NCBI GenBank assembly: GCA_036567965.1
Contig: DATCTN010000025.1
Span: forward strand, 1 to 64,000
From: Candidatus Kryptoniota bacterium
GTDB lineage: Bacteria > Bacteroidota > Ignavibacteria > Kryptoniales > JAKASW01
DNA: 64,000 bases
Reading direction: 5' to 3'
The notes beneath the pieces were generated by a model, which did not search any database, had not been told where the DNA came from, and saw only the letters and a program-made list of their open reading frames with translations. Every line of letters starts with the position of its first letter. Position 1 is the stretch's first letter. This document shows positions 1-64,000 of this stretch, in pieces. The position numbers and the translations under genes were made by a program.

Positions 1-1907
1 CTGATGCCTTTTGACGTCGCTGCCACTCCACTCGTGTCATAAGTAGTCGTGGCAAATGTCGAGTCAGTAGACACCTGCAATCTATAGCTCGTCGCCCCAG
101 CAGACGCATTCCATGTCATCGTTGGGTTTGTCGGTATCCCCGTTGACCCGTTTGCCGGACTCGATAATGTCGGTGCAGCGGGCGCTGTCACTTGCGATGC
201 AGTGACAATCCCATTCACAGGAAGTACCCGGGGGTTTCCTTCGTTGAAAAGGAACTGCGAGACATTCAATCCTGATGACCTTCCCAAGGAGACATACGAC
301 GGGACAAAGAACCTCAATTTACAGACAACGCCCGGACCGGTGAGACTGGTAGTCCCTGCTCCAGCAAGGATTACTTGTGTTCCGGAAATGTTGACCGAAT
401 AAGTCCACCCGCTGGAGTTCGTTCCGGCACTTACGACTCCAATCGCATGAACGACACTTGAATCAAAAGTTACTGTCGCTTGCAGGCTCTGAACGTGTTT
501 GCCGGACGACAATGCAGACACGTATACAGGGACATCGACCGTATCGCCTATAACATCTGTTGTGTCTGCAATCGATACCCGGGCATCGTAAATCTGAATC
601 GCTCCCGAGACTCCGCTTCCGCCGTAAGTATCTATGGCTTGAACCGTAACTGTTCCGCCCTTTATCGCAGTTAAGTACCCGCTGTTCCTGATCGAAGCGA
701 GCGTGGAATCACTTGATGTCCATGTGTATGGCGGAGTCCCACCGGATGCGGAAAAGAGCAAACTATCTCCGGCAACCATGCTGGCCGTCGAAGGGGTAAT
801 ATTCAGAATTGCCAGATTTATCGTCTGAAAGTTTCCATTACTGGAATTTCCCAGCAAACTTTCATTGAAAGTAATTGCGCCAGGAGAAATCGTTGTTCCG
901 CCAGTATTTATTTTCGACACCTTAAACTGGAGGTAAACGAGTACGCCGCTCCCGCTCAACGGAGTACTTCCAGCAAACGATAAATTTAGGAGCCCACTGC
1001 TGCTGTTATTGAACGCAACGGCGGGATAAGAAGAAAGGAGACTCCCGGTCTGGACAACTCCTGTAGGAGTCAGGATGTTCTGATTGAACTGGACTTGAAA
1101 AGATCCTGAGGTGACATTCAATCCCGTTAAGTCGGTTGAATAGACTGGCAAGTTGAACGTCTGACCTTGAATGAATGAAGTGTCTCGAACATACAACCGG
1201 AAGGCCCTGATCTCTACGACTCCGTTGATAGTGTCAATCGTCCCGTTAAAATCCCTCGGCACTACCTTTGTAAATCCCATGTGAGTCGCAGATAGAAGTC
1301 CGTTCGAATCAATCGATGCTACTGATGGATTTGTAAGCGACCAATGATAAGGCGCTGTTCCGTTGTATGCGGTAAATTGTTCTTGATCGCCGACTGTTAA
1401 CAACCCACTTGTGGGAGAAACGTTGATGGTTGGGGGAGCTGCTATATTGACGGAGCCGTTTGTGGTTACAATTGCGGGAGTCCCTTCATTGAAATAATTG
1501 GAGGCACTTCCTCCGGAAAATGACAGCGATATGTATCCGGAATTCAAAAGTCTGAAGCGAATGTAGATCAACACACCGGTCCCGGTAAGGGCGGTTGTGC
1601 CGGCCGCGGCTATCTTGATGATGCCTGGAGTGGTTCCGTTGTAACTTACTGAACCGAGTGTCTGGCTTAGTGTTCCTATCGATATTACGCTGTCAAGCGA
1701 CATGTAAGTTGAATTATAACTCAGCTGAATCTGGTACGACTTTACTCCCAATCCTGTAAGGCTTGAATCCACGTAGACCGGCACAGTAATCTTATTTCCG
1801 CTGACACCACTTGTGTCTGGAATAGACAACCTCACTTGTGCCATGGCCGCAGATGAGCAGGCAGCCAGCAGGAGCAGAAGCGTCATATACTCTAAAGTTC
1901 TAACCAT
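1..1907 (-). CDS. Secreted cohesin-like/Ig-like (Big_2) repeat protein, C-terminus outside window
   Basis: The frame stays open from an ATG at 1907 to the window edge (635 codons), so the C-terminus is missing. Residues 1-23 form a signal peptide ending A-M-A-Q. Three cohesin-like beta-sandwich domains follow at about 24-155, 231-358 and 439-567. Each opens with a V-x-I-x-D-T pattern, then V-P-V-Y-V, and carries a G-x-G-V-L-x-Y-I/L-x-F-like strand. Ig-like Big_2-type segments (T-A-Y-N-G-T-A-P-Y-H-W and S-A-S-G-G-T-P-P-Y-T-W) separate them at about 156-230 and 360-437. A fibronectin-III-like domain starts near 570 (W-N-A-S-A-G-A-T-S-Y-R). An A/G-rich stretch (AAAAAGGTG) lies just upstream of the start. 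It sits directly downstream of the dockerin-containing gene at 1973-7294 on the same strand. Its role is inferred to be structural or adhesive at the cell surface; no catalytic domain is visible. Confidence 0.8.
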   Translation of the reverse strand, partial: MVRTLEYMTLLLLLAACSSAAMAQVRLSIPDTSGVSGNKITVPVYVDSSLTGLGVKSYQIQLSYNSTYMSLDSVISIGTLSQTLGSVSYNGTTPGIIKIAAAGTTALTGTGVLIYIRFRLLNSGYISLSFSGGSASNYFNEGTPAIVTTNGSVNIAAPPTINVSPTSGLLTVGDQEQFTAYNGTAPYHWSLTNPSVASIDSNGLLSATHMGFTKVVPRDFNGTIDTINGVVEIRAFRLYVRDTSFIQGQTFNLPVYSTDLTGLNVTSGSFQVQFNQNILTPTGVVQTGSLLSSYPAVAFNNSSSGLLNLSFAGSTPLSGSGVLVYLQFKVSKINTGGTTISPGAITFNESLLGNSSNGNFQTINLAILNITPSTASMVAGDSLLFSASGGTPPYTWTSSDSTLASIRNSGYLTAIKGGTVTVQAIDTYGGSGVSGAIQIYDARVSIADTTDVIGDTVDVPVYVSALSSGKHVQSLQATVTFDSSVVHAIGVVSAGTNSSGWTYSVNISGTQVILAGAGTTSLTGPGVVCKLRFFVPSYVSLGRSSGLNVSQFLFNEGNPRVLPVNGIVTASQVTAPAAPTLSSPANGSTGIPTNPTMTWNASAGATSYRLQVSTDSTFATTTYDTSGVAATSKGI

Positions 1908-1928
1908 TTAACACCTTTTTGGGCTGAA

Positions 1929-1957
1929 CTACGGCTCACCTGGAGGGTGAGCCGTAG
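1929..1957. terminator. Perfect 12-bp stem-loop between two large surface-protein genes
   Basis: CTACGGCTCACC (1929-1940) pairs perfectly with GGTGAGCCGTAG (1946-1957) around a 5-base loop. It lies 15 bp beyond the stop of the beta-helix gene and 21 bp before the start of the next gene on the same strand. No T-run follows on the minus strand, so it may be a processing, stabilising or attenuating hairpin instead of a true terminator. A weaker relative sharing CGGCTCACCT lies near 43545, after a TonB receptor gene. Confidence 0.6.
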
Positions 1958-1972
1958 CTGGACTTTGGTTGA

Positions 1973-4900
1973 TTACTTAAGTAGTAAGAGTTTCTTCACC
2001 TGCGAGAATTTGCCGGCGGCGATCCTGTAGAAATACACACCGCTGCTGACCTGCACGCCGGAGTTGTTCGTTCCGTCCCATGTCGCCTTGTAATTTCCGG
2101 CGTTCTGGTTAGCGTCTACGAGCGTTCTGACTACCTGGCCGGTGATGCTGTATATATTCAGCACGACATGAGTGTTGTCGTCCGGAAGCTGGTAACCGAT
2201 TGTCGTAGTCGGATTGAAGGGATTAGGATAATTCTGGTCAAGCTGGTACGACGTCGGCTTTCCGATTATCTGGATTTCGCCGGGAGTCGCGAGTTTCGTC
2301 AGATCGGTTTCATTCGCCAGGAACTTCGTGATAGAGATCTTTGACGTGAATTTGCCGCGCAGGTCGTACGGCACCGCAAATGTTACGTATGCGATATCGC
2401 CATCGCTCTGCATCATCGTCGAGCCAGCCATGGCGAGATGGAGAACTCCCCTCCCCTTGTCATCGTAATAGCTGATCTGCATATCTTTCGCGCCGTCGGA
2501 TATCTTTGCCGTGCTGAAGGACATCATCGCCGGATCGTATTTGAGAACAAGGTCGACCGATGCCACGCCTGCTACGTTTTTCAGATTGACGGGGACTGTA
2601 AATGAATCGCCGTGCGCGGCAGTTGTATTCCCGATCGAGAGCTGCACGCCGGAGACTTTCTCCAGAGTGAATATGTCCCTGGTCGCGGGAGTGATCTTAG
2701 TGGTTTTGGCGCCGACCTCCGCTGGGAATCCTGAAATCAAATTAACGACATACTGCAAAATGAGAGAGGCATCATAAGCGGTAATGCCGCCATTGCCGCT
2801 TACATCCGCGACAGACTGCTGGATGGCGTTCAGCGTATCGCCGCTCGGATTGACAACATATTCCAGAATGAGTGATGCGTCGTAAGCTTGAACAATTCCG
2901 TTGAGGCTTACATCACCCATGAGCGGGTTCAGTGCCCCGTTGACACGGTATGAGCCATAGTTGACGGAATCAGTGATCGCTTGCCCGGTACCTCCAGGGT
3001 TACTGGCAATTGTCGGTCCCGAATTCGATCCCCACCAATTCCACCTTGCATCAATTGTAAAAGACTTATTCACGTTATTAACACCATAGTTGGTGTTGTT
3101 ATAAAGATCGCTGTAATTAATCACCGGATTCGATGCCCCAGTTGCGGTGACACCGTTGTAGTTGTTCGTTATCGCGCAATAAGTAATTGTCGGACTTATG
3201 CTGTTTGCGGTGATTGCGGAACTGCCATTGCCAATGCCGGCATACTTGAAGATGCAATGACTAAACTGGCACAACGGGTTCAGCGATTGATTGGTAAATG
3301 ATATCCCGCTCCAACCGGGATAATAGCTGTTCGGCGAGGTAGCTGTACTATCAGCATTCGAATCGCCCCCGTAATTATCGTCACGCAAGTCGGTAAAGAC
3401 TATCGTGCTGTCAGGAGTCGAACCTCCGACAGCCATGAGGCCTTTGTTGACAGTTATTCCAGTCCCGGGGAAAAATTTCAAAATTACACCCGGTGCAAAA
3501 GTGAGAACCGCGTTGGTCGCAATCGTATAATTTTGAAACAGGTAAGGGATATTGTTATATCCGGCAAAATTCTTCTTGGACAAAGTAACGTCCTGCACCA
3601 ACGTTTCGCCACTAAGGACACCAATCCCTCTGTAGGTCGTGCCGCTGATCGAATCGCTCAATGTGGATCTCGGATAAGAGACGAGAGATGTTTGCATCGG
3701 AGCATAAGTCAGATTCCGGAAGAGGCAGGAATCCAATGAGGGATTCGAAACACCGTTGAGGTAGACTCCCCAATTCGTCTTGTCAAACGTGCAATGCGTG
3801 ATACTGGGGGATGCCTGTTGCAGATATATTCCTCCGTCCGTGAATCTGAAGACAGCGTATTGCAAAACACTCAGGCTATCCGTGCTCACATCCGCGAAAT
3901 AAACCCGATTCCCTCCTTGAATAGATGGGTGCGTACTGGAACCATCCTGGTTTGTATCAAACGGGTTTCCATAATTATCATCTGTGGGATCAGTGAATAC
4001 TACGTTCTGGACCGCCGTGCCATCAATTGCAAGCGCACCGTTTATCACCCAATTACCGCCTTTGAATACCACTCCAGCCGGGATAGTTATGGTTGTTCCC
4101 GTGTTGACTGTGCATGTCCCGTAAAGTAGATACGTAATGTTTGTGTATCCCGCCAAACTACGAATCGGCACGGTGTCACTTAAGGAGTAAGTCTCCGGTA
4201 TTACGCCAATGGCCATGTAACCGACGTTGAGAGCTGTGATATTAGAGAATGTCGGGTTTGAAAACATGCTCATCGTAACCGGCGTCAATGCAATATTATT
4301 CATCTGGACATTTGAGACAACCGGATGTCCACTCCCGAATACTCCCACGGCAGACGTACTGGATTGTTCGATGGTGGTCGAATCTACGACTGCTTTCGCG
4401 TTAAAATCACGGACAGTACCATAATTGCTGTAGGTGTTACTTCCTCCGTATCGGATGACGCAGTGAATCAAGGAATTTAGGCTGTCTGAACTCGAGGCGT
4501 CAAAATCAATCGTGCTCCAGTTTCCTTTTGAGGGAGCCGTCGCATTTCCGTCGTTGTTTGTATCTCCACCGAAAGAGTCATCCTCGATAGAGGTAAAGAC
4601 CACAGGTTCAGTGGCAGTTCCGTCCGCAACGAGTGCCCCTTGAACGGTAATTCCACTGTAGTAGCTCGGGAATTTTATTACAACACCAGGCCGGATTGTC
4701 AGGCTAGCGCTTGGCGCGACTGTGAGGCCGTTCACGATATAAGCGATGTTGGTGAAACCGGCGATGCTTCTTTGTGCAAGATTGGCATTTGATGAAAGCG
4801 TTCCTTCCAGAATATCAATTCCGTTACTACCGTTCGCTGCAAAGGTTATGTTCGTAAATGTAGGATTAGACAGCAGGGACATTGCTATAGGATCAAGCCG

Positions 4901-7294
4901 TGAATTCTGAAGAACGACATTTACAATCTGCGGAGTCGAGCTGTTCTCGCACCGCACTCCATAATCATTAGAGTTTGAGATTGTTGAATTAGATAGTCTG
5001 CTCCCTGCATCGGTATATGTCACTCCTCCCCAGCTACCGTTCCCCCCAAATTGGATAAGGCAACTATCCAAGACTGAGAACGAATCATCGCTGGCGGCCT
5101 GGAATCTGATTGTGCTCCAGTCGCCGCGCGCAGGAGATGTGGCGGAGCCGTCGCCGTTAGTATCTTTGGGATTTCCGTAGTTGTCATCTTTCAACGAAGT
5201 AAACACGACATCACCCGCGGCGATTGTCCCCTTGGCTTTGAATCCGCCGTTGACGTAAATCCCCGCGCCGTTAGACTTAATTACCACACCAGGATCTATA
5301 ATTACATTTGTGCCGGTATTTATCGTAAGGTCGCCGAGAAGTATATAAGTAATATTTGCAAACCCCGCAACGGTTCTCTGGGTTACTTCGCCATTCGCTG
5401 CGACATATTCACCGAGGATGCCGAGTGCTTTCCACGACGTATTAATGAACTGTATCCCTGAAAATGTTGGATTTGCAGAAACCGACAAAGCAATCGGAGT
5501 GTATTGAGTATTGAATATCGTATCACTCATAATTTTGGGATTAGACGATAACGCGGCATATATGCCATAGGTCACATTTCCAATGTTGCAATTGGAGACC
5601 GTAGGGCTTGCATTGAATGTCTCAATCTCGCCGCCTGAATAATATGTACCATTATAGTATTGGGAATATGGCTGGTTCCCATAAGTAAGTCGGCAATAGT
5701 TCAAGACTGAACTGGAGTCACTCCCCGGCTGGAAAATGATCCCTCCCCAGTCTCCGTCGGCCGGGACTGTCGCGTTCCCATCTCTGTTTGTGTCGTGTGG
5801 ATTTCCAAAGTTGTCGTCTTTGGCGGATGTGAAAACAATTAAGCTGTCCGCAGTCCCATTTGCAACGAGCTTGCCTTGCACTACGATTTGCTGACCACTG
5901 TTGTAGGCTTTGATAACGATTCCCTTATTGATCGTCAGCATGAGACCGTTAGGTATGATGATCTGAGCAAGGAGAAGATACGTAACGTTTGGAATGCTGG
6001 TCACGGACCGAATTGGAAGTACCGAGTTGGCAGGGAGAGTCCCACCTAACAATCCGATTGCATCATAAGTATTGTTTGAAAATGAAAATACATTATTTGT
6101 AAAGACTGGGTTCGCTGAGAAAGACATCGCGATTGGGACAAGCTGGCTGGAACCGATGGTGTTGTTCGTAAAATTCGGATTTGACACCCCCTGCATCATC
6201 GCTCCATAATAGTTGGTATTCAGGCTGCAGCTGTCTATTGTGGGGCTAGCATTGATCATTGAAATACCGCCAACATTTCCGCCGCCTGCAAAATATACCC
6301 AACACCGCCTCATTACCGAGAGCGAATCCATTGGTGAACCGTTAAAATAAACTCCGCCCCAGTTTCCTAGCGAGGGAGCGGTTGCAGTTCCGTCGGCATT
6401 GGTATCCCCGCCTAAATTATCGTCTAAATATGATGTGAAGTAAATCCCTTGTCCTGAACCTGCTATTGCAACTAAGGCCCCGCTTACGTATAAATAGCCG
6501 CCATTAAATTTTAGAATATCCGTACTTGCAATCTGAAGCGTCGCACCTGAATTTACTGTGAAACTGCCAGGAAAGTAATATGGTACAGCGGCGGTGTCCA
6601 AAACCAGGTTACCTGTTGAACCAAAGTTCATGTAAATGCCATTATGGGTGTTCCCGGTCAGACTATTTACTCCGTTAAAGATCAACGAGGCTGGACCATT
6701 ATACTGGATGGGCCAATTACATGAGGAGATGCTGGAGGAGCCAAGATTAATATTTGTACCCCCGGCAAAGATAAGTCCAACAGTAGTTGCATTGGAAAGG
6801 GTCGAGTTGTTAACCATCAATGTGCCCGATCCTGCGTATACACAATTCGTGCTCGAACCTGTCACAGTTGAACCCTCGACGTCGGTGGTCCCGCTGTAGA
6901 CATAAAGCTCCGCAGTGCCATTTGATCCACCGAACTTGATCTGGCAGGTATCTAACACTCCGCTTGAGCTAGACCCATTACCGATCTGTATTCCAGGCCA
7001 GTCACCTTTCTGAGGATTGCCACCAGCGGTATCTTTGCTTGAAGTGAAAGTCACCCACCTCGCATGGAGATTTCCGCTCACATATAATTGCGTCCCGGAC
7101 TGAAATCTCATTACAACACCCGAATCAATTGTTAGGGTGTGCGGTGAATTTATCGTCAAACTGCCTGTCACATTGTATGGATTTCCTGACAGTGTCAATG
7201 TGGAGTCAGTGGCAATCGTTCCGGACAGATTAGTCTGGGAAAATGCCGACCCACCTAAGAAGAAAAACAGAACGACGGTAATGAAGTAGCGCAT
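1973..7294 (-). CDS. Giant T9SS-exported beta-helix protein with dockerin-like pair and cohesin-like domain
   Basis: About 1773 residues from the ATG at 7294, chosen because AAGGAGGAG lies just upstream and a clean signal peptide follows (M-R-Y-F-I-T-V-V-L-F-F-F ... A-F-S-Q). An in-frame start at 7408 would put a non-signal sequence in front. Residues ~25-1450 are parallel beta-helix repeats arranged as six units of about 200 residues. Each unit has an Asp/Asn-rich loop of the form DDNxG(N)xxDTNxDGxATxP, followed by D/N-W-x-x-I/V-x-F. At ~1456-1525 two dockerin-like calcium loops appear (G-D-V-S-L-N-G and A-D-V-S-G-N-G, each with Asp at position 12, then S-L-I-L-x-Y-V-V). A cohesin-like domain lies at ~1545-1675. 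The last ~90 residues are a T9SS sorting domain with Y-P-N-P-F-N-P and S-G-V-Y-F-Y-R. Likely a surface adhesin or polysaccharide-binding scaffold; an enzymatic beta-helix is possible, but no catalytic motif is evident. Confidence 0.88.
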   Translation of the reverse strand: MRYFITVVLFFFLGGSAFSQTNLSGTIATDSTLTLSGNPYNVTGSLTINSPHTLTIDSGVVMRFQSGTQLYVSGNLHARWVTFTSSKDTAGGNPQKGDWPGIQIGNGSSSSGVLDTCQIKFGGSNGTAELYVYSGTTDVEGSTVTGSSTNCVYAGSGTLMVNNSTLSNATTVGLIFAGGTNINLGSSSISSCNWPIQYNGPASLIFNGVNSLTGNTHNGIYMNFGSTGNLVLDTAAVPYYFPGSFTVNSGATLQIASTDILKFNGGYLYVSGALVAIAGSGQGIYFTSYLDDNLGGDTNADGTATAPSLGNWGGVYFNGSPMDSLSVMRRCWVYFAGGGNVGGISMINASPTIDSCSLNTNYYGAMMQGVSNPNFTNNTIGSSQLVPIAMSFSANPVFTNNVFSFSNNTYDAIGLLGGTLPANSVLPIRSVTSIPNVTYLLLAQIIIPNGLMLTINKGIVIKAYNSGQQIVVQGKLVANGTADSLIVFTSAKDDNFGNPHDTNRDGNATVPADGDWGGIIFQPGSDSSSVLNYCRLTYGNQPYSQYYNGTYYSGGEIETFNASPTVSNCNIGNVTYGIYAALSSNPKIMSDTIFNTQYTPIALSVSANPTFSGIQFINTSWKALGILGEYVAANGEVTQRTVAGFANITYILLGDLTINTGTNVIIDPGVVIKSNGAGIYVNGGFKAKGTIAAGDVVFTSLKDDNYGNPKDTNGDGSATSPARGDWSTIRFQAASDDSFSVLDSCLIQFGGNGSWGGVTYTDAGSRLSNSTISNSNDYGVRCENSSTPQIVNVVLQNSRLDPIAMSLLSNPTFTNITFAANGSNGIDILEGTLSSNANLAQRSIAGFTNIAYIVNGLTVAPSASLTIRPGVVIKFPSYYSGITVQGALVADGTATEPVVFTSIEDDSFGGDTNNDGNATAPSKGNWSTIDFDASSSDSLNSLIHCVIRYGGSNTYSNYGTVRDFNAKAVVDSTTIEQSSTSAVGVFGSGHPVVSNVQMNNIALTPVTMSMFSNPTFSNITALNVGYMAIGVIPETYSLSDTVPIRSLAGYTNITYLLYGTCTVNTGTTITIPAGVVFKGGNWVINGALAIDGTAVQNVVFTDPTDDNYGNPFDTNQDGSSTHPSIQGGNRVYFADVSTDSLSVLQYAVFRFTDGGIYLQQASPSITHCTFDKTNWGVYLNGVSNPSLDSCLFRNLTYAPMQTSLVSYPRSTLSDSISGTTYRGIGVLSGETLVQDVTLSKKNFAGYNNIPYLFQNYTIATNAVLTFAPGVILKFFPGTGITVNKGLMAVGGSTPDSTIVFTDLRDDNYGGDSNADSTATSPNSYYPGWSGISFTNQSLNPLCQFSHCIFKYAGIGNGSSAITANSISPTITYCAITNNYNGVTATGASNPVINYSDLYNNTNYGVNNVNKSFTIDARWNWWGSNSGPTIASNPGGTGQAITDSVNYGSYRVNGALNPLMGDVSLNGIVQAYDASLILEYVVNPSGDTLNAIQQSVADVSGNGGITAYDASLILQYVVNLISGFPAEVGAKTTKITPATRDIFTLEKVSGVQLSIGNTTAAHGDSFTVPVNLKNVAGVASVDLVLKYDPAMMSFSTAKISDGAKDMQISYYDDKGRGVLHLAMAGSTMMQSDGDIAYVTFAVPYDLRGKFTSKISITKFLANETDLTKLATPGEIQIIGKPTSYQLDQNYPNPFNPTTTIGYQLPDDNTHVVLNIYSITGQVVRTLVDANQNAGNYKATWDGTNNSGVQVSSGVYFYRIAAGKFSQVKKLLLLK
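3340..6440 (-). repeat. Six ~600-bp tandem coding superrepeats in the beta-helix gene
   Basis: The encoded loops D-D-N-x-G ... D-T/S-N-x-D-G/S recur near 6415, 5810, 5180, 4580, 3975 and 3370, a spacing of 600-630 bp (about 202 residues). Each unit holds the Asp-rich loop, a tryptophan-containing strand, several beta-helix rungs and a linker with V-I-x-x-G-V-V-I/F-K. The units have diverged strongly at the DNA level, so they are old duplications. A shorter degenerate copy (S-S-K-D-T-A-G-G-N-P) lies near 7040. Confidence 0.8.
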
Positions 7295-8839
7295 GTTATG
7301 CTCCTCCTTGCATGTTTTAAGCGCGGCTGGAGTGATGTGACAGTTAGAATTGGGGACTGCTGATAACAGAAGTGGTGATAGGCTGCATCTCTCCAAGATT
7401 CTCTTCACAACTCAATTTGTGAGCTGCCTGTGATGACAACCCGCAAATAATCCTCCTCCTTGTTGTAAAGCAAAGGTTTCTCATCCCTATTCCGATCCCG
7501 CTCAGTGTACATCTCTATGAACAGCACTTCTTGCGACGGAGCGCTCACAGAGTATTGCTCGGGCACTCTGATGAGCAGGAGAATAAAAGGCTTTTGGTCT
7601 CAGTGCAACTAGCCGAATGTACGGTTTTTGATGAAGCATGAAAAAGGAATCTCAGTAAGTCAAGAATAGATGTTACGCGCACACTTTCACGGTTTATTTC
7701 GGACTGCTTATTCATGATACCTGAACCACGCTTACGTCGCCGAAGATCAAGAAAACTGCACTTGAACAAAAGCAGTAACACCTTGTGATTCCTCTTGAGT
7801 TCCCTTTCTGCGTCACACCCCCTTCGGCCAAGTCCGTCAGGAGTGCTTATAAATTTGTTAGCTCCTTTGTTGGGTATTCTAAACCTGGGTGTATTGTCCA
7901 AGCGGTAGGATGTGAACGGACTTGAATGGAATAAGGTAAAAAAACTCTGCATCTCTCCTCCTGAAAAACTTCCCTCCCCGCTCCTCCTGCGAGCGGATGA
8001 AGGATAACCAACTGCTCCTGTCAACGTATCGTCGGAGTCTGTTTCGAATTCCAAACGACCGCGCAAGATAGAACTTGTCAAACATATCTTGTTATGATTC
8101 AACGCACACCATTCTGTTAAGACCCACTGTCGTCTTGATTCGCGAGCGATTCAAATCCACAATGCGAACAGGATTCGATGAGATAGAATTGATTTTCGAG
8201 TGCGTGATGACCAGATCGACTGCCGAAGAAAGATGCGTGTATGCTTTTGAGGCGGAATTGTTGAAACTGATCGCAAGATCCCTCTCGGTCGGTAACGCGA
8301 ATTCCCGCACAATCCTCCTTACGTTTTCTCTTGAAACGAGAGACGCATTGTGTGCTGCTCAGGCACTCCCATAGATCAGAAAACTACCGGCGACAATCAC
8401 CTGCGGTTGCCCAGCTAACGACTTAATTGTTTCATGACTTGCTGAAAGAAATTATCAAAAACGGACCCGTGTCACTTCCAGATAATCGTAAGAAACGACT
8501 CAAATGGGGGTGCCATAGTTCCCAGGTCAACGGATACATTCCCCATGAGGGCTGCCCACGAGGGGACCCGAGTCGGATCCTTGGGGTCTGACATCGCCCG
8601 GTCATTTCATTTTCCGAGGTTTTCATTTGGACTTTTAAATCAGGACAACTCTTCGTCCGTAATAAAGATTTCTTTCACTCTTCGGTCTGTGATTTGTTTG
8701 ATCTGATTCTTTTGGTTACGTTTCAATAACAATCAAAGCGACGTCTTAGAATGCATTCTTTGTTTGTTGGAAGACAATCATTGCGCAGCTATTTGCGTTT
8801 TCCATTCTACCACTCAACCCAAAAAAGGAGATTGAATAC
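7295..8839. other. 1.5-kb stretch with no recognisable gene
   Basis: Several short overlapping open frames occur here on both strands (for example 7545-8102 minus and 8075-8374 plus). None has a ribosome-binding site matched to a plausible protein start, and none of the translations resembles a family I know. They look compositionally like chance frames or decayed coding sequence. I saw no tRNA cloverleaf, rRNA, CRISPR array or transposase. The last ~150 bp should contain the nagB promoter. Confidence 0.6.
8748..8759. promoter_or_regulatory. 12-bp perfect palindrome upstream of nagB (candidate operator)
   Basis: AGAATGCATTCT is a perfect palindrome 80 bp before the nagB start, in an AT-rich promoter-length region. 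Sites of this size suit a dimeric repressor. I did not find a second copy before the other amino-sugar genes, so the regulatory reading is tentative. Confidence 0.3.
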
Positions 8840-9622
8840 ATGTTAGTCGTCGTACATGAAAACTACGATGCCATGAGCAAGAAGGGAGCCGAGATCATCG
8901 CGTCCAGGATCAGGCGGAAACCGAACCTGGTGCTCGGCCTGGCGACAGGCAGCACACCTCTCGGACTATACAAGGAGCTCATTAAACTCCATAAGAGTGA
9001 CGGGCTCGATTTCTCAAAAGTGGTGACATTTAACCTGGATGAATATGTGGGTGTTCCTCCCGAGCATGATCAGAGCTACCACTTTTTCATGCGGGAGAAT
9101 CTATTCAAACACATCAATATCAATCCGTCCAATGTACATGTCCCACAGGGAATGTACGGCGATCTGAAGATTTCTTCTTTCGAGACCGATCCAAAGATCG
9201 AGCAATTTTGCTCGTGGTACGAAAATCAGATGATCAAGTATGGCGGTGTCGATATCCAGGTGCTTGGAATCGGCGGGAACGGGCACATAGCGTTCAACGA
9301 GCCGGGCTCGTCTCTCGGATCGCGGACCCGAATAAAGACGCTCACTGAAAAGACGGTGAAAGACAACTCGAGATTTTTCAAGAGTGTCAAGGAAGTCCCC
9401 CGATACGCCATAACTATGGGGGTCGGGACAATAATGGAGGCGAAGGAACTCCTCCTCCTTGCGAACGGGGAAGGCAAGGCAGACGCAGTGAAGGCCGCAG
9501 TCGAAGGCCCCATCACCGCGATGTGTCCGGCATCGGCGCTTCAACTCCATCGCAAGGCGATAGTCCTGGCAGACAAGAAAGCCGCAGCCAAATTGGACGC
9601 TGAATTCGTCACTTACGGTTGA
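8840..9622 (+). CDS. nagB: Glucosamine-6-phosphate deaminase
   Basis: 260 residues, full length for the family. It converts glucosamine-6-phosphate to fructose-6-phosphate and ammonia in the cytoplasm, the final step of amino-sugar catabolism. Visible motifs are the phosphate-binding loop G-L-A-T-G-S-T-P-L-G (33-42), the F-N-L-D-E-Y block with the catalytic base Asp67 (Asp72 in E. coli numbering) and G-I-G-G-N-G-H-I-A-F-N-E-P (143-155) with the catalytic His149. AAAAAAGGAG precedes the ATG by 11 bases. A hairpin at 9651 follows, then a GlmU-like gene on the same strand. No nagA (GlcNAc-6-phosphate deacetylase) is visible in the window, so glucosamine-6-phosphate must come from an outside nagA or from direct phosphorylation of glucosamine. 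Confidence 0.95.
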   Translation: MLVVVHENYDAMSKKGAEIIASRIRRKPNLVLGLATGSTPLGLYKELIKLHKSDGLDFSKVVTFNLDEYVGVPPEHDQSYHFFMRENLFKHININPSNVHVPQGMYGDLKISSFETDPKIEQFCSWYENQMIKYGGVDIQVLGIGGNGHIAFNEPGSSLGSRTRIKTLTEKTVKDNSRFFKSVKEVPRYAITMGVGTIMEAKELLLLANGEGKADAVKAAVEGPITAMCPASALQLHRKAIVLADKKAAAKLDAEFVTYG

Positions 9623-9650
9623 TCGTCAGAGTCGAACCACATAGCTTGAT

Positions 9651-9676
9651 CATGCCGGACAGCCCCATCCGGCATG
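9651..9676 (+). terminator. Stem-loop after nagB
   Basis: CATGCCGGA (9651-9659) pairs with TCCGGCATG (9668-9676) around an 8-base loop, 28 bp after the nagB stop. The T-rich run (ATTTTTTTTAA, about 9720) is some 45 bp further on, so this may reduce read-through into the next gene instead of stopping transcription outright. Confidence 0.5.
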
Positions 9677-9748
9677 AACACGCGGTAAATGGAATTCTCT
9701 GTCGGTCAATAATGCAAAATATTTTTTTTAAAAGCGTGAGGATTATTT

Positions 9749-11032
9749 ATGCATTTGTGCATTTTTGAAGATGAACTGCACGGCAAGCTCCTTCCGCTGG
9801 TGCACTTCAGACCAGTTTATGACCTTAAGTGTGGCGCGACCACGTTGCTGCAGAAGATTTCCAGATTGTACCCGGATGCAACTCTCATCCTGAGCATGAG
9901 AGATTACCTGACGGCCGTTGCGAAGGAAAGGACTCCCGCTCTCCGGGTGAACGAATTCCCAACTGATGCCGCCAATGTACTTTTCGTGAACGGCAGGCTT
10001 CTGATGTCATCGAAGGAGGCGACTCTCCTGGGCAACAAGTACCCTGGCGCAGATGTCTCGTACTGGAAAGGTAAGAACCTGGTCGGCGCATGGGTTTCCG
10101 GACAGAACCTCGAACGTATCAAGGGGGAGCTCAAGGGGCGCGTCGTTTCATCCGCACTTTTCTCATCGATCAACAAAAAGGAAATTCCCGACGCACGACT
10201 CATCTCGTATCCGTGGGAGCTAATACAACAGAACGGCGCCCAGCTCATTTCCGATTTCGCTTTTCTGACGGGAGGCAAACCGCAGCTACTCGGGAAAGTC
10301 TACGAGGGCGTCCATCTCCTGAATCCGTCGCAGATCCACATCGCAGAGAGCGCAAAAGTAAAACCCGGCGCAGTGCTTGACGCGGAAGAGGGTCCCATCT
10401 ACATCTCAAAAAATGTCAAGATCATGCCCAACGCAGTGATCGAGGGACCGGCGTTCATAGGTGAGAACAGCATCATTAAAGTCGCGGGCAAAATCTACGA
10501 GAACACCACTGTCGGCGATACGTGTAAGGTCGGCGGCGAGGTTGAAGAATCAATAATCCATGCTTACTCCAACAAGCAGCATGAAGGTTTCATAGGTCAT
10601 GCTTACCTCGGAGAATGGGTGAACATCGGCGCGGACTCAAATAACAGCGACCTTAAGAACGACTACGGGAACGTGAAAGTCTACAACGACGGTGCGTTGG
10701 TGGACACCGGCTCGCAGTTTGTCGGCCTGACTATGGGTGATCACTCCAAATGCGGGATCAATTCCATGTTCAATACCGGCACTGTAGTCAGCGTCTGCTG
10801 TAACGTTTACGGCGCCGGCATCCTGCCGAAGTACGTCCCTGCGTTTTCATGGGGCGGTGCTTCCGACGGACTGGTAACTTACAAGATCGATAAGGCAATT
10901 GAAGTCGCAAGCAGAGTGATGGCGCGCCGGAAGATTACGTTGAGTGATGCCATGCGAGATCTGCTGAAAAGAGTTTACACTCTCACAAGCGGAGAACGAG
11001 CAGCCGGTGGAATCAAGGACACCGGAAGCTGA
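9749..11032 (+). CDS. GlmU-like (GlmX) sugar nucleotidyltransferase/acyltransferase
   Basis: 427 residues. The N-terminal ~190 residues form a divergent nucleotidyltransferase-like domain (F-E-D ... L-L-P-L-V-H-F-R-P-V-Y-D-L-K-C-G). From ~195 to 395 hexapeptide left-handed beta-helix repeats follow, including G-E-W-V-N-I-G-A-D-S-N-N-S-D-L-K-N and G-D-H-S-K-C-G-I-N. This matches the Bacteroidetes GlmU substitute family (TIGR03991), predicted to make UDP-GlcNAc from glucosamine-1-phosphate. The position next to nagB puts the catabolic and anabolic branches of glucosamine phosphate side by side: NagB removes GlcN-6-P while this enzyme would draw on it, after a mutase, for peptidoglycan precursors. 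The family assignment is firm; the exact reaction rests on family annotation. Confidence 0.85.
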   Translation: MHLCIFEDELHGKLLPLVHFRPVYDLKCGATTLLQKISRLYPDATLILSMRDYLTAVAKERTPALRVNEFPTDAANVLFVNGRLLMSSKEATLLGNKYPGADVSYWKGKNLVGAWVSGQNLERIKGELKGRVVSSALFSSINKKEIPDARLISYPWELIQQNGAQLISDFAFLTGGKPQLLGKVYEGVHLLNPSQIHIAESAKVKPGAVLDAEEGPIYISKNVKIMPNAVIEGPAFIGENSIIKVAGKIYENTTVGDTCKVGGEVEESIIHAYSNKQHEGFIGHAYLGEWVNIGADSNNSDLKNDYGNVKVYNDGALVDTGSQFVGLTMGDHSKCGINSMFNTGTVVSVCCNVYGAGILPKYVPAFSWGGASDGLVTYKIDKAIEVASRVMARRKITLSDAMRDLLKRVYTLTSGERAAGGIKDTGS

Positions 11033-11065
11033 CCGGCGCTCCTATTCGCAATGCCTCATCACAAC

Positions 11066-11103
11066 AGGATGTCACGCCGCCTCATTCAGTGGTGTGACAT
11101 CCT
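11066..11103. terminator. Stem-loop between converging genes
   Basis: AGGATGTCAC (11066-11075) pairs with GTGACATCCT (11094-11103) around an 18-base loop. It lies 33 bp after the GlmU-like gene and 61 bp beyond the end of the converging gene at 11165, so it could serve both strands. No long T-run is present. Confidence 0.55.
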
Positions 11104-11164
11104 CATGTTATGCTGATATAAAGACCCATGTCGGGTAGCAAAATCCTTTAAATAAACTCCAACT

Positions 11165-12574
11165 TCACTTTTCTCCGGCCGCGAATTCCGTCCATGGCTC
11201 TGACGGGCGCTCCTTCATTAAGCCTTCCATCCAGTCGTACTGCGGATGTTCGGAGATGAATTTCTCTGCCGAAAACGCTGTCCCGCAGGAAGAGCCCCAT
11301 CTCGCGATGAAAGACATCTTCTTCGCCAGCTTTGCGTCCACCACCTTGCCATCCAATGTTCCCCACGGGGAGAACGGCGTGTCGGAACTGTTCATCCGTG
11401 CGTCGAGATCGGAATGACCGCACAGCGTCCTCGAATCCGGCTGATCCTTTCCAAGGTAAGTATCGAAGTGGTCGGACTCGAATTTCTCCGCCAGCTTTGC
11501 ATCTATCTTGCCCGCATATTGTTTCATCAGTTGGTGCCATCTCACGTTTCGCGCGACGGACGAAAGCTTTATGTTAGTCTCCTGCTCCGTTGTCTCGAAC
11601 CGGAGTATCTTCTTATTAAATACAACGTTCGATCCGACGAAGTACCCGTCCTTCTTCTTTTCAAATCCGACATACTTCAGTCCGAGTTCGAGTCTACCGA
11701 TTTCATTTGTCTTGATGTCACCAAGCAGCCAGGCGTTCGCGTAGCCGCCATTGTCCCCGTCTTCCATCATCTTGCTCCACTCATCAATTGAGTTCGCGTA
11801 CTGAGTAGCGTGTCTCATGCGCGAAAATTCGGGGACGCCGCCGGCATCGAATCCGGAGAACGATCCTATCGTGGTCTCGGATCCGACGAGTCCCGCGTCG
11901 GTTATGAAAAAGTCCGTACCACTATGGATGAAGCCCGGAAATGTTTGCATGAGGATGCGATGCCCGTTTTCCGGAACGATATCTATTATGACATCGCACA
12001 ACGGCTCTTCGTAACCGCCCATCGTGTTGTGTCCGAGGACGATATTTCCGTCTGCCGTCATGCTTCCGGTCGCAATAAAAGAGCTGCATGATTGCTGCTG
12101 AGGCGGAGGAGAGCTTATTCTCAAAGAGTCCGCGACTCTCGGCCACCAATAATCGATCAGCTCCATGTAGCCGTTGTACGCGACCATTTCGTTCTCGGTT
12201 ACCGTGTCGCCCGCCGCTGTCAAACCGTCGACAATGCCGTCAATCTCATGCAAGTTCTCCGCGTCGACTTTAGGAGTGAGGATTCTTCCGGCCTGATCCA
12301 CATAATAATTCCATTTCATAGCGCTCAGGTATTCCCATCTCGCCCGCAATACTCGAAGCGATTCCTTTATTTCCTTCGCAAGGAGATACCCATGCTGGAA
12401 TCCCCTTTCCTCAGGCGAACCTTCTATGTGAAGATAGATCCATCCGTCTTTTTCATGTCTCTCAGCTTTGGAAATCCATGACTGCTGTTGTTGAGTGAGC
12501 TGCCCCGTCTGAGCGAACAGCTTCACTGAGAAGAGAAGAACGACGAGAGGAAATAGTATCGATCTTGGTCTCAT
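11165..12574 (-). CDS. Secreted phospholipase-B-like / C45-type Ntn-hydrolase
   Basis: 469 residues with a signal peptide (residues 1-22, ending L-F-A-Q). It resembles the phospholipase B-like / acyl-CoA:6-aminopenicillanate acyltransferase superfamily: E-G-S-P-E-E-R-G-F-Q-H-G near 51-62, then Q-S-C-S-S-F with the likely autoprocessing nucleophile Cys163, followed by D-G-N-I-V-L-G-H-N and N-A-W-L-L-G-D. Ntn-hydrolases of this type cleave amide bonds, so an exported member could act on amide-linked substrates. The substrate cannot be read from the sequence. It is a single gene divergent from the URO-D-like gene (203 bp apart) and converging on the GlmU-like gene. The start is supported by a GGAG element upstream. 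Confidence 0.8.
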   Translation of the reverse strand: MRPRSILFPLVVLLFSVKLFAQTGQLTQQQQSWISKAERHEKDGWIYLHIEGSPEERGFQHGYLLAKEIKESLRVLRARWEYLSAMKWNYYVDQAGRILTPKVDAENLHEIDGIVDGLTAAGDTVTENEMVAYNGYMELIDYWWPRVADSLRISSPPPQQQSCSSFIATGSMTADGNIVLGHNTMGGYEEPLCDVIIDIVPENGHRILMQTFPGFIHSGTDFFITDAGLVGSETTIGSFSGFDAGGVPEFSRMRHATQYANSIDEWSKMMEDGDNGGYANAWLLGDIKTNEIGRLELGLKYVGFEKKKDGYFVGSNVVFNKKILRFETTEQETNIKLSSVARNVRWHQLMKQYAGKIDAKLAEKFESDHFDTYLGKDQPDSRTLCGHSDLDARMNSSDTPFSPWGTLDGKVVDAKLAKKMSFIARWGSSCGTAFSAEKFISEHPQYDWMEGLMKERPSEPWTEFAAGEK

Positions 12575-12777
12575 CCTTAGCTCCAGGTGTAAAAGTTGAA
12601 CAAGTCGTCAAACAATCGCGGCCAATCGGAATCAACACGAAACGCTCTTTGCATTTTCCGGCTTCACGAAAAGGGTTAACTTATTTAGCGATGCATCACA
12701 TAATTTCAAGAAGACTAACTGATATGCGATTGGAAATCAAGCGGCAGAGACCGTCGCGAGAGTCAAGGCAACAGTAA

Positions 12778-13935
12778 ATGACCCCAAAAGAACGCGTCAG
12801 GGCGGCAATGGAGCTGAAGACTCCGGACCGCGTTCCTCTGATGTGCCAGATGAGCATAGGACATATGCTTCAACAACTCCCGGTCTCTCCGGTCGAGTTC
12901 TGGTTCGACGCGGACACTTTCGCCGCCGGCCTTGTCGAGCTGAGAAAGGTTTACGGGTTTGACGGCATACTCGTTAGCCTTCACGGTCACTTTCGGAATT
13001 GGAGAGAGAAAATATTATCTCGAAAAGTTGTGGCAAATGGCGAGGAGGTCGTCCTCGTCAACGGGAAGCGAATCCTGTTCACAAACAACGAACTACCGCA
13101 GAACCTGATTGAACAAGCCGCGCACCAGAAATCGAAAGCGCCTACGGATGATTCCCTCACTTCGACATTGGAGTTGAATCGATTACCAGATGAAATCGAC
13201 TTTATCCCCGTCTCGCAGGGACTTCATTTCGATATCGATCCAGGAGATAAATTCAGATGTATTGAAAATATAGTTTCATCATCCGGGAATGAGTTTTCTA
13301 TTCACGGCGAGATAACTTCTCCCTTCGATTACTTTCTCGATTTTTCCGGACATCAGGAAGGTTTATTCGCATTGATCGCCGAACCAGACAAAGCACAAAA
13401 GAGTTTGGATCATTTCACAACTCTCCTGGAGAAATTGGCAGAAGAAATGTGCAAAACCGGCATAGACGCGATAAAAATCTCATCGCCGTTTGCAGGATCG
13501 GGATTCATCTCGCCGGAATTTTACGGGGAGTTTGTCGCTCCGTATGACGGCCGGCTTGCCAGAGCAATCAGGACTAAAGGGGTACACGCGTACATTCACA
13601 CCTGCGGGGCGATCGGGGACCGACTGTCGATGATGTTCGATCTCGGCGCATCGGGAATCGAATGTCTCGATCCGCCGCCGCTCGGGAATGTCGAACTCGA
13701 AACCGCAATGCGCATCGCTAACCGTCGGGGGTTCATTAAGGGCAACATCGATTCAGTCAACATTCTCTCGAACGGAACTGAAGAAGAAATTCTCGCCGAT
13801 GCCCGAACCCGACTAGACATTGGGAAGAAATACGGCGGATTCATACTGAGTACCGCGTGCTCGATCGCGCCAATGGTGAAACGCGAAAGCATTGTACTGC
13901 TTAGAGAAGCGGTCGAGAGATGGGGATGGATCTAA
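12778..13935 (+). CDS. Uroporphyrinogen-decarboxylase-like protein (corrinoid methyltransferase type)
   Basis: 385 residues of the URO-D/MtaA/CmuA superfamily: M-T-P-K-E-R-V-R-A-A-M-E at the start, a TIM-barrel core, H-T-C-G-A-I near residue 273, G-N-I-D-S-V-N and the C-terminal S-T-A-C-S-I-A-P. The His-x-Cys pair is the usual zinc/thiol-binding element of the methyltransferase branch, so methyl transfer is more likely than haem synthesis. Its link to the amino-sugar genes is unclear. It ends 2 bp from the convergent ROK kinase, leaving no room for separate terminators. Confidence 0.8.
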   Translation: MTPKERVRAAMELKTPDRVPLMCQMSIGHMLQQLPVSPVEFWFDADTFAAGLVELRKVYGFDGILVSLHGHFRNWREKILSRKVVANGEEVVLVNGKRILFTNNELPQNLIEQAAHQKSKAPTDDSLTSTLELNRLPDEIDFIPVSQGLHFDIDPGDKFRCIENIVSSSGNEFSIHGEITSPFDYFLDFSGHQEGLFALIAEPDKAQKSLDHFTTLLEKLAEEMCKTGIDAIKISSPFAGSGFISPEFYGEFVAPYDGRLARAIRTKGVHAYIHTCGAIGDRLSMMFDLGASGIECLDPPPLGNVELETAMRIANRRGFIKGNIDSVNILSNGTEEEILADARTRLDIGKKYGGFILSTACSIAPMVKRESIVLLREAVERWGWI

Positions 13936-13937
13936 GA

Positions 13938-14783
13938 CTACTTTGCGGCTTCGTCGTAATAGAGCGCGGCAGCTCCGAGTATCGCGACATTTTCCACTTC
14001 TGACACTTCTATCTTGATATTCTGTATCGACCTGGAGTAAGCGAAATCACTGATCGATTCGAACATTTCATTTTTGAATAGAGGAAAGGACTTGCTCACC
14101 GATCCTCCAAGGACGATGATCTCCGGGTCGACCGCATACATTATCAGCTTGATGGCCTGACCGAGGTTCATTCCAAATTTTGAATAAATATTTTTTGCCT
14201 CTATATCGCCCGTCGCCGCTTTCCGAGCCAGTTCCTCGCCGGTAGCGTGATATTCATTTATAAAGAATTGGCCGCTGCAATAGTATTCGTAATTCTTTTC
14301 TCTGTACGCGATCGTTCCGAATTCACCCGCTCCGCAGTTCTTTCCCGCATAGAGTTTCCCGTTTATCACGAGACCGGCGCCCATTCCCGTGCCGATGATG
14401 AGCCCGACTATATTTTCATAATGTTTCGCTTTTCCAAAATACTTCTCTCCCACCGCAAAACAATTAGCGTCGTTGTTGACATATACCGGGACACGGAACT
14501 TCTTCTGGAGAATTTCCTTAAGATGAACTTCTTTCCATGAAGGGATATTCTGAACGTCGTACACGATCCCCTTTTTCACATCAACAACACTCGGGACGCC
14601 GACACCTATTCCCGACACAATGTTCATCGGGAAGCGCTCGATAAGATTTGAGATATCTTTGACGACGTCGTCGGCATTGTCCGATCTTGTAATCGGTATC
14701 GCTTCGAGTCTCGCCAGGGAATCGTTTTCGATTAGACCTATCCGGACGTTTGTTCCTCCGAGATCGACTCCTAAAATGCCCAT
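13938..14783 (-). CDS. ROK-family sugar kinase
   Basis: 281 residues. The N-terminal ATP site G-V-D-L-G-G-T-N-V-R-I-G (5-16) and N-N-D-A-N-C with the catalytic Asp near 104 identify a ROK kinase for glucose, glucosamine, GlcNAc or a related sugar. The usual ROK zinc motif (Gx-C-x-C-G-x-x-G-C-x-E) is not present: the matching region reads G-A-G-E-F-G ... Y-Y-C-S-G-Q-F with one cysteine, as in the FCB-type branch I recall. It is the last gene of a three-gene operon, 28 bp after the sugar transporter and downstream of the exo-glucosaminidase, so glucosamine or GlcNAc is the likely substrate. GAGAGG precedes the start. Confidence 0.88.
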   Translation of the reverse strand: MGILGVDLGGTNVRIGLIENDSLARLEAIPITRSDNADDVVKDISNLIERFPMNIVSGIGVGVPSVVDVKKGIVYDVQNIPSWKEVHLKEILQKKFRVPVYVNNDANCFAVGEKYFGKAKHYENIVGLIIGTGMGAGLVINGKLYAGKNCGAGEFGTIAYREKNYEYYCSGQFFINEYHATGEELARKAATGDIEAKNIYSKFGMNLGQAIKLIMYAVDPEIIVLGGSVSKSFPLFKNEMFESISDFAYSRSIQNIKIEVSEVENVAILGAAALYYDEAAK

Positions 14784-14811
14784 GGATAACCTCTCATTCG
14801 GCAGAAGTTAA

Positions 14812-16095
14812 TCAGCGGACTTGGTCCTCCTGAGTCGCTTCACTCATCCTTTTCTTGCGCCTCATACTGATCGTTTCGTTATTGATTACAGGTTTTGCCC
14901 AGATCCCGATGCTGAAAATGTAACCGAGAGTCAGATATATGATGAACATTCCCGTCCTCAGGCCGAACATGTCACCCAGCCGGCCGATAATGATTTGAAT
15001 AATCGCACCTCCGATAATTGCCGTGCAAAGTATTCCCGCGAATGAACCATGATGACTCTCGAGCGAGTTGAGCGCCAGCGAGAAAACGATCGACCACATG
15101 ACCGACAGAGAAAACCCGACCATCGGAAATGCTATTAATGCAGTTTGTCCTGATCCGAACAGCGCGAGAGAAAGAAATGTGGCTGCGAAGAGAACGGCGA
15201 CCAGGAGAATCCTCCTGCTGTCAAATAACTTCAGGAATACAAGTCCTATGAGACAGCCGACCGACATCATACCCCAGAACCAGCCGACAATGGAAGCGCC
15301 TACGGTCAACGGATCGAAATTGTGATATGTATAAAGAAATTTGGATAACCAGTATGACACGCCCTGCTCGGTACCGACATAGGCGAAGATCCCGATGAAG
15401 TAAAGTATAACTGTCTTTTGCTTGAACAAATTTTTGTGCGTCTCCCATGTTCCCGCCTTTTCGTCTTCCTTCCTCTCCACAGCGGGGAATCTGGAGAACT
15501 GAATTACGACTATCATAATAAGCGTTATCAACGCGAACACCCAGTACAGCGAGGTCCATGGCAGATTTTGCGGAACCAATCCTGAAAATGCCTGCTTCAC
15601 CAGATTACTTCCCTGCGATTGCTCCAGGCTGGCTATAAGATATGTCAGAAACATCGGGGCGATGAAAGACGCGCCGCCAAATACCAATTGGGCCATGACC
15701 GAGTTGAAAGCGAAGTGTTCTTCTCCGCCCGCCACTCTCAGCAACGGATTGATGGCGACCTGGAGCATGGCCATACCGGTTCCCATCAGGAAAAGAGAAA
15801 TCAGGAAGACGAGATAGTGCGGGTACAGCGAGAACAGCAAAGCACCCGCGAAGGCAACGATAAAAGCAAATACCATCGTTCGTTTTTCTTTGTACTTTTC
15901 GACGAGCATCCCCGATGGTATTGACATCACTCCATACGCGATGAAAAATGCGAAGGGCAGTAAACCCGATAACGTCAGACTCAAGTTGAAGTCCTGGATC
16001 ACGTCCGGGTTAAGAGCGCCCAGGATATTCGTGATGAAAGAGATGACAAAGAATGTAAGGAAGATGAGCGCTACTATGTAATAGTTTCTTTTCAT
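14812..16095 (-). CDS. FucP/NagP-type MFS sugar transporter
   Basis: 427 residues with 12 predicted membrane helices, in the inner membrane. The N-terminus and the G-A-L-N-P-D region, and L-M-G-T-G-M-A-M-L-Q-V-A-I-N-P-L-L with the F-N-S-V-M-A-Q block, are typical of the FucP/GluP/NagP branch of sugar:proton symporters. A basic tail (S-M-R-R-K-K-R-M) closes the protein. It lies between the GH2 exo-glucosaminidase-like gene (32 bp upstream) and the ROK kinase (28 bp downstream), so import of the released monosaccharide (glucosamine, GlcNAc or a related sugar) is the simplest reading. Confidence 0.9.
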   Translation of the reverse strand: MKRNYYIVALIFLTFFVISFITNILGALNPDVIQDFNLSLTLSGLLPFAFFIAYGVMSIPSGMLVEKYKEKRTMVFAFIVAFAGALLFSLYPHYLVFLISLFLMGTGMAMLQVAINPLLRVAGGEEHFAFNSVMAQLVFGGASFIAPMFLTYLIASLEQSQGSNLVKQAFSGLVPQNLPWTSLYWVFALITLIMIVVIQFSRFPAVERKEDEKAGTWETHKNLFKQKTVILYFIGIFAYVGTEQGVSYWLSKFLYTYHNFDPLTVGASIVGWFWGMMSVGCLIGLVFLKLFDSRRILLVAVLFAATFLSLALFGSGQTALIAFPMVGFSLSVMWSIVFSLALNSLESHHGSFAGILCTAIIGGAIIQIIIGRLGDMFGLRTGMFIIYLTLGYIFSIGIWAKPVINNETISMRRKKRMSEATQEDQVR

Positions 16096-16127
16096 TTCAT
16101 TCCCGTAACGGCTTGTTGTTCAATATT

Positions 16128-18737
16128 TCATTTGACGTTCCATCCTGAGATCTCAAGCCGAGGCGATTCGCCCTGGAGATCTACCGCGTGGAACGAGCCG
16201 CGGATTGTCCTTGACTCACCCGGCAGAAGAGTGAAGTAATTATCGTCCCAGAATATCGGCAGGACCGATTCGCCGGTGTTCCCTTTCCGAACCGACAGGT
16301 AGACCATGAAAGCAAGCTTGTCGGTCGGGTTGTGAACGGTCGCAGCCGCAAGGAAATCATCGCCTTGCTTTTGAAATTTATTATTCACCTCAAGCTTCAC
16401 ATCCTGCAGATCGTTAAGTTCCGTCAGATCTGCATAAGAAGTTTCCGTGACGAACCATGTTGAGCTTTTCCAGAGCAATGAATCCTGCCGGGTTGACAGC
16501 GCGTAGAAATTTGACGTCACAAGTTTGCCTTTCTCAAGAAGGCGTAGGTCGAGAAAATAAGTCCTCGAAAGGCTGTCCACATCAGGCACTTCTCCAATTT
16601 CAGCGGCTGAGTTCGCGTCGATGCTCACGGATTTATCAAGTTTGAATTTCTCTTTCAAATCGAAATTCAGAATCTTCACTTCAAGCTGCAATTTATCTGC
16701 GGGCTGAAGAGTCGAATTGACAAGGACGATCGCGTGAGTGGCAGAATTATACTCGACATGTATCGGTTCGCAGGCTTTTTGAGCGCCGTAAAAAGCTCCG
16801 GTCGGATCCAGGTAGTAATCGAACAGCTGCCACCACGTCTTGGGCCACGCGGCATTGTACATCCACTGTATCAAGCCGGTCGACTTGAATTTTGCGCCCG
16901 CGAACGCCTCGAACATCGCACGCATGCCTTCATAATTTGTGAATTGAGCTTTTCTTTCGTAGTCAACGAGGCTCGTGGGCGTTCCGAGCCGATGATCAAT
17001 CGCGTCGTTATACCTACGCAAGTCGCGGAATCTTCCGCGGGACGTGTGATAATTCCATTCGCCGTTGATGGGCCAGAGCGAATCGGGCGAAAGCATTTTC
17101 TTAAGCGATTCGGTCCTGGGAACCTCAGGACCGGGTCCTGTTTCCGTATTGAATCCGAACGCGCCGCCATACGCCGTGTCCGCAAACCAGTAGACGGGCG
17201 GGACATAATCGTAGGGCCCTCTCATCTTGACTGCACTCGGTCCCGTCACCTCGCTCTTATGTTCAGCCGCCGAGGAGACTGAAGGCCTCGTGTTGTCGCA
17301 CTCGCTCAGCACCTTCAGGTATTTCCTTTCAAGTTCCGGACGCGGGATGAGATCGCTGCCATATGCCCACACAAAGATGCTTGGGTGGTTCCTGAGCCAT
17401 TTTATTTCATCCTCAAAGGATTGCGCGGCAGTCGTCATGTCTTCGGGCGACTTGATGCATCCGAAATCATCATTTGGTTTCCCGAAAATATTTTCCCACT
17501 CCCACTGACAGCTTACGCCGACCATGAGGAGAATTCCTTTTTCGTCGCAAAGATCAAATATGTCGCCGTTCTCTCCCCAGAAACCTTCCATCCTGATTGT
17601 ATTCAGGTGCATGTTGACGGCGTAGTCGATCTGAGCCTCGAGATTGCGTTTGTCCTGGTTGAGAAATATATGGTCTGTCCATCCACCGCCGCGAAGCAGA
17701 ATCTTCTTCCCGTTTAACTTGTAACCACGGAAGCCGGCTGAATTTATATAATCGTTTACCTGCCGTATACCGAATTTGAAATCGGAGACGTCACTGCTTA
17801 CACTCCCTAGTTCATACTCAAGATGAATTCCGTACAGGTTAGGTTTGCCGAAATCGTGTGTCCACCACAGCTTTGGGTTCTTGATTATAAGTTGGCGGAA
17901 ATCGGCGGGAGCAAATGTGACAATCTTCCTTTCGTTAGAAGACAAAGACACTTTTTGTGAAAATGCAATCGTTCCTATCTTGCCCTCCAGCACGCCGGTA
18001 ACGTTATGGTCCGACATGTTCTTCAACTCTGCTGAGACGGTAAGCTCGGCTTCCTTTAGCGTGGTAGTGTCGACTTCGGGTGCGACAAACGGATTTTCGA
18101 TAGCAACATCGCCGGTGATGTGGAGTTCGACGGGGCGCCAGAGACCCATATCGCGGTCAGGCGGAAACGGGTTCCAGTCTACAAATCCCAAAGTAAGAGC
18201 TCCTGGTCCCTGCCTGAAGATTCTTACCGCGAGAACATTAAGCTTCCCGAATTCAACGTTTCCCGTTATATCGAATTCAAATTGTCTAAATCCGCCGAAC
18301 GTGGAGCCGCTATCGGCGATCATCTTCCCGTTCACCCATACTTCAGCGCGGTAATTGATTCCAAGAAATTTCAGGACGACATGACTGTAACCGACTGAAT
18401 TAGGTGGTAATGAAAAATCCGTCCTGTACCACCATGGCTTACTGAAAAGAGAGTCGGGGATCTTATCGAGGTTTCTTCCCTGGAATGGGTTCTTGAACAC
18501 ACCGTCAGCCACGAGTGTCCCCACGACTGTCGATGGGACGGATGCTTTGTACCAGTCTCTATGATCGTAAGATGCGATTGAAATTTGGTCACCGGATTCG
18601 TGAACGGCTGCACTGGATTGGATTTGCCAATCTTTCGAGAGCGTTATAAGCCTCTCAGCCGAACCCTGAATCGCGGCGGAGCATATAGAGGAGTGAAGAG
18701 TCAAAGCAGCAGACAAAAGCAATAAGAAGTACTTCAT
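16128..18737 (-). CDS. Glycoside hydrolase family 2, exo-beta-D-glucosaminidase (CsxA)-like
   Basis: 869 residues with a signal peptide (about 1-22). It has the GH2 order: sugar-binding jelly roll (~60-210), Ig-like domain (~215-325), TIM barrel (~330-610), then C-terminal Ig-like domains. Two features favour CsxA-type exo-beta-D-glucosaminidase over beta-mannosidase. The first is V-D-W-N-P-F-P-P-D-R-D-M-G-L-W (186-200). The second is the acid/base site, where W-A-Y-G-S-D has Asp462 instead of the usual Asn-Glu. The nucleophile is Glu532 in F-N-T-E-T-G-P-G. CsxA enzymes release glucosamine from the non-reducing end of chitosan oligomers. First gene of the GH2-MFS-ROK operon. Beta-mannosidase remains an alternative. 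Confidence 0.82.
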   Translation of the reverse strand: MKYFLLLLSAALTLHSSICSAAIQGSAERLITLSKDWQIQSSAAVHESGDQISIASYDHRDWYKASVPSTVVGTLVADGVFKNPFQGRNLDKIPDSLFSKPWWYRTDFSLPPNSVGYSHVVLKFLGINYRAEVWVNGKMIADSGSTFGGFRQFEFDITGNVEFGKLNVLAVRIFRQGPGALTLGFVDWNPFPPDRDMGLWRPVELHITGDVAIENPFVAPEVDTTTLKEAELTVSAELKNMSDHNVTGVLEGKIGTIAFSQKVSLSSNERKIVTFAPADFRQLIIKNPKLWWTHDFGKPNLYGIHLEYELGSVSSDVSDFKFGIRQVNDYINSAGFRGYKLNGKKILLRGGGWTDHIFLNQDKRNLEAQIDYAVNMHLNTIRMEGFWGENGDIFDLCDEKGILLMVGVSCQWEWENIFGKPNDDFGCIKSPEDMTTAAQSFEDEIKWLRNHPSIFVWAYGSDLIPRPELERKYLKVLSECDNTRPSVSSAAEHKSEVTGPSAVKMRGPYDYVPPVYWFADTAYGGAFGFNTETGPGPEVPRTESLKKMLSPDSLWPINGEWNYHTSRGRFRDLRRYNDAIDHRLGTPTSLVDYERKAQFTNYEGMRAMFEAFAGAKFKSTGLIQWMYNAAWPKTWWQLFDYYLDPTGAFYGAQKACEPIHVEYNSATHAIVLVNSTLQPADKLQLEVKILNFDLKEKFKLDKSVSIDANSAAEIGEVPDVDSLSRTYFLDLRLLEKGKLVTSNFYALSTRQDSLLWKSSTWFVTETSYADLTELNDLQDVKLEVNNKFQKQGDDFLAAATVHNPTDKLAFMVYLSVRKGNTGESVLPIFWDDNYFTLLPGESRTIRGSFHAVDLQGESPRLEISGWNVK

Positions 18738-18980
18738 ATTTCACCCGATCTTTCTTCGCATGCTGAAAAAACTAAGCGAGCAATGCACAACTGAGAATCT
18801 ATGCGTGGATTCGCAGAAATACAAGCTGCGATGGTTCACACTGGAAAAATATTTTCATTGCCAATTTGACTTTAGCATGCCTCATGTCTGCGCGTCTGAC
18901 AGTTTTTCTGATTATATTCATGTGAATTTCCTTCAACAAATGTAAATCAGAATTGAGATCATTTCATCCGGGACTCAACT

Positions 18981-20483
18981 ATGTTTAAGGGTCACCCAAA
19001 AGGTTTATTCGTCCTGTTCTTCACAGAGATGTGGGAGCGGTTCGGTTTCTACACTGTCCTCGCGATATTCGTCTTGTACCTGCAGGAAAACTTTCACTGG
19101 GACGCAGCGACAGTCGGAAACATCTACGGTCTCTTTATCGCGGCCACATTTTTCCTCCCCCTTTTCGGCGGAATGGTAAGCGACAGGCTGCTCGGCTACG
19201 GAAGAACGATTCTTGTCGGTGCTTGCACGTCGGGAGTAGGCTACGCGCTTCTGGCGATACCGACCAAAGAACCTGCACTTCTCTTCACCGCTCTCTGCGT
19301 AATCGCAATCGGGAACGGATTGTTCAAACCGAACACATACGTCCTTGTCGGCAATTTATACTCTCATGCGAACGGTTCGCTGAAGGACGCAGCGTTCAAC
19401 ATTTTTTACATGGGAATAAACCTGGGGGCATTTCTCGGACCGATCGCGGCGGCGACGACGAAGAAGTTCATGCTGACGCATTTTCATGTTCCGCTGGCGC
19501 AGGCGTACAACGCAGCCTTCGGGGTCTGTGCAATCGGACTGGCAATCAGCATCACGATATTCCTTACGTTTAGAAAACATTACAGAGCGGCAGATTACAG
19601 GACCAAAGATTCCACGGCACCAAAGGAAGAGATAACTCTGACCAAATCTCAGGAGCGCGAACGTATTACTGCTCTCCTGATTACTTTCGTCATCATCATA
19701 TTCTTCTGGATGGCTTATTACCAAAACGGATTCACATTGACTTTGTTCGCGAAGAATTATACAGCGGATAAAGTCGATCGGCTGACCTATCTATTATTCG
19801 ACCCGGTAACGCTCGTTTCAATCCTCGGACTGATCCTGTGCGTTACGCTCGCGGTGAGAAAAACCGAGTCGGTCCGTTCGCGCCTGATTGGTTTGTGCGT
19901 GGCAGTCGCTGCAGCCGGAGTAATAGTAATGAAGTGTGTGACATTTCAGCCCCTTAATCCGATTTCGCCCGAAAGCTATCAGTCTTTCAATCCGATGTTC
20001 ATAATTTTCCTGACGCCGATGATCATCGGATTCTTCGGCTGGCTTAACCGGAAAAGGATCGAACCTTCATCGCCGGGAAAGATCGGGCTGGGGATGTTCA
20101 TTACTGCCGTTTCATTTACAATCATGATTTTTGCTTCGATCGGTCTACCTGCGCCCGGTGCGACAGCCGCAAGTACGTTTACCCGTGTCAATCCGTACTG
20201 GCTCATCTCGTCTTACTTCGTTATAACTCTTGCAGAATTGTTCCTGAGCCCGATGGGGATATCGTTCGTGTCGAAGGTGGCACCGCCGCGGATGAAGGGG
20301 ATGATGATGGGAGGCTGGTTCGCGGGCCAGGCAGTTGGAAGTTACTTAGCCGGGTATGTCGGACGGTTCTATGTCAGACTTCAGCTATGGCAGTTCTTCC
20401 TGATACTCGTTTTTGCCGCGCTAATTTCCGCCTCACTCGTCCTTATCTTCCTGAAGAAACTCAAGCATGCCACGACGGCATAA
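18981..20483 (+). CDS. POT/PTR2-family proton-dependent oligopeptide transporter
   Basis: 500 residues with about 12-14 membrane helices. The family signature E-M-W-E-R-F-G-F-Y is at 16-24 (the E-x-x-E-R-F proton/peptide motif), followed by G-N-G-L-F-K-P-N and F-N-I-F-Y-M-G-I-N-L-G-A-F-L-G-P. POT transporters import di- and tripeptides across the inner membrane. Placed between the amino-sugar operon and the peptidoglycan operon, it could take up peptides freed by the amidase at 24707, an inference from context. It is a single gene divergent from the GH2 operon (243 bp) and converging on the GH3 gene (155 bp). Confidence 0.92.
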   Translation: MFKGHPKGLFVLFFTEMWERFGFYTVLAIFVLYLQENFHWDAATVGNIYGLFIAATFFLPLFGGMVSDRLLGYGRTILVGACTSGVGYALLAIPTKEPALLFTALCVIAIGNGLFKPNTYVLVGNLYSHANGSLKDAAFNIFYMGINLGAFLGPIAAATTKKFMLTHFHVPLAQAYNAAFGVCAIGLAISITIFLTFRKHYRAADYRTKDSTAPKEEITLTKSQERERITALLITFVIIIFFWMAYYQNGFTLTLFAKNYTADKVDRLTYLLFDPVTLVSILGLILCVTLAVRKTESVRSRLIGLCVAVAAAGVIVMKCVTFQPLNPISPESYQSFNPMFIIFLTPMIIGFFGWLNRKRIEPSSPGKIGLGMFITAVSFTIMIFASIGLPAPGATAASTFTRVNPYWLISSYFVITLAELFLSPMGISFVSKVAPPRMKGMMMGGWFAGQAVGSYLAGYVGRFYVRLQLWQFFLILVFAALISASLVLIFLKKLKHATTA

Positions 20484-20638
20484 CAGCGTCGGCTGGTACT
20501 AATTTCGCGAGGCAGTCGGCCGTTCCGGCTGGATCAAGATCTCTCGCGGGCTTTTCCGAAAAATCTGGCACCCGAATACCTCAGAGAGACATTGAACGAG
20601 AGAGCGGACCCTGCCGCTTCAAATCACCCAGTCAATTC

Positions 20639-23600
20639 TCATTTGGTCTCGTTGAGCGCCTCGATCACCGCATCGTGAATCGACGGTCTCGCTTCGTCCA
20701 ACTTGTGATTCTCACGAGTAGGACAGACGCGGTTGGTGAGAAGGACGACAAAGAGGTTCCTTTCCGGATCGACCCAGATGGAAGTCCCGGTGAATCCTGT
20801 ATGGCCGAATGAGTTCGGAGAGAAGTAATGTCCCGCGCTCGAATATCTCGGGCGTGGCGCTTTCGTGTCCCAACCCAGACCTCTCGTACTTAGATCCGAT
20901 TGCTTCCTCGTAAAGAGGGCAATGACCGAATCCTGCAGGTATTGTCGCCCGTCATATATGCCACGGTTGAGAAGCATCTGAATGTAGACCGCCAGGTCGC
21001 CGGCAGTGGAGAACAATCCGGCGTGACCGACGGCTCCGCCTAGTGAGCGCGAATTTTCATCATGCACAACGCCCTGGAGCAGACAACCGGCTGCCGAGTC
21101 GTACTCGGTCGGCGCGCAGGTTTGAGTGAGCCATGCCGGTGGAGTGAACATCGTGTGAGTCATCCCGAGGGGCTTGTAGAAATTCTGTTCGACATATTTG
21201 TCCAGCGACATTCCCGTTATCCCCTCGATGATCTTCCCGAGAATAAGGAAGTTAATGTCGCTGTATACCATCTTCGTTCCGGTAGGATAGTCGAGCCGGC
21301 TCGCGTACAATGAATCCCACATTGCTGCGTGTGCCGCATTGAAATTGGTCCCGAAGGAATCCGGGATCACCAGCCACATCGGATGCTTCAGAAGTCCATC
21401 ACGCTGCTCCGGAGAAATAGCGGACGTGCGCCACAGGTATCCCGGAGGATCGGGAGGGAGTCCGCTGTTGTGTACCATAAGATTGCGGATAGTAATTTTG
21501 TCCTTTCCGTTCTGCCCGAATTGAGGGATATACTTCACGACCGGCGCTTCAAGGTCGAGTTTTCCCTCGCCGTAAAGCTTCATCGCGGCGAGCGTAGTCG
21601 CGCAGACTTTTGTCAACGATGCGAGATCATACATCGTGCTGAGGTCGATCTTTCGCGAGAGTGGTGAGTAATCGTAGGTCCCGAATGCCTTGTCGAAGAC
21701 AACCTTTCCGTTTTTTGCGACGAGAAGTTGGGCGCACGGGAAAGCGCTGTCGGCGATCCAAAAGTTCACGATCGAGTCGAGTCTCCCGAGCCTGGCAGGA
21801 TCGAATCCCGCTACCTGCGGTTCAGCAAAGCGCAGACTTGTCTGGGGGATATCGATCCCGTCGCCATACTTTGCCGCTCCTGGTATGGTGACAGGAAGTT
21901 TTCCGCCCACGTTCGTTTCTCCGAAGATCGCTTCAACCGCGGCCTCTACAGACACTCTCATGTCGCCGTAAGCGCACACGTATGCCGACACCCGCGGGAC
22001 GCTGCGAAGGAGATACGGATTGCCGAACGCGATCATGACCGTAGGCTTACCGGCTTGCGTAAGTTTGTCAAGGAAGTCCTGCGTAGGAGCGGAGAAATCT
22101 ATTTTCCCCGTGCCGGACCGCCAGCGTACGTACGCCGGGACAATCACGAGATCGTGGTTAGCAACCATCGCAAGATCGTTTTGGTAATCGAGTGAGTTCG
22201 ACGTAGGATCGATCTGGACGAAATCGACATTATCGCATCTGTCACGGATCTCTTTCCTGAACTGGTTCGCCACTGTCGGATCTCCGTTGTCGGCGATAAC
22301 GAGGCAAAGGATCCTTTGAGGCTGGTGATATTGGAGAGGAAGGATGTTGCTGTCGTTCTTGACAATTGTTACGGAGCGCCGGGCAGCGTATTCCGCAAGA
22401 AGTTGATGGTCCTCAGTCCCGACGACTTTTGAAATGTCGTTCAGGTCGATGAACCTGTTCCTATTCAGACCGAGTTCCGATTTTAGGGTGAGGATCTTCC
22501 TGACAGAGTTGTCGATCATGGCCACGGTTACCTCCCCGCGTCCTACCGCTTTCACGACCGCTTCGATTGCCAGTTCATTGTCGGGCGGCATCAGTATGAT
22601 GTTCGCCCCTGCTTTCACGGCGCGGATAGCAGCGTCCGCCTCGGAGAATTCCTTCGTCACTCCCCTCATCGTCATCGCGTCGGTCACGACGAGGCCTTTG
22701 AAGTCGAGCGAATCCCTCAGCAAATCGGTAACGATATTTCCTGATAGGGTCGCAGGGATGTTTCCAGCCGTATCTATTTTTGTGAACGCGATGTGAGCTA
22801 TCATAATAGATTTTATTCCGGCAGCAATGTCTCCGACGAACGGGACCAGCTCGAGCGTATCAAGTTTGTCGTAGCCGAATGGTATCACGGGGAGATCTGA
22901 ATGAGAATCGACCTGAGTGTCGCCGTGGCCGGGAAAATGTTTAGCGGTCGCTATTACGCCCCCGCTTTGACTTCCTTCCACGAACGCCGTAGCAAGCTTC
23001 CTCACAAGTTCCGGGTTTTCGCCGAACGACCGGACATTTATGATCGGGTTTTCCGGGTTGTCGTTGACGTCCGATACCGGCGCATAGTTCTGACCCACTC
23101 CTACTGCTCTCGCCTCTTCACCTACAATGCGGCCGATTCGATAGACGAGTACCGAATCGCGGGTCGCGCCGAGCGCCATGTTACTCGGAAACGATATTCC
23201 GCCCTGCAGACGCATTCCCAATCCATTCTCGTAGTCTGAAGAGATCAACAGCGGAATGTGTGAAAGTCTCTGAAGCTTATTAAGAAGAACCGCTTGCTCA
23301 TAAACATTGCCGACAGACACAACGATGCCGCCGACCTTGTCGTCCCGAACCTCGTGAACCAGATCAAGATAATCCGGGTCGTCATCACTGAAATATCGTG
23401 TGGTGGAATAAGGAACTATCATCTGCGCGACCTTTTCACGAAGAGTGAGGGACCGCAACGTGCTCTCCACCCACGCCGAATCCGTTTTCCAGACATAGTT
23501 AGGCGTGTTTGTCTCCTTCAATATGGGGCCATCCGAGTCGGCGGATGACCCTCCGGGTGTTTGTGAAGGGAGGAGTCCGGTGGTCTGATACTTTTCGGCG

Positions 23601-23647
23601 GAACACGAAATGACAAGAAGAGCGGATAATAAAAGGTACGACTTCAT
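20639..23647 (-). CDS. Lipoprotein GH3 beta-N-acetylhexosaminidase (NagZ-like) fused to serine beta-lactamase domain
   Basis: 1002 residues. A lipobox L-V-I-S-C puts a lipidated Cys at 15. The GH3 domain (~60-600) has the NagZ signature K-H-F-P-G-H-G-D-T ... D-S-H (~236-250), whose Asp-His dyad is the acid/base, and a nucleophile Asp in V-T-D-A-M-T-M-R (~320). The second half (~615-1000) is a class-C beta-lactamase/D-amino-acid esterase fold with S-L-T-K (~678), Y-S-D-I-N (~795) and H-T-G (~949). This fusion is known in Bacteroidetes. Family knowledge predicts removal of GlcNAc from muropeptide or chitooligomer ends, plus a hydrolase acting on peptide or ester bonds. It is the last gene of the long minus-strand run, and its start codon overlaps the stop of the kinase gene (ATGA), so the two are translationally coupled. 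Confidence 0.92.
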   Translation of the reverse strand: MKSYLLLSALLVISCSAEKYQTTGLLPSQTPGGSSADSDGPILKETNTPNYVWKTDSAWVESTLRSLTLREKVAQMIVPYSTTRYFSDDDPDYLDLVHEVRDDKVGGIVVSVGNVYEQAVLLNKLQRLSHIPLLISSDYENGLGMRLQGGISFPSNMALGATRDSVLVYRIGRIVGEEARAVGVGQNYAPVSDVNDNPENPIINVRSFGENPELVRKLATAFVEGSQSGGVIATAKHFPGHGDTQVDSHSDLPVIPFGYDKLDTLELVPFVGDIAAGIKSIMIAHIAFTKIDTAGNIPATLSGNIVTDLLRDSLDFKGLVVTDAMTMRGVTKEFSEADAAIRAVKAGANIILMPPDNELAIEAVVKAVGRGEVTVAMIDNSVRKILTLKSELGLNRNRFIDLNDISKVVGTEDHQLLAEYAARRSVTIVKNDSNILPLQYHQPQRILCLVIADNGDPTVANQFRKEIRDRCDNVDFVQIDPTSNSLDYQNDLAMVANHDLVIVPAYVRWRSGTGKIDFSAPTQDFLDKLTQAGKPTVMIAFGNPYLLRSVPRVSAYVCAYGDMRVSVEAAVEAIFGETNVGGKLPVTIPGAAKYGDGIDIPQTSLRFAEPQVAGFDPARLGRLDSIVNFWIADSAFPCAQLLVAKNGKVVFDKAFGTYDYSPLSRKIDLSTMYDLASLTKVCATTLAAMKLYGEGKLDLEAPVVKYIPQFGQNGKDKITIRNLMVHNSGLPPDPPGYLWRTSAISPEQRDGLLKHPMWLVIPDSFGTNFNAAHAAMWDSLYASRLDYPTGTKMVYSDINFLILGKIIEGITGMSLDKYVEQNFYKPLGMTHTMFTPPAWLTQTCAPTEYDSAAGCLLQGVVHDENSRSLGGAVGHAGLFSTAGDLAVYIQMLLNRGIYDGRQYLQDSVIALFTRKQSDLSTRGLGWDTKAPRPRYSSAGHYFSPNSFGHTGFTGTSIWVDPERNLFVVLLTNRVCPTRENHKLDEARPSIHDAVIEALNETK

Positions 23648-24579
23648 CTTAATGGACCTCCGAGTCTGTAAGCAATCAAAGCCGCGCCTACCGCAGGCGA
23701 AAATTCCGGTTCCTGAATTCTCACGTCGGGGAACTTATCGGCCATCTGTTTCCTGAAAGTGCGGGAAAACGAATTGTCGGAGGAGAGAACTCCCCCGATG
23801 AGCGCAAGAGGCAACACCTTCTTGAGCTTTGCGAGCATTGCGTCGACATGCTGAATCAATTCTTTGACATTCCAGTCAATCACTTCTATCGCAGCGGCGT
23901 CTCCATTGGCTGCGGCTTCGATCACGATTGGAGCCACCGATGCGACGTCAAGATTGTTCTGGTACAACTCCGTGATAAGAGTCTGTGCTCCATCGATTTT
24001 AAATCTGGATCTCAGGAGATCGGTCATCATGGTCTTATCTCCCCGCCCATCGAGTTCCCTGACGACCGCTGTGAGGGCGCCCCGTCCCAGCGAATACCCG
24101 CTTCCTTCGTCTCCTATGAATCTTCCCCACCCGCCGACACGGTGCAACACGTCATCTTTCTCCTTCGCGAATAGAATGGAGCCTGTCCCGCTTATCAGGA
24201 TCATACCGGGTTTGCCGCCAAATGCGCCCTCAAGAGCGGCCATGGCGTCACTTTCAACGAACACTTTCGGGACTGGAAGCTGCTTCTTACGCAGCAGGCC
24301 GACATAATGCGCGCGGATCTTTTCAGAATCATCTTTTCTACCGGCACCGGCGAGACCCATGCAAATCGCAGCAACATTTGAAAAATCGGATTTCAATCTC
24401 TTCGTGATCGACTCGACGACAAAATGAATATTGGTCACCGCAGCGTCGGCACCAATGATCTGAAAGTTTGCCGCTCCCCCGGTCACCTCGGCCACCACAT
24501 TTTTCTCAGAGTCTATCGCGACTGCCTTTACTTTCGTCGCTCCGCCATCGATGCCCACGTAGAATTTGTCAGCTGTCAT
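23644..24579 (-). CDS. BadF/BcrA-type N-acetylglucosamine (or N-acetylmuramate) kinase
   Basis: 311 residues, the length of the eukaryotic-type NAGK / bacterial MurK family. Motifs: V-G-I-D-G-G-A-T-K-V-K-A (8-19, phosphate-binding), G-L-A-G-A-G-R, I-S-G-T-G-S-I (ATP site) and G-W-G-R-F-I-G-D-E-G-S-G-Y-S-L-G-R. It phosphorylates GlcNAc, and in MurK also MurNAc, at C6 in the cytoplasm. Coupling to the NagZ-like GH3 gene by a 4-bp ATGA overlap suggests that the sugars it handles are those the GH3 enzyme frees. A promoter-like sequence (24668-24696) just upstream may let the pair be expressed apart from the large operon. Confidence 0.9.
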   Translation of the reverse strand: MTADKFYVGIDGGATKVKAVAIDSEKNVVAEVTGGAANFQIIGADAAVTNIHFVVESITKRLKSDFSNVAAICMGLAGAGRKDDSEKIRAHYVGLLRKKQLPVPKVFVESDAMAALEGAFGGKPGMILISGTGSILFAKEKDDVLHRVGGWGRFIGDEGSGYSLGRGALTAVVRELDGRGDKTMMTDLLRSRFKIDGAQTLITELYQNNLDVASVAPIVIEAAANGDAAAIEVIDWNVKELIQHVDAMLAKLKKVLPLALIGGVLSSDNSFSRTFRKQMADKFPDVRIQEPEFSPAVGAALIAYRLGGPLR

Positions 24580-24667
24580 CTTAATGAACGGGTCTCGATC
24601 TTAATATTGCCTCCGTCATCACTTCGTGTTTGCGTCTTTACCTCCTGCTGCAGAATCGAGAATGATC

Positions 24668-24696
24668 ATTATACTTCATGTACGTCTTCAAGTTAA
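24668..24696 (-). promoter_or_regulatory. Sigma70-like promoter before the GlcNAc kinase gene
   Basis: On the minus strand TTAACT (24691-24696), a 17-base spacer and a perfect TATAAT (24668-24673) lie about 90 bp before the kinase start. The 127-bp gap between amidase and kinase is the widest in the downstream half of the operon, which supports an internal promoter. Confidence 0.5.
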
Positions 24697-24706
24697 TCTC
24701 ATCCTG

Positions 24707-27304
24707 TCATTTCACCATGAGCATCTTTCTGATGCTCCTAGAGTTATCGGTGACGATTCGATAGAAGTAGACACCACTCGGTAAATTGCCGGCGTCAAAT
24801 ACGACGGAGTGATAACCGGCATTCTGTCTTCCATCAACGAGCGCCCCGATCTCTCTCCCGAGCACATCGTAAACCTTCAGTGTCACATAGCTGTTAGCTG
24901 ACAGCCGATAGCCGATGACTGTTGTCGGATTGAAGGGGTTTGGATAATTCTGGTAAAGCTCGAATGATGCCGGCTGTACGGATGGACCATCATGTATTCC
25001 CGTTACTCTTCCGTTCTGTTGTACGTCGTCGATATACAATGTCCCGCCGGCGAGCAGCGCCGAGGGAAGGCGTCTGACTGCAAGGCCTCTCAACAAGGCG
25101 GTCGAGGCATCGGCGTTATCCCGCCACATGCCGATGTATTTCCATCCGTACCAGTCGATCGTGTCGACGGCGACGAGTTTCCGGGTGGAAGAGCCGAAAA
25201 TGTAATCGAGTTCGTTGCGGCTGTTATCTCCGAAAATCCACATCCCGACCGAGTATGAGCCGCTGATATCGAACCCCTGCAAATTTTCTACTGCACATTC
25301 GGCATGCAAAGAATCAAACCGGTACGTTAATAAGCCGGAGGAGCCGCCGTCATAATATCTAAATGAAAGTGCGAACGAACTTGCGCTTGTGTCGATCCCG
25401 AAGGTCAGAGAGCTTGAAGTCGGCTGCAGCCACTGCCCTGTTGATGATTCAAGGCCGTCCATTACCGAACCGCCCGAAGGTCCGGAAGTGTCTGCGATGA
25501 ATGTGATCGCATAAGTACTCTTGCTCAGGTTCCCGTAGTAATCAGCGATTCCGGGCGAAAGAGACGCGGTATACTTCATACCGGGTGTAAGACTTGAAGC
25601 ACAACGCAGTGCCATAAGAGAAAGGTTATTTGCGGTTATCTGGAAAAAGTCTTTCGTGAATGACACTTTATTTCCGTTCGAGTCTACCAACGCGATGCGC
25701 GCGGGGAGGGAGTTATATTGGACAGGTTCGTTCAGGATGAACTCGAAGAACGATTTCAGCGCTGAGATGCCGCCACTTTGCGGAGATGCGACAAGCAGGG
25801 TTGGGCCAGTGGTATCAATCGGAACGGTTGTGAACTGCGCGACGTAAGGCGCCGCGATGTGTCGTCCGTTCGATCCTTTCGCCGACGTATCAACTGTGAT
25901 GGTATATGTCGTGGACCATCTCAAAAGTGAATCGGGATGTGTAAATGTCAGCTGCGTCCCATTTAAGCTGAGTGAGGATTGACCGTCCACGGAAGGCGTG
26001 ATGCTGAATGCAGATAAGGTCGTTGCAGGATCCATAGGATTACTGAATGTTACGTTAAGATTCGCGAAAGCGGGGACAGCAGTGTCGCCTTCGGTTGGAG
26101 TCGAAGATACCACAGATGGTTTCGTGGTATCGTAAGATCGGATGAGATCGAAGTAGTGGTGCCAGTTCCAATATTGGCCGGGATCGGTATGATCATTACA
26201 GGTCGCATAACTCGAGCCCACGTATTGGGTGTACTGGGAGAACGGTATCAGGTTGAACCACGAATAAGTCCATGCGTCATGTCCGAATATATGAAGTGAG
26301 TCTTCGGCAATGGCGTACTTGGCGCAAAGGTATTGAGTAAGATGAGCGGATGACTCGTACATTACTTCCGTAAAATAAGACGGGTTGCTCACATAACCTT
26401 CATGTTCAATACTAATCGTGATCGGGTTCCAGCATCGGACTCCCCACGCCTCATCGCTTTCGTGTACAAGCTGCTCGATGTAGCCGTCCGAGCTTCTGAT
26501 AATATAATGTGAACTTGCCTGTGCTGCCGGATTAAGCAGCCACGAAACGCTCGCGTCGAACGATCCTTCGGTATCATGGATTATCACGAACACAATCGGC
26601 GCACCCGCCCTCGAGCCGTAATTCTGACTCGGATTCCAGTAAGCACCAGGATAGTCTGCACCTCCGCTTTTGATCGACTCCGGTTGTTCGGCCCTCGTAG
26701 ACTTTTGATTCATCCACATGCCCTTCGCTTTAACTGAAGCCGGGAAATTCGTCAGGTCAACTTTTTGAGGAGGTATATAGATCCCGCTTTCGTTCACACC
26801 CTTCTGCAGATATTGCAAAGTATGGTAAGCAAATTCTGCCGCGATATCCTCTTGCGGAATCCCACTGAAGCGGGCGATGACTGACGACCATGATGAAAGA
26901 TCCTCTCCGACAGTTTTCGTGGTTTCGTTTGCCTCATCACGGTATTCCGCAAGAAGTGCGGCGGCACCCCTGACATTCTCGTAAGCACTACTCTTAAGCG
27001 TGTCAGGAGAAAGTGCGACGAGCCTGGCGGCGCTGTCGAGCGAATGACCGAACCAATTGTCGTCGCGGAGCCCCATCACGCCGAATGAAGGCGGCTGCGC
27101 CTCTGAAGGACGATTCGCAAGCTCCTGCGGAGTGTAAGAAATCTGCGTCCACCTTGTTTGGATGTAGGCCATCCCCTCCAGAATGGGTTGCGGGACATTG
27201 AATTCACCCGACGCAGATTGAAAGTATTTTTCGAGTTCCTCGGTTTTTTGTCCAAAGACATCCAACGAAAATAAAAGCACTACAGGAATAAACATCCATC
27301 TCAT
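24707..27304 (-). CDS. T9SS-exported zinc N-acetylmuramoyl-L-alanine amidase (Amidase_2) with Ig-like and jelly-roll domains
   Basis: 865 residues, signal peptide ending D-V-F-G-Q. An N-terminal helical region (~20-190) is followed by an Amidase_2/PGRP domain (~230-390). That domain shows V-I-I-H-D-T-E-G (His243), I-S-I-E-H-E-G-Y (Glu300), G-H-D-A-W (His342) and N-D-H-T-D-P-G-Q-Y-W (His372, Asp374). His243 with His372/Asp374 or His342 would hold the zinc, and Glu300 is a plausible catalytic residue. It should cut the bond between MurNAc and L-Ala, leaving denuded glycan. Two Big_5-type Ig-like domains (~395-600), a beta-jelly-roll-like domain with D-W-Y-G-W-K-Y-I-G-M-W (~610-770) and a T9SS tail follow. 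Everything after the amidase domain is closely related to the C-terminal half of the protein at 31316. Its ATG overlaps the stop of the transglutaminase-like gene (ATGA). Confidence 0.9.
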   Translation of the reverse strand: MRWMFIPVVLLFSLDVFGQKTEELEKYFQSASGEFNVPQPILEGMAYIQTRWTQISYTPQELANRPSEAQPPSFGVMGLRDDNWFGHSLDSAARLVALSPDTLKSSAYENVRGAAALLAEYRDEANETTKTVGEDLSSWSSVIARFSGIPQEDIAAEFAYHTLQYLQKGVNESGIYIPPQKVDLTNFPASVKAKGMWMNQKSTRAEQPESIKSGGADYPGAYWNPSQNYGSRAGAPIVFVIIHDTEGSFDASVSWLLNPAAQASSHYIIRSSDGYIEQLVHESDEAWGVRCWNPITISIEHEGYVSNPSYFTEVMYESSAHLTQYLCAKYAIAEDSLHIFGHDAWTYSWFNLIPFSQYTQYVGSSYATCNDHTDPGQYWNWHHYFDLIRSYDTTKPSVVSSTPTEGDTAVPAFANLNVTFSNPMDPATTLSAFSITPSVDGQSSLSLNGTQLTFTHPDSLLRWSTTYTITVDTSAKGSNGRHIAAPYVAQFTTVPIDTTGPTLLVASPQSGGISALKSFFEFILNEPVQYNSLPARIALVDSNGNKVSFTKDFFQITANNLSLMALRCASSLTPGMKYTASLSPGIADYYGNLSKSTYAITFIADTSGPSGGSVMDGLESSTGQWLQPTSSSLTFGIDTSASSFALSFRYYDGGSSGLLTYRFDSLHAECAVENLQGFDISGSYSVGMWIFGDNSRNELDYIFGSSTRKLVAVDTIDWYGWKYIGMWRDNADASTALLRGLAVRRLPSALLAGGTLYIDDVQQNGRVTGIHDGPSVQPASFELYQNYPNPFNPTTVIGYRLSANSYVTLKVYDVLGREIGALVDGRQNAGYHSVVFDAGNLPSGVYFYRIVTDNSRSIRKMLMVK

Positions 27305-28770
27305 CTCAATGTCACCTCTTCGACAGAAAGATCGTAATCAGATTTATTAAAGTATATGTTTCCTGTCTTTGACTCCAGTTCACCCCTCTGAAAATCGACA
27401 TTATCGGATCTGAAGAATTTTTTAACGGGAGAAAGAGACTGGTTATTGTCAGAATTTGCGGACATTCGATATTGATCGAGGCCGCCGAAATAAAAATCGC
27501 GGATCGTTTCTCTTTCCTTTTCTGTCAGGTCGTTCATGTATCGCGTCGCTGCGATTCCCATATACGGATCCACCGGCACCCACCCGTATGGAGGGAGATA
27601 GATCTCGGTCCAGTCATGGATGTCCTTCGCGTTCGGAAAAGTAAACCATCCCGACTGCCAGCGAGCGGGGATGCCGTTGTACCTGCACAGGGTGATGAAC
27701 AGCATCGCCTCCTGGCCGCAGTCGCCATACTCTTTTGTAAGACAATAATCGCTTATGTTGCTGATGGTAGAATATTCTCTCGCAAAACTGTATTTGATAT
27801 TTCCGGAAACCCAATCATAGATTTTTCTTGCCTTCATGAGGGGATTTGTTTCATTGCCGATAATTTCCGTCGAGAGTCTCTTTATTTTGTCAGTAAAAAT
27901 TATATTCGGACTTTTGCTCGTGAATTTCTTAAACACACTATCGGTTGTGTCGTATGGAAGAATCTTATTCCTGTCGAGATTAAAGTGGACGCCGAGTGTT
28001 CTATATTTGTAACTAATTTTGAAATCCGATCCGCCGGTGGAGTCAGCCGGTTGTTCCATGTAAAGTGAACGTATGGTGCTCCCGGGCGACGAAATGTTGA
28101 GCGGTCTGGACGAACATGAGGCCAGTCTATAGTTCACCTGGAAAGGAAATTCCCGGGGAATCGGCAGCCAGGCTCTGATGATTTCACCGGGGACCGCTGC
28201 TCCAGAATCAGCAGTCAGGTTCATGGTGACGTTGAAGTCCTTAGGGAGAACATACGGTGTGCCCAAACTGTCCGCGGCCTTTTCAATTGAAATGCAGTCA
28301 CGCAGTAGCGCCGTGTGGAAAGCACGCTGGTCCGGGAGCGGGAGCCTGCGATCGGCAATTTCAGGATTCCGGAAAAACAGGTTGCTTCTGCTCGTTCCCA
28401 CGAATCGAAGTGTGTCGTTAATGATCCTCGCGTCGAACTTTCCATCCCGGATCCAGCCGTCAAATTCCGGTCTCGTGATGTCCCTGACCGTCCGTTCAAG
28501 TTGGGAGTACAGCTCATCTGCCGTGAGCGAATAATCGATCCGAATCCGTCTCATTCTTTCAATTTCATAGAGAATCTTCTCGCTGTCGGCGGGAGAGACC
28601 GAAGTTTCGCCTATCAAGCCCGACAACATCGACGTCGCTTCCGCGAATTTTCCTTCGTCTTCCAGGCGCAGAGCATCATTGTACGTTTTTGTCTGCGAAA
28701 TACAAACACGAAACGGAGTCAACGACACAAATGCCGCTACGAAAAATACGAACCGAAAGTATCTGATCAT
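27301..28770 (-). CDS. Exported transglutaminase-like cysteine protease
   Basis: 489 residues with an N-terminal signal peptide (M-I-R-Y-F-R-F ... R-V-C-I-S-Q). The transglutaminase-like core shows the full triad: G-D-C-G-Q-E-A (Cys ~351), I-H-D-W-T-E-I (His ~384) and V-P-V-D-P-Y-M-G (Asp ~399). The long N-terminal part (~30-300) looks like an alpha-helical segment plus a beta-sandwich, as in other bacterial transglutaminase-like proteases. Lying directly upstream of, and overlapping, the amidase gene, it may process cell-wall peptides or cross-links. That is an inference; bacterial members mostly act as proteases. Confidence 0.82.
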   Translation of the reverse strand: MIRYFRFVFFVAAFVSLTPFRVCISQTKTYNDALRLEDEGKFAEATSMLSGLIGETSVSPADSEKILYEIERMRRIRIDYSLTADELYSQLERTVRDITRPEFDGWIRDGKFDARIINDTLRFVGTSRSNLFFRNPEIADRRLPLPDQRAFHTALLRDCISIEKAADSLGTPYVLPKDFNVTMNLTADSGAAVPGEIIRAWLPIPREFPFQVNYRLASCSSRPLNISSPGSTIRSLYMEQPADSTGGSDFKISYKYRTLGVHFNLDRNKILPYDTTDSVFKKFTSKSPNIIFTDKIKRLSTEIIGNETNPLMKARKIYDWVSGNIKYSFAREYSTISNISDYCLTKEYGDCGQEAMLFITLCRYNGIPARWQSGWFTFPNAKDIHDWTEIYLPPYGWVPVDPYMGIAATRYMNDLTEKERETIRDFYFGGLDQYRMSANSDNNQSLSPVKKFFRSDNVDFQRGELESKTGNIYFNKSDYDLSVEEVTLR

Positions 28771-28800
28771 GTTGTTCCTGTGTTTAGTCCGGAGACAAGT

Positions 28801-31200
28801 TTATTTCATCAGGACAAGTTTTTTAGTTTGGACAACCTGTCCTGCGGTCAATGTGCAGAAATACACTCCGCTCGCGAAACGCGATGCGTCGAATGTTACA
28901 GAGTGAAGTCCGCTTGCCTGCTCGCCATCGACAAGCGTAACGACTTCTCTTCCAAGCACATCATAAATATTAAGTCTGACCTTAGAAAAAGATGAAAGCC
29001 GATAGCTGATCACCGTAGTTGGATTAAACGGATTTGGATAATTCTGTTCCAGTTCGGTGGTGACGGGAATCCCTGAGCCGTTGTCTCGTGCAAGCGCCGG
29101 TGAAAGATATGTCCACTTCATCGCATCGAAAACCAGCATCTGTCCTACGCTGTCGCTTCCGTCGCCCAGTTCGACGTAGCCGCTGTCGCCCTTCTCGAAT
29201 GCGAAAGTGCCGATGGTCGCCCACGAGCTGCTGACTTTGCCCTGATCAATTACGACAGTCGACGAGTCGCCGCGATAATGAACCTTATAGCGAGCTGCCG
29301 TTGAAGTGCTGAATAAAATGTATGCGGACACCTGGTAGTTCCCCGCCTGAGGCAGAGTCGGCCGCCAGACTGCGGTGCACGTGTCCGAGGCACGAGTGTT
29401 CGTATACCATTCGTGGCCATCGAACCCCGCACTCTTATCGAACCACATTGACATCGATGCCGGTTTTGAGTTGTTGAGAGTGAATCCGTCGTTGAACTGG
29501 AGATCGTCCACGATCGAATCACTCCTGTCGATGGGAGAATAGCGGACGGATACGCCCCAATACGCGTTGTTCAAATTCTGATTCCCGTTGTTGTAGCCGG
29601 GCCAGTCGTACGCTACATCCTTGCCGTTAGGGGTGGGATATGATCCGGAGTTCTTATTCCCGTACGGATCGTTGACTACCAGTGTGCCCGGTTTGATCCC
29701 GATGCCGTTGATCACGATTATGTGTCCTGCCGTCGTCAACCCGTTGCACAGCGTATATGGATGGCCGGAGTTTATTTCACTAATGACAGTGTCGAGCGAG
29801 GGCGCATCGAGCTCAGAAGCATTGAGGCCATGATATTTGTAATAGCTTGCCATCATATGGTACGGGTCGCTCGAGTTCCACATGTACCCATATCCGCCGC
29901 CTGAAAAATAAACGCCGTGGAAATGGTAAGATTCCAAAACATAATTCCCGTAAGGGCTCACGTGCCTCGTCGGGACGGCGAGCTGACAATTCCACACGGG
30001 TAGCAAGCCGTAATAGGCGATTACCATGATTGCCGATGTCGGCCCGCACGCGCTGCTGCCGAGGTTACCGAATCCGTACGGCGTGTCCCAGACCTGATTC
30101 GTGTATGGCACTTCGAAAAATGCCGAATCCGAAGAGACCGACCGAGGAAGATTCAATCCGGATCCTTCTGTGGTCTTCTGCGACAGATCTCCCACAGAAA
30201 TATTTTGGGACTTGATCTCGATTGAACTATTAATCTTCAAAGTCCTGTCATATGAGGCAGAGTAAAGTGAATCGTTATTATACGCGGCGAAGAGGATTTT
30301 GCCACCCGTTCCGATGCTCGGTTCCGCTTCAAGAACTGTTTCCGTTTCTGTGAGCCTGCCGATCTGCTTACCGTCGTATGAAATAAGGTAGAGATCGGAA
30401 TTTAGAAGAGAGTCACCTTTGATCGTCTTCCTGACAACGATGAGTGATTTGCCATCCTCCGTCCATGCGGGATCCGAGCCATTCCCGAGAGCATAGGTCT
30501 CGACGGTGCTATCGTCATACACGAAGATCTTACCGTCCAGGCTTGAATAGCACAATCGTTTACCGGAAGGAGACCATATCGGCATCACGCAACCTTTACT
30601 TGAAATCTTTCGGCCCGTACCCGATGCGACGTCAGTGGTGAATACAGTACCGTTGCCGTCGGGATACGCGATGGTCCCGCCGTCAGAAGAAATCGCTACA
30701 ATGTTCGTATAAAACCCGATCGGAATTTTCTTCGTCGACGATCCATACCGGATGATTGCCTCATCGTCTATTGAGTAAGCGATAATTCCGTTCGTGGAAA
30801 AAGCGACCTGTCCGGCAAGTGGGGCAGGAGGATGGAGAAGTGTGACCTTCTTTGTCGCGATGTCCAGCAATGCGGGAGCTTGCGTTCCGTCGGGAAAGAT
30901 TTCTTTGAACCCGATTTTCGAACCGTCAGGTGAAACAGTAAAGTACATCCCGCAACCGGGACCGGAAAACAACTCTTCCGTATTCTCCACACCTTTGCCT
31001 GAGGTCCGCGCAAGACATAAAACAGTTGCAGTCTCATTCGTGAAAACTATTCCGTGCGGAGTGTCGACCGCATGATGAGCATGCCACTCGGAACCGTCCG
31101 ACCGTCCCGCACAAATCATAATCACGCCGCAAAGAACAACGACTATTCTTTGCGCCCTCAGTGAAGACCGCCGATTACCTGTAGAGTAGACTTTTTGCAT
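28801..31200 (-). CDS. T9SS-exported TolB-like propeller / C39-like protease / golvesin-domain protein
   Basis: 799 residues from the ATG at 31200 (a GTG lies one codon earlier; neither has a strong ribosome-binding site). The signal peptide region is V-V-V-L-C-G-V-I-M-I-C-A-G. Residues ~45-330 form a TolB/WD40-like beta-propeller (W-S-P-S-G-K-R-L-C-Y-S, A-W-T-E-D-G-K-S-L). Residues ~365-540 form a Peptidase_C39-like domain with S-S-A-C-G-P-T-S (Cys ~383) and A-G-H-I-I-V-I (His ~490). Residues ~555-695 are a golvesin/Xly-type carbohydrate-binding-like domain ending F-D-A-M-K-W, followed by a T9SS tail. In this operon it could be a peptidase acting on cell-wall peptides at the surface. The three-domain combination is unusual. 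Confidence 0.82.
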   Translation of the reverse strand: MQKVYSTGNRRSSLRAQRIVVVLCGVIMICAGRSDGSEWHAHHAVDTPHGIVFTNETATVLCLARTSGKGVENTEELFSGPGCGMYFTVSPDGSKIGFKEIFPDGTQAPALLDIATKKVTLLHPPAPLAGQVAFSTNGIIAYSIDDEAIIRYGSSTKKIPIGFYTNIVAISSDGGTIAYPDGNGTVFTTDVASGTGRKISSKGCVMPIWSPSGKRLCYSSLDGKIFVYDDSTVETYALGNGSDPAWTEDGKSLIVVRKTIKGDSLLNSDLYLISYDGKQIGRLTETETVLEAEPSIGTGGKILFAAYNNDSLYSASYDRTLKINSSIEIKSQNISVGDLSQKTTEGSGLNLPRSVSSDSAFFEVPYTNQVWDTPYGFGNLGSSACGPTSAIMVIAYYGLLPVWNCQLAVPTRHVSPYGNYVLESYHFHGVYFSGGGYGYMWNSSDPYHMMASYYKYHGLNASELDAPSLDTVISEINSGHPYTLCNGLTTAGHIIVINGIGIKPGTLVVNDPYGNKNSGSYPTPNGKDVAYDWPGYNNGNQNLNNAYWGVSVRYSPIDRSDSIVDDLQFNDGFTLNNSKPASMSMWFDKSAGFDGHEWYTNTRASDTCTAVWRPTLPQAGNYQVSAYILFSTSTAARYKVHYRGDSSTVVIDQGKVSSSWATIGTFAFEKGDSGYVELGDGSDSVGQMLVFDAMKWTYLSPALARDNGSGIPVTTELEQNYPNPFNPTTVISYRLSSFSKVRLNIYDVLGREVVTLVDGEQASGLHSVTFDASRFASGVYFCTLTAGQVVQTKKLVLMK

Positions 31201-31315
31201 CACTCAATTCAAATTCAATATCGTGACTTCTGTGATCAAAATTAATCAGAAACCGGCTCCTTTCCATTGCCGTACTTCGCAATCACACTCTTCAAGAAGT
31301 CGGAACGGCGAGCAA

Positions 31316-33628
31316 TTACTTTAAGACGATCATCTTCATTGTCGCTGTGAACGATGCCGCACTGAGCCTGTAAAAATAGACTCCACTCGGCAGTCTCGTC
31401 GCATCAAAGGTTGCGGTGTGGATCCCGGCATTCTGTCTCTCATGAACTAATGCAGCGACTTCTCTTCCAAGCACATCATATATATTCAGTGTCACGTCGC
31501 TGACGACCGAAAGGCGATAACTGATAATAGTCAACGGATTAAATGGATTCGGATAATTCTGGAACAGCGCGAAAGATACAGGCTGCGGCACCTTTCCCTG
31601 TGCATCAGTTATTTTGCCGCCACTCTGTATATCGTCGACATACACAGTTCCTGCCGGGAGTAGAGCCGATTGTAGGTGCCTGATCGCAAATCCTCTGAAC
31701 GTGCTCGTGGAGGTGTCCGACTTGTCCAGCCACATTCCGATATACTTCCAGCCGTACCACTCGATTGTGTCGATGCTGACATTCTTCTCCTGCGAAGATC
31801 CGAATATGAAATCGAGCTCGTTCCCGCTGTTGTCGCCGAAAACCCACATTCCAAATGAAGATGAACCGGATATGTCGGATCTCTGGGTGTTCTCCACTTC
31901 ACAAATCGCGTTTGCATTCGTCGTATCGAATGTGTACTGCAAGCTTCCGCCGTAACTGCCGTCATATTTTTTGGAAGACTCGATTGTGAATGCCGTGGAC
32001 AGAGTGTCTGTTCCGACCGTGCCATGACCGATCGCTGCGAGAGCCCAGGCGTTTGTCGTCGATTCAAATCCGTCGAGGACCGAACCGCCCGATGCCTCGC
32101 CGGTTTCGATTGTGAAAGTAGTCGAGTACGTATTCCTGGTGAGGTTGCCATAATAATCAGCCACTCCGGGTGAGACGGAGGCGGTGTATTTCATCCCCGG
32201 AGTGAGAGTCGAAGCTGATCGAAATGCAATAAGCGACAAATTGTTGCGGGTCAACTGGAACATGTCCCTGGCAAGCGAAATCTTTTTGCCGGTTGAATCG
32301 ACGAATGAGAGATGTTGCACAAAAGAATTGTAGCTGACCGGTTTATTCAATATGAATTCGAAGTAAGTATGCGAGGAAGACAGGCCGTCATTCCCGGGAG
32401 AAATCGCGAGAAGGACTGCAGGGGATGTATCACGGGGCACGGTTGTAAATGTAAGCGTATACCTTGAAGATAAATGAGCACCGAGGAGCGATTCCGCAGA
32501 GGTATCAATGGCAACGGTATATTCAGTCGACCACTGGAGGAGGGTGTCGGGAACAAAGATCCAGCGGTTGAAGTCCGGATTGAAAGTCAGAGTCCCGCTC
32601 ACGGGAGGAGTTATACTGAATGCCCCGTTCACGCTCCCGGCGTCCATTGGTGTATTGAAGTTTATCATCACTGTGTCATACGCCGGAATGTTCGGACCTC
32701 CCGGTGGTGAGGCGCCTGCGACCTCCGGAACAACCGGCGGATTGCTCGCCCAACTGGACGCGTAATCTCTCCAGTTCATCGTATCCATTTCGGTATATTC
32801 CCACAAGCTCATTCCGACGTAGCCCGCATTCTGCGACAAGCTGCTGAATTGCGAAATATCACCGAACTGTTCGTTGTAACCGTCCCCCTCACCGTATTCG
32901 CAGCCGATCGGAACAATCGGTTTAATCGACGCAGGGTATCCGCCATTTATCCAGATTTGTTCCCACGATTCAAACTCATTTCGCATTGTGGTGAATTCCT
33001 GCGAAGGTGATTCAGGTCTTAACGCCCAATAAGCTTGTGGCATATTCACATCGCAGCTCTTCAGGAAAGTCGTCCAGGGGATTGGATGACTGCTCACTCT
33101 TGCGAACGAAGTCAGCGCCACGAAACTGTGGGGGTGAACTGCGCGTATGCTGTCTACGTAATTTGCAGCTACCGCATCCATGCCGGACGCTTCGAATTCC
33201 ACTTCAGCATCTATGATGAAGCCGTCCATCCCGTTAACGTCGAGTATATCGTTGGAGACGTCAGCTTCGGTTGGTTCACTTCCGCTGTATTGAGGCGCGC
33301 CATAAACGTACTGCCAGCCGAAGAACTTAATTCCATTTCTATGGAAGCGGGCGATAACACTGTCCAATCCGTTGTAGCCGGTCACCCAGGTGTAAAACGA
33401 ATGTCCGGGAGTATTCCACTCGCTATTGCTGTCGCCGAGTTTGACCGCAACCCAGGTTACTCCCGTCGCTTTCAGTCTCGAGATGATCGCGTCCAGATTC
33501 CCGCCCTCGGCATTCCAGATCTGCCATATCCACATCCCCTTAGCAGTAGTCGGTATCGTGGCAGCCGAAGGGGAACTCATGACTGTAATCACCGTGAGTA
33601 AAAGACAGAAGGTGCTTATGTATTTCAT
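31316..33628 (-). CDS. T9SS-exported TIM-barrel putative glycosidase with Ig-like and jelly-roll domains
   Basis: 770 residues with signal peptide and GGAGAG ribosome-binding site. Residues ~30-290 look like a TIM barrel: G-M-W-I-W-Q-I-W, V-A-V-K-L-G-D, G-W-Q-Y-V-Y-G, G-F-I-I-D-A-E-V-E-F, N-M-P-Q-A-Y-W, G-M-S-L-W-E-Y-T. The acidic D-A-E-V-E strand end resembles the catalytic strand of GH25/GH18-like hydrolases, but I cannot assign a family. From ~295 to the end it carries two Big_5-type domains, a jelly-roll-like domain (W-Y-G-W-K-Y-I-G-M-W) and a T9SS tail, clearly homologous to the same region of the amidase at 24707. The shared tail and the operon suggest that both act on the same surface substrate, probably peptidoglycan. 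Confidence 0.75.
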   Translation of the reverse strand: MKYISTFCLLLTVITVMSSPSAATIPTTAKGMWIWQIWNAEGGNLDAIISRLKATGVTWVAVKLGDSNSEWNTPGHSFYTWVTGYNGLDSVIARFHRNGIKFFGWQYVYGAPQYSGSEPTEADVSNDILDVNGMDGFIIDAEVEFEASGMDAVAANYVDSIRAVHPHSFVALTSFARVSSHPIPWTTFLKSCDVNMPQAYWALRPESPSQEFTTMRNEFESWEQIWINGGYPASIKPIVPIGCEYGEGDGYNEQFGDISQFSSLSQNAGYVGMSLWEYTEMDTMNWRDYASSWASNPPVVPEVAGASPPGGPNIPAYDTVMINFNTPMDAGSVNGAFSITPPVSGTLTFNPDFNRWIFVPDTLLQWSTEYTVAIDTSAESLLGAHLSSRYTLTFTTVPRDTSPAVLLAISPGNDGLSSSHTYFEFILNKPVSYNSFVQHLSFVDSTGKKISLARDMFQLTRNNLSLIAFRSASTLTPGMKYTASVSPGVADYYGNLTRNTYSTTFTIETGEASGGSVLDGFESTTNAWALAAIGHGTVGTDTLSTAFTIESSKKYDGSYGGSLQYTFDTTNANAICEVENTQRSDISGSSSFGMWVFGDNSGNELDFIFGSSQEKNVSIDTIEWYGWKYIGMWLDKSDTSTSTFRGFAIRHLQSALLPAGTVYVDDIQSGGKITDAQGKVPQPVSFALFQNYPNPFNPLTIISYRLSVVSDVTLNIYDVLGREVAALVHERQNAGIHTATFDATRLPSGVYFYRLSAASFTATMKMIVLK

Positions 33629-33656
33629 TTCAAACTCTCCCCGATTTCTTGAAGAG

Positions 33657-34289
33657 TCATTTCGAAACTGAAAACGAGCCGAGAATCCCGCTAAAACTTT
33701 TCACATACATAGATGTAGTGTCGCGCATTTCATTCACCAACTTATTCCTCAGTTGATCCCTGGTAATTTTGATGCCGTTAACGATTTCACCCGGCATACC
33801 GATTCTCGAATCGTGCTCAAGCGAAACGACATAGCATTGACCATCATCGTACGCATAGCAGTTGATAACGGTCTCCCATTCTCCGTGTCCCGCGTAAACA
33901 GCCCAATAGTCGCGGGCGAACTTCAAGCCATTAACGATCAGCGAGTCTCCGGCGACGCGGTTGGACATCATCCTGTCGCCGCTTTTGTTGTCGAAGTAAT
34001 AACTGCCGCCGTAAGTCCCGGGAAGATAAACGAACGGCCGTTGCCCGACAAAAACGCGAACGTACGCCCGGTCGATATCACCTTTCGATGAAGACGGAAG
34101 TCTGATCGCACATTCGTTCCCGTTATGCTCATCCAGAGTCCCCTCGTACTGCAAACTGAAATGTCCCGCCGGACTCACATATTTATTGTGCTGTCGGTTG
34201 TCCAACTGATTATTCTGCGCTTCGATCCGACTTCCGGACAGAATCAGAAGTGCGCCGACGATCACGCCGTAACTCATTCCTCGTTTCAT
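33657..34289 (-). CDS. Small exported protein of unknown function
   Basis: 210 residues, signal peptide (V-I-V-G-A-L-L-I-L-S ... I-E-A-Q). The mature part contains Y-V-S-P-A-G-H-F-S-L-Q-Y-E-G, a pattern seen in small beta-rich exported proteins, and two cysteines. I do not recognise a catalytic motif or a family. It has no T9SS tail, so it is probably periplasmic. It sits between the GHL10 and TIM-barrel genes (78 and 28 bp gaps) in the same operon, so it could be an accessory or immunity-like factor; that is only context. GAGG lies upstream of the start. Confidence 0.7.
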   Translation of the reverse strand: MKRGMSYGVIVGALLILSGSRIEAQNNQLDNRQHNKYVSPAGHFSLQYEGTLDEHNGNECAIRLPSSSKGDIDRAYVRVFVGQRPFVYLPGTYGGSYYFDNKSGDRMMSNRVAGDSLIVNGLKFARDYWAVYAGHGEWETVINCYAYDDGQCYVVSLEHDSRIGMPGEIVNGIKITRDQLRNKLVNEMRDTTSMYVKSFSGILGSFSVSK

Positions 34290-34367
34290 TTCAATTGCCT
34301 CATAGGTTGATCTTCCCGGATCAGATACTCCGGCACCATGTTCATTCGATATCCTGATCCCAATAAA

Positions 34368-36740
34368 TCATTTAAGCAGGAGGAGTTTGATATAAGCTAC
34401 GTTCTGACCGGCGACGAGCCTGCAGATATACACGCCGCTGGGAAGAAATCTTCCGTCGAATGTAGCGTTGTACGTACCGGGCTGAAGCTGGCGATTCATG
34501 AGTATTCCGACTGTTCTTCCGAGTATGTCGTAGACTGTGAGTGAAACACGCTCGCTCTGGGGAATCGCAAAAGAGATTGTCGTGGCCGGATTAAACGGAT
34601 TGGGATAGTTCTGGTAAAGTACAAACTGCGTCGGCATTGTCCGGGCACCGGCGACCAGCGTCATGTTGGTTGTACGGAAATTGATTGAGCTGCTGAAATT
34701 GCTGAACCCGTAATTGTTTCCTGCGCTGACTCTCCATGCATATATAGTCACAGGTTTAAGCGAGTCCGTGTCAGTATAAACAGTATCTGCGATTGTTGTG
34801 TCGATTACAAGCGGCGGAACGAAGAGAGCTCCCTTCGTAAGCTGAAAGCGATAATTCTTTGCGCTGTCTGCTCTGTTCCAGGTAAACATGGGGACAAGAG
34901 AGACATCAACAGACGCCGGCGCCGGCGAAGCTAGCACAGGGACGAGGGGAAACGCCGTTGTAAAATCCCGAGAAGTCGAATATGCACCTGTCCCACCGGC
35001 ATTCGCGGCGTTCACGTGCCAGTAGTATTTCTGAAGTCCTTTGAGTCCCGTGACCGCCATGCTCGTATCGCCTGGAACAGAACTGTTTACAGCGATACCG
35101 CTTGAGAAGGAGGGATCGGACGAGACCTGAACATTATAAGATGCCACAACCCCTGGAGAGTTCCAGATCAACCGGGTCGTGTCTCTCGCGTAGTTAAATC
35201 CGCCGGCCGGTTGAGCGAGGAGGGGAGCAGTTGGAGCATCGATCCGCAAAATTGAAGTGGGCGAGCTTTCATCGTTGTTTTCGTCGACAGCGGTAACGGA
35301 GTAGTAGATAGGTCCGGTTCCGGCGGGCAGAGGAGGATTCGCAGATGTTGCACCCGTCACAAGGATGATGTTGGACGAGTTGTCAAAATCGGAGGACGCC
35401 GCCCCGGAGTTGGGGAACTTGTAGAGTACATATCTTGCCGCCGTGTCTCCACCAGCAGTCTGAGAAGGAGTGTTCCAGTTTAAGAGTGCCGGCATTCCGG
35501 TAACTTGCGAGTAAGTCAAATTCGAGGGAGAGTTCGGAGGCGTGGTGTCTTTCCACGCCATTTGCGGCACCAGTGAAGGGAATCGGTAGTAGACCTTAGA
35601 CAGCGAATCGATAATATCCCCGAGGTTGTCAGTAAGACTGCTGGAGCTGAAGAAAATGCTTCCTGCCACTTTTCCATTCGTTCTGTTTTGAGTAATCTGT
35701 CTCTCCATTTCGCCGGCGGTCCAATTCGGGATGCGGTAAGCACCCTGCCCGATGTAAAGCTGTCTTCCATTCGAAGCGGTTGAATCCGCCCACCACGGCA
35801 TGAGCTTGGCGTAATCCTGTCCGCCACCATTCGGCCAGTAGAGTTGCGGTACAATATAATCGACGGTTTTCGAATCCAGCCACGCCATCGGATCAGAGTA
35901 GATTGTACTGTACTGGTCGAGTCCGGTGGTTCCGGTCGGCACGCCGTCCTTCCAGATACCGAACGGTGAAATCCCCCATTTAATTTGCGGATTAAATGTC
36001 TTCAAGCTGTCATGAATTTCTTTGACGAGCAGATTGATATTGTCACGCCGCCAGGAATTGATGTCGGTGAATCCGCGTTTGTATATCCTGAACGTTGCAG
36101 TATCCTGGTACGTTATCTGCGTGGGAGGATACGGATAAAAGTAATCGTCCATATGAATCCCGTCGACTCCGTACCTTCTGGCGACATCCATGAAAACGGA
36201 TGTAATGTAATCTCTCACTTGAGGAAGTCCGGGGTTGAGATACTTCGTCGGTCCGGAGAGGAGGATCCAGTCGGGATGTTCTACCGTCACGTGATTGGGC
36301 GCGGGTGAATCATATGATTGAGTCGTATCACGGAGAGCCCTGTAGGGGTTGAACCACGCGTGCAATTCCATTCCACGTTTATGCGCCTCCTGTACGGCGA
36401 ACTGGAGCGGATCATAAAACGGACTGGGAGCCATTCCCTGTTTTCCCGTGAGCCAGTATGACCACGGTTCGATATTCGACGCGTACATGGCATCGCATTC
36501 CGATCGTATTTGAAAAAACACCGCATTGATTCCCATGGACTTCAACTGGTCGAGGATGGATGTCAGTTCTACCTGCTGTTGGAAGGGCGGCAAGCCGGGT
36601 TGTGAAGGCCAGTCGATATCCGTTACGGTAGCGATCCACGCGGCGCGCATTTCCCGTTTCGGCAGTGACGCAAGCTGCGCGCACGAAACGCTCACGAGTG
36701 CTGATTGAACAAATACCAGAAGGAGTAAAAAGTATCTCAT
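34368..36740 (-). CDS. T9SS-exported GHL10 (DigH/YngK-like) glycoside hydrolase with FnIII domains
   Basis: 790 residues, signal peptide ending V-S-C-A-Q. The GHL10 domain (PF02638) covers ~27-390: R-E-M-R-A-A-W-I-A-T-V, M-G-I-N-A-V-F-F-Q-I-R, L-H-A-W-F-N-P-Y-R, G-I-H-M-D-D-Y-F-Y-P-Y, W-G-I-S-P-F-G-I-W. E. coli DigH, of this family, cuts glycan strands stripped of peptides by amidases, so this enzyme and the amidase five genes downstream form a plausible sequence of steps. Three fibronectin-III-like domains (~400-690) and a T9SS tail follow. First gene of the eight-gene minus-strand run. An exact 19-bp copy of a sequence found before the TonB receptor gene lies 179 bp upstream. Confidence 0.88.
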   Translation of the reverse strand: MRYFLLLLVFVQSALVSVSCAQLASLPKREMRAAWIATVTDIDWPSQPGLPPFQQQVELTSILDQLKSMGINAVFFQIRSECDAMYASNIEPWSYWLTGKQGMAPSPFYDPLQFAVQEAHKRGMELHAWFNPYRALRDTTQSYDSPAPNHVTVEHPDWILLSGPTKYLNPGLPQVRDYITSVFMDVARRYGVDGIHMDDYFYPYPPTQITYQDTATFRIYKRGFTDINSWRRDNINLLVKEIHDSLKTFNPQIKWGISPFGIWKDGVPTGTTGLDQYSTIYSDPMAWLDSKTVDYIVPQLYWPNGGGQDYAKLMPWWADSTASNGRQLYIGQGAYRIPNWTAGEMERQITQNRTNGKVAGSIFFSSSSLTDNLGDIIDSLSKVYYRFPSLVPQMAWKDTTPPNSPSNLTYSQVTGMPALLNWNTPSQTAGGDTAARYVLYKFPNSGAASSDFDNSSNIILVTGATSANPPLPAGTGPIYYSVTAVDENNDESSPTSILRIDAPTAPLLAQPAGGFNYARDTTRLIWNSPGVVASYNVQVSSDPSFSSGIAVNSSVPGDTSMAVTGLKGLQKYYWHVNAANAGGTGAYSTSRDFTTAFPLVPVLASPAPASVDVSLVPMFTWNRADSAKNYRFQLTKGALFVPPLVIDTTIADTVYTDTDSLKPVTIYAWRVSAGNNYGFSNFSSSINFRTTNMTLVAGARTMPTQFVLYQNYPNPFNPATTISFAIPQSERVSLTVYDILGRTVGILMNRQLQPGTYNATFDGRFLPSGVYICRLVAGQNVAYIKLLLLK

Positions 36741-36918
36741 CTCTTGCTCTCCGTGCTGATGTCATCAACTAATTTCTCGAGTGAACCCGGAGAATATCTT
36801 TGAAGCTAAGATAGGAACTCTCTCATGGTTAACATCCTTTCAATTAGAATGCGGCGACCTTAGGTTGAGATTGCGTTAGGCAGGATCTTTATTGTTACTG
36901 TAGAACTTCAAAAGACCT

Positions 36919-36937
36919 GTAAACACTACTCGATCTT
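36919..36937 (-). promoter_or_regulatory. Copy 1 of shared 19-bp upstream element
   Basis: GTAAACACTACTCGATCTT on the plus strand, identical to 46752-46770. It lies 179 bp before the start of the GHL10 gene. An exact 19-base match between two non-coding regions is unlikely by chance in a window of this size, so a shared operator or leader-RNA element is the likely meaning. It has no palindromic symmetry. Confidence 0.55.
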
Positions 36938-37024
36938 CTGTCCCACACTATTACGTACAACATGCCTGCCCCCCATAGTCCCCTTCGTCAGGCAGACATA
37001 AATCAAACACTCAGCCCCGGAACT

Positions 37025-37052
37025 CCCCTTCTCGAAAAAATTCGAGAAGGGG
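37025..37052 (-). terminator. Perfect 12-bp stem-loop ending the TonB receptor operon
   Basis: CCCCTTCTCGAA (37025-37036) and TTCGAGAAGGGG (37041-37052) enclose a 4-base loop, 23 bp past the stop of the last gene of the minus-strand TonB operon. No T-run follows on that strand. The strength of the stem and its position support transcription termination or 3'-end protection. Confidence 0.7.
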
Positions 37053-37075
37053 ATTGGGGAAACACGAAGAGAATC

Positions 37076-38449
37076 TTACTTCATCAGGATCATTTTCTTC
37101 GTGATCTTGAAGCCGTCCGACGTCACAAGCGAATAGATGTAGACTCCGGATGCAAGATTGCTGGCATTGAACGTCGCGGAATGTTCTCCGGCCGTAAGTC
37201 TGCCATTAACGAGTGTTGTCACTTCTCTTCCGAGAATATCATACACTTTCAAAGTCACTTTCGTGTTCGACTTGAGAGTGAAATCGATCTTTGTCGAGGG
37301 GTTGAACGGGTTTGGATAGTTCTGCGACAGAGAATACGAGGAAGGACCATGAGGCGGCTCGTTCACCGCGGTTGCCGGCCCAGTGAACATCTCAACCGCT
37401 CCGGGTCCGCTAACGTTGAAAGCCGCAACGTAAGCGGTGTCGCCAGTTACGCTAAACGCGATACCTCTCGGCCTCGGATCGTTCTTAATGCTGTCACCGG
37501 AAAGACCGGTGGCTCCATACCAAAGAAGGCTGTCCTTCAACACGGGGTGGGATGGATTGGTCATGTCGAACCCGTACCAGGCGTATCCACTGTAGGGCGC
37601 ACCAGGCATTCCGCTGGTGACGTTGCCCGAGCTTACCCACAACCGTCCGGTTCCAGGCTGCCATGCTGAACTCTCAACAACCAGACTGTCGAATACGGTG
37701 TCGGCGAGAGCATACGGTCCGAGGGAACCACTGCCTGAATGGTAATGGAATGTTCCCTGCGCAATGTGGTGAACAAAGACATCGTTCCCGTCCGAAGTAA
37801 CCGATACGTTCCGGCTATAAAAACCCCACATACTCGTGTCAACCGAAGTGATAACTGAAGAGAAGTCAGACGCAAGGGCTATCGGGCCGACAGTATACGT
37901 CGGTGACACTGAGGTTAGGAAGACATCTCCTGCTGCGTCCAGCATCGGAGTAGTTATCGAGCTTGCATAACCCGGGATTGGATTCTTGATTTTTGCTATT
38001 TCTGTCCCGTCATGATAATCTATCTCGTAGAGCCAGTAACTGGTCCCAGCAAAGAATATATTCCCATCTGGACCGGTTGTCATCCCATATGTGTAGGAAC
38101 CACTCATGGTAACGGCGCTGAGCGTATCCTTTATGGTTCCATCCTTACTCTGTAGAACCGACATGGGCGAGAAAGATGCCTGCGAACCGTCCGGGTTATA
38201 ACAATAGATTCTCTCCACCGGAATTTTGGTCCCATCACTTCGCATTAGGCTGTCAGCATACCTGTACGATGCCATCCAGATTCTACCCATCGGATCAACG
38301 GTGATGCAATTGTTTATGCCGCTTCCGCTGATGGGAGTTGGGTTAAAGCTGTTGTCGGGAAATACCTTGGTGAATGTCCATTGTGCATCGGCTGAGCCGA
38401 AGCCCACCACCATTACCAAACCAAGTAGAAACACAAGTCTTCTTACCAT
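37076..38449 (-). CDS. T9SS-exported beta-propeller-like protein
   Basis: 457 residues from the ATG at 38449, chosen because AAGGAGGT lies just upstream and a signal peptide follows (V-F-L-L-G-L-V-M ... A-D-A-Q). An earlier in-frame ATG at 38485 lacks both. Residues ~25-365 show propeller-like repeats with V-D-P-M-G-R-I-W-M-A, G-P-D-G-N-I-F-F-A-G and D-A-A-G-D-V-F-L blade motifs of the NHL/SMP-30 kind. The last ~85 residues are a T9SS tail (Y-P-N-P-F-N-P, S-G-V-Y-I-Y-S-L). The function is unknown; it may be a surface binding protein for the transport cassette. Last gene of the TonB operon. Confidence 0.78.
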   Translation of the reverse strand: MVRRLVFLLGLVMVVGFGSADAQWTFTKVFPDNSFNPTPISGSGINNCITVDPMGRIWMASYRYADSLMRSDGTKIPVERIYCYNPDGSQASFSPMSVLQSKDGTIKDTLSAVTMSGSYTYGMTTGPDGNIFFAGTSYWLYEIDYHDGTEIAKIKNPIPGYASSITTPMLDAAGDVFLTSVSPTYTVGPIALASDFSSVITSVDTSMWGFYSRNVSVTSDGNDVFVHHIAQGTFHYHSGSGSLGPYALADTVFDSLVVESSAWQPGTGRLWVSSGNVTSGMPGAPYSGYAWYGFDMTNPSHPVLKDSLLWYGATGLSGDSIKNDPRPRGIAFSVTGDTAYVAAFNVSGPGAVEMFTGPATAVNEPPHGPSSYSLSQNYPNPFNPSTKIDFTLKSNTKVTLKVYDILGREVTTLVNGRLTAGEHSATFNASNLASGVYIYSLVTSDGFKITKKMILMK

Positions 38450-38586
38450 TTTGTACCTCCTTAAGAAATCTGTTTGTTTAGACAAATATACCGGACAAGG
38501 TTTTGTCCGAAATCCTAAAACTCAATGTCTGGTCTGCACCACCTCCCATCAACGCCAAAACATTAATAAAACAGTTGAACAGTTGT

Positions 38587-39843
38587 TTACTGAAGTCCGT
38601 AATAAGGAGCACCTGGCTTCCGAACCAGGATTCTGATCATTTCGCCGGAAGCCGTTGTCGTGTAAAGATCGGTCCCGATCCAGGCAAAAGACTTGCATGG
38701 AGAATTAAGTGCCCCGCTCGCCGCATATAGCGAATAAGTTCGTTGAAACTGTCCATTTGGGTGAACGACTATCAGGTAATCCGATGAGTCCACCCCGGCG
38801 TACATATCACGATCGGCGGAGAAAGTAATGGCATAAATGGTCGAGCCACCCGATGGATCCGTCGAAAGATCGAAATACAGCTCGGGGGTACCTAGTGAAC
38901 CCGTTGATACCGGGGCTCTGTAGACCTGACCCCTAACGTTTGTATCCCCACCTATGATAACATTCGTGGCTGCAAAGTAAAGATAACCGTCGAAGTAACG
39001 AATGCTGTGGACGTTTCCGTTGAAAGCAAAGGCAGCAACACCCGTGTCCGGATTTATTCGATATATGCTCTTGTTATTCCCTCCGGCCCACATGTTGTGG
39101 TCGGGATCGAAGTCCATCACGGAAAGATTCCCTACGTTCTTGGCCGCCCATAGCTGAGGGGCGGTTCCACCTCCAGGGCTAAACCTGTAGACCGCCTTGG
39201 CTCCCTTAGCCGCATACAGGTACCCGCTGGGACCAAATTTGAGGTCGGTCCAGGACAAGTTAAGGCTAAGCGGCAGGGCATAAGGGAACCTCATTCCATC
39301 CGACGTAAACCTGAATATGCCTTCATCTTTGGTACCGGGGAGTGTAGGATTGGAAATGGACACATACAGATTCGTATCACTTCCGGCAGATATGCCATTC
39401 GCCGTCTCGCCGATCAACAGCTTGCCGAATGGGGAGATTGCCGCGAGCAATTTGTAAGTCACAGTAGAGCTGAAATTCACTGCACCGAGCACGTAGACTC
39501 TGATGCGTATGCTATCACCGGAAAGCGCAGGTGCCTTCACGAGGAGTTTGTTCGCAGAGGCACTTATTATGGATGCACCGTTCATGAGAGTGGAATTGAA
39601 GTACACACCGTCACTGTCCCTGGCAGGCGAAAAATTCTTCCCGTAGATCGCAACCGTATCAAGACCTGCCAGCGCACTCCCTGCAGGAGAAAGACTGTCA
39701 ACGACCGGCTGCGGTAAGCTTTTCCAGTTGGGATCATAAATACTTGGACTCTCTTGTGGCTTACAGCCGTTTAGATTCATCAGCAGGGAGGCAAGAGTGA
39801 GGAAAGCTGCTGACCCGGCAAAAATTTTAAAAACTTTTTTCAT
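38587..39843 (-). CDS. Lipoprotein with IPT/TIG domain and beta-propeller
   Basis: 418 residues. A lipobox-like L-N-G-C places the lipidated Cys at residue 27. Residues ~48-135 match an IPT/TIG Ig-like domain (V-D-S-L-S-P-A-G-S, V-A-I-Y-G-K-N-F, V-Y-F-N). Residues ~140-410 are propeller-like repeats (D-P-D-H-N-M-W-A-G-G-N-N, F-S-A-D-R-D-M-Y-A-G-V). Lipidated IPT/TIG proteins often sit at the surface beside TonB receptors and bind glycans (SusE/F- or SGBP-like positions), so glycan binding is a reasonable guess. It lies 58 bp after the PorV-like gene, in the same operon. GAGGAA precedes the start. Confidence 0.75.
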   Translation of the reverse strand: MKKVFKIFAGSAAFLTLASLLMNLNGCKPQESPSIYDPNWKSLPQPVVDSLSPAGSALAGLDTVAIYGKNFSPARDSDGVYFNSTLMNGASIISASANKLLVKAPALSGDSIRIRVYVLGAVNFSSTVTYKLLAAISPFGKLLIGETANGISAGSDTNLYVSISNPTLPGTKDEGIFRFTSDGMRFPYALPLSLNLSWTDLKFGPSGYLYAAKGAKAVYRFSPGGGTAPQLWAAKNVGNLSVMDFDPDHNMWAGGNNKSIYRINPDTGVAAFAFNGNVHSIRYFDGYLYFAATNVIIGGDTNVRGQVYRAPVSTGSLGTPELYFDLSTDPSGGSTIYAITFSADRDMYAGVDSSDYLIVVHPNGQFQRTYSLYAASGALNSPCKSFAWIGTDLYTTTASGEMIRILVRKPGAPYYGLQ

Positions 39844-39901
39844 CTTATGTTCCTCGGCAAATTTAATTTAGACACGAAGAATCGTCTCGATGTTCTCGGT
39901 C

Positions 39902-40951
39902 TCAATAGGCGACTTCAAAAGAGAGTCTTTGTACATCTGCAAAACCGCCTGTAAAAGGAGTCCATGAATAATCTATACCAAGATTCACTCCCGCGATATC
40001 CTTATGCAATCCCACACCGCCGCTGACTCCATAAACATCATTATTAAACATATATCCTGCACGGAGCGATATCATCTGCAAGAAAGTATACTCGGCCCCG
40101 ACATTGACCTGCTCAGGATAGTCTCTCGGGTGAGAGGCATCGACCGCCACAATCAGCGACTGCGTTTTACTGTCGATGTCCCAATTGTCCAGAACGTTCA
40201 TGGAAATCCCGATCTTGAAGATAAGAGGCAGATCGAAGCTCTCCTGGACGTATTTGAGCTGGCGCGAAAAATTTCTCACGTCCATTCCGAAGGCAAGGCT
40301 CTTGTATCCGGTTTTGTAAATCATGCCGAAGTCGAAGGAGACAATGTTGAGTTTTGACCTCGAAGTGACATAACCTCCACTCGTGCTAATGCTCGTCACG
40401 CTCGAGCCGAGGTCCTGGTTCACATAGTTCACGTCGCCGCCTACAGCAAACTTATCGCTCAACGCTTTAGCATAACCGATCCCCACGGAATACGCTGTCG
40501 GTGAGAAGGTGCCAAGATCCGCGTATCCGTTAGCGTTGCTCGCAAGTACCGTCTCGTCCATTTGACCATAGTTGACAGATCTGAAATAAAGGCCGATGAC
40601 GCCGTAATCGCCGTGGGACGGGCTGAACGCCGCACTGGCATAAAAATGTTTGATGTCCGCAATCCACTGTACCTGCCCAACGGAGAGAGACACCGCATTC
40701 TCAAGTCTTGCCATGCTGGCGGTGTTGAAAAACATTGCTGTCGAATTGCCGTCGAGCGATGTCGCAGTTTCTCCCATGCTTTCCATACGGGGATCAGTGG
40801 CGACGTTTAGGAAGTCCATTCCTGATTGCGCCAACTTCTGCTGCGCGGTAGCTATGGTTACCGAAAATTGGAGCAGCAACAAGACACAAAACGCGATTCC
40901 CGCTTTTGAAAGAAGGAGCTGGCATTTTCTCATTTCAGTTTCCATTTTCAT
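39902..40951 (-). CDS. PorV/PorQ-family outer-membrane beta-barrel protein (copy 1)
   Basis: 349 residues from the ATG at 40951 (AGGTG just upstream); a GTG at 40960 overlapping the previous stop is also possible. Signal peptide ends A-T-A-Q. The N-terminus of the mature protein (G-M-D-F-L-N-V-A-T-D-P-R-M-E-S-M-G) and F-F-N-T-A-S-M-A are PorV/PorQ signatures, followed by alternating beta-barrel strands and a C-terminal aromatic-containing end (S-F-E-V-A-Y). PorV is the shuttle of T9SS, but here the gene is part of a TonB receptor cassette and has a paralogue at 54672 in an equivalent position. A cassette-specific role is therefore as likely as general T9SS function. Confidence 0.85.
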   Translation of the reverse strand: MKMETEMRKCQLLLSKAGIAFCVLLLLQFSVTIATAQQKLAQSGMDFLNVATDPRMESMGETATSLDGNSTAMFFNTASMARLENAVSLSVGQVQWIADIKHFYASAAFSPSHGDYGVIGLYFRSVNYGQMDETVLASNANGYADLGTFSPTAYSVGIGYAKALSDKFAVGGDVNYVNQDLGSSVTSISTSGGYVTSRSKLNIVSFDFGMIYKTGYKSLAFGMDVRNFSRQLKYVQESFDLPLIFKIGISMNVLDNWDIDSKTQSLIVAVDASHPRDYPEQVNVGAEYTFLQMISLRAGYMFNNDVYGVSGGVGLHKDIAGVNLGIDYSWTPFTGGFADVQRLSFEVAY

Positions 40952-40956
40952 GTGGG

Positions 40957-43506
40957 TCACCTAATGACTACGAATTTCTTTATTGCGGTCTGCCCTTGCG
41001 GCGTTTGAAAGACGACTATGTAAACACCGCTCACCACGATCTGATTGGAAGACGTCGTCAAGTTCCAGTATTCATCGCCGCTTCCGTTACTATGCTGGAT
41101 CGACTTTATCAGCTGCCCCAGCTCAGTGTAAATCTTGATCGTACAGATCGGGGGTATGTTCAAGAAGCCGATCTGGTTCGGCTCGCCGGGATACAGCAGT
41201 TTGTTCTGGTCGGCGGAAATATTGTATGGATTCGGAACCACCCTGATGATATCGCTCAGACCGATGCGGGCTTGCTGGCTCTGATTGACTGAGAAGAAGA
41301 GAGTATCCGGTCCCTCTGTACCTGAAAGTACAAGTTGGCCAACGCTCGGTGGGGCGGCAGTCCCCGTACATCGGACTGACCCGGTGTAGTTGAACAGGTA
41401 TTTATAAGTTGTATCTGGTTGCCCATTCACCGTATCTATTCTCGCTATCGTGCTGGTTTTTATAGAATCCAGGAACGTCAGACTCGCGGATTGGACAGTA
41501 TAGATGCTGGCGCCGGAGGTATAAACCGCGTACGTAGGCAGACCGGTCATTATTTTGCTGTGCGTTGAGTCGATCGTGAAGACAACTTTCACCGGCTCAG
41601 GCACTCCGGGCCGCAACAATTTTGCAGGGTCAAATGTCTGGGTGTAGTACCGTCCACTTTCCAGCGCCACTCCGGCAGGTGTATCGGCCCCGCCGTTGTT
41701 GTCTGCGGGATCGCCCACAGAAGTGATGTAGTAGTAATAGTCGATGCCGCGAACCGGAGTTACGTCGTCATAACTCGTCGAGTTCGGCGAGCCCTGGTAA
41801 ATCAGATAATAAGTGCTATCGACCAATCCTTGTGCGCGGTAGACGTTGAACTGCGTAATGGTTGCGCCGCCTACCGGAGGTGTCCATGAGAGAAGTATTT
41901 TGTCACCGCCCGATGTAACTGTGAAGTTCGACGGTGGCAGCGGCGCCTCAGGCAAGCTATATCCCGAATGATAATTCGCCATTGCTCTTTGGAATGTCTG
42001 GAAAAGCGAATCCCTGCCGGTGTAAACCGAATCGTCCTTCTGAGCCGGGGTAATCTGACCAAGCTTGAACTCGCGTCCGATCCTGATACATGCTTCGCGA
42101 CTCAGGCCGGCTGCTGCTTCGACCATTACGATGTGGAAACTCTGTCCGGGAGCAAGATTATATGGGCCGTAACCGTTCCCGACAGACATTCCGCCGGTCG
42201 TACCTATTGATGGATCGCCGTAAACTCCCACTTTGTCAGCCATCCGCTGTCCGGACCAGCTCACAGCCCCATTGAGCCAGCCAACATCCTGACCTAGAGA
42301 CATCATTTGGTAGTCGGTCTGCATTATCGAACCATTGAACTGGCTGATGCTGTTGCTTTGATTGAAAGCATCATCTGAACTGTAGTAAGCGGTTGTGCTC
42401 GGCTCACCTGGATCGTCCGTCGTGTCAGCGGCCGATTTATCTGCATGTATAGTCGCAACTCCGATGAATTGAGCCCCCCCCAATCTGCCAAGAGTGTCTC
42501 CTGCCGGCGGACCGGGTTGAGCGAAGGCGTTTAACCAGATAGGCCCTCCTATATTGTCGCTCGTCGGCGCGCCGTTTCCCAACCCAGGCATCCCTGGCAC
42601 TGAGAAATCATAACTGCTACTCTTGTAGTTCCCCTGCCACGAGTAAATCGCCCTGATGTTGTCGTATTTATTTACCGGCTCATTTTTCAATACCTGCCCG
42701 CCAAAAAATGTTGTTGCTGGACTCGGGAAATCGCCCCGCACGTCGGCGTCATTATTTATTCCCCATCCCGAGGAGTTTGTTCCGACTATATACCGGGTAT
42801 CCGCGCAAACCGCGTACCTGTATTCGTACAGAAGGCGTATGCTGTCTAGTGGCTGGTTAGAAGTGTTCGTGAATGTGTAGTCGTAGATCACGTAATTATC
42901 GTGGAACTGCTGGCTAAACCCGATCATCTTCCTCACCATGGTGAGACCGATATATGTTTGCACGCTGTCAAATATCAGGCGATCTTCCTTCAAGTTCGGA
43001 TTCGTATTGTCTTCGTCGGGCGGAATATTGTATGAGGGATTTCCATCAACAAAAACTTGCGGTAGCGCAAATCTGTCTGTCGTTGTCAGCGCTTGAGGAA
43101 CGAACTCGGACGCATCGCCATCAGGCCTGGGTCCAAAATGGACAACCTTATATGGCCAGAACGAGTGGTCTTTCGGATCGGTCCAGTTTCTAACCCCAAT
43201 CCATATACCCTTAGCCGCCTCCATATCTTGGTTGGGATAAATCGCCGGCCAGCGATCGCCATCCTGCTGTACCAAAACTCTCTGTTCTTCATACTCGCTG
43301 CCTGCACTCGCATAAAAGCTCTGAAATGATCCTATGTCCATCCACTTTATTGCATATTGAGCGCGGGCAGATCCCCCCATGACAAGAAGCGTGAAGATAA
43401 TGCTCCCAAGAAAAGTCCAAAGCCCCAACTCCTTCGGAAGGAGTCTATTCGGAGAACCCGACTTCGGTAATTCGAAGTATTCTTCCGTCTCAATGTTCAA
43501 TTTCAT
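40957..43506 (-). CDS. Large exported FnIII-containing protein of TonB cassette 1
   Basis: 849 residues. A basic N-terminus is followed by a hydrophobic segment (L-G-S-I-I-F-T-L-L-V-M-G-G-S-A-R-A-Q), so export is likely. The body (~60-520) is beta-rich and not recognised. A fibronectin-III domain lies at ~530-620 (I-L-L-S-W-T-P-P, Y-Y-Y-Y-I-T-S-V-G-D). The tail (~755-849) has R-V-V-P-N-P-Y-N-I and S-G-V-Y-I-V-V-F, a variant of the T9SS-type sorting domain. The protein at 52475 is a paralogue in the last ~300 residues and holds the same place in the other cassette. It replaces the SusD position after a TonB receptor but shows no SusD/TPR features. Its stop overlaps a GTG of the PorV-like gene. 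Confidence 0.72.
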   Translation of the reverse strand: MKLNIETEEYFELPKSGSPNRLLPKELGLWTFLGSIIFTLLVMGGSARAQYAIKWMDIGSFQSFYASAGSEYEEQRVLVQQDGDRWPAIYPNQDMEAAKGIWIGVRNWTDPKDHSFWPYKVVHFGPRPDGDASEFVPQALTTTDRFALPQVFVDGNPSYNIPPDEDNTNPNLKEDRLIFDSVQTYIGLTMVRKMIGFSQQFHDNYVIYDYTFTNTSNQPLDSIRLLYEYRYAVCADTRYIVGTNSSGWGINNDADVRGDFPSPATTFFGGQVLKNEPVNKYDNIRAIYSWQGNYKSSSYDFSVPGMPGLGNGAPTSDNIGGPIWLNAFAQPGPPAGDTLGRLGGAQFIGVATIHADKSAADTTDDPGEPSTTAYYSSDDAFNQSNSISQFNGSIMQTDYQMMSLGQDVGWLNGAVSWSGQRMADKVGVYGDPSIGTTGGMSVGNGYGPYNLAPGQSFHIVMVEAAAGLSREACIRIGREFKLGQITPAQKDDSVYTGRDSLFQTFQRAMANYHSGYSLPEAPLPPSNFTVTSGGDKILLSWTPPVGGATITQFNVYRAQGLVDSTYYLIYQGSPNSTSYDDVTPVRGIDYYYYITSVGDPADNNGGADTPAGVALESGRYYTQTFDPAKLLRPGVPEPVKVVFTIDSTHSKIMTGLPTYAVYTSGASIYTVQSASLTFLDSIKTSTIARIDTVNGQPDTTYKYLFNYTGSVRCTGTAAPPSVGQLVLSGTEGPDTLFFSVNQSQQARIGLSDIIRVVPNPYNISADQNKLLYPGEPNQIGFLNIPPICTIKIYTELGQLIKSIQHSNGSGDEYWNLTTSSNQIVVSGVYIVVFQTPQGQTAIKKFVVIR

Positions 43507-43612
43507 TTCTTCCTCATAGTTCTTTTGCAGAGAAGCAACTGCGGCTCACCTCGAAGCATAAACGACACGCTTGTCTTCATCAAGAAGGTGAGTTGTGGCT
43601 TCATAGGATGAT

Positions 43613-46600
43613 TTACGGTATGTCATAAGTGAATCTGATTCCATAATAAAATGTTCTCGGATTGAGCATAGCCAGCTGCCAGAGATACGGCATTTTGATG
43701 TACGGTTTGCTCGACGACTGATAATCCCCCGGCGTGTCATTTCCCGGCGTGTTTATGTAACCAAAAACCTGATGCGTTGCGTCTCCGGCGACCGAAGAAG
43801 GAAGGTGTAGAGATTCCATGTAAGCCTTGTAATCTAACGCGTTAGGACCAAATCCATCGTCGTAGGACATGTACTTGTAATTGAAGATATTATAAATATC
43901 GGCAAACAGCTCCATATCGACGCCATAAAAATGGAACCCGCGGGTGATTCTCAGATCAAAGTCAAGGTAGTCTTTCCATTCGACGTTATTCTGGATGCCG
44001 GGGATGGTTTCGCCGCCGGACCAGGTGAACCATGGTCCCGCAGACCAATTGCCGAGTAAATTGATGTGCCAATCCGCCAGCACCTTGATTCCGCTCCAGT
44101 CCGGACCCAACCAGTTCGGCGTGAAGAAATCCAGATTTAATCTCGCATACGGCTGCGGAATAGGCTTCGTCTGGTAAAGGTCGGTATAATTATTTAAATC
44201 ATAAGTCCGCTGGTCGGCCGGACTCTGAAACTGATAAGCGTATCCGAACTGGCCGTTACTGGACACCATGTAGGTATAGTTTACAAAGCCCCGGAACCAG
44301 TCTCCCGTATTCTTCGAAAGGGTAATCTCGAAGCCTCTGATATCCTCGTAGTAGTTGCTCGTATAGAGCGAGTAGTTAACCAGACTGTTTGAACTGACGA
44401 ACGTCGTTGTTGTCCTCTCATCGGAGACATCTTTGTAGTACCCGGCGATGTGTATCAAGTATTTGTCGAAAAGACTTTGCTCGAAGCCTAATTCGTATTG
44501 AATCGTCCGCGGAAGAGGAGCGTTCGGATCGGCAACGAGAGTGACGTTATCTGTACCCAGCAGTCTGCGAATCATGTATAGATCATCAGCCGTGGGCATA
44601 GAATAGAAATGACCGTAGTTGAAGTATAATTTTGAGTTCTCGGTCACCGGGAAGGATATCCCCAGGCGAGGTTCGACTTCTACAAGGTACTTGGTCGATT
44701 TCTTTGAGACGGTGTCAAGCCCTACCTGATCTGCGCCGGAAAAGATCGGGGAATACGCATCACTGGTATTGTACCATTGGCCACCGGCGTGGGACATATC
44801 AACTCTAACTCCCAGGTTAGCAATCATGCCTTCGAACTCTAATTTGTCTTGCAGATATGCAGACGCACGAACAGGAAATGTGTGCCAATGCGACCAGTTG
44901 TTATCAGAAGTCAAAGCGGAGTCTATCAGTCCGTAATTGATGTTGTTGTCGGTATAGTTATACTCCAGACCTGTCTTAATCTGGTTATGTTCGTCGACCT
45001 GGCTTGTCAAATCGAATTTCACATTATACACCGCGATCACACTTGTGTCGCGTGAATCGCTCATTCCCAGTCCATTATTATTGAAACTGCTCAGGTAAGA
45101 TGCGTAAGACGGCGCTTTGGGGTAGTACCCGAATGGGAATTGATTTGCAAAAGAGAAATAATTCCCGAAGGTCGGGCTTGGAGTAGTACTCCTGTCGGCG
45201 GGGATAGACGTGTGGTATTGAGTCCCTGTCTCGCGAACGTTTATCTCATAAAAAGTCGAGGGACTGATTACGTGAGAAAGCTTTGCACCGAGCAAGTTGA
45301 AATCGACCCGACTTGGATTCCAATACCAGTCGGTGAACATTCTTGTGTCGATGTACGATCCTCCAAGAGGTCCCAATGAAGATAAATAGTCCGCAATCTG
45401 TCCACTGTTTTGAAAAATTCCGGGCTGCCCGTTCCTGGTATATGTAGTGCCGGTCTGCTCTCCCAGCATTCCTTCGAGATAGAGTTCCATCCCGGGGCCC
45501 ACATCCGACGTCAACTTCAACGAACCGTTGTAGTTCCGGTAAGCGTCCGTCGTGAGAGGGATCATATACATCGACTGCTGCGAAACGTAAGATCCCCAGA
45601 AACGAAGGTTGCCAAGCTGCTTGCTTATGACGGGGAATGGTCCGCCGAAGCTCGCATCGATATTATAGTTGGGCTTCAGTACACTGAAGTCCTTCCGATG
45701 CACCCATTCCCAAACTCTTTGAGCAGCGGTGGGAGTCAAGAACTGACTCGAGTCCCCCGACGCAAGCGATTTCTGAGATTCGGCAATCCACCCGTCGAAT
45801 CCCGGATATTGCGACTGTGTGGCTGCGTTCCATGCGCCGTCGTTTGTACCATAATACGCCACGGCGGGGTCAACATATGGTCTTACGAAATAGGTGTTGA
45901 ATCCATTCAACGGCCCGCCGAAATTCTGTGCCTGAGGTGGAGCAATTCGTGCAAGGACACTGATCGTGTAGTGATCCGTGCTCCCATTGTTCGTCGTGAC
46001 GTTTACGACGCCGGACCTGATGTCGCCATACTCGGCATTGAACCCGCCCGTCTGGATCTGGATATCTTTCACGGACGTCAGACTTATGGTGGTGTATGCC
46101 CAATTGTTCCGCTCGTCGCGCAGCGTGAAACCATCCACCATGAAAGCGGTCTGGTCGCTTCCCGCGCCGCGAATCACTAGACCGCTGTTGTTGCTTTGAA
46201 CACCGGCCTGCAATAGAACCGCGCCTGCGACACTGACAGTAGGTATCGACGCCACTTCAGCGGGTGAGATGTTTGTCGTACTCGCCGAAACGTCCTTCTG
46301 GATGACCGGCCTCGATGCGACGACAACCACTTCCTTGGTCGAGATCGTGGTCTCGGTCATCTTGAAATCCGCCTGAGTCGTCTGATCGATCGCAACGCGG
46401 ACATCCTCAAGTATCAGAGGAGCATAACCGACAATAGATGCTCTCAGGCGATATGTACCCGGCGTCAGATTTAATATTACGAAATATCCGTTCAGGTCAG
46501 TCGAGGAGCCGAGGGTCGTTCCCTCAACCAAGACGGTAACACCTACAAGTTTTTCACCCGTCGCCGCGTCGGTCACCGTTCCTGAAATCTTGCCGGTGGT

Positions 46601-46663
46601 CTGCGCAAAAGTCATCGCAGCGAATGTGAGAATGAACAGACAGCATGTTGCGAGCTTACTCAT
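43613..46663 (-). CDS. TonB-dependent outer-membrane receptor (cassette 1)
   Basis: 1016 residues, signal peptide ending T-F-A-Q. Residues ~23-110 are a carboxypeptidase-regulatory-like domain (G-K-I-S-G-T-V-T-D-A, L-N-L-T-P-G-T-Y-R-L). The plug domain follows (~120-240: V-V-V-A-S-R-P-V-I, V-I-R-G-A-G-S-D, F-N-A-E-Y-G-D-I-R-S-G-V-V-N-V), then a 22-strand-type barrel. It shares D-K-L-E-F-E-G-M-I-A-N-L-G-V-R and S-K-L-Y-F-N-Y-G-H-F-Y with the receptor at 47800, so the two are paralogues. It should import a bulky ligand across the outer membrane using TonB energy. AGGAG precedes the start, and a sigma70-like promoter and the 19-bp element lie upstream. First gene of a five-gene operon. Confidence 0.93.
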   Translation of the reverse strand: MSKLATCCLFILTFAAMTFAQTTGKISGTVTDAATGEKLVGVTVLVEGTTLGSSTDLNGYFVILNLTPGTYRLRASIVGYAPLILEDVRVAIDQTTQADFKMTETTISTKEVVVVASRPVIQKDVSASTTNISPAEVASIPTVSVAGAVLLQAGVQSNNSGLVIRGAGSDQTAFMVDGFTLRDERNNWAYTTISLTSVKDIQIQTGGFNAEYGDIRSGVVNVTTNNGSTDHYTISVLARIAPPQAQNFGGPLNGFNTYFVRPYVDPAVAYYGTNDGAWNAATQSQYPGFDGWIAESQKSLASGDSSQFLTPTAAQRVWEWVHRKDFSVLKPNYNIDASFGGPFPVISKQLGNLRFWGSYVSQQSMYMIPLTTDAYRNYNGSLKLTSDVGPGMELYLEGMLGEQTGTTYTRNGQPGIFQNSGQIADYLSSLGPLGGSYIDTRMFTDWYWNPSRVDFNLLGAKLSHVISPSTFYEINVRETGTQYHTSIPADRSTTPSPTFGNYFSFANQFPFGYYPKAPSYASYLSSFNNNGLGMSDSRDTSVIAVYNVKFDLTSQVDEHNQIKTGLEYNYTDNNINYGLIDSALTSDNNWSHWHTFPVRASAYLQDKLEFEGMIANLGVRVDMSHAGGQWYNTSDAYSPIFSGADQVGLDTVSKKSTKYLVEVEPRLGISFPVTENSKLYFNYGHFYSMPTADDLYMIRRLLGTDNVTLVADPNAPLPRTIQYELGFEQSLFDKYLIHIAGYYKDVSDERTTTTFVSSNSLVNYSLYTSNYYEDIRGFEITLSKNTGDWFRGFVNYTYMVSSNGQFGYAYQFQSPADQRTYDLNNYTDLYQTKPIPQPYARLNLDFFTPNWLGPDWSGIKVLADWHINLLGNWSAGPWFTWSGGETIPGIQNNVEWKDYLDFDLRITRGFHFYGVDMELFADIYNIFNYKYMSYDDGFGPNALDYKAYMESLHLPSSVAGDATHQVFGYINTPGNDTPGDYQSSSKPYIKMPYLWQLAMLNPRTFYYGIRFTYDIP

Positions 46664-46751
46664 ATAACTACACTCCTATTTAGAGTCAGGCAGTGTCTTT
46701 GGATTGATGCAATTCTGGTGGGCGGATATTACTCCGTGAAGGACAGAATCA

Positions 46752-46770
46752 GTAAACACTACTCGATCTT
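46752..46770 (-). promoter_or_regulatory. Copy 2 of shared 19-bp upstream element
   Basis: Identical to 36919-36937. It lies 89 bp before the TonB receptor start and about 20-40 bases downstream of the predicted transcription start. That would place it in the leader RNA or in a position where a bound repressor blocks elongation. Confidence 0.55.
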
Positions 46771-46794
46771 TCCTCCTGTTCTTGGATGTGTTGA

Positions 46795-46823
46795 AATATC
46801 AATACTAATAGTGATTATGTCAA
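46795..46823 (-). promoter_or_regulatory. Sigma70-like promoter of TonB operon 1
   Basis: On the minus strand a perfect TTGACA (46818-46823), a 17-base spacer and GATATT (46795-46800, 4 of 6 matches to TATAAT). It lies about 130 bp before the receptor start in AT-rich DNA. Confidence 0.55.
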
Positions 46824-47324
46824 GTCGACTGCTTGAAAATTCAAATCTATTTGTTTGAGAAATTTCGCGCAGAGAATAATTGTTTCTTGCTTGAACGAGG
46901 AGTCTGCGGAATCATCGCGGGTTCCATGTTAACCATAGATTTCCGCGATCCCCCAAGTGAAATCATATTTTTGAACCGGTATGATTTTGTGAATCCCCTT
47001 TTTTACAGTCCGCAATCCGCGAACGTCAATCCGACGAACAGAATTATGTGGTCGTTCAATGCGTTTACGCCTCCTCAGCTCATGGAAGAATGTGGAAACA
47101 GCAATACAGCAATTATTACCAATGATTTGAGATTTTGACGATGTCTCACTTTGCCGTTTACTCGCGCGAAAAATTTAGACGCACTCTGTGCAGATTCGTG
47201 AAATCAGATTTACGGTGTTGTTCCGCTGCAATAGCAGTAATGATTCAACTTATAATTCCCTGGATTCCCGGACATCCGATGTCGGTATCGTCGACTCTGA
47301 AAGAACAAATCACAACAGCTTGTG

Positions 47325-47355
47325 CCCCACTCCGGCAGGAGAAGTCCTAGTGGGG
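47325..47355 (+). ncRNA. Hairpin in divergent control region, possible structured RNA
   Basis: CCCCACT (47325-47331) pairs with AGTGGGG (47349-47355), and inside it AGGA (47337-47340) pairs with TCCT (47345-47348) around a GAAG loop, leaving a one-sided CCGGC bulge. It precedes the predicted plus-strand promoter, so it is not in that leader. It could be part of an independent small RNA or an unmarked terminator. Confidence 0.25.
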
Positions 47356-47474
47356 GCGCTTCTGAGATTCTCGTCAATGAAAGTATGTGTTCTTCTCTCT
47401 GGAGATCACCAAGAGTGAACGAAGTCTGAGTAAATGTGGAGCCTGTAAACTCACGCATCAGGAGTGGCTGCATA

Positions 47475-47503
47475 TTGACAATGTTCGTCAGGAGTATTAT
47501 CAT
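47475..47503 (+). promoter_or_regulatory. Sigma70-like promoter of TonB operon 2
   Basis: TTGACA (47475-47480), a 17-base spacer and TATCAT (47498-47503, 5 of 6 matches). It lies about 300 bp before the receptor start and predicts a leader of about 290 nt. Confidence 0.6.
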
Positions 47504-47799
47504 AACTCGTCGATCATGACGGGCTTGCGGTTTTGCGGCTCGTGTGTGTTGTGCGATCAGATTACACATGGAGGTTTGCGGTATTCGCGGCCTGAACAAA
47601 TATTCAGGAGAGTTATCCTCTTCTAGTATCCTGTCCCTAGCAGGATCAATTCCGTCAGGCGTAAGTCTAACCACAATCTCTCCAAATCGCTGCCGATGTA
47701 ATCAAAACCCGAAATCCCGTTCAACTCTCCCGCCAGGACGTGCAGGATTACAGAAGTGGGTAGATGTCAACTTTGCATTTACGCGAAGGAGGAAATCGC

Positions 47800-50700
47800 A
47801 TGAGATGTTTTTTTCACACTAATCGAAATTCCTTCTGGGCTACAACTTTCGCTTTCATTCTCCTGATCATCAACGTGGTTCAAGCCGCGAGCGGTAAAAT
47901 AGCCGGCAGAATTGTTGACTCGAAAACGGGGGAAGGCTTGACGGGAGTCACCGTAATAATCGATTCGCAGTGGGTTGCGGGCCGTCCGGTGAAACTGGAC
48001 CAACGGCTAGGTGCAATGACCGACGCGACCGGCTACTACGTCATCCTGAACGTTTCACCCGGTACTTATAATGTCACCGCTCGAATGCTGGGCTACGCTC
48101 CTGTAGTTCAGCGAGGAGTGACAGCCGAACCCGACCGGACCATCACCGTAGATTTCTCGTTAGAACAAAGTGCTATCGAGATGCAAGGTGTGGAAGTAGT
48201 GTACCGGGCAAACATTATCAAGCCGGACGTCGCGGGCACGCAAGAAGTTATTCATGCCCTAACGATAGACTACGCAGCGGTTACAAGGGTTGACGAATTC
48301 ATGGGAAAGCTCCAGGGTGTGGAGCTGGTCGACAACAACCAGGGACATGGACTGAGCGTGCGCGGCGGAGCCATAAGAGAAACCGATATACGTCTTGACG
48401 ACATCTCGCTTCAGGACCCGCGATCCGAGAATTCTTATCTGTCATTCAACTCCACCACCATTCAGGAAATACAAGTGATGACCGGCGGCTTTCAGGCAAA
48501 GTACGGCGGGATCCAGTCAGGATTAGTCAACGCGGTGACAAAAGACGGCAGCCGCGAAAAGTATGGTTTCTCTCTGAACTACAATATGACTCCGGGAAAT
48601 TATCAGAAGTTCTTCGGTACAAATCCGTGGAGCGATCAGTCGATGATCTACCAGGTGTTCACCGGAAAGTACGCGATGCACGGCATTCAAACTCACGCCG
48701 ACAGCCTCGCAGTCCCTCCGGAGTTCTGGGGATTCAAGGGCTGGGCGACAAAGAAATCGGGCCGATACTCGACCGGGACATACACGACACCTTACGTAAA
48801 GTTCCCCGCCGGTTTCACACCGCAAACTATGCTTGATTCGACTCAGAGAATGAAAATCTGGGAACTCAGGCACCCGCAATATCCGATAGCGACTCAACCC
48901 GATTATTATCTCGAAGGAAATCTGAACGGTCCGCTTCCCGGTGAAGACATACCGCTTTTAGGTGAATACCTCGGACATACCACTTTTCTACTCGGCGGGA
49001 AATACGAGAACACACAGTTTGCATATCCGCTCGGAGATCGTAGTAATTATGCCGACTGGAACACCCAATTGAAGCTCACGACAAATTTTACTACTGGTGA
49101 CAAGCTCACAATAGAAGGGATGTTCGCGAATGTAAACACTTTGAATAACGGCCAAGGGAGTACATACGGAGGCGCGCTTCAGGAAGGCTCGTCCAGCTTC
49201 GGGTTCATGACAAACACAGAGAGCTCCATCATACAACAGGCATCTCTCCTCGGCGGCGGAAACTTCCCGCAAATTTTCAATATCAGCCGTATGCAGCTCT
49301 ATGACCAGCAATACATAATCGGTGGATTGAAATACACACATACCCTCTCACCTGAAGCTTTTTATACATTAAGCGCGCATTTCCAGTCTTATGCACCCCG
49401 ATTGTCATCGTACTCACTCGACACGAGCCAGACGAGCGCATGGTATTACATGGTCGGCGACGATGTCTATACGACGCCGCAGCCCGGCGCTATCAAGATC
49501 ATGAAGGTTCCCGCAGGCGGCACGCCAAACGGCTCTACGAATTTCGTCGCGGACGAGCTCGGGATGTTTCAGCTGGCAGGCGGCGAACAGAGAGTCGACT
49601 CTTCGCATACGTGGGAGGCGCAACTCAACTGGGACGTCGTGTGGCAATTCGACAGGCACAATGAATTCGAAGCGGGTTTATCCATGCAGCTTACCGATCT
49701 CCATGTTTACACGGGCACCTGGCTTCAATCACAAACATCATGGACACCCGACCTCTGGCAATATTACGATGCCAAACCGCTGACGGGAGGAGCTTATGTA
49801 CAGGATAAGCTCGAGTTTGAAGGAATGATAGCCAACCTCGGCGTGAGATTTGACTACTGGAATCCCAACAGGAACGGATTTGATATTACCAATCCACCCT
49901 CACCGGCGTACTCGGCGCTCTATAATGATTACTATTCCAATCTCCCCGGCGCGTTCGGTTCGTACCAGAGATGGCTGGCATACGAAGGACTTATCGCATC
50001 TCCGCCAGGGTGGCCGACCACTCCAAACAAAGCGCAGGTTGCGGTTTCGCCGCGTCTGTCCGTTTCGTTCCCTGTTACCGAGAGCAGCAAATTGTATTTC
50101 AATTACGGACATTTCTATCAGCGCCCTCCGGTTTCATTTCTCTACGACCTCGCGCTTTACCCGGCAGCGGCAACTGTACCATCACCTGCCCTCGCCATGG
50201 GTAAGACAATCTCATATGAATTCGGGTATGAACAGTCCTTCCTCCAGCAGTTCCTTGCTACGGTTTCTTTCTATTACAAGGATGTCAGAAATCAGCCGCT
50301 TCCCCAGACGTATGTCGATTACTATCACGAGAACGAAGTTACCCAATACGTACCGGATGCCTACAACATTGTCGAAGGTTTGGAGCTGAGATTGGAGAGA
50401 AATATCGGAAGCTGGGTGACCTTTTGGGCCAATTATGACTACATGCTGCTCAGCTCAGGAGAGAGCGGTCTGGCTTACGTATATGAAAACCAGCTTGAAG
50501 CCGCAAATGCCCAGCGGTCCGCAAATCTCACCACGACCAATCCCAAGCCGAGAGGGCACGTCGATCTTAATCTGCATACGCCCCCGAATGAGGGCCCGAT
50601 CATCAGCGGCTGGTACCTCGATATTCTTTTTGACTGGCAGTCGGGTGGAAGGATGCTCTGGAACGGAAGTGCTCCGGTCAAGGATTGGGAGTGGATCGAT

Positions 50701-51006
50701 GTAGTCGATTACTCGAATGTTGATTTGAGACTGACGAAGACTATCTCATTCAGCAATCTGAACATGCAGCTGATTCTCACCGTCCAAAACGTTTTGGATG
50801 AAAAGCGATTAGATGTGGACAACATGACCCTGGATCAGTTGAACAACTACAAGAATTCTCTCCATCTTCCATTCAATTCAGGCAGCATGAAGGGAAACGA
50901 CAAGTGGGGTGAGTACGACAAGTCATATATCAACATCGGATGGTGGACCGCACCGCTGTTCCTTAACCCGCGCCGGATACTTCTCGGATTCAGAGTCGAC
51001 CTATGA
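47800..51006 (+). CDS. TonB-dependent outer-membrane receptor (cassette 2)
   Basis: 1068 residues from the ATG at 47800, chosen because AAGGAGG lies 8 bases upstream; an in-frame ATG at 47764 is less likely. Signal peptide (F-A-F-I-L-L-I-I-N-V-V-Q-A-A). Residues ~33-140 are a carboxypeptidase-regulatory-like domain with an insertion (G-R-I-V-D-S-K-T-G-E-G-L, L-N-V-S-P-G-T-Y-N-V). The plug follows (~145-270: S-V-R-G-G-A-I-R-E, F-Q-A-K-Y-G-G-I-Q-S-G-L-V-N-A), then the barrel. It is a paralogue of the receptor at 43613. Its stop overlaps the start of a GH18 chitinase gene (ATGA), so receptor and chitinase are translationally coupled, which points to a chitin- or amino-sugar-derived ligand. Confidence 0.93.
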   Translation: MRCFFHTNRNSFWATTFAFILLIINVVQAASGKIAGRIVDSKTGEGLTGVTVIIDSQWVAGRPVKLDQRLGAMTDATGYYVILNVSPGTYNVTARMLGYAPVVQRGVTAEPDRTITVDFSLEQSAIEMQGVEVVYRANIIKPDVAGTQEVIHALTIDYAAVTRVDEFMGKLQGVELVDNNQGHGLSVRGGAIRETDIRLDDISLQDPRSENSYLSFNSTTIQEIQVMTGGFQAKYGGIQSGLVNAVTKDGSREKYGFSLNYNMTPGNYQKFFGTNPWSDQSMIYQVFTGKYAMHGIQTHADSLAVPPEFWGFKGWATKKSGRYSTGTYTTPYVKFPAGFTPQTMLDSTQRMKIWELRHPQYPIATQPDYYLEGNLNGPLPGEDIPLLGEYLGHTTFLLGGKYENTQFAYPLGDRSNYADWNTQLKLTTNFTTGDKLTIEGMFANVNTLNNGQGSTYGGALQEGSSSFGFMTNTESSIIQQASLLGGGNFPQIFNISRMQLYDQQYIIGGLKYTHTLSPEAFYTLSAHFQSYAPRLSSYSLDTSQTSAWYYMVGDDVYTTPQPGAIKIMKVPAGGTPNGSTNFVADELGMFQLAGGEQRVDSSHTWEAQLNWDVVWQFDRHNEFEAGLSMQLTDLHVYTGTWLQSQTSWTPDLWQYYDAKPLTGGAYVQDKLEFEGMIANLGVRFDYWNPNRNGFDITNPPSPAYSALYNDYYSNLPGAFGSYQRWLAYEGLIASPPGWPTTPNKAQVAVSPRLSVSFPVTESSKLYFNYGHFYQRPPVSFLYDLALYPAAATVPSPALAMGKTISYEFGYEQSFLQQFLATVSFYYKDVRNQPLPQTYVDYYHENEVTQYVPDAYNIVEGLELRLERNIGSWVTFWANYDYMLLSSGESGLAYVYENQLEAANAQRSANLTTTNPKPRGHVDLNLHTPPNEGPIISGWYLDILFDWQSGGRMLWNGSAPVKDWEWIDVVDYSNVDLRLTKTISFSNLNMQLILTVQNVLDEKRLDVDNMTLDQLNNYKNSLHLPFNSGSMKGNDKWGEYDKSYINIGWWTAPLFLNPRRILLGFRVDL

Positions 51007-52433
51007 AATTGTCAATGACAAGATTTCGCTCGTCGGCAAACGAAGTCGCGCAAAGATATCTGACGCTACTCAACGTCATCATCGCGGTTGTATTCGCCGG
51101 CTCTTTCAGCAACTCGCAGGCGCAGAATAAAGCAGTGGTCGGATACTACTACTTCTGGGACAAGTCGGCATTTCCCTACACGGAAATCGAATTCAACAAG
51201 GTCACATGTATTTCCCACGCGTTCATTGTCCCGAATTCCGACGGGACTCTTTCTCCCGAGCCCGGTGCGACAATGAGCGATTATCTTTATCCCCAAATGA
51301 TAACCGCGGCGCACTCCGCGAATGTGAAAGTAGTAGTTACAGTCGGTGGGTATGGAGACGGGAAAGGCTACGGTTTCTCTTCTATTGCCGCAGGTGCGAC
51401 GGCGCGAGCAAACTTCGCCGGCAACCTGAAAGATTTTTGCCTCCAGTACGATTATGACGGAGTGGACATCGACTGGGAATACCCGGGAGCCGGTGACAGA
51501 GCGAATTTCGTACTCATGATGAGGGCAGTTCACGATTCGCTCGCTTCGGCAGGCCGCAATCTTTCCCTGAGTGCCGCTGTACCAGGATACATCGGAAGCG
51601 GGTATGATTTTGGCGCACTTGACAGCCTTCTGGACTGGGTGGGAGTGATGACGTACGACTACTATGGATCGTGGACAAGCGTGTCAGGTTTCGTCTCTCC
51701 GCTCTACGACCCGGCTCCAGGAGCGACAACAGATAACGAGGGTTCGATCAATTCCTCGATGACTCAGTTCCTGCAAGGCACAACGATACCTTCATCAAAG
51801 CTTTTCATGGGACTGGCATTCTATGGTTACAATTTCCAGGCAGCCGGGCTCTATAAGCCGCGAACCGGTGCCGCGCCTTCAGTGTCATACGCGAACGCTG
51901 TCGCCTACCAGAATTCAGGCTGGACTTATCACTGGGACGACGTCTCGAAGGGCCCCTACCTCACCGATGCGTCCGGCACTCACATCATAACATTTGACGA
52001 TACGAATTCGATCGCGCTCAAGTGCAACTATTTGAAAAACAAAAATCTCGGCGGCGTGATCATCTGGCGCCTCGGACTGGACTATGTCAGCGGCTCACAA
52101 CCCTTGCTGGAGACAACCTGGAAAAAGTTGAATACACCAACTGCAATTGTGTTTCAACCGAACGTCCCCGATCGCACAAGCGCCCTGCAAAATTTTCCCA
52201 ATCCGTTCAATCCGATAACAGTTATCAGCTATAAGCTGTCAGCTAACAGCCATGTCGGCTTGAAGATTTATGACGTGCTCGGTAGAGAAGTCGGACTCCT
52301 CGTTAACCGGATCGAGAATGCCGGACTGCATGAAGTCATGTTCGACGCTACAAAGCTATCAAGCGGTGTTTATTTTTATGTCCTATCCATAAACGGAAAA
52401 TCATTTTCAAAGTCGATGCTTTACTTAAAATAA
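51003..52433 (+). CDS. T9SS-exported GH18 chitinase
   Basis: 476 residues. The N-terminal ~41 residues contain a hydrophobic stretch (L-L-N-V-I-I-A-V-V-F-A-G) ending N-S-Q-A-Q. The GH18 barrel (~43-375) has V-V-V-T-V-G-G-Y-G, the catalytic D-G-V-D-I-D-W-E (152-159, proton donor Glu159), M-T-Y-D-Y-Y and I-W-R-L-G-L-D. The last ~80 residues are a T9SS tail. GH18 enzymes cut beta-1,4 bonds next to GlcNAc using the substrate N-acetyl group, in chitin or, in some members, in peptidoglycan or N-glycans. The 4-bp overlap with the TonB receptor gene suggests that the enzyme works at the surface to feed that receptor. Confidence 0.92.
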   Translation: MKLSMTRFRSSANEVAQRYLTLLNVIIAVVFAGSFSNSQAQNKAVVGYYYFWDKSAFPYTEIEFNKVTCISHAFIVPNSDGTLSPEPGATMSDYLYPQMITAAHSANVKVVVTVGGYGDGKGYGFSSIAAGATARANFAGNLKDFCLQYDYDGVDIDWEYPGAGDRANFVLMMRAVHDSLASAGRNLSLSAAVPGYIGSGYDFGALDSLLDWVGVMTYDYYGSWTSVSGFVSPLYDPAPGATTDNEGSINSSMTQFLQGTTIPSSKLFMGLAFYGYNFQAAGLYKPRTGAAPSVSYANAVAYQNSGWTYHWDDVSKGPYLTDASGTHIITFDDTNSIALKCNYLKNKNLGGVIIWRLGLDYVSGSQPLLETTWKKLNTPTAIVFQPNVPDRTSALQNFPNPFNPITVISYKLSANSHVGLKIYDVLGREVGLLVNRIENAGLHEVMFDATKLSSGVYFYVLSINGKSFSKSMLYLK

Positions 52434-52474
52434 TTTCTTTCTCGAAGGGTTCAATCGAGAACAGGAGCAAGAAG

Positions 52475-54634
52475 ATGTTGAAGAGTAGAAGACACGCACA
52501 AATTGTCGCGGCCTTTGCAATCGTGATGCTATACCAGTCGGTTGCAATGAGTCAGGCCGATTACACCGCCCCTCCGATGACAATAAATGTCAACTCATTT
52601 CAGTGGATACCGAGCAAGACCCGCGGCGACGGCGGAATGATAAACGAGTACAGCTGGGACTTCGCCACCGATGATGCGGCCGCGACAAATCCCCAGAACG
52701 GTTTCGACTTCTTCTGGCCGGCTGACCATTACCTGTCTAACATGCTCTTCCAGATATTCAGCCCGATATGTCTTTCGGACACAGGATTGGTGGATACTTC
52801 CGGCGTCAGGCATCCAGAGTTCGCAGACTCCCCCTACATAAGTGCGGGCACTACCGATTGGACATGGGAGCGTCGCAGATATCGGCCGCCGAATGTTTAT
52901 GTCGACGGTATAAAACTCAACCCGCAGTACAACTGGCAGGTGGATCCCACTTTGAAGGCAGATGAAATCTGTGAGTTCAACGATCTTATAACCGCCTATG
53001 GGATGCGAGCGCACGTAAGAATCTACGCGTTCAGTAACCCGGAGCTTTCTAACGTCGCCATCTGGCAGGTCACATTGACTTTTACGGGCGAAATAGCTTT
53101 GGCGAAACAGAAACCACCGCGACGTCTCCCCGATCAGACGATATCAATGTGGTGGCCATTCTCCATGAGCTTCGGTCCTTCGATACTTGGAAAGGAAGCC
53201 GTGTACAGCTCCTACGGCTACGAAAGTGAAGATGTATTGGACAGTTGGACGACGAAGACGAGCCAGCTTGTTACCGACGATCCGAGAAAAGATTTGCTCA
53301 TCGCTTACTACTATGATTTTTGGAACAACGGACTCGCCGGCTCTCCGACTTACACCAACGGCTCGCAGGATAACAGCGGAGATCCTGACAGGATCACGGG
53401 CCATCTCTACTCAACTCAAATCCCCGGTTATGCGCTTCTGTATGCGCCGGTCTCAGTTTCAAACAGTGCCGATGACCAGAACGAACCTTTCTCCATGCCG
53501 CATGCGAGCATCACTGCTGATGTGTGGGGAAGGCGCGATCTCGGTTTGCGAGACACATACATCGGCACAGATGGCCGGGGGAAATTTCCCCTTGACCCGA
53601 TAACCGCGGGACTTGCTACGAGCCCGCAGAAAGGTCCGATGCGATTCATTACGTCGGGTCCGTACAGCTTTACCAAGAATTCTGTGTCGGGCGAATATGA
53701 TTCCATAACTTTCGTTTATGCGATTGCTTCGGGTTCAGTCCCCTACGAGGTTGGCGACAGCATCGGACGCGCATGGTTCAACGGACAGATCACGGATGCG
53801 GTGAAGGACAGTCTCATATTGACCGGCGGAAAAGATTCCCTCGCGAATTCAATAGACCGCGCATACTGGGCATGGGACCAAATCAGTCATGGCAGAACTA
53901 TTCCGGCACCGCCGCCTCCGCCGGATATCGACGTCCACAGCGCGCCGGACAGCGTTACAGTGAACTGGTCTTATCCCGACCAATCTTATTTTAGAAACGC
54001 GATCACAGGTGTGGAAGACTGGTACGCCTGGCGCGTGTACAGGAAGAAAGGCGCATACTACGTCGACGATCCGAACGATCAGGGAAGCGGCGCAACGTGG
54101 CAGCTGGTGTACCAGACCACGAATAGGACCGAGACTACGTTCAAAGATACGAGCGTGGACAGAGGAGTAAATTATTACTATGCTGTAACAGCTCTGGATG
54201 ATGGCACACAGAACAACGGCTTGTACCCGGGCACGAAGCTGGAAAGCTCAAGATACGCGACACGAACGTCACTGGCCGCATCACCGTTCAAACCGGGTCT
54301 CAGTGTATCCGGTAAAGTGAGAGTTGTGCCGAATCCCGCGACGATTGCTTCGGGCGCTTTGGGTCTTCCCATACGAACTGGAGGAGGCGGACCCACCGAT
54401 CAGATTTCATTCTATAACCTGCCGGTCAAGTGCACGCTCTCTATCTACACAGAAACCGGCAACCTTATCAAACGGTGGACCCATTACGGACCGGCAGACG
54501 ATACATGGGACCAACGGACCGCGAGCAACCAGTACGTCGCCAGCGGAATCTATATTCTGGTCGTGAGCAACTCACAGGGATTGACCGGCCAGAGTCTTGC
54601 CGACCAGTTCGTGAAATTTGTAATCGTCAGGTGA
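52475..54634 (+). CDS. Large exported FnIII-containing protein of TonB cassette 2
   Basis: 719 residues, signal peptide ending V-A-M-S-Q-A. The body (~25-475) is beta-rich and unrecognised. A fibronectin-III-like domain at ~485-590 shows V-T-V-N-W-S-Y-P-D, W-R-V-Y-R-K-K-G and Y-Y-Y-A-V-T-A-L-D-D. The tail carries R-V-V-P-N-P-A-T-I and S-G-I-Y-I-L-V-V, a variant T9SS-type domain. The FnIII-to-tail part aligns with the protein at 40957 (both have L-E-S-S/G-R-Y before the tail). It lies 41 bp after the chitinase and 37 bp before the PorV-like gene. Its location makes a surface ligand-binding partner of the receptor plausible; no SusD-like features are visible. Confidence 0.72.
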   Translation: MLKSRRHAQIVAAFAIVMLYQSVAMSQADYTAPPMTINVNSFQWIPSKTRGDGGMINEYSWDFATDDAAATNPQNGFDFFWPADHYLSNMLFQIFSPICLSDTGLVDTSGVRHPEFADSPYISAGTTDWTWERRRYRPPNVYVDGIKLNPQYNWQVDPTLKADEICEFNDLITAYGMRAHVRIYAFSNPELSNVAIWQVTLTFTGEIALAKQKPPRRLPDQTISMWWPFSMSFGPSILGKEAVYSSYGYESEDVLDSWTTKTSQLVTDDPRKDLLIAYYYDFWNNGLAGSPTYTNGSQDNSGDPDRITGHLYSTQIPGYALLYAPVSVSNSADDQNEPFSMPHASITADVWGRRDLGLRDTYIGTDGRGKFPLDPITAGLATSPQKGPMRFITSGPYSFTKNSVSGEYDSITFVYAIASGSVPYEVGDSIGRAWFNGQITDAVKDSLILTGGKDSLANSIDRAYWAWDQISHGRTIPAPPPPPDIDVHSAPDSVTVNWSYPDQSYFRNAITGVEDWYAWRVYRKKGAYYVDDPNDQGSGATWQLVYQTTNRTETTFKDTSVDRGVNYYYAVTALDDGTQNNGLYPGTKLESSRYATRTSLAASPFKPGLSVSGKVRVVPNPATIASGALGLPIRTGGGGPTDQISFYNLPVKCTLSIYTETGNLIKRWTHYGPADDTWDQRTASNQYVASGIYILVVSNSQGLTGQSLADQFVKFVIVR

Positions 54635-54671
54635 TTACTCTTTATGGGAAGATCAGATTGGAGATACTGAG

Positions 54672-55700
54672 ATGATGAAGATTCGTCATTATCTAATGAT
54701 TGCGGCGTCGACTTATTTTCTTCTAACCGGCAGCGCCATGGCACAGACCGAAGAAGCACAGGCAGGTTTCCGGTTCCTGGAAAATCCCGTCTCAGCCGAG
54801 GCGATGGGTAAGGCCGGCAGCGGAGTGGCAACGATGACCAATTCGGACGCGGTGTTTTGGAATCCCGCGGGACTCGGCTGGATCGACAAGCAATTTGACC
54901 TGAACGTCAACTACACCGAAGGTATCGCAAACATAAACTACTTCGCTCCTTCGATTGCCGTGAAGATCGGCGAACTTGGCGTGCTCGCTTTCGACGGAAT
55001 GATTATGGACTACGGAGATTTCTATGGCACACGGTACGCTGCTAACCCGCAAGGATATGTCGAGACCGGTACATTCACCCCTCAGGCCTTCGCGCTTGGC
55101 ATCGCTTTCTCCCAGAAAGTCAGCGATAGATTTTCTTACGGTGTACATATTAAATATGCCTACCAGAATCTGGGAGATGCCTGGGTTTCAACTGCGGGGA
55201 CGAGTCTTTCCGATCCCGCATTACAGATAGCAACAGTCAGGTATTCGCATGGAGAACCCGCGTTCGATGTAGGCGCATTGTATGATTTCAAATTTCATGG
55301 CGTCCGGTTCGCTGCGGCAGTCCAGAATGTCTCCCGGCAAATTACATATGAGCAACAGGCTTTCTTCCTCCCATTCTCGGTAAACTTCGGCCTGACCGTC
55401 GAACCGCTTTCGTTCCTGATGGCGGACTATTCGTCCTCCAGCCAATCTTTCGTCCTGAGTGTTCAGTCGACTCACCCGCGGGATTTCAACGAGAGCGTCC
55501 GCGTGGGAGGCGAATACAACTTCGCGAAAATGCTTTCACTGCGAGCCGGATATATGACAGGTCTGGACGAAAGAGGGTTCACGGGTGGAATTGGCGTCTC
55601 ACAGAATTTCGGAGGCATCAACCTGCATATCGATTACGCATACGAACCGTTCGGCGTTTTCGGCGCTGTTCATTTCATCTCGTTCGGCACTTCATATTGA
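54672..55700 (+). CDS. PorV/PorQ-family outer-membrane beta-barrel protein (copy 2)
   Basis: 342 residues, signal peptide ending S-A-M-A-Q. The mature start (A-G-F-R-F-L-E-N-P-V-S-A-E-A-M-G) and V-F-W-N-P-A-G-L match the PorV/PorQ family, followed by barrel strands. It aligns along its length with the protein at 39902: F-T-P-Q-A-F-A-L-G-I-A here against F-S-P-T-A-Y-S-V-G-I-G there, and S-T-H-P-R-D against A-S-H-P-R-D. It closes the second TonB cassette. A PorV-type partner could help export or anchor the FnIII protein encoded just upstream. Confidence 0.85.
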   Translation: MMKIRHYLMIAASTYFLLTGSAMAQTEEAQAGFRFLENPVSAEAMGKAGSGVATMTNSDAVFWNPAGLGWIDKQFDLNVNYTEGIANINYFAPSIAVKIGELGVLAFDGMIMDYGDFYGTRYAANPQGYVETGTFTPQAFALGIAFSQKVSDRFSYGVHIKYAYQNLGDAWVSTAGTSLSDPALQIATVRYSHGEPAFDVGALYDFKFHGVRFAAAVQNVSRQITYEQQAFFLPFSVNFGLTVEPLSFLMADYSSSSQSFVLSVQSTHPRDFNESVRVGGEYNFAKMLSLRAGYMTGLDERGFTGGIGVSQNFGGINLHIDYAYEPFGVFGAVHFISFGTSY

Positions 55701-55782
55701 GGAGCAATCAGCTTTCAGTGGCCAGTATTCAGCCCGAGATTGTTTGTCGGTGTGGACTGACCGTTGTTTCGAAAGGACCAGC

Positions 55783-56736
55783 ATGAAAATTTCAATCAGT
55801 CCGATTTCTAAAGAAGATCTGGATAATGTCATCAAATTGTGGAATGAGGTTCTCCCCTTAGACGCGATTACACTCGACAGCCTGGAGTCGCGCGTCCTGC
55901 TGGACGAGAACTTTGACGAGAACACTTTTCTTGTCGCGAAAGAAGACAAAAGTGTCGTTGGATTCGTCGTCGGCACATACGCCCGGAGAGTCTCTCTCGG
56001 TGACCATGACCCCAAAGGAGACCGCTGCTGGATAACGGCATTCGGAGTCGACCCGGAATTCCGGCGGCGCGGAATCGGGAGGCAAATGATTGATTCCCTT
56101 CTGGGGAAATTCAAAAATATCGGGAAGAGCGAGTGCCTCATCGCGACTTACGCTCCCGGTTACTTCGTTCCGGGTATAGACATAAAGGAATATTCCGGCG
56201 GTATAGCTTTTCTGAAACGGCTCGGCTTCGAGGAAATCGCCCGCCCGCTAAGCATGGACACACAGCTACCGCTCTTCAGGATTACTCCAGAAGCAGAGGA
56301 GAAGGAAAAACGCCTCGGCGAATCAGGAATCTCGGTGAGGCCGTATAAAAGGAGCGACCTTTTTTCATTCATTGAGTTTCTCGGGTCGAATATGCCCGCA
56401 GACTGGGTCCGGGTCTCAAGAATAAACCTCAGGGATATGACTCGCGGCATTTTCCATGAGGACCAGATCTTTGTAGCGGTCAACGAAAAGGATGGCCAGG
56501 TGATCGGCTACTGCCAGTTCGAGGGCGCTCACTTCGGACCGTTTGGCGTCGCGGAAAGTTTTCAGGGAAAAGGAATCGGGACCGTCCTCCTCGGCAGAAC
56601 TCTTGAGCGCATGCGTGCGAAAGGACATCACAACGCTTACGTCCTCTGGACAGACGATATCGCGGCAAAAGTCTATTCAAAATTCGGATTCAAAGAGACA
56701 AGGCGATTCGCGGTAATGAAAAAGCCGATCTTATAA
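55783..56736 (+). CDS. Tandem GNAT N-acetyltransferase (copy 1)
   Basis: 317 residues from the ATG at 55783 (GAAAGGA upstream); the frame is open further upstream, but that part overlaps the PorV-like gene. Two GNAT folds occur in tandem: the first (~1-160) with the acetyl-CoA loop R-R-R-G-I-G-R-Q-M, the second (~175-317) with Q-G-K-G-I-G-T-V-L-L. Cytoplasmic. A paralogue of the same architecture lies at 58765, and between them are a NagX-like acetyltransferase and a PIG-L deacetylase, so acetylation of an amino sugar such as glucosamine is a good hypothesis. Tandem GNAT proteins with one degenerate domain are common, and both domains here keep the R/Q-x-x-G-x-G/A core. Confidence 0.85.
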   Translation: MKISISPISKEDLDNVIKLWNEVLPLDAITLDSLESRVLLDENFDENTFLVAKEDKSVVGFVVGTYARRVSLGDHDPKGDRCWITAFGVDPEFRRRGIGRQMIDSLLGKFKNIGKSECLIATYAPGYFVPGIDIKEYSGGIAFLKRLGFEEIARPLSMDTQLPLFRITPEAEEKEKRLGESGISVRPYKRSDLFSFIEFLGSNMPADWVRVSRINLRDMTRGIFHEDQIFVAVNEKDGQVIGYCQFEGAHFGPFGVAESFQGKGIGTVLLGRTLERMRAKGHHNAYVLWTDDIAAKVYSKFGFKETRRFAVMKKPIL

Positions 56737-56797
56737 TCCGATCGAAATAATTGAAGGCAATTCTGATTCGCCGGTCAACGAAAAACGGAATTGAGGT

Positions 56798-57940
56798 ATG
56801 GAAATGACTGAGGAACAAACTCACGATGTCCCGTCCGGGACAGGAAGACTGATCTCGCTCGACGTATTCAGAGGAATCACGATCGCCGGGATGATACTTG
56901 TAAATAACGCCGGAGATTGGTCTCATGTTTATGCACCGCTCGCTCATGCTGAGTGGGACGGATGGACTCCGACGGACCTGATCTATCCGTTCTTCCTGTT
57001 CATCATGGGAGTAGCGATGCCCTTCTCGTTCGGGAAAAGGGCGGCGAGGGGCGAAAGCAAAGGCAAACTCGCGGTCCACATTCTCATCCGGTCCGTGATA
57101 ATGTTTGCGCTCGGGATGCTTCTATCAGGGATTCCGAATTTCAATTACTCACATAGGCTGATTCTCAATGTCCTTCAGAGAATCGGAGTGATATACCTGA
57201 TGTCGGGTATTATCTATCTGTTCTCGAGCGTGGCCGCGCAAGCAATCGTCGCCGTGTTCTGCATCGTCCTCTATTGGCTGCTCATGATGCTCGTTCCCGT
57301 CCCGGGTTACGGAGCTGGAGTTCTCGCGCCGGTCGGCAACCTGTGGTGGTACATTGACAAGGTTCTTCTGCAAGGCTGGCATTATCACGCGGAGGGAATA
57401 CTGAGCCTGATCCCGTCGATCTCCACAGTGCTTTTCGGATCGCTGACAGGTCATTATCTCAGAACGAAGAGAAGCGATATCGAGAAAGCTGCCGGCCTAC
57501 TGGTCGTAGGTAACTTCGGACTCGTGATCGGCGTAATCATGTCGATCTGGTTCCCGATCAACAAACTCCTGTGGAGCAGCTCGTATGTTGTGTTCACTGC
57601 CGGATTCGCCATGGAGATGCTCGGCGTCTCCTTCTGGCTGATCGACATAAAGGGATACAAGAAATGGGCGGAACCGTTCAAAGTTTTCGGCGCGAATGCG
57701 ATCGCTTCCTTCTTCCTCTCCACTCTCGGCGCGATTATCCTCGAGCTCGTTACGATCACAATCCACTCCCCCGCCGGCGCCGCAATCAAGATGAGCCTTA
57801 AGGAATACGTTTACAGCACATTCTTCTCTCCGCTGGCGAGCAGTTACAACGCTTCGGTGCTTTTCTCCGTTGTTTACCTCCTCATCTGGTACGGAGTGAT
57901 GTACGTTTTCTACAAGCGAAAAATATTCATAAAGATTTGA
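56798..57940 (+). CDS. NagX/HGSNAT-like membrane acyltransferase (DUF5009 type)
   Basis: 380 residues with about 10 membrane helices. The N-terminus has R-L-I-S-L-D-V-F-R-G-I-T-I-A-G-M-I-L-V-N-N, followed by W-T-P-T-D-L-I-Y-P-F-F-L-F-I-M-G-V-A. These are hallmarks of the family of heparan-alpha-glucosaminide N-acetyltransferase and bacterial NagX. The human enzyme moves acetyl from cytosolic acetyl-CoA to glucosamine across a membrane; NagX genes recur in GlcNAc operons. Located before the PIG-L deacetylase gene (6-bp gap), it could re-acetylate glucosamine residues on the outside of the inner membrane. The exact reaction is inferred. Confidence 0.88.
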   Translation: MEMTEEQTHDVPSGTGRLISLDVFRGITIAGMILVNNAGDWSHVYAPLAHAEWDGWTPTDLIYPFFLFIMGVAMPFSFGKRAARGESKGKLAVHILIRSVIMFALGMLLSGIPNFNYSHRLILNVLQRIGVIYLMSGIIYLFSSVAAQAIVAVFCIVLYWLLMMLVPVPGYGAGVLAPVGNLWWYIDKVLLQGWHYHAEGILSLIPSISTVLFGSLTGHYLRTKRSDIEKAAGLLVVGNFGLVIGVIMSIWFPINKLLWSSSYVVFTAGFAMEMLGVSFWLIDIKGYKKWAEPFKVFGANAIASFFLSTLGAIILELVTITIHSPAGAAIKMSLKEYVYSTFFSPLASSYNASVLFSVVYLLIWYGVMYVFYKRKIFIKI

Positions 57941-57946
57941 ATACTC

Positions 57947-58768
57947 ATGAAGAAAAAAATCTATTCTTGCGCGCTCCTGTTACTATTCGCCTTCGCGGGT
58001 GGAAAACATGACGCCGACGAAAGGAACTCCAGCAAAATGAAAAACGGTACACAGACTATCCTGGCAATCGGGGCTCACGCGGGTGATATGGAGATCTCAT
58101 GCGGGGCAGTTCTTGCAAAGCAGGCCATGATGGGAGACCGGGTCGTGATTCTTCACCTGACGCTCGGTGAAGGCGGAAATCCAAAGATGTCAGCCGAAGA
58201 CTACGGCAGCCAGAAGAAACGTGAGGCGCTCAAGGTCGACAGCCTCCTTGGCGCCGAGCCAATCTTCGGACCCTACCACGACGGCGAGCTCCCTAACGAC
58301 GAGGTCGCGAGACATTATGTCGCCAACGTCATCAGGATGGTGAAACCGAGCTGCATAATAACACACTGGACAAAAAGCATTCATAAAGATCATTCCAACG
58401 CGCACGCGGTAGTGGTAGATGCCATACTCCTCGCAAGCTTGCCGTCGGTGGGAACTGTAACTCCTTACTCGGAGACCGAATATCCTGAGTGGCGCGGTGT
58501 GAAGCGCATCTTGTACACCGAGAACTGGGAGGACATGGACGATTATCAGCCGTACGTTTACGTGGACGTGAACGAGTCGCTTGAGAAATGGGAGAAAGCG
58601 GTAAAGGAGTACGAGTTCATCGGAGGAAAGATCTCGAGCTTCCCTTATTTGAATTATTACAAGTCGCTTGCATCGGTTCGCGGAGCGGAAGCCGGATTCG
58701 CCTGCGCTGTTTCATTCAACGTCGACCAGTTCGATAAGAAACTAATATGGAAGACAATTAATCCATGA
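57947..58768 (+). CDS. PIG-L/LmbE-family amino-sugar deacetylase
   Basis: 273 residues. Zinc-site motifs are A-I-G-A-H-A-G-D-M-E (His44, Asp47) and H-K-D-H-S-N-A-H (146-153). The family removes N-acetyl groups from GlcNAc-containing substrates, e.g. MshB and archaeal diacetylchitobiose deacetylase. In the usual A-H-P-D-D motif the first Asp is the general base; here that place is Gly46, as in the A-H-x-G-D branch of the family. Starting at 57947 gives a weak signal peptide (A-L-L-L-L-F-A-F-A-G) but has no clear ribosome-binding site. An internal ATG at 58037 (Met31) has AAAGGAA upstream and would make a cytoplasmic form. The stop overlaps the next start (ATGA). Confidence 0.85.
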   Translation: MKKKIYSCALLLLFAFAGGKHDADERNSSKMKNGTQTILAIGAHAGDMEISCGAVLAKQAMMGDRVVILHLTLGEGGNPKMSAEDYGSQKKREALKVDSLLGAEPIFGPYHDGELPNDEVARHYVANVIRMVKPSCIITHWTKSIHKDHSNAHAVVVDAILLASLPSVGTVTPYSETEYPEWRGVKRILYTENWEDMDDYQPYVYVDVNESLEKWEKAVKEYEFIGGKISSFPYLNYYKSLASVRGAEAGFACAVSFNVDQFDKKLIWKTINP

Positions 58769-59739
58769 CAAACTTATATACTGCCACAAGCAGGCAGGAG
58801 TTGACCGGCGCATTTTCTATCCGTCCGTATGTTGGCGATGATGAAAACAGCGTGGTCGCTCTCTGGAACAAGTGCCTCCTCCGTGATCCGATAACAACGG
58901 AGACCTTCAGGAGAAAGGTGTTGCTTGATGAAAATTTCGATCAAGATGGTTGTATAATAGTTTCGATCGACGAGATGGTAGTCGGATTCTGCCTCGCGGT
59001 GAGGCGGCGATACCCGTACTTCGGTCTCGACATGGAACGCGGCAGGGGCTGGATCACCGCTTTTTTTGTCCATCCCAGCTATCGAACTAAGGGCTTCGGG
59101 AAGAAACTGGTGACCGCCGGTGAGCACTTCCTGAAATCCTGCGGGGTCCAGGACGTATTCGTGTCCTCATACACACCAAATTACTTCGCTCCCGGAATCG
59201 ATCTCGACGCTTACGAAGACGCGCTTACCTTCTTGAAAAACCTTGGCTACAAAAGAAGCGAGAGAGTATACAGCATGGGCCGCTCACTAATGGACTTCCA
59301 GCTGTCCCGGGAAGCGGAAAACAAATTGGCGGCGCTCGCCTCACAGGGAATCAAGATCAGCGTATTCGACCCCAAGTTCCTCACGGGATTGATAGAATTC
59401 CTCCGGAACGATTATCCGGGAGAGCTGCTCAGGGTAGCTCTCGAAAAACTGAGAAGGAACCCGAACACCGATGAGATCATACTCGCGGTGAAAGACGAAC
59501 ACGTGATCGGCTTCAGCCACTTCGAAGAAGAGCACTTCGGGCCGTTCGCCATCGAGAAGGAATTTATGGGAAGGGGGATCGGGACTTCCCTTTATTACGC
59601 GACGGCTGTCCAGATGAAAGAAAAGGGTCAAAGAAATTTGTGGCTCGCGTGGACCACGGGGCACGCAAAAGATTTCTACCACAGATGCGGTTTAAGAGTT
59701 ACCAGGCGGCATGAAATAATGAAGAAGTCGCTGAGATGA
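58765..59739 (+). CDS. Tandem GNAT N-acetyltransferase (copy 2)
   Basis: 324 residues, two GNAT folds: the first (~15-175) with G-W-I-T-A-F-F-V-H-P and R-T-K-G-F-G-K-K-L, the second (~185-324) with M-G-R-G-I-G-T-S-L-Y. It is a full-length paralogue of 55783: both contain L-L-D-E-N-F-D, and Y-F-A-P-G-I-D here matches Y-F-V-P-G-I-D there. Overlapping starts and stops on both sides (ATGA with the deacetylase at 58765-58768, and ATGA with the symporter at 59736-59739) place it inside a tightly coupled three-gene block, consistent with acetylation of an amino sugar or a related metabolite entering through the symporter. Confidence 0.87.
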   Translation: MTNLYTATSRQELTGAFSIRPYVGDDENSVVALWNKCLLRDPITTETFRRKVLLDENFDQDGCIIVSIDEMVVGFCLAVRRRYPYFGLDMERGRGWITAFFVHPSYRTKGFGKKLVTAGEHFLKSCGVQDVFVSSYTPNYFAPGIDLDAYEDALTFLKNLGYKRSERVYSMGRSLMDFQLSREAENKLAALASQGIKISVFDPKFLTGLIEFLRNDYPGELLRVALEKLRRNPNTDEIILAVKDEHVIGFSHFEEEHFGPFAIEKEFMGRGIGTSLYYATAVQMKEKGQRNLWLAWTTGHAKDFYHRCGLRVTRRHEIMKKSLR

Positions 59740-61205
59740 ATTTTCATCTGGCGGACTGGGTCATCCTGATCGCGTATCTCAGCGGGTCGATTTATGCCGG
59801 GCTCCGCGCGCGAAAATATGTTGAGAACATGGAAGGCTACTACGTAGCCGGTAGAAAAGTGAAAGTGGCGCTCGGCACTGCAACGCTCATCGCTACAGAG
59901 ATCGGCGTCGTGACGTTCATGTATTTCGGCCAGCTCGGCTACATGACCGGTTTCTCCTGCTTCGTGCTCGGTGTGATCGGTGTCTTCGGATACCTCGTAA
60001 TCGGAAAGACGGGCTTCGTCGTCTCCCGTTTGAGAGAGCTCAAAGTCATAACGATACCTGAATTCTACGAGATGCGTTTCAGCAAGTGGGTGAGATGGCT
60101 CGGCGGCGTTCTGCTCTTCCTCGGAGGAGTCCTGAATATGGGCATCTTTCTGAGGTTCGACAGCATTTTCCTGACGGAGACGATGGGGCTGGGAGAACAG
60201 GCGAGAGTTGCGGTCATGGTCGTCATGCTGCTCGTCGTGATAGCGTACACGGTACTCGGCGGAATGTTCTCAGTAGTCATCACCGATTTTATACAGTTCG
60301 TAATTCTCTCGTTCGGTATGCTCATAGCAACGATCTTCATTCTCATGAGAGTAGATATCCACAAGATTGTAAGCGCAGTGACCCAGCAATACGGCGCATC
60401 AGGAGTTAACCCCGTGATGAATCCGCATTTCGGGTGGGCATTTATTTTCTGGATGCTGATAGGAAGCATCGCGCTGTCTGCTTTGAATCAACCCGCGGTG
60501 TCCAAATCATTCGCCTCCGAGAGCCCTGAAGTCGGAAGAAAAGTGTTTCTTTACACCGGTCTCACTCTCGGCGGACGGTACATGATCCCGATGTTCTGGG
60601 GAGTGGCGGCCCTCGCCGTTCTCGGGCCTCATGCTGATTCACTTGTCGCCATGCCCCGGCTTCTGGGCTTATTCGTGCCGTCGGGATTCCTCGGACTCAT
60701 GATCGCAGGAATGCTGGCTGCCTCGATGTCGACTTACAGCGCATACTTGCTTGCATGGAGCACGGTCGCGACGAGAGACGTAATCTCTCCATTATTGAAA
60801 ACCTCACTCACCGACGCACTCAATGTCAGGATGACGAGAACCATCGCAATCTTCATCGGCATATTCATGCTTGTATTCGGACTGGTTTACGAGATTCCAT
60901 CGACCGCGTATCAGTATCTCGCGATCACTGCCGGCATGTACGCTGCGGGCGGTTTCGCCTGCGTGACCGCCGGAATCTACTGGCGAAAGGCGAACGTTGT
61001 AGGTGCCTACTGGGGTCTCGGGTTGGGTGCGGTCGCGCCTCTGACTTTCCTTGTTCTCTCCCAGTTCAAGGAATCCTTGCCGGCCGGATTCCTCTTTCTG
61101 GTCGACGTGAACATCTCGGGGTTCATTAGTTTCGCGCTTGCCGCCATTGGAATGATACTTGGCTCGCTCCTCACGCAGAAGAGTCATCCCCCGGTGAAAT
61201 TATGA
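59736..61205 (+). CDS. Sodium/solute symporter (SSS family), candidate amino-sugar or MurNAc transporter
   Basis: 489 residues with about 13-14 membrane helices. SSS features include Y-Y-V-A-G-R-K-V (35-42), Y-T-V-L-G-G-M-F-S-V-V-I-T-D-F-I-Q-F and G-L-M-I-A-G-M-L-A-A-S-M-S-T-Y-S-A-Y. An SSS protein in Tannerella forsythia has been reported as the inner-membrane MurNAc transporter, encoded near MurNAc catabolic genes. Here the gene is followed within 2.3 kb by a DUF1343/NamZ-like gene, so MurNAc or another amino sugar is a reasonable cargo. Translationally coupled to the GNAT gene. A microprotein gene follows. Confidence 0.9.
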   Translation: MNFHLADWVILIAYLSGSIYAGLRARKYVENMEGYYVAGRKVKVALGTATLIATEIGVVTFMYFGQLGYMTGFSCFVLGVIGVFGYLVIGKTGFVVSRLRELKVITIPEFYEMRFSKWVRWLGGVLLFLGGVLNMGIFLRFDSIFLTETMGLGEQARVAVMVVMLLVVIAYTVLGGMFSVVITDFIQFVILSFGMLIATIFILMRVDIHKIVSAVTQQYGASGVNPVMNPHFGWAFIFWMLIGSIALSALNQPAVSKSFASESPEVGRKVFLYTGLTLGGRYMIPMFWGVAALAVLGPHADSLVAMPRLLGLFVPSGFLGLMIAGMLAASMSTYSAYLLAWSTVATRDVISPLLKTSLTDALNVRMTRTIAIFIGIFMLVFGLVYEIPSTAYQYLAITAGMYAAGGFACVTAGIYWRKANVVGAYWGLGLGAVAPLTFLVLSQFKESLPAGFLFLVDVNISGFISFALAAIGMILGSLLTQKSHPPVKL

Positions 61206-61364
61206 AAAATCCTCAGCACTCAGCAGAAATAAACGTGAAGGCACCGTGCCTCCTGCCCGTTGTGTTGGATATGAAATTTGCGACCGGACAAGGTGCAAGT
61301 ACATTCGAATGTTGCGGGACTGACTCCCGAGTGTGGAGTGTCGATAATTCAGAAAGGAATTCAA

Positions 61365-61541
61365 TTGCCGACCATTGATCTTTTCTGGCTAATACTTTTT
61401 TGCATTTCCACAGTCGTCCTTTTTTCCATCGCCGGCATCATAACTGTTTTTGGAATCAAAGACATGAAGAGTCTGCTTTCCCGTTCAGATAAGAAAGAAA
61501 AAGGAAAAGCGAATAGCGGGAACGGAAATCCGCTGCGATGA
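61365..61541 (+). CDS. Single-pass membrane microprotein next to symporter
   Basis: 58 residues from a TTG start at 61365, chosen because AAAGGA lies 6 bases upstream; the same frame could start at TTG 61278, but that adds a sequence with no homology-like features. One membrane helix (~5-27: L-F-W-L-I-L-F-C-I-S-T-V-V-L-F-S-I-A-G-I) is followed by a charged tail (S-R-S-D-K-K-E-K-G-K). Small one-helix partners are known for several SSS transporters, so a stabilising subunit is possible. I do not recognise the family. Confidence 0.55.
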   Translation: MPTIDLFWLILFCISTVVLFSIAGIITVFGIKDMKSLLSRSDKKEKGKANSGNGNPLR

Positions 61542-61569
61542 GACCCTCATATTCTGCAGAAGTGGAACG

Positions 61570-63444
61570 ATGAAGGAATTCTCGGGAAGAAGCAATTCGC
61601 TGCTTGTGCTCGCTGTGCTCGTGGCGCTTTTAGCGGTGCCGACAAGTGCGCAAGTACCGAAGCGCCATTCCTGGAATCATTCTGCAAAAGTGACGGTGGA
61701 TGCGTCAAATCGTTTGTCGGTAATCAACCCGCTTATATATGGTCTTAACGTCGCGAGATGGGACGAGGATTTGTTCCCGGGACCCGCACAGGATATGCTG
61801 TTAACCTCCGACCAGACAGCAATAAGAAGAATCAGGCAAAGCGGGGTAACAATCCTGAAATATCCAGGCGGGAACGACGCCGATCATTATACATGGAACG
61901 ATCCGAAGAACAGCGCCGCTGAAATGAATACTGACGAATACGCCGCACTGCTTGCCGCAACCGGCACCGAAGGGTTTGTTACCATAAACTTCAATGAATC
62001 TCCCGAACTCGCTGCGGAATGGGTGGCGTATTGCAACAAAGAGAAAGGCTACCACATCAAGTACTGGGAAATCGGAGACGAACAGTGGGGCTCGTGGGCG
62101 AGGGGACACACCACTCCGGAAAAATACGCCGAAAGATTTATCTCGTTCGCGAAGGCGATGAAGGGAGCTGACTCGACCATACTCGTCGCATCCAACGTCA
62201 TGCCTTCGGCGGACACGAGCGGCTGGACATACCGCGTCCTGAAGTCCGCCGGCAAGTACATCGATATGGTGAGTTTCTCGTTTTATCCTTTCACCAACAA
62301 ACAGGAATACGAAGACACGATATTGACCGGCCCCTACCGATATCGCCTCGCGTACAAAACCATTCGCGAAGCGCTCGAAGAAGCACTCCCGATAGCCGAT
62401 CCGGCGCATGGCAAGGAAAAAGCAGACACAATGTGGATCGCTGACGTCGGCTACAATTCAATCTCAGGATATCCCGGACCGATCACGCTCTCTATCGCGA
62501 ACACATTGTATATCGCCGATATGATAGGTACCATGGCACAGCTCGGAGAACAGATTTCATGTTACTGGGCGCTTCACAACTCCTATCCTCCAAGACACGG
62601 CGATTACGGTATCCTTTCAGAAGATGGAAAAGGCAGACGAAATTTCGTTTACTACGTTTTCCCGTTATTCACTCGATACTTTGGAAGAGATCTTGTCAAC
62701 AGCACATGCTCAGACACTTCCCTTTCCGTATACTCGAGCCTGACCGGTAACGATACTCTTTCGATCATCCTCATCAACAAAAACAAACGCACCGCCGCGA
62801 GGGCTGACATAGAGTTGAAAGGATTCACGGCGCAGGGTTCTCCCACAGCATTGATCCTCAACTCCGAGCACAAGCTGGATAAGTTTGATGCGCTCAAGCA
62901 TACCGCTTCTGTACTTTCAGAGAATATCCCTCCCTATTCTATTGTCGTTCTTCAGCTGCAGCGAGAAGGTGCCGTTCCACCGCCGGAAAACCTGGCGCTC
63001 GGAGCGCGGGCCACTGCATCCTCATTTGCTCTCAATGGTCCTGACTTCGGACCCTCAAGGGCTGTAGACGGCAAGCAGTACACACGTTGGGCTTCTTCAG
63101 CTTTGTGGGGAAAAGAAGGCGGACTCGACGAGCAGTGGTTTGAACTTGACTTTGGAAAGCAGCGCAAGTTTAACACGATCGTTCTCCACTGGAGTGAGGG
63201 ACACGGAGTTCAATTTATCATACTAGTCTCGCCGGACAAAAAGAACTGGCACACAGTAGTTCAGGAGCAGCAGGGTGCCGGCGGAACGCAAAATTTTGGT
63301 TTTGAAGATGTCAGAGCCCGTTTCATCAAACTCATCTGTCTGAAGGGAACGCACTCGGTCTCGACCTACTCGATAAACGAATTCGAAATCTATGATTATC
63401 CGAAGAGTTTGCGAAAGAGTACGTCTTACAAAAATGAAAATTGA
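61570..63444 (+). CDS. Secreted GH51/GH39-like (clan A) glycosidase with CBM32-like domain
   Basis: 624 residues, signal peptide ending P-T-S-A-Q. Residues ~40-470 resemble clan-A barrels of the arabinofuranosidase type: I-N-P-L-I-Y-G-L-N, L-K-Y-P-G-G-N-D-A-D and the acid/base strand Y-W-E-I-G-D-E-Q-W-G with Glu171 (Asp instead of the usual Asn before it). At the place where the nucleophile Glu is expected, the sequence is W-I-A-D-V-G-Y-N-S (289-297), with Asp292/Val293. The enzyme may use Asp, be inactive, or belong to an undescribed subfamily. Residues ~478-615 are an F5/8-type (CBM32-like) domain (A-S-S-F, A-V-D-G-K-Q-Y-T-R-W-A-S, W-F-E-L-D-F-G). No T9SS tail, so probably periplasmic. 8 bp before the NamZ-like gene. 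Confidence 0.75.
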   Translation: MKEFSGRSNSLLVLAVLVALLAVPTSAQVPKRHSWNHSAKVTVDASNRLSVINPLIYGLNVARWDEDLFPGPAQDMLLTSDQTAIRRIRQSGVTILKYPGGNDADHYTWNDPKNSAAEMNTDEYAALLAATGTEGFVTINFNESPELAAEWVAYCNKEKGYHIKYWEIGDEQWGSWARGHTTPEKYAERFISFAKAMKGADSTILVASNVMPSADTSGWTYRVLKSAGKYIDMVSFSFYPFTNKQEYEDTILTGPYRYRLAYKTIREALEEALPIADPAHGKEKADTMWIADVGYNSISGYPGPITLSIANTLYIADMIGTMAQLGEQISCYWALHNSYPPRHGDYGILSEDGKGRRNFVYYVFPLFTRYFGRDLVNSTCSDTSLSVYSSLTGNDTLSIILINKNKRTAARADIELKGFTAQGSPTALILNSEHKLDKFDALKHTASVLSENIPPYSIVVLQLQREGAVPPPENLALGARATASSFALNGPDFGPSRAVDGKQYTRWASSALWGKEGGLDEQWFELDFGKQRKFNTIVLHWSEGHGVQFIILVSPDKKNWHTVVQEQQGAGGTQNFGFEDVRARFIKLICLKGTHSVSTYSINEFEIYDYPKSLRKSTSYKNEN

Positions 63445-63452
63445 ATACTGAA

Positions 63453-64000
63453 ATGACACTTGACCAGGCAAAAGCGACAAGAAAACAAGGCGGTGAATCT
63501 CGACAGGTTAAGTTCGGAAGCGAGCATTTCTTCGAATCAGGGCTTGAACTCATCAAAGGAAAGAGAATCGGGTTTGTCACGAACCACTCGGCAGTACTTT
63601 CCGATGGGAGACACGAGGTGGACGTCCTAAGGGAAGAAGACGAAGTGGTGGTTGCGGCTTTGTTTTCACCCGAACACGGCATACGAGGAAGCGCTCCTGC
63701 CGGTGCACATGTCGAAAGCGAGTTGGACCCGGCTACCGGGCTCCAGATTTATTCCCTCTACGGAGACCATACAAAACCGGAAGAATGGATGCTCAAGAAT
63801 GTAGACATCTTGATTTATGATGTTCAGGATGCAGGGACACGTTTTTACACCTATATAAGCACGATGGCGCTCGCCATGGAGGCTGCCGCCGAAAAAGGAA
63901 TCCCGTTCGTAATTCTCGATCGACCGACGATAGTCACCGGAAATTTGATCGACGGTCCATTCCTGCACGACGATGCGCGTTCATTCATAGGCATGCTTCC
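63453..64000 (+). CDS. DUF1343 / NamZ-like exo-beta-N-acetylmuramidase, 3' end outside window
   Basis: 182 codons are present; the frame is still open at the window end. Family motifs: G-L-E-L-I-K-G-K-R-I-G-F-V-T-N-H-S, F-S-P-E-H-G-I-R-G (the Glu of P-E-H-G is the proposed catalytic residue in the Bacillus enzyme), Y-D-V-Q-D-A-G-T-R-F-Y-T-Y and L-D-R-P. DUF1343 includes NamZ (GH171), which frees MurNAc from the non-reducing end of peptidoglycan fragments. No signal peptide is visible at the N-terminus, so this copy may be cytoplasmic, unlike many family members. The start at 63453 has only a weak ribosome-binding site. It fits with the symporter at 59736 and the kinase at 23644 as a MurNAc salvage branch. 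Confidence 0.88.
   Translation, partial: MTLDQAKATRKQGGESRQVKFGSEHFFESGLELIKGKRIGFVTNHSAVLSDGRHEVDVLREEDEVVVAALFSPEHGIRGSAPAGAHVESELDPATGLQIYSLYGDHTKPEEWMLKNVDILIYDVQDAGTRFYTYISTMALAMEAAAEKGIPFVILDRPTIVTGNLIDGPFLHDDARSFIGML

Follow-up and report, generated by a model that had tools for sequence, protein, structure and literature searches.

The window, i.e. the whole stretch of 64,000 nucleotides analysed here, carries two oppositely oriented gene cassettes, each encoding a TonB-dependent receptor (TB), a secreted protein initially named after its FnIII domain (FN) and a PorV-like outer-membrane barrel (PV). The genes and domains discussed in the following are:

34368..36740, minus strand: GHL10 glycosidase-like protein carrying FnIII and a type IX sorting domain, an enzyme associated with cassette-1-type loci
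37076..38485, minus strand: gene 5 of cassette 1, kept in orthologous cassettes; its secreted product has a type IX sorting domain of the ordinary class
38587..39843, minus strand: gene 4 of cassette 1, lipoprotein with an LNGC box, a TIG domain and propeller-type repeats, kept in orthologous cassettes
39902..40960, minus strand: PV1, PorV/PorQ-family outer-membrane barrel of cassette 1 (NF033709, 172 bits)
40957..43506, minus strand: FN1, predicted type IX cargo of cassette 1, 849 amino acids, with signal peptide, beta-super-sandwich, FnIII and C-terminal sorting domain
40960..41244, minus strand: C-terminal sorting domain of FN1, residues 755-849, of a distinct class
41950..43344, minus strand: predicted beta-super-sandwich and helical linker of FN1, residues 55-519, with a structure match to GH116
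43613..46663, minus strand: TB1, TonB-dependent receptor of cassette 1, 1016 amino acids, with Pfam plug, barrel and CarbopepD_reg_2 and an N-terminal CarboxypepD_reg extension
47764..51006, plus strand: TB2, TonB-dependent receptor of cassette 2, with PF13715/PF13620 before the plug
51003..52433, plus strand: GH18 chitinase of cassette 2 with an ordinary type IX sorting domain
52475..54634, plus strand: FN2, predicted type IX cargo of cassette 2, 719 amino acids, with a predicted architecture as in FN1
54302..54631, plus strand: C-terminal domain of FN2, residues 610-719, predicted to be structurally similar to the retained PorZ C-terminal domain
54672..55700, plus strand: PV2, PorV/PorQ-family outer-membrane barrel of cassette 2 (NF033709, 154 bits; Pfam PorV, 29.4 bits)

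Mechanical ORF calling recovered all seven genes that the initial annotation had assigned to the two cassettes as intact open reading frames at the coordinates first reported. Cassette 1 was incomplete in that description, which left out the two conserved genes at 38587-39843 and 37076-38485. For PV1, starts at 40960 (GTG) and 40951 are equally possible, as are starts at 47764 (ATG) and 47800 for TB2. The genes show an operon-like packing, in which FN1 overlaps PV1 by 4 bases and TB2 the chitinase gene by as many, the remaining gaps spanning 37-106 bases; scans for promoters and terminators gave site numbers no higher than those in shuffled sequences.

Each member of cassette 1 aligns significantly with its counterpart in cassette 2, in agreement with the initial annotation. 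In pairwise comparisons the receptors share 28.6% identity over 1114 columns (E 2e-119), the FN proteins 26% over 544 (E 2e-16), rising to 41% within their last 114 residues (E 3e-18), and the barrels 35% over 329 (E 2e-57). The cassettes had been described as duplicated and specialised, of which the paralogy stands but a local duplication does not: in a tree of the PorV-like barrels those of the window are not sisters, PV1 grouping with L020-L025 and PV2 with L151, ruling out a recent tandem duplication. As each PV groups with orthologs in other genera and not with the other PV, the cassettes are old paralogs, two of eight such cassettes in this genome, which are neighbours by happenstance. 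The distances of TB, FN and PV correlate among seven cassettes of the genome (r 0.78-0.89; exact permutation p 0.001-0.004), indicating inheritance as one block while saying nothing of physical contact.

The eight cassettes are found in a genome of 4.1 Mb, in which, the cassettes included, the TonB plug is matched 28 times and the PorV/PorQ family 19 times. Gene order across the genome, sampled from separate stretches, revealed a PorV-family gene directly after seven of the eight FN genes, counting the window cassette containing the chitinase gene. The chance of even six of eight such adjacencies is ~2e-13, assuming ~16 PorV-family genes among roughly 3700 genes, the latter number being an estimate. 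Searching genome contigs with FN1 yielded 33 loci, distributed over Ignavibacteria, Rhodothermales, Balneolaceae and Neomarinimicrobiota, most of them showing in profile searches the order TB-FN-PV followed by the TIG lipoprotein and the sorting-domain protein. Both extra genes are present in 22 of the 26 close cassettes having enough flank, and the unit is confirmed to be larger than first reported.

An FN profile was run on a sample of 148 genomes of the phylum, avoiding the bias of the FN1-seeded search, and detected the family in 79 of them. Among the 87 FN genes from this sample, 57 have a TB directly upstream, 49 a PV directly downstream and 45 both, which upholds the view that receptor, FN and PV form a recurrent unit; these counts are lower bounds, as loci are partly cut by contig or region ends. 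FN lies about three genes ahead of TB (order FN-x-x-TB) in 22 more of the 87. This second cassette order (L054 393-11816; also L101-L109 and L157) comprises FN, a sorting-domain protein of ~750 amino acids, a protein of ~500-650 amino acids, the receptor and a PorV-like barrel. In the phylum of the Neomarinimicrobiota locus L048, 76 of 80 genomes encode FN, and the loci inspected have a TB upstream in 20/20 cases and a PV downstream in 13/20 within flanks of ~1.5 kb. Between FN and PV, the cassettes of this phylum contain a protein of ~230-350 amino acids with no Pfam match (L048 6963-7994; L173-L181). The TB/FN/PV set occurs in well over a hundred sampled genomes, in lineages with few or no SusD genes. 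Intervening genes are present in some cassettes, and some FN genes, e.g. at L150 and L162, have no PV or no receptor nearby in the sequence examined.

The unit had been described as missing SusD, and this holds far beyond the window: no match to SusD (PF07980) was obtained in the whole 4.1-Mb genome, and in 42 FN-bearing genomes no SusD gene was found within 10 kb of an FN gene, the closest to a listed FN gene being 10.3 kb away. Neither rare co-occurrence of the genes nor a SusD gene adjoining them in relatives, each of which would have spoken against the initial annotation, was thus observed. At least one SusD is encoded by 21 of these 42 genomes, among the 21 genomes of the window's own class by only three, and in the L048 phylum SusD matches, many of them weak, occur in 15 of 80 genomes compared to 76 of 80 for FN. 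Distances of 10-13 kb between SusD and FN genes are confined to one family, at least one case sharing a gene run. At L170 (4132-19331), a single run of genes leads from a SusCD pair through two FG-GAP/ASPIC proteins to the TB of an FN cassette, which suggests that a locus can draw on the two uptake types together. Both TB1 and TB2 carry the CarboxypepD_reg extension (PF13715/PF13620) ahead of the plug; TB1 reaches 66.7 bits with the SusC/RagA model, which has a cut-off of 368, and TB2 does not match it. We rejected FN as a SusD homologue, there being no sequence match and SusD being missing from the listed fold matches, an absence that by itself is no proof. FN lacks a SusD signature and differs from SusD in its predicted fold, so that any SusD-like role would be a functional replacement rather than a case of homology.

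The label FnIII protein proved inadequate, FnIII being a minor part of these proteins: Pfam fn3 remains below cut-off in one FN of the window pair and is absent from the other. The structural models of FN1 and FN2 (27% identical; mean pLDDT 68 and 71, the FN2 model being built from an alignment partly overlapping that of FN1) share a beta-super-sandwich followed by two helices. The FN1 super-sandwich matches GH116 with a Z-score of 15.2 (4.0 A, 263 residues) and also GH94, GH65, GH15 and GH149, and both models match GH116, GH94, GH65 and relatives with Z ~15 over 260-270 residues at 4-5 A. In enzymes of the GH116/GH94/GH65 type, the super-sandwich precedes a catalytic (alpha/alpha)6 helical barrel. 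This barrel is missing from the models of FN1 and FN2, in which FnIII and the C-terminal domain follow the helical linker. It is plausible that the predicted super-sandwich serves as a scaffold for sugar binding, the fold alone being no proof as the beta-super-sandwich is found also in proteins that do not bind sugars.

FN proteins possess a Sec signal peptide, as read from the sequence, and a lipobox-like motif is present in 6 of 125 family members and missing in the other 119, which makes a SusD-like lipoprotein unlikely. At the other end of the protein, the FN2 C-terminal domain is structurally similar in its model to that of PorZ (PDB 5m11, residues 687-776; Z 10.7, 2.4 A, 88 residues, 26% identity). 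FN1 matches the type A signal model TIGR04183 with 26.8 bits (cut-off 23), FN2 being below the cut-off and unlisted, and the type B signal model TIGR04131 gave no match in FN at E 0.001. Using one model for the FN signal and one for the ordinary type IX signal, both trained on other genomes, all eight FN C-terminal domains of the window genome obtain 53-130 bits from the FN model as against 9-20 from the ordinary model; 13 ordinary cargo proteins of the same genome score 102-134 bits with the ordinary and 7-32 with the FN model. This separation into classes rules out that the FN signal is just another sorting domain. A few system-associated or atypical proteins obtain low scores with both models. 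Like the FN proteins, PorZ of the window genome scores higher with the FN model (33 bits) than with the ordinary model (11), and PorU scores about equally (27 versus 31); as the domain of PorU is also retained, the FN-type signal class does not mark retention cleanly. In solved structures of the Flavobacterium translocon a C-terminal lysine contacts PorV (PMC10994853), and 113 of 125 FN proteins have this lysine at the corresponding position, K844 being invariant in A1. The chitinase and the product of gene 5 carry the ordinary signal, resulting in two signal classes within one operon. Taken as a whole, FN proteins are very likely exported by the type IX system.

The canonical type IX components are encoded elsewhere in the window genome, all scoring over their cut-offs (SprA 937 bits, PorU 918, PorV 257, PorQ 245, PorZ 359) and PorU adjoining PorV, so that the full attachment machinery is encoded and the cassette barrels are extra paralogs. 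PV1 and PV2 score 172 and 154 bits with the PorV/PorQ subfamily model NF033709 (cut-off 90), staying below the cut-offs of the PorV equivalog NF033710 (73 and 65 bits; cut-off 250) and the PorQ equivalog NF033711 (82 and 77 bits; cut-off 220), and below that of the PorV2 equivalog. The cassette barrels in general pass the subfamily threshold but none of the equivalog ones. These cut-offs and the canonical genes found elsewhere rule out that PV is the general PorV or is PorQ. Of the 55 cassette members in a tree of 82 barrels, 54 fall on one branch (support 93) apart from canonical PorV, PorQ and the other paralogs of the genome, the barrel of L060 being an unplaced long branch. Other arrangements of PorV-family genes were also observed: L063 (5636-11490; G000:C31) encodes a PorU-like protein of 1615 amino acids followed by a PorV2-like barrel, a second pair of the attachment type besides the canonical PorU-PorV, and L064 (10132-14040; G000:C15) carries three consecutive divergent PorV-family genes with no FN or receptor neighbour.

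Type IX cargo leaves via SprA and is then collected by a FadL-type barrel; PorZ retains its C-terminal domain, bound to PorQ, and cognate PorV-like barrels were suggested to possibly shield such domains from cleavage (PMC10202324). In type B systems the cargo is handled by a barrel encoded alongside (PMC9143113, PMC12618676), and type A signals are said to all use a single PorV (PMC12618676). The earlier idea of a PorV-type barrel exporting or anchoring FN is consistent with the type IX signals on the FN proteins. These proteins could also be ordinary cargo, transported by the general PorV, cut by PorU and joined to lipopolysaccharide, with PV having another job, e.g. as a FadL-type channel for small products, and the clustering reflecting shared regulation. 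The match of FN1 to the general type A model, the weak matches of the PVs to the FadL family (Toluene_X) and the existence of canonical PorV and PorU in the genome are in line with such a scenario. We regard it as unlikely, as the barrel profile is far nearer to PorV (6h3i, E 6e-28) than to the FadL-type TodX (3.5e-5), the FN signals form a separate class within the same genome, and FN-PV adjacency is far above chance. We consider it likely that FN is handled by its own barrel.

The cassettes are embedded in a genomic context of polysaccharide use, as had been supposed. The window as a whole constitutes an amino-sugar polymer utilisation island (8840-36740 and 56798-61205, in addition to the cassettes), encoding a NagB-type isomerase, a ROK kinase, a BadF-type kinase, an MFS transporter, an SSF symporter and a NagX-like protein along with a GH2 enzyme of the exo-glucosaminidase type, a GH3 enzyme fused to a beta-lactamase domain, a PIG-L deacetylase and the chitinase. 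An amidase and GHL10 of the island carry type IX sorting domains. At 1973-7408, the window encodes a protein of 1811 amino acids combining a right-handed beta-helix, a dockerin, a cohesin and a type IX sorting domain in one chain. Cassettes at other loci neighbour pectin/uronate genes (GH88, UxaC and pectinesterase at L059), GH31 (L148) or CBM9 (L158), and a tally of neighbours across cassettes contains pectinesterase, GH5, CBM6, esterases, sugar kinases and LacI-type regulators. GHL10 is found at 14 of 28 cassette-1-type loci compared to none of 60 loci of other FN types, and with E. coli DigH being a GHL10 protein, this points to peptidoglycan glycans for cassette 1. DigH was shown to hydrolyse denuded peptidoglycan glycans (PMC12288456). 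A chitinase homologue is encoded near L151, the closest cassette-2-type locus. For the ligands we infer that, most likely, cassette 1 serves peptidoglycan-derived and cassette 2 chitin-derived glycans.

Glycan uptake is probably what the cassettes mediate, individual ones possibly transporting something else. A general role in importing non-glycan nutrients such as peptides, metals or cofactors, with glycan genes lying nearby only in some cases, would suit the TPR/cytochrome-type proteins neighbouring L146; the glycan-related genes in the window, at L059, L148 and L158 and in the neighbour tally, and the shared gene order of the Rhodothermus marinus alginate locus (PMC9530828) render it improbable. 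Another reading takes the FN:PV pair as a surface adhesin or matrix-binding module holding cells on the polymer, the TonB receptor working alone and without a lid. It draws on FnIII domains and type IX adhesins being widespread and on type B cargo on PorP/SprF barrels being known or predicted adhesins (PMC12618676). A receptor directly upstream of 57 of the 87 FN genes and at 20 of 20 loci of the L048 phylum is a tighter association than a general adhesin would predict, and FN is predicted to fold like carbohydrate-processing enzymes and unlike repeat adhesins, leaving an adhesin quite improbable.

We favour, with moderate confidence, a model according to which the cassette is a Sus-like, TonB-driven uptake unit whose surface binding protein leaves the cell through the type IX system and is held in place by a PorV-like shuttle of its own. 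TB would be the gated channel of the cassette. FN would be made with a Sec signal peptide, cross the outer membrane via SprA using its C-terminal domain and be picked up by the PV encoded by the adjoining gene instead of the general PorV. The C-terminal domain would stay uncut and bound to PV, which would act as a fixed anchor as PorQ does for PorZ; this retention is proposed because the domain is of the PorZ-like class. The exposed super-sandwich of FN would then bind oligosaccharides at or over TB, in cassette 1 assisted by the TIG/propeller lipoprotein. We infer the pairing of barrel and cargo, the retention of the domain and the contact with the receptor, and within this model we see the chances of retention as evenly balanced and a lid-like contact of FN with the receptor as just as open to either outcome.

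More tentatively, and with somewhat more doubt than confidence, the cassettes might represent a separate class of TonB importers, with a dedicated PorV-type shuttle that delivers the lid and retains it for good. In the SusD-poor lineages, namely Ignavibacteria with their relatives and Neomarinimicrobiota, they would be the main glycan route, and in Rhodothermia a second one next to SusCD. If true, such a class would overturn the rule of one PorV for all type A signals. It was reported that carbohydrate gene clusters of Ignavibacteriales contain susCD 'scarcely' and that Ca. Kapabacteria have none, with two Ignavibacteriales genomes encoding ~55 carbohydrate gene clusters (PMC10576277). The cassette is a concrete candidate for oligosaccharide import in such SusCD-poor bacteria, occurring as several copies in a genome and in almost every genome sampled from the L048 phylum. 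It would join TonB uptake and type IX secretion, two hallmark machines, in one device, would give a role to many unexplained PorV/PorQ-family paralogs, and is usable as a genome marker for glycan loci missed by SusCD-based annotation.

In the literature searched, the coverage of which is incomplete so that an earlier description is possible, we found no paper describing the triad as a system. Related loci were reported for R. marinus. The alginate locus tonB-hypA-hypB, which also contains characterised alginate lyases, has the same order of TonB receptor, type IX sorting-domain protein (2181 nt) and PorV/PorQ family protein (1056 nt), annotated without a proposed role; we liken it to the cassettes by its gene order (PMC9530828). 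In the xylan locus, which may resemble the cassettes by its gene listing, the genes after a TonB receptor encode hypothetical proteins, of which two have a sorting domain, and a SusCD pair lies beside them (PMC6987092).

Comparison with known systems reveals partial similarities to three of them. SusCD importers likewise combine a TonB receptor carrying a CarboxypepD_reg extension with an adjoining surface partner and a TIG-type lipoprotein within polysaccharide utilisation loci. In contrast to these, the cassettes have no SusD homologue, their receptor scores far under the SusC/RagA cut-off and a PorV-family barrel is included; unlike SusD, FN is a predicted type IX cargo without a lipid anchor and with a different predicted fold. 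PorZ:PorQ resembles the cassettes in pairing a secreted protein having a PorZ-like C-terminal domain with a PorV/PorQ-family barrel, domain retention being the proposed mode. The cassette genes are, however, not orthologs of this pair, as the genome has its own PorZ and PorQ, and they are linked to TonB receptors and present in many copies. The type B systems SprB-SprF and PG1035-PorP share with the cassettes the arrangement of a cargo gene followed directly by a gene for its own FadL-type barrel, which in type B collects and anchors the cargo, whereas in the cassettes the signal is type A/PorZ-like and the barrel belongs to the PorV family. By analogy, the cassettes would fit a third case, in which a PorZ-like cargo and its own PorV-family barrel are placed beside a TonB receptor.
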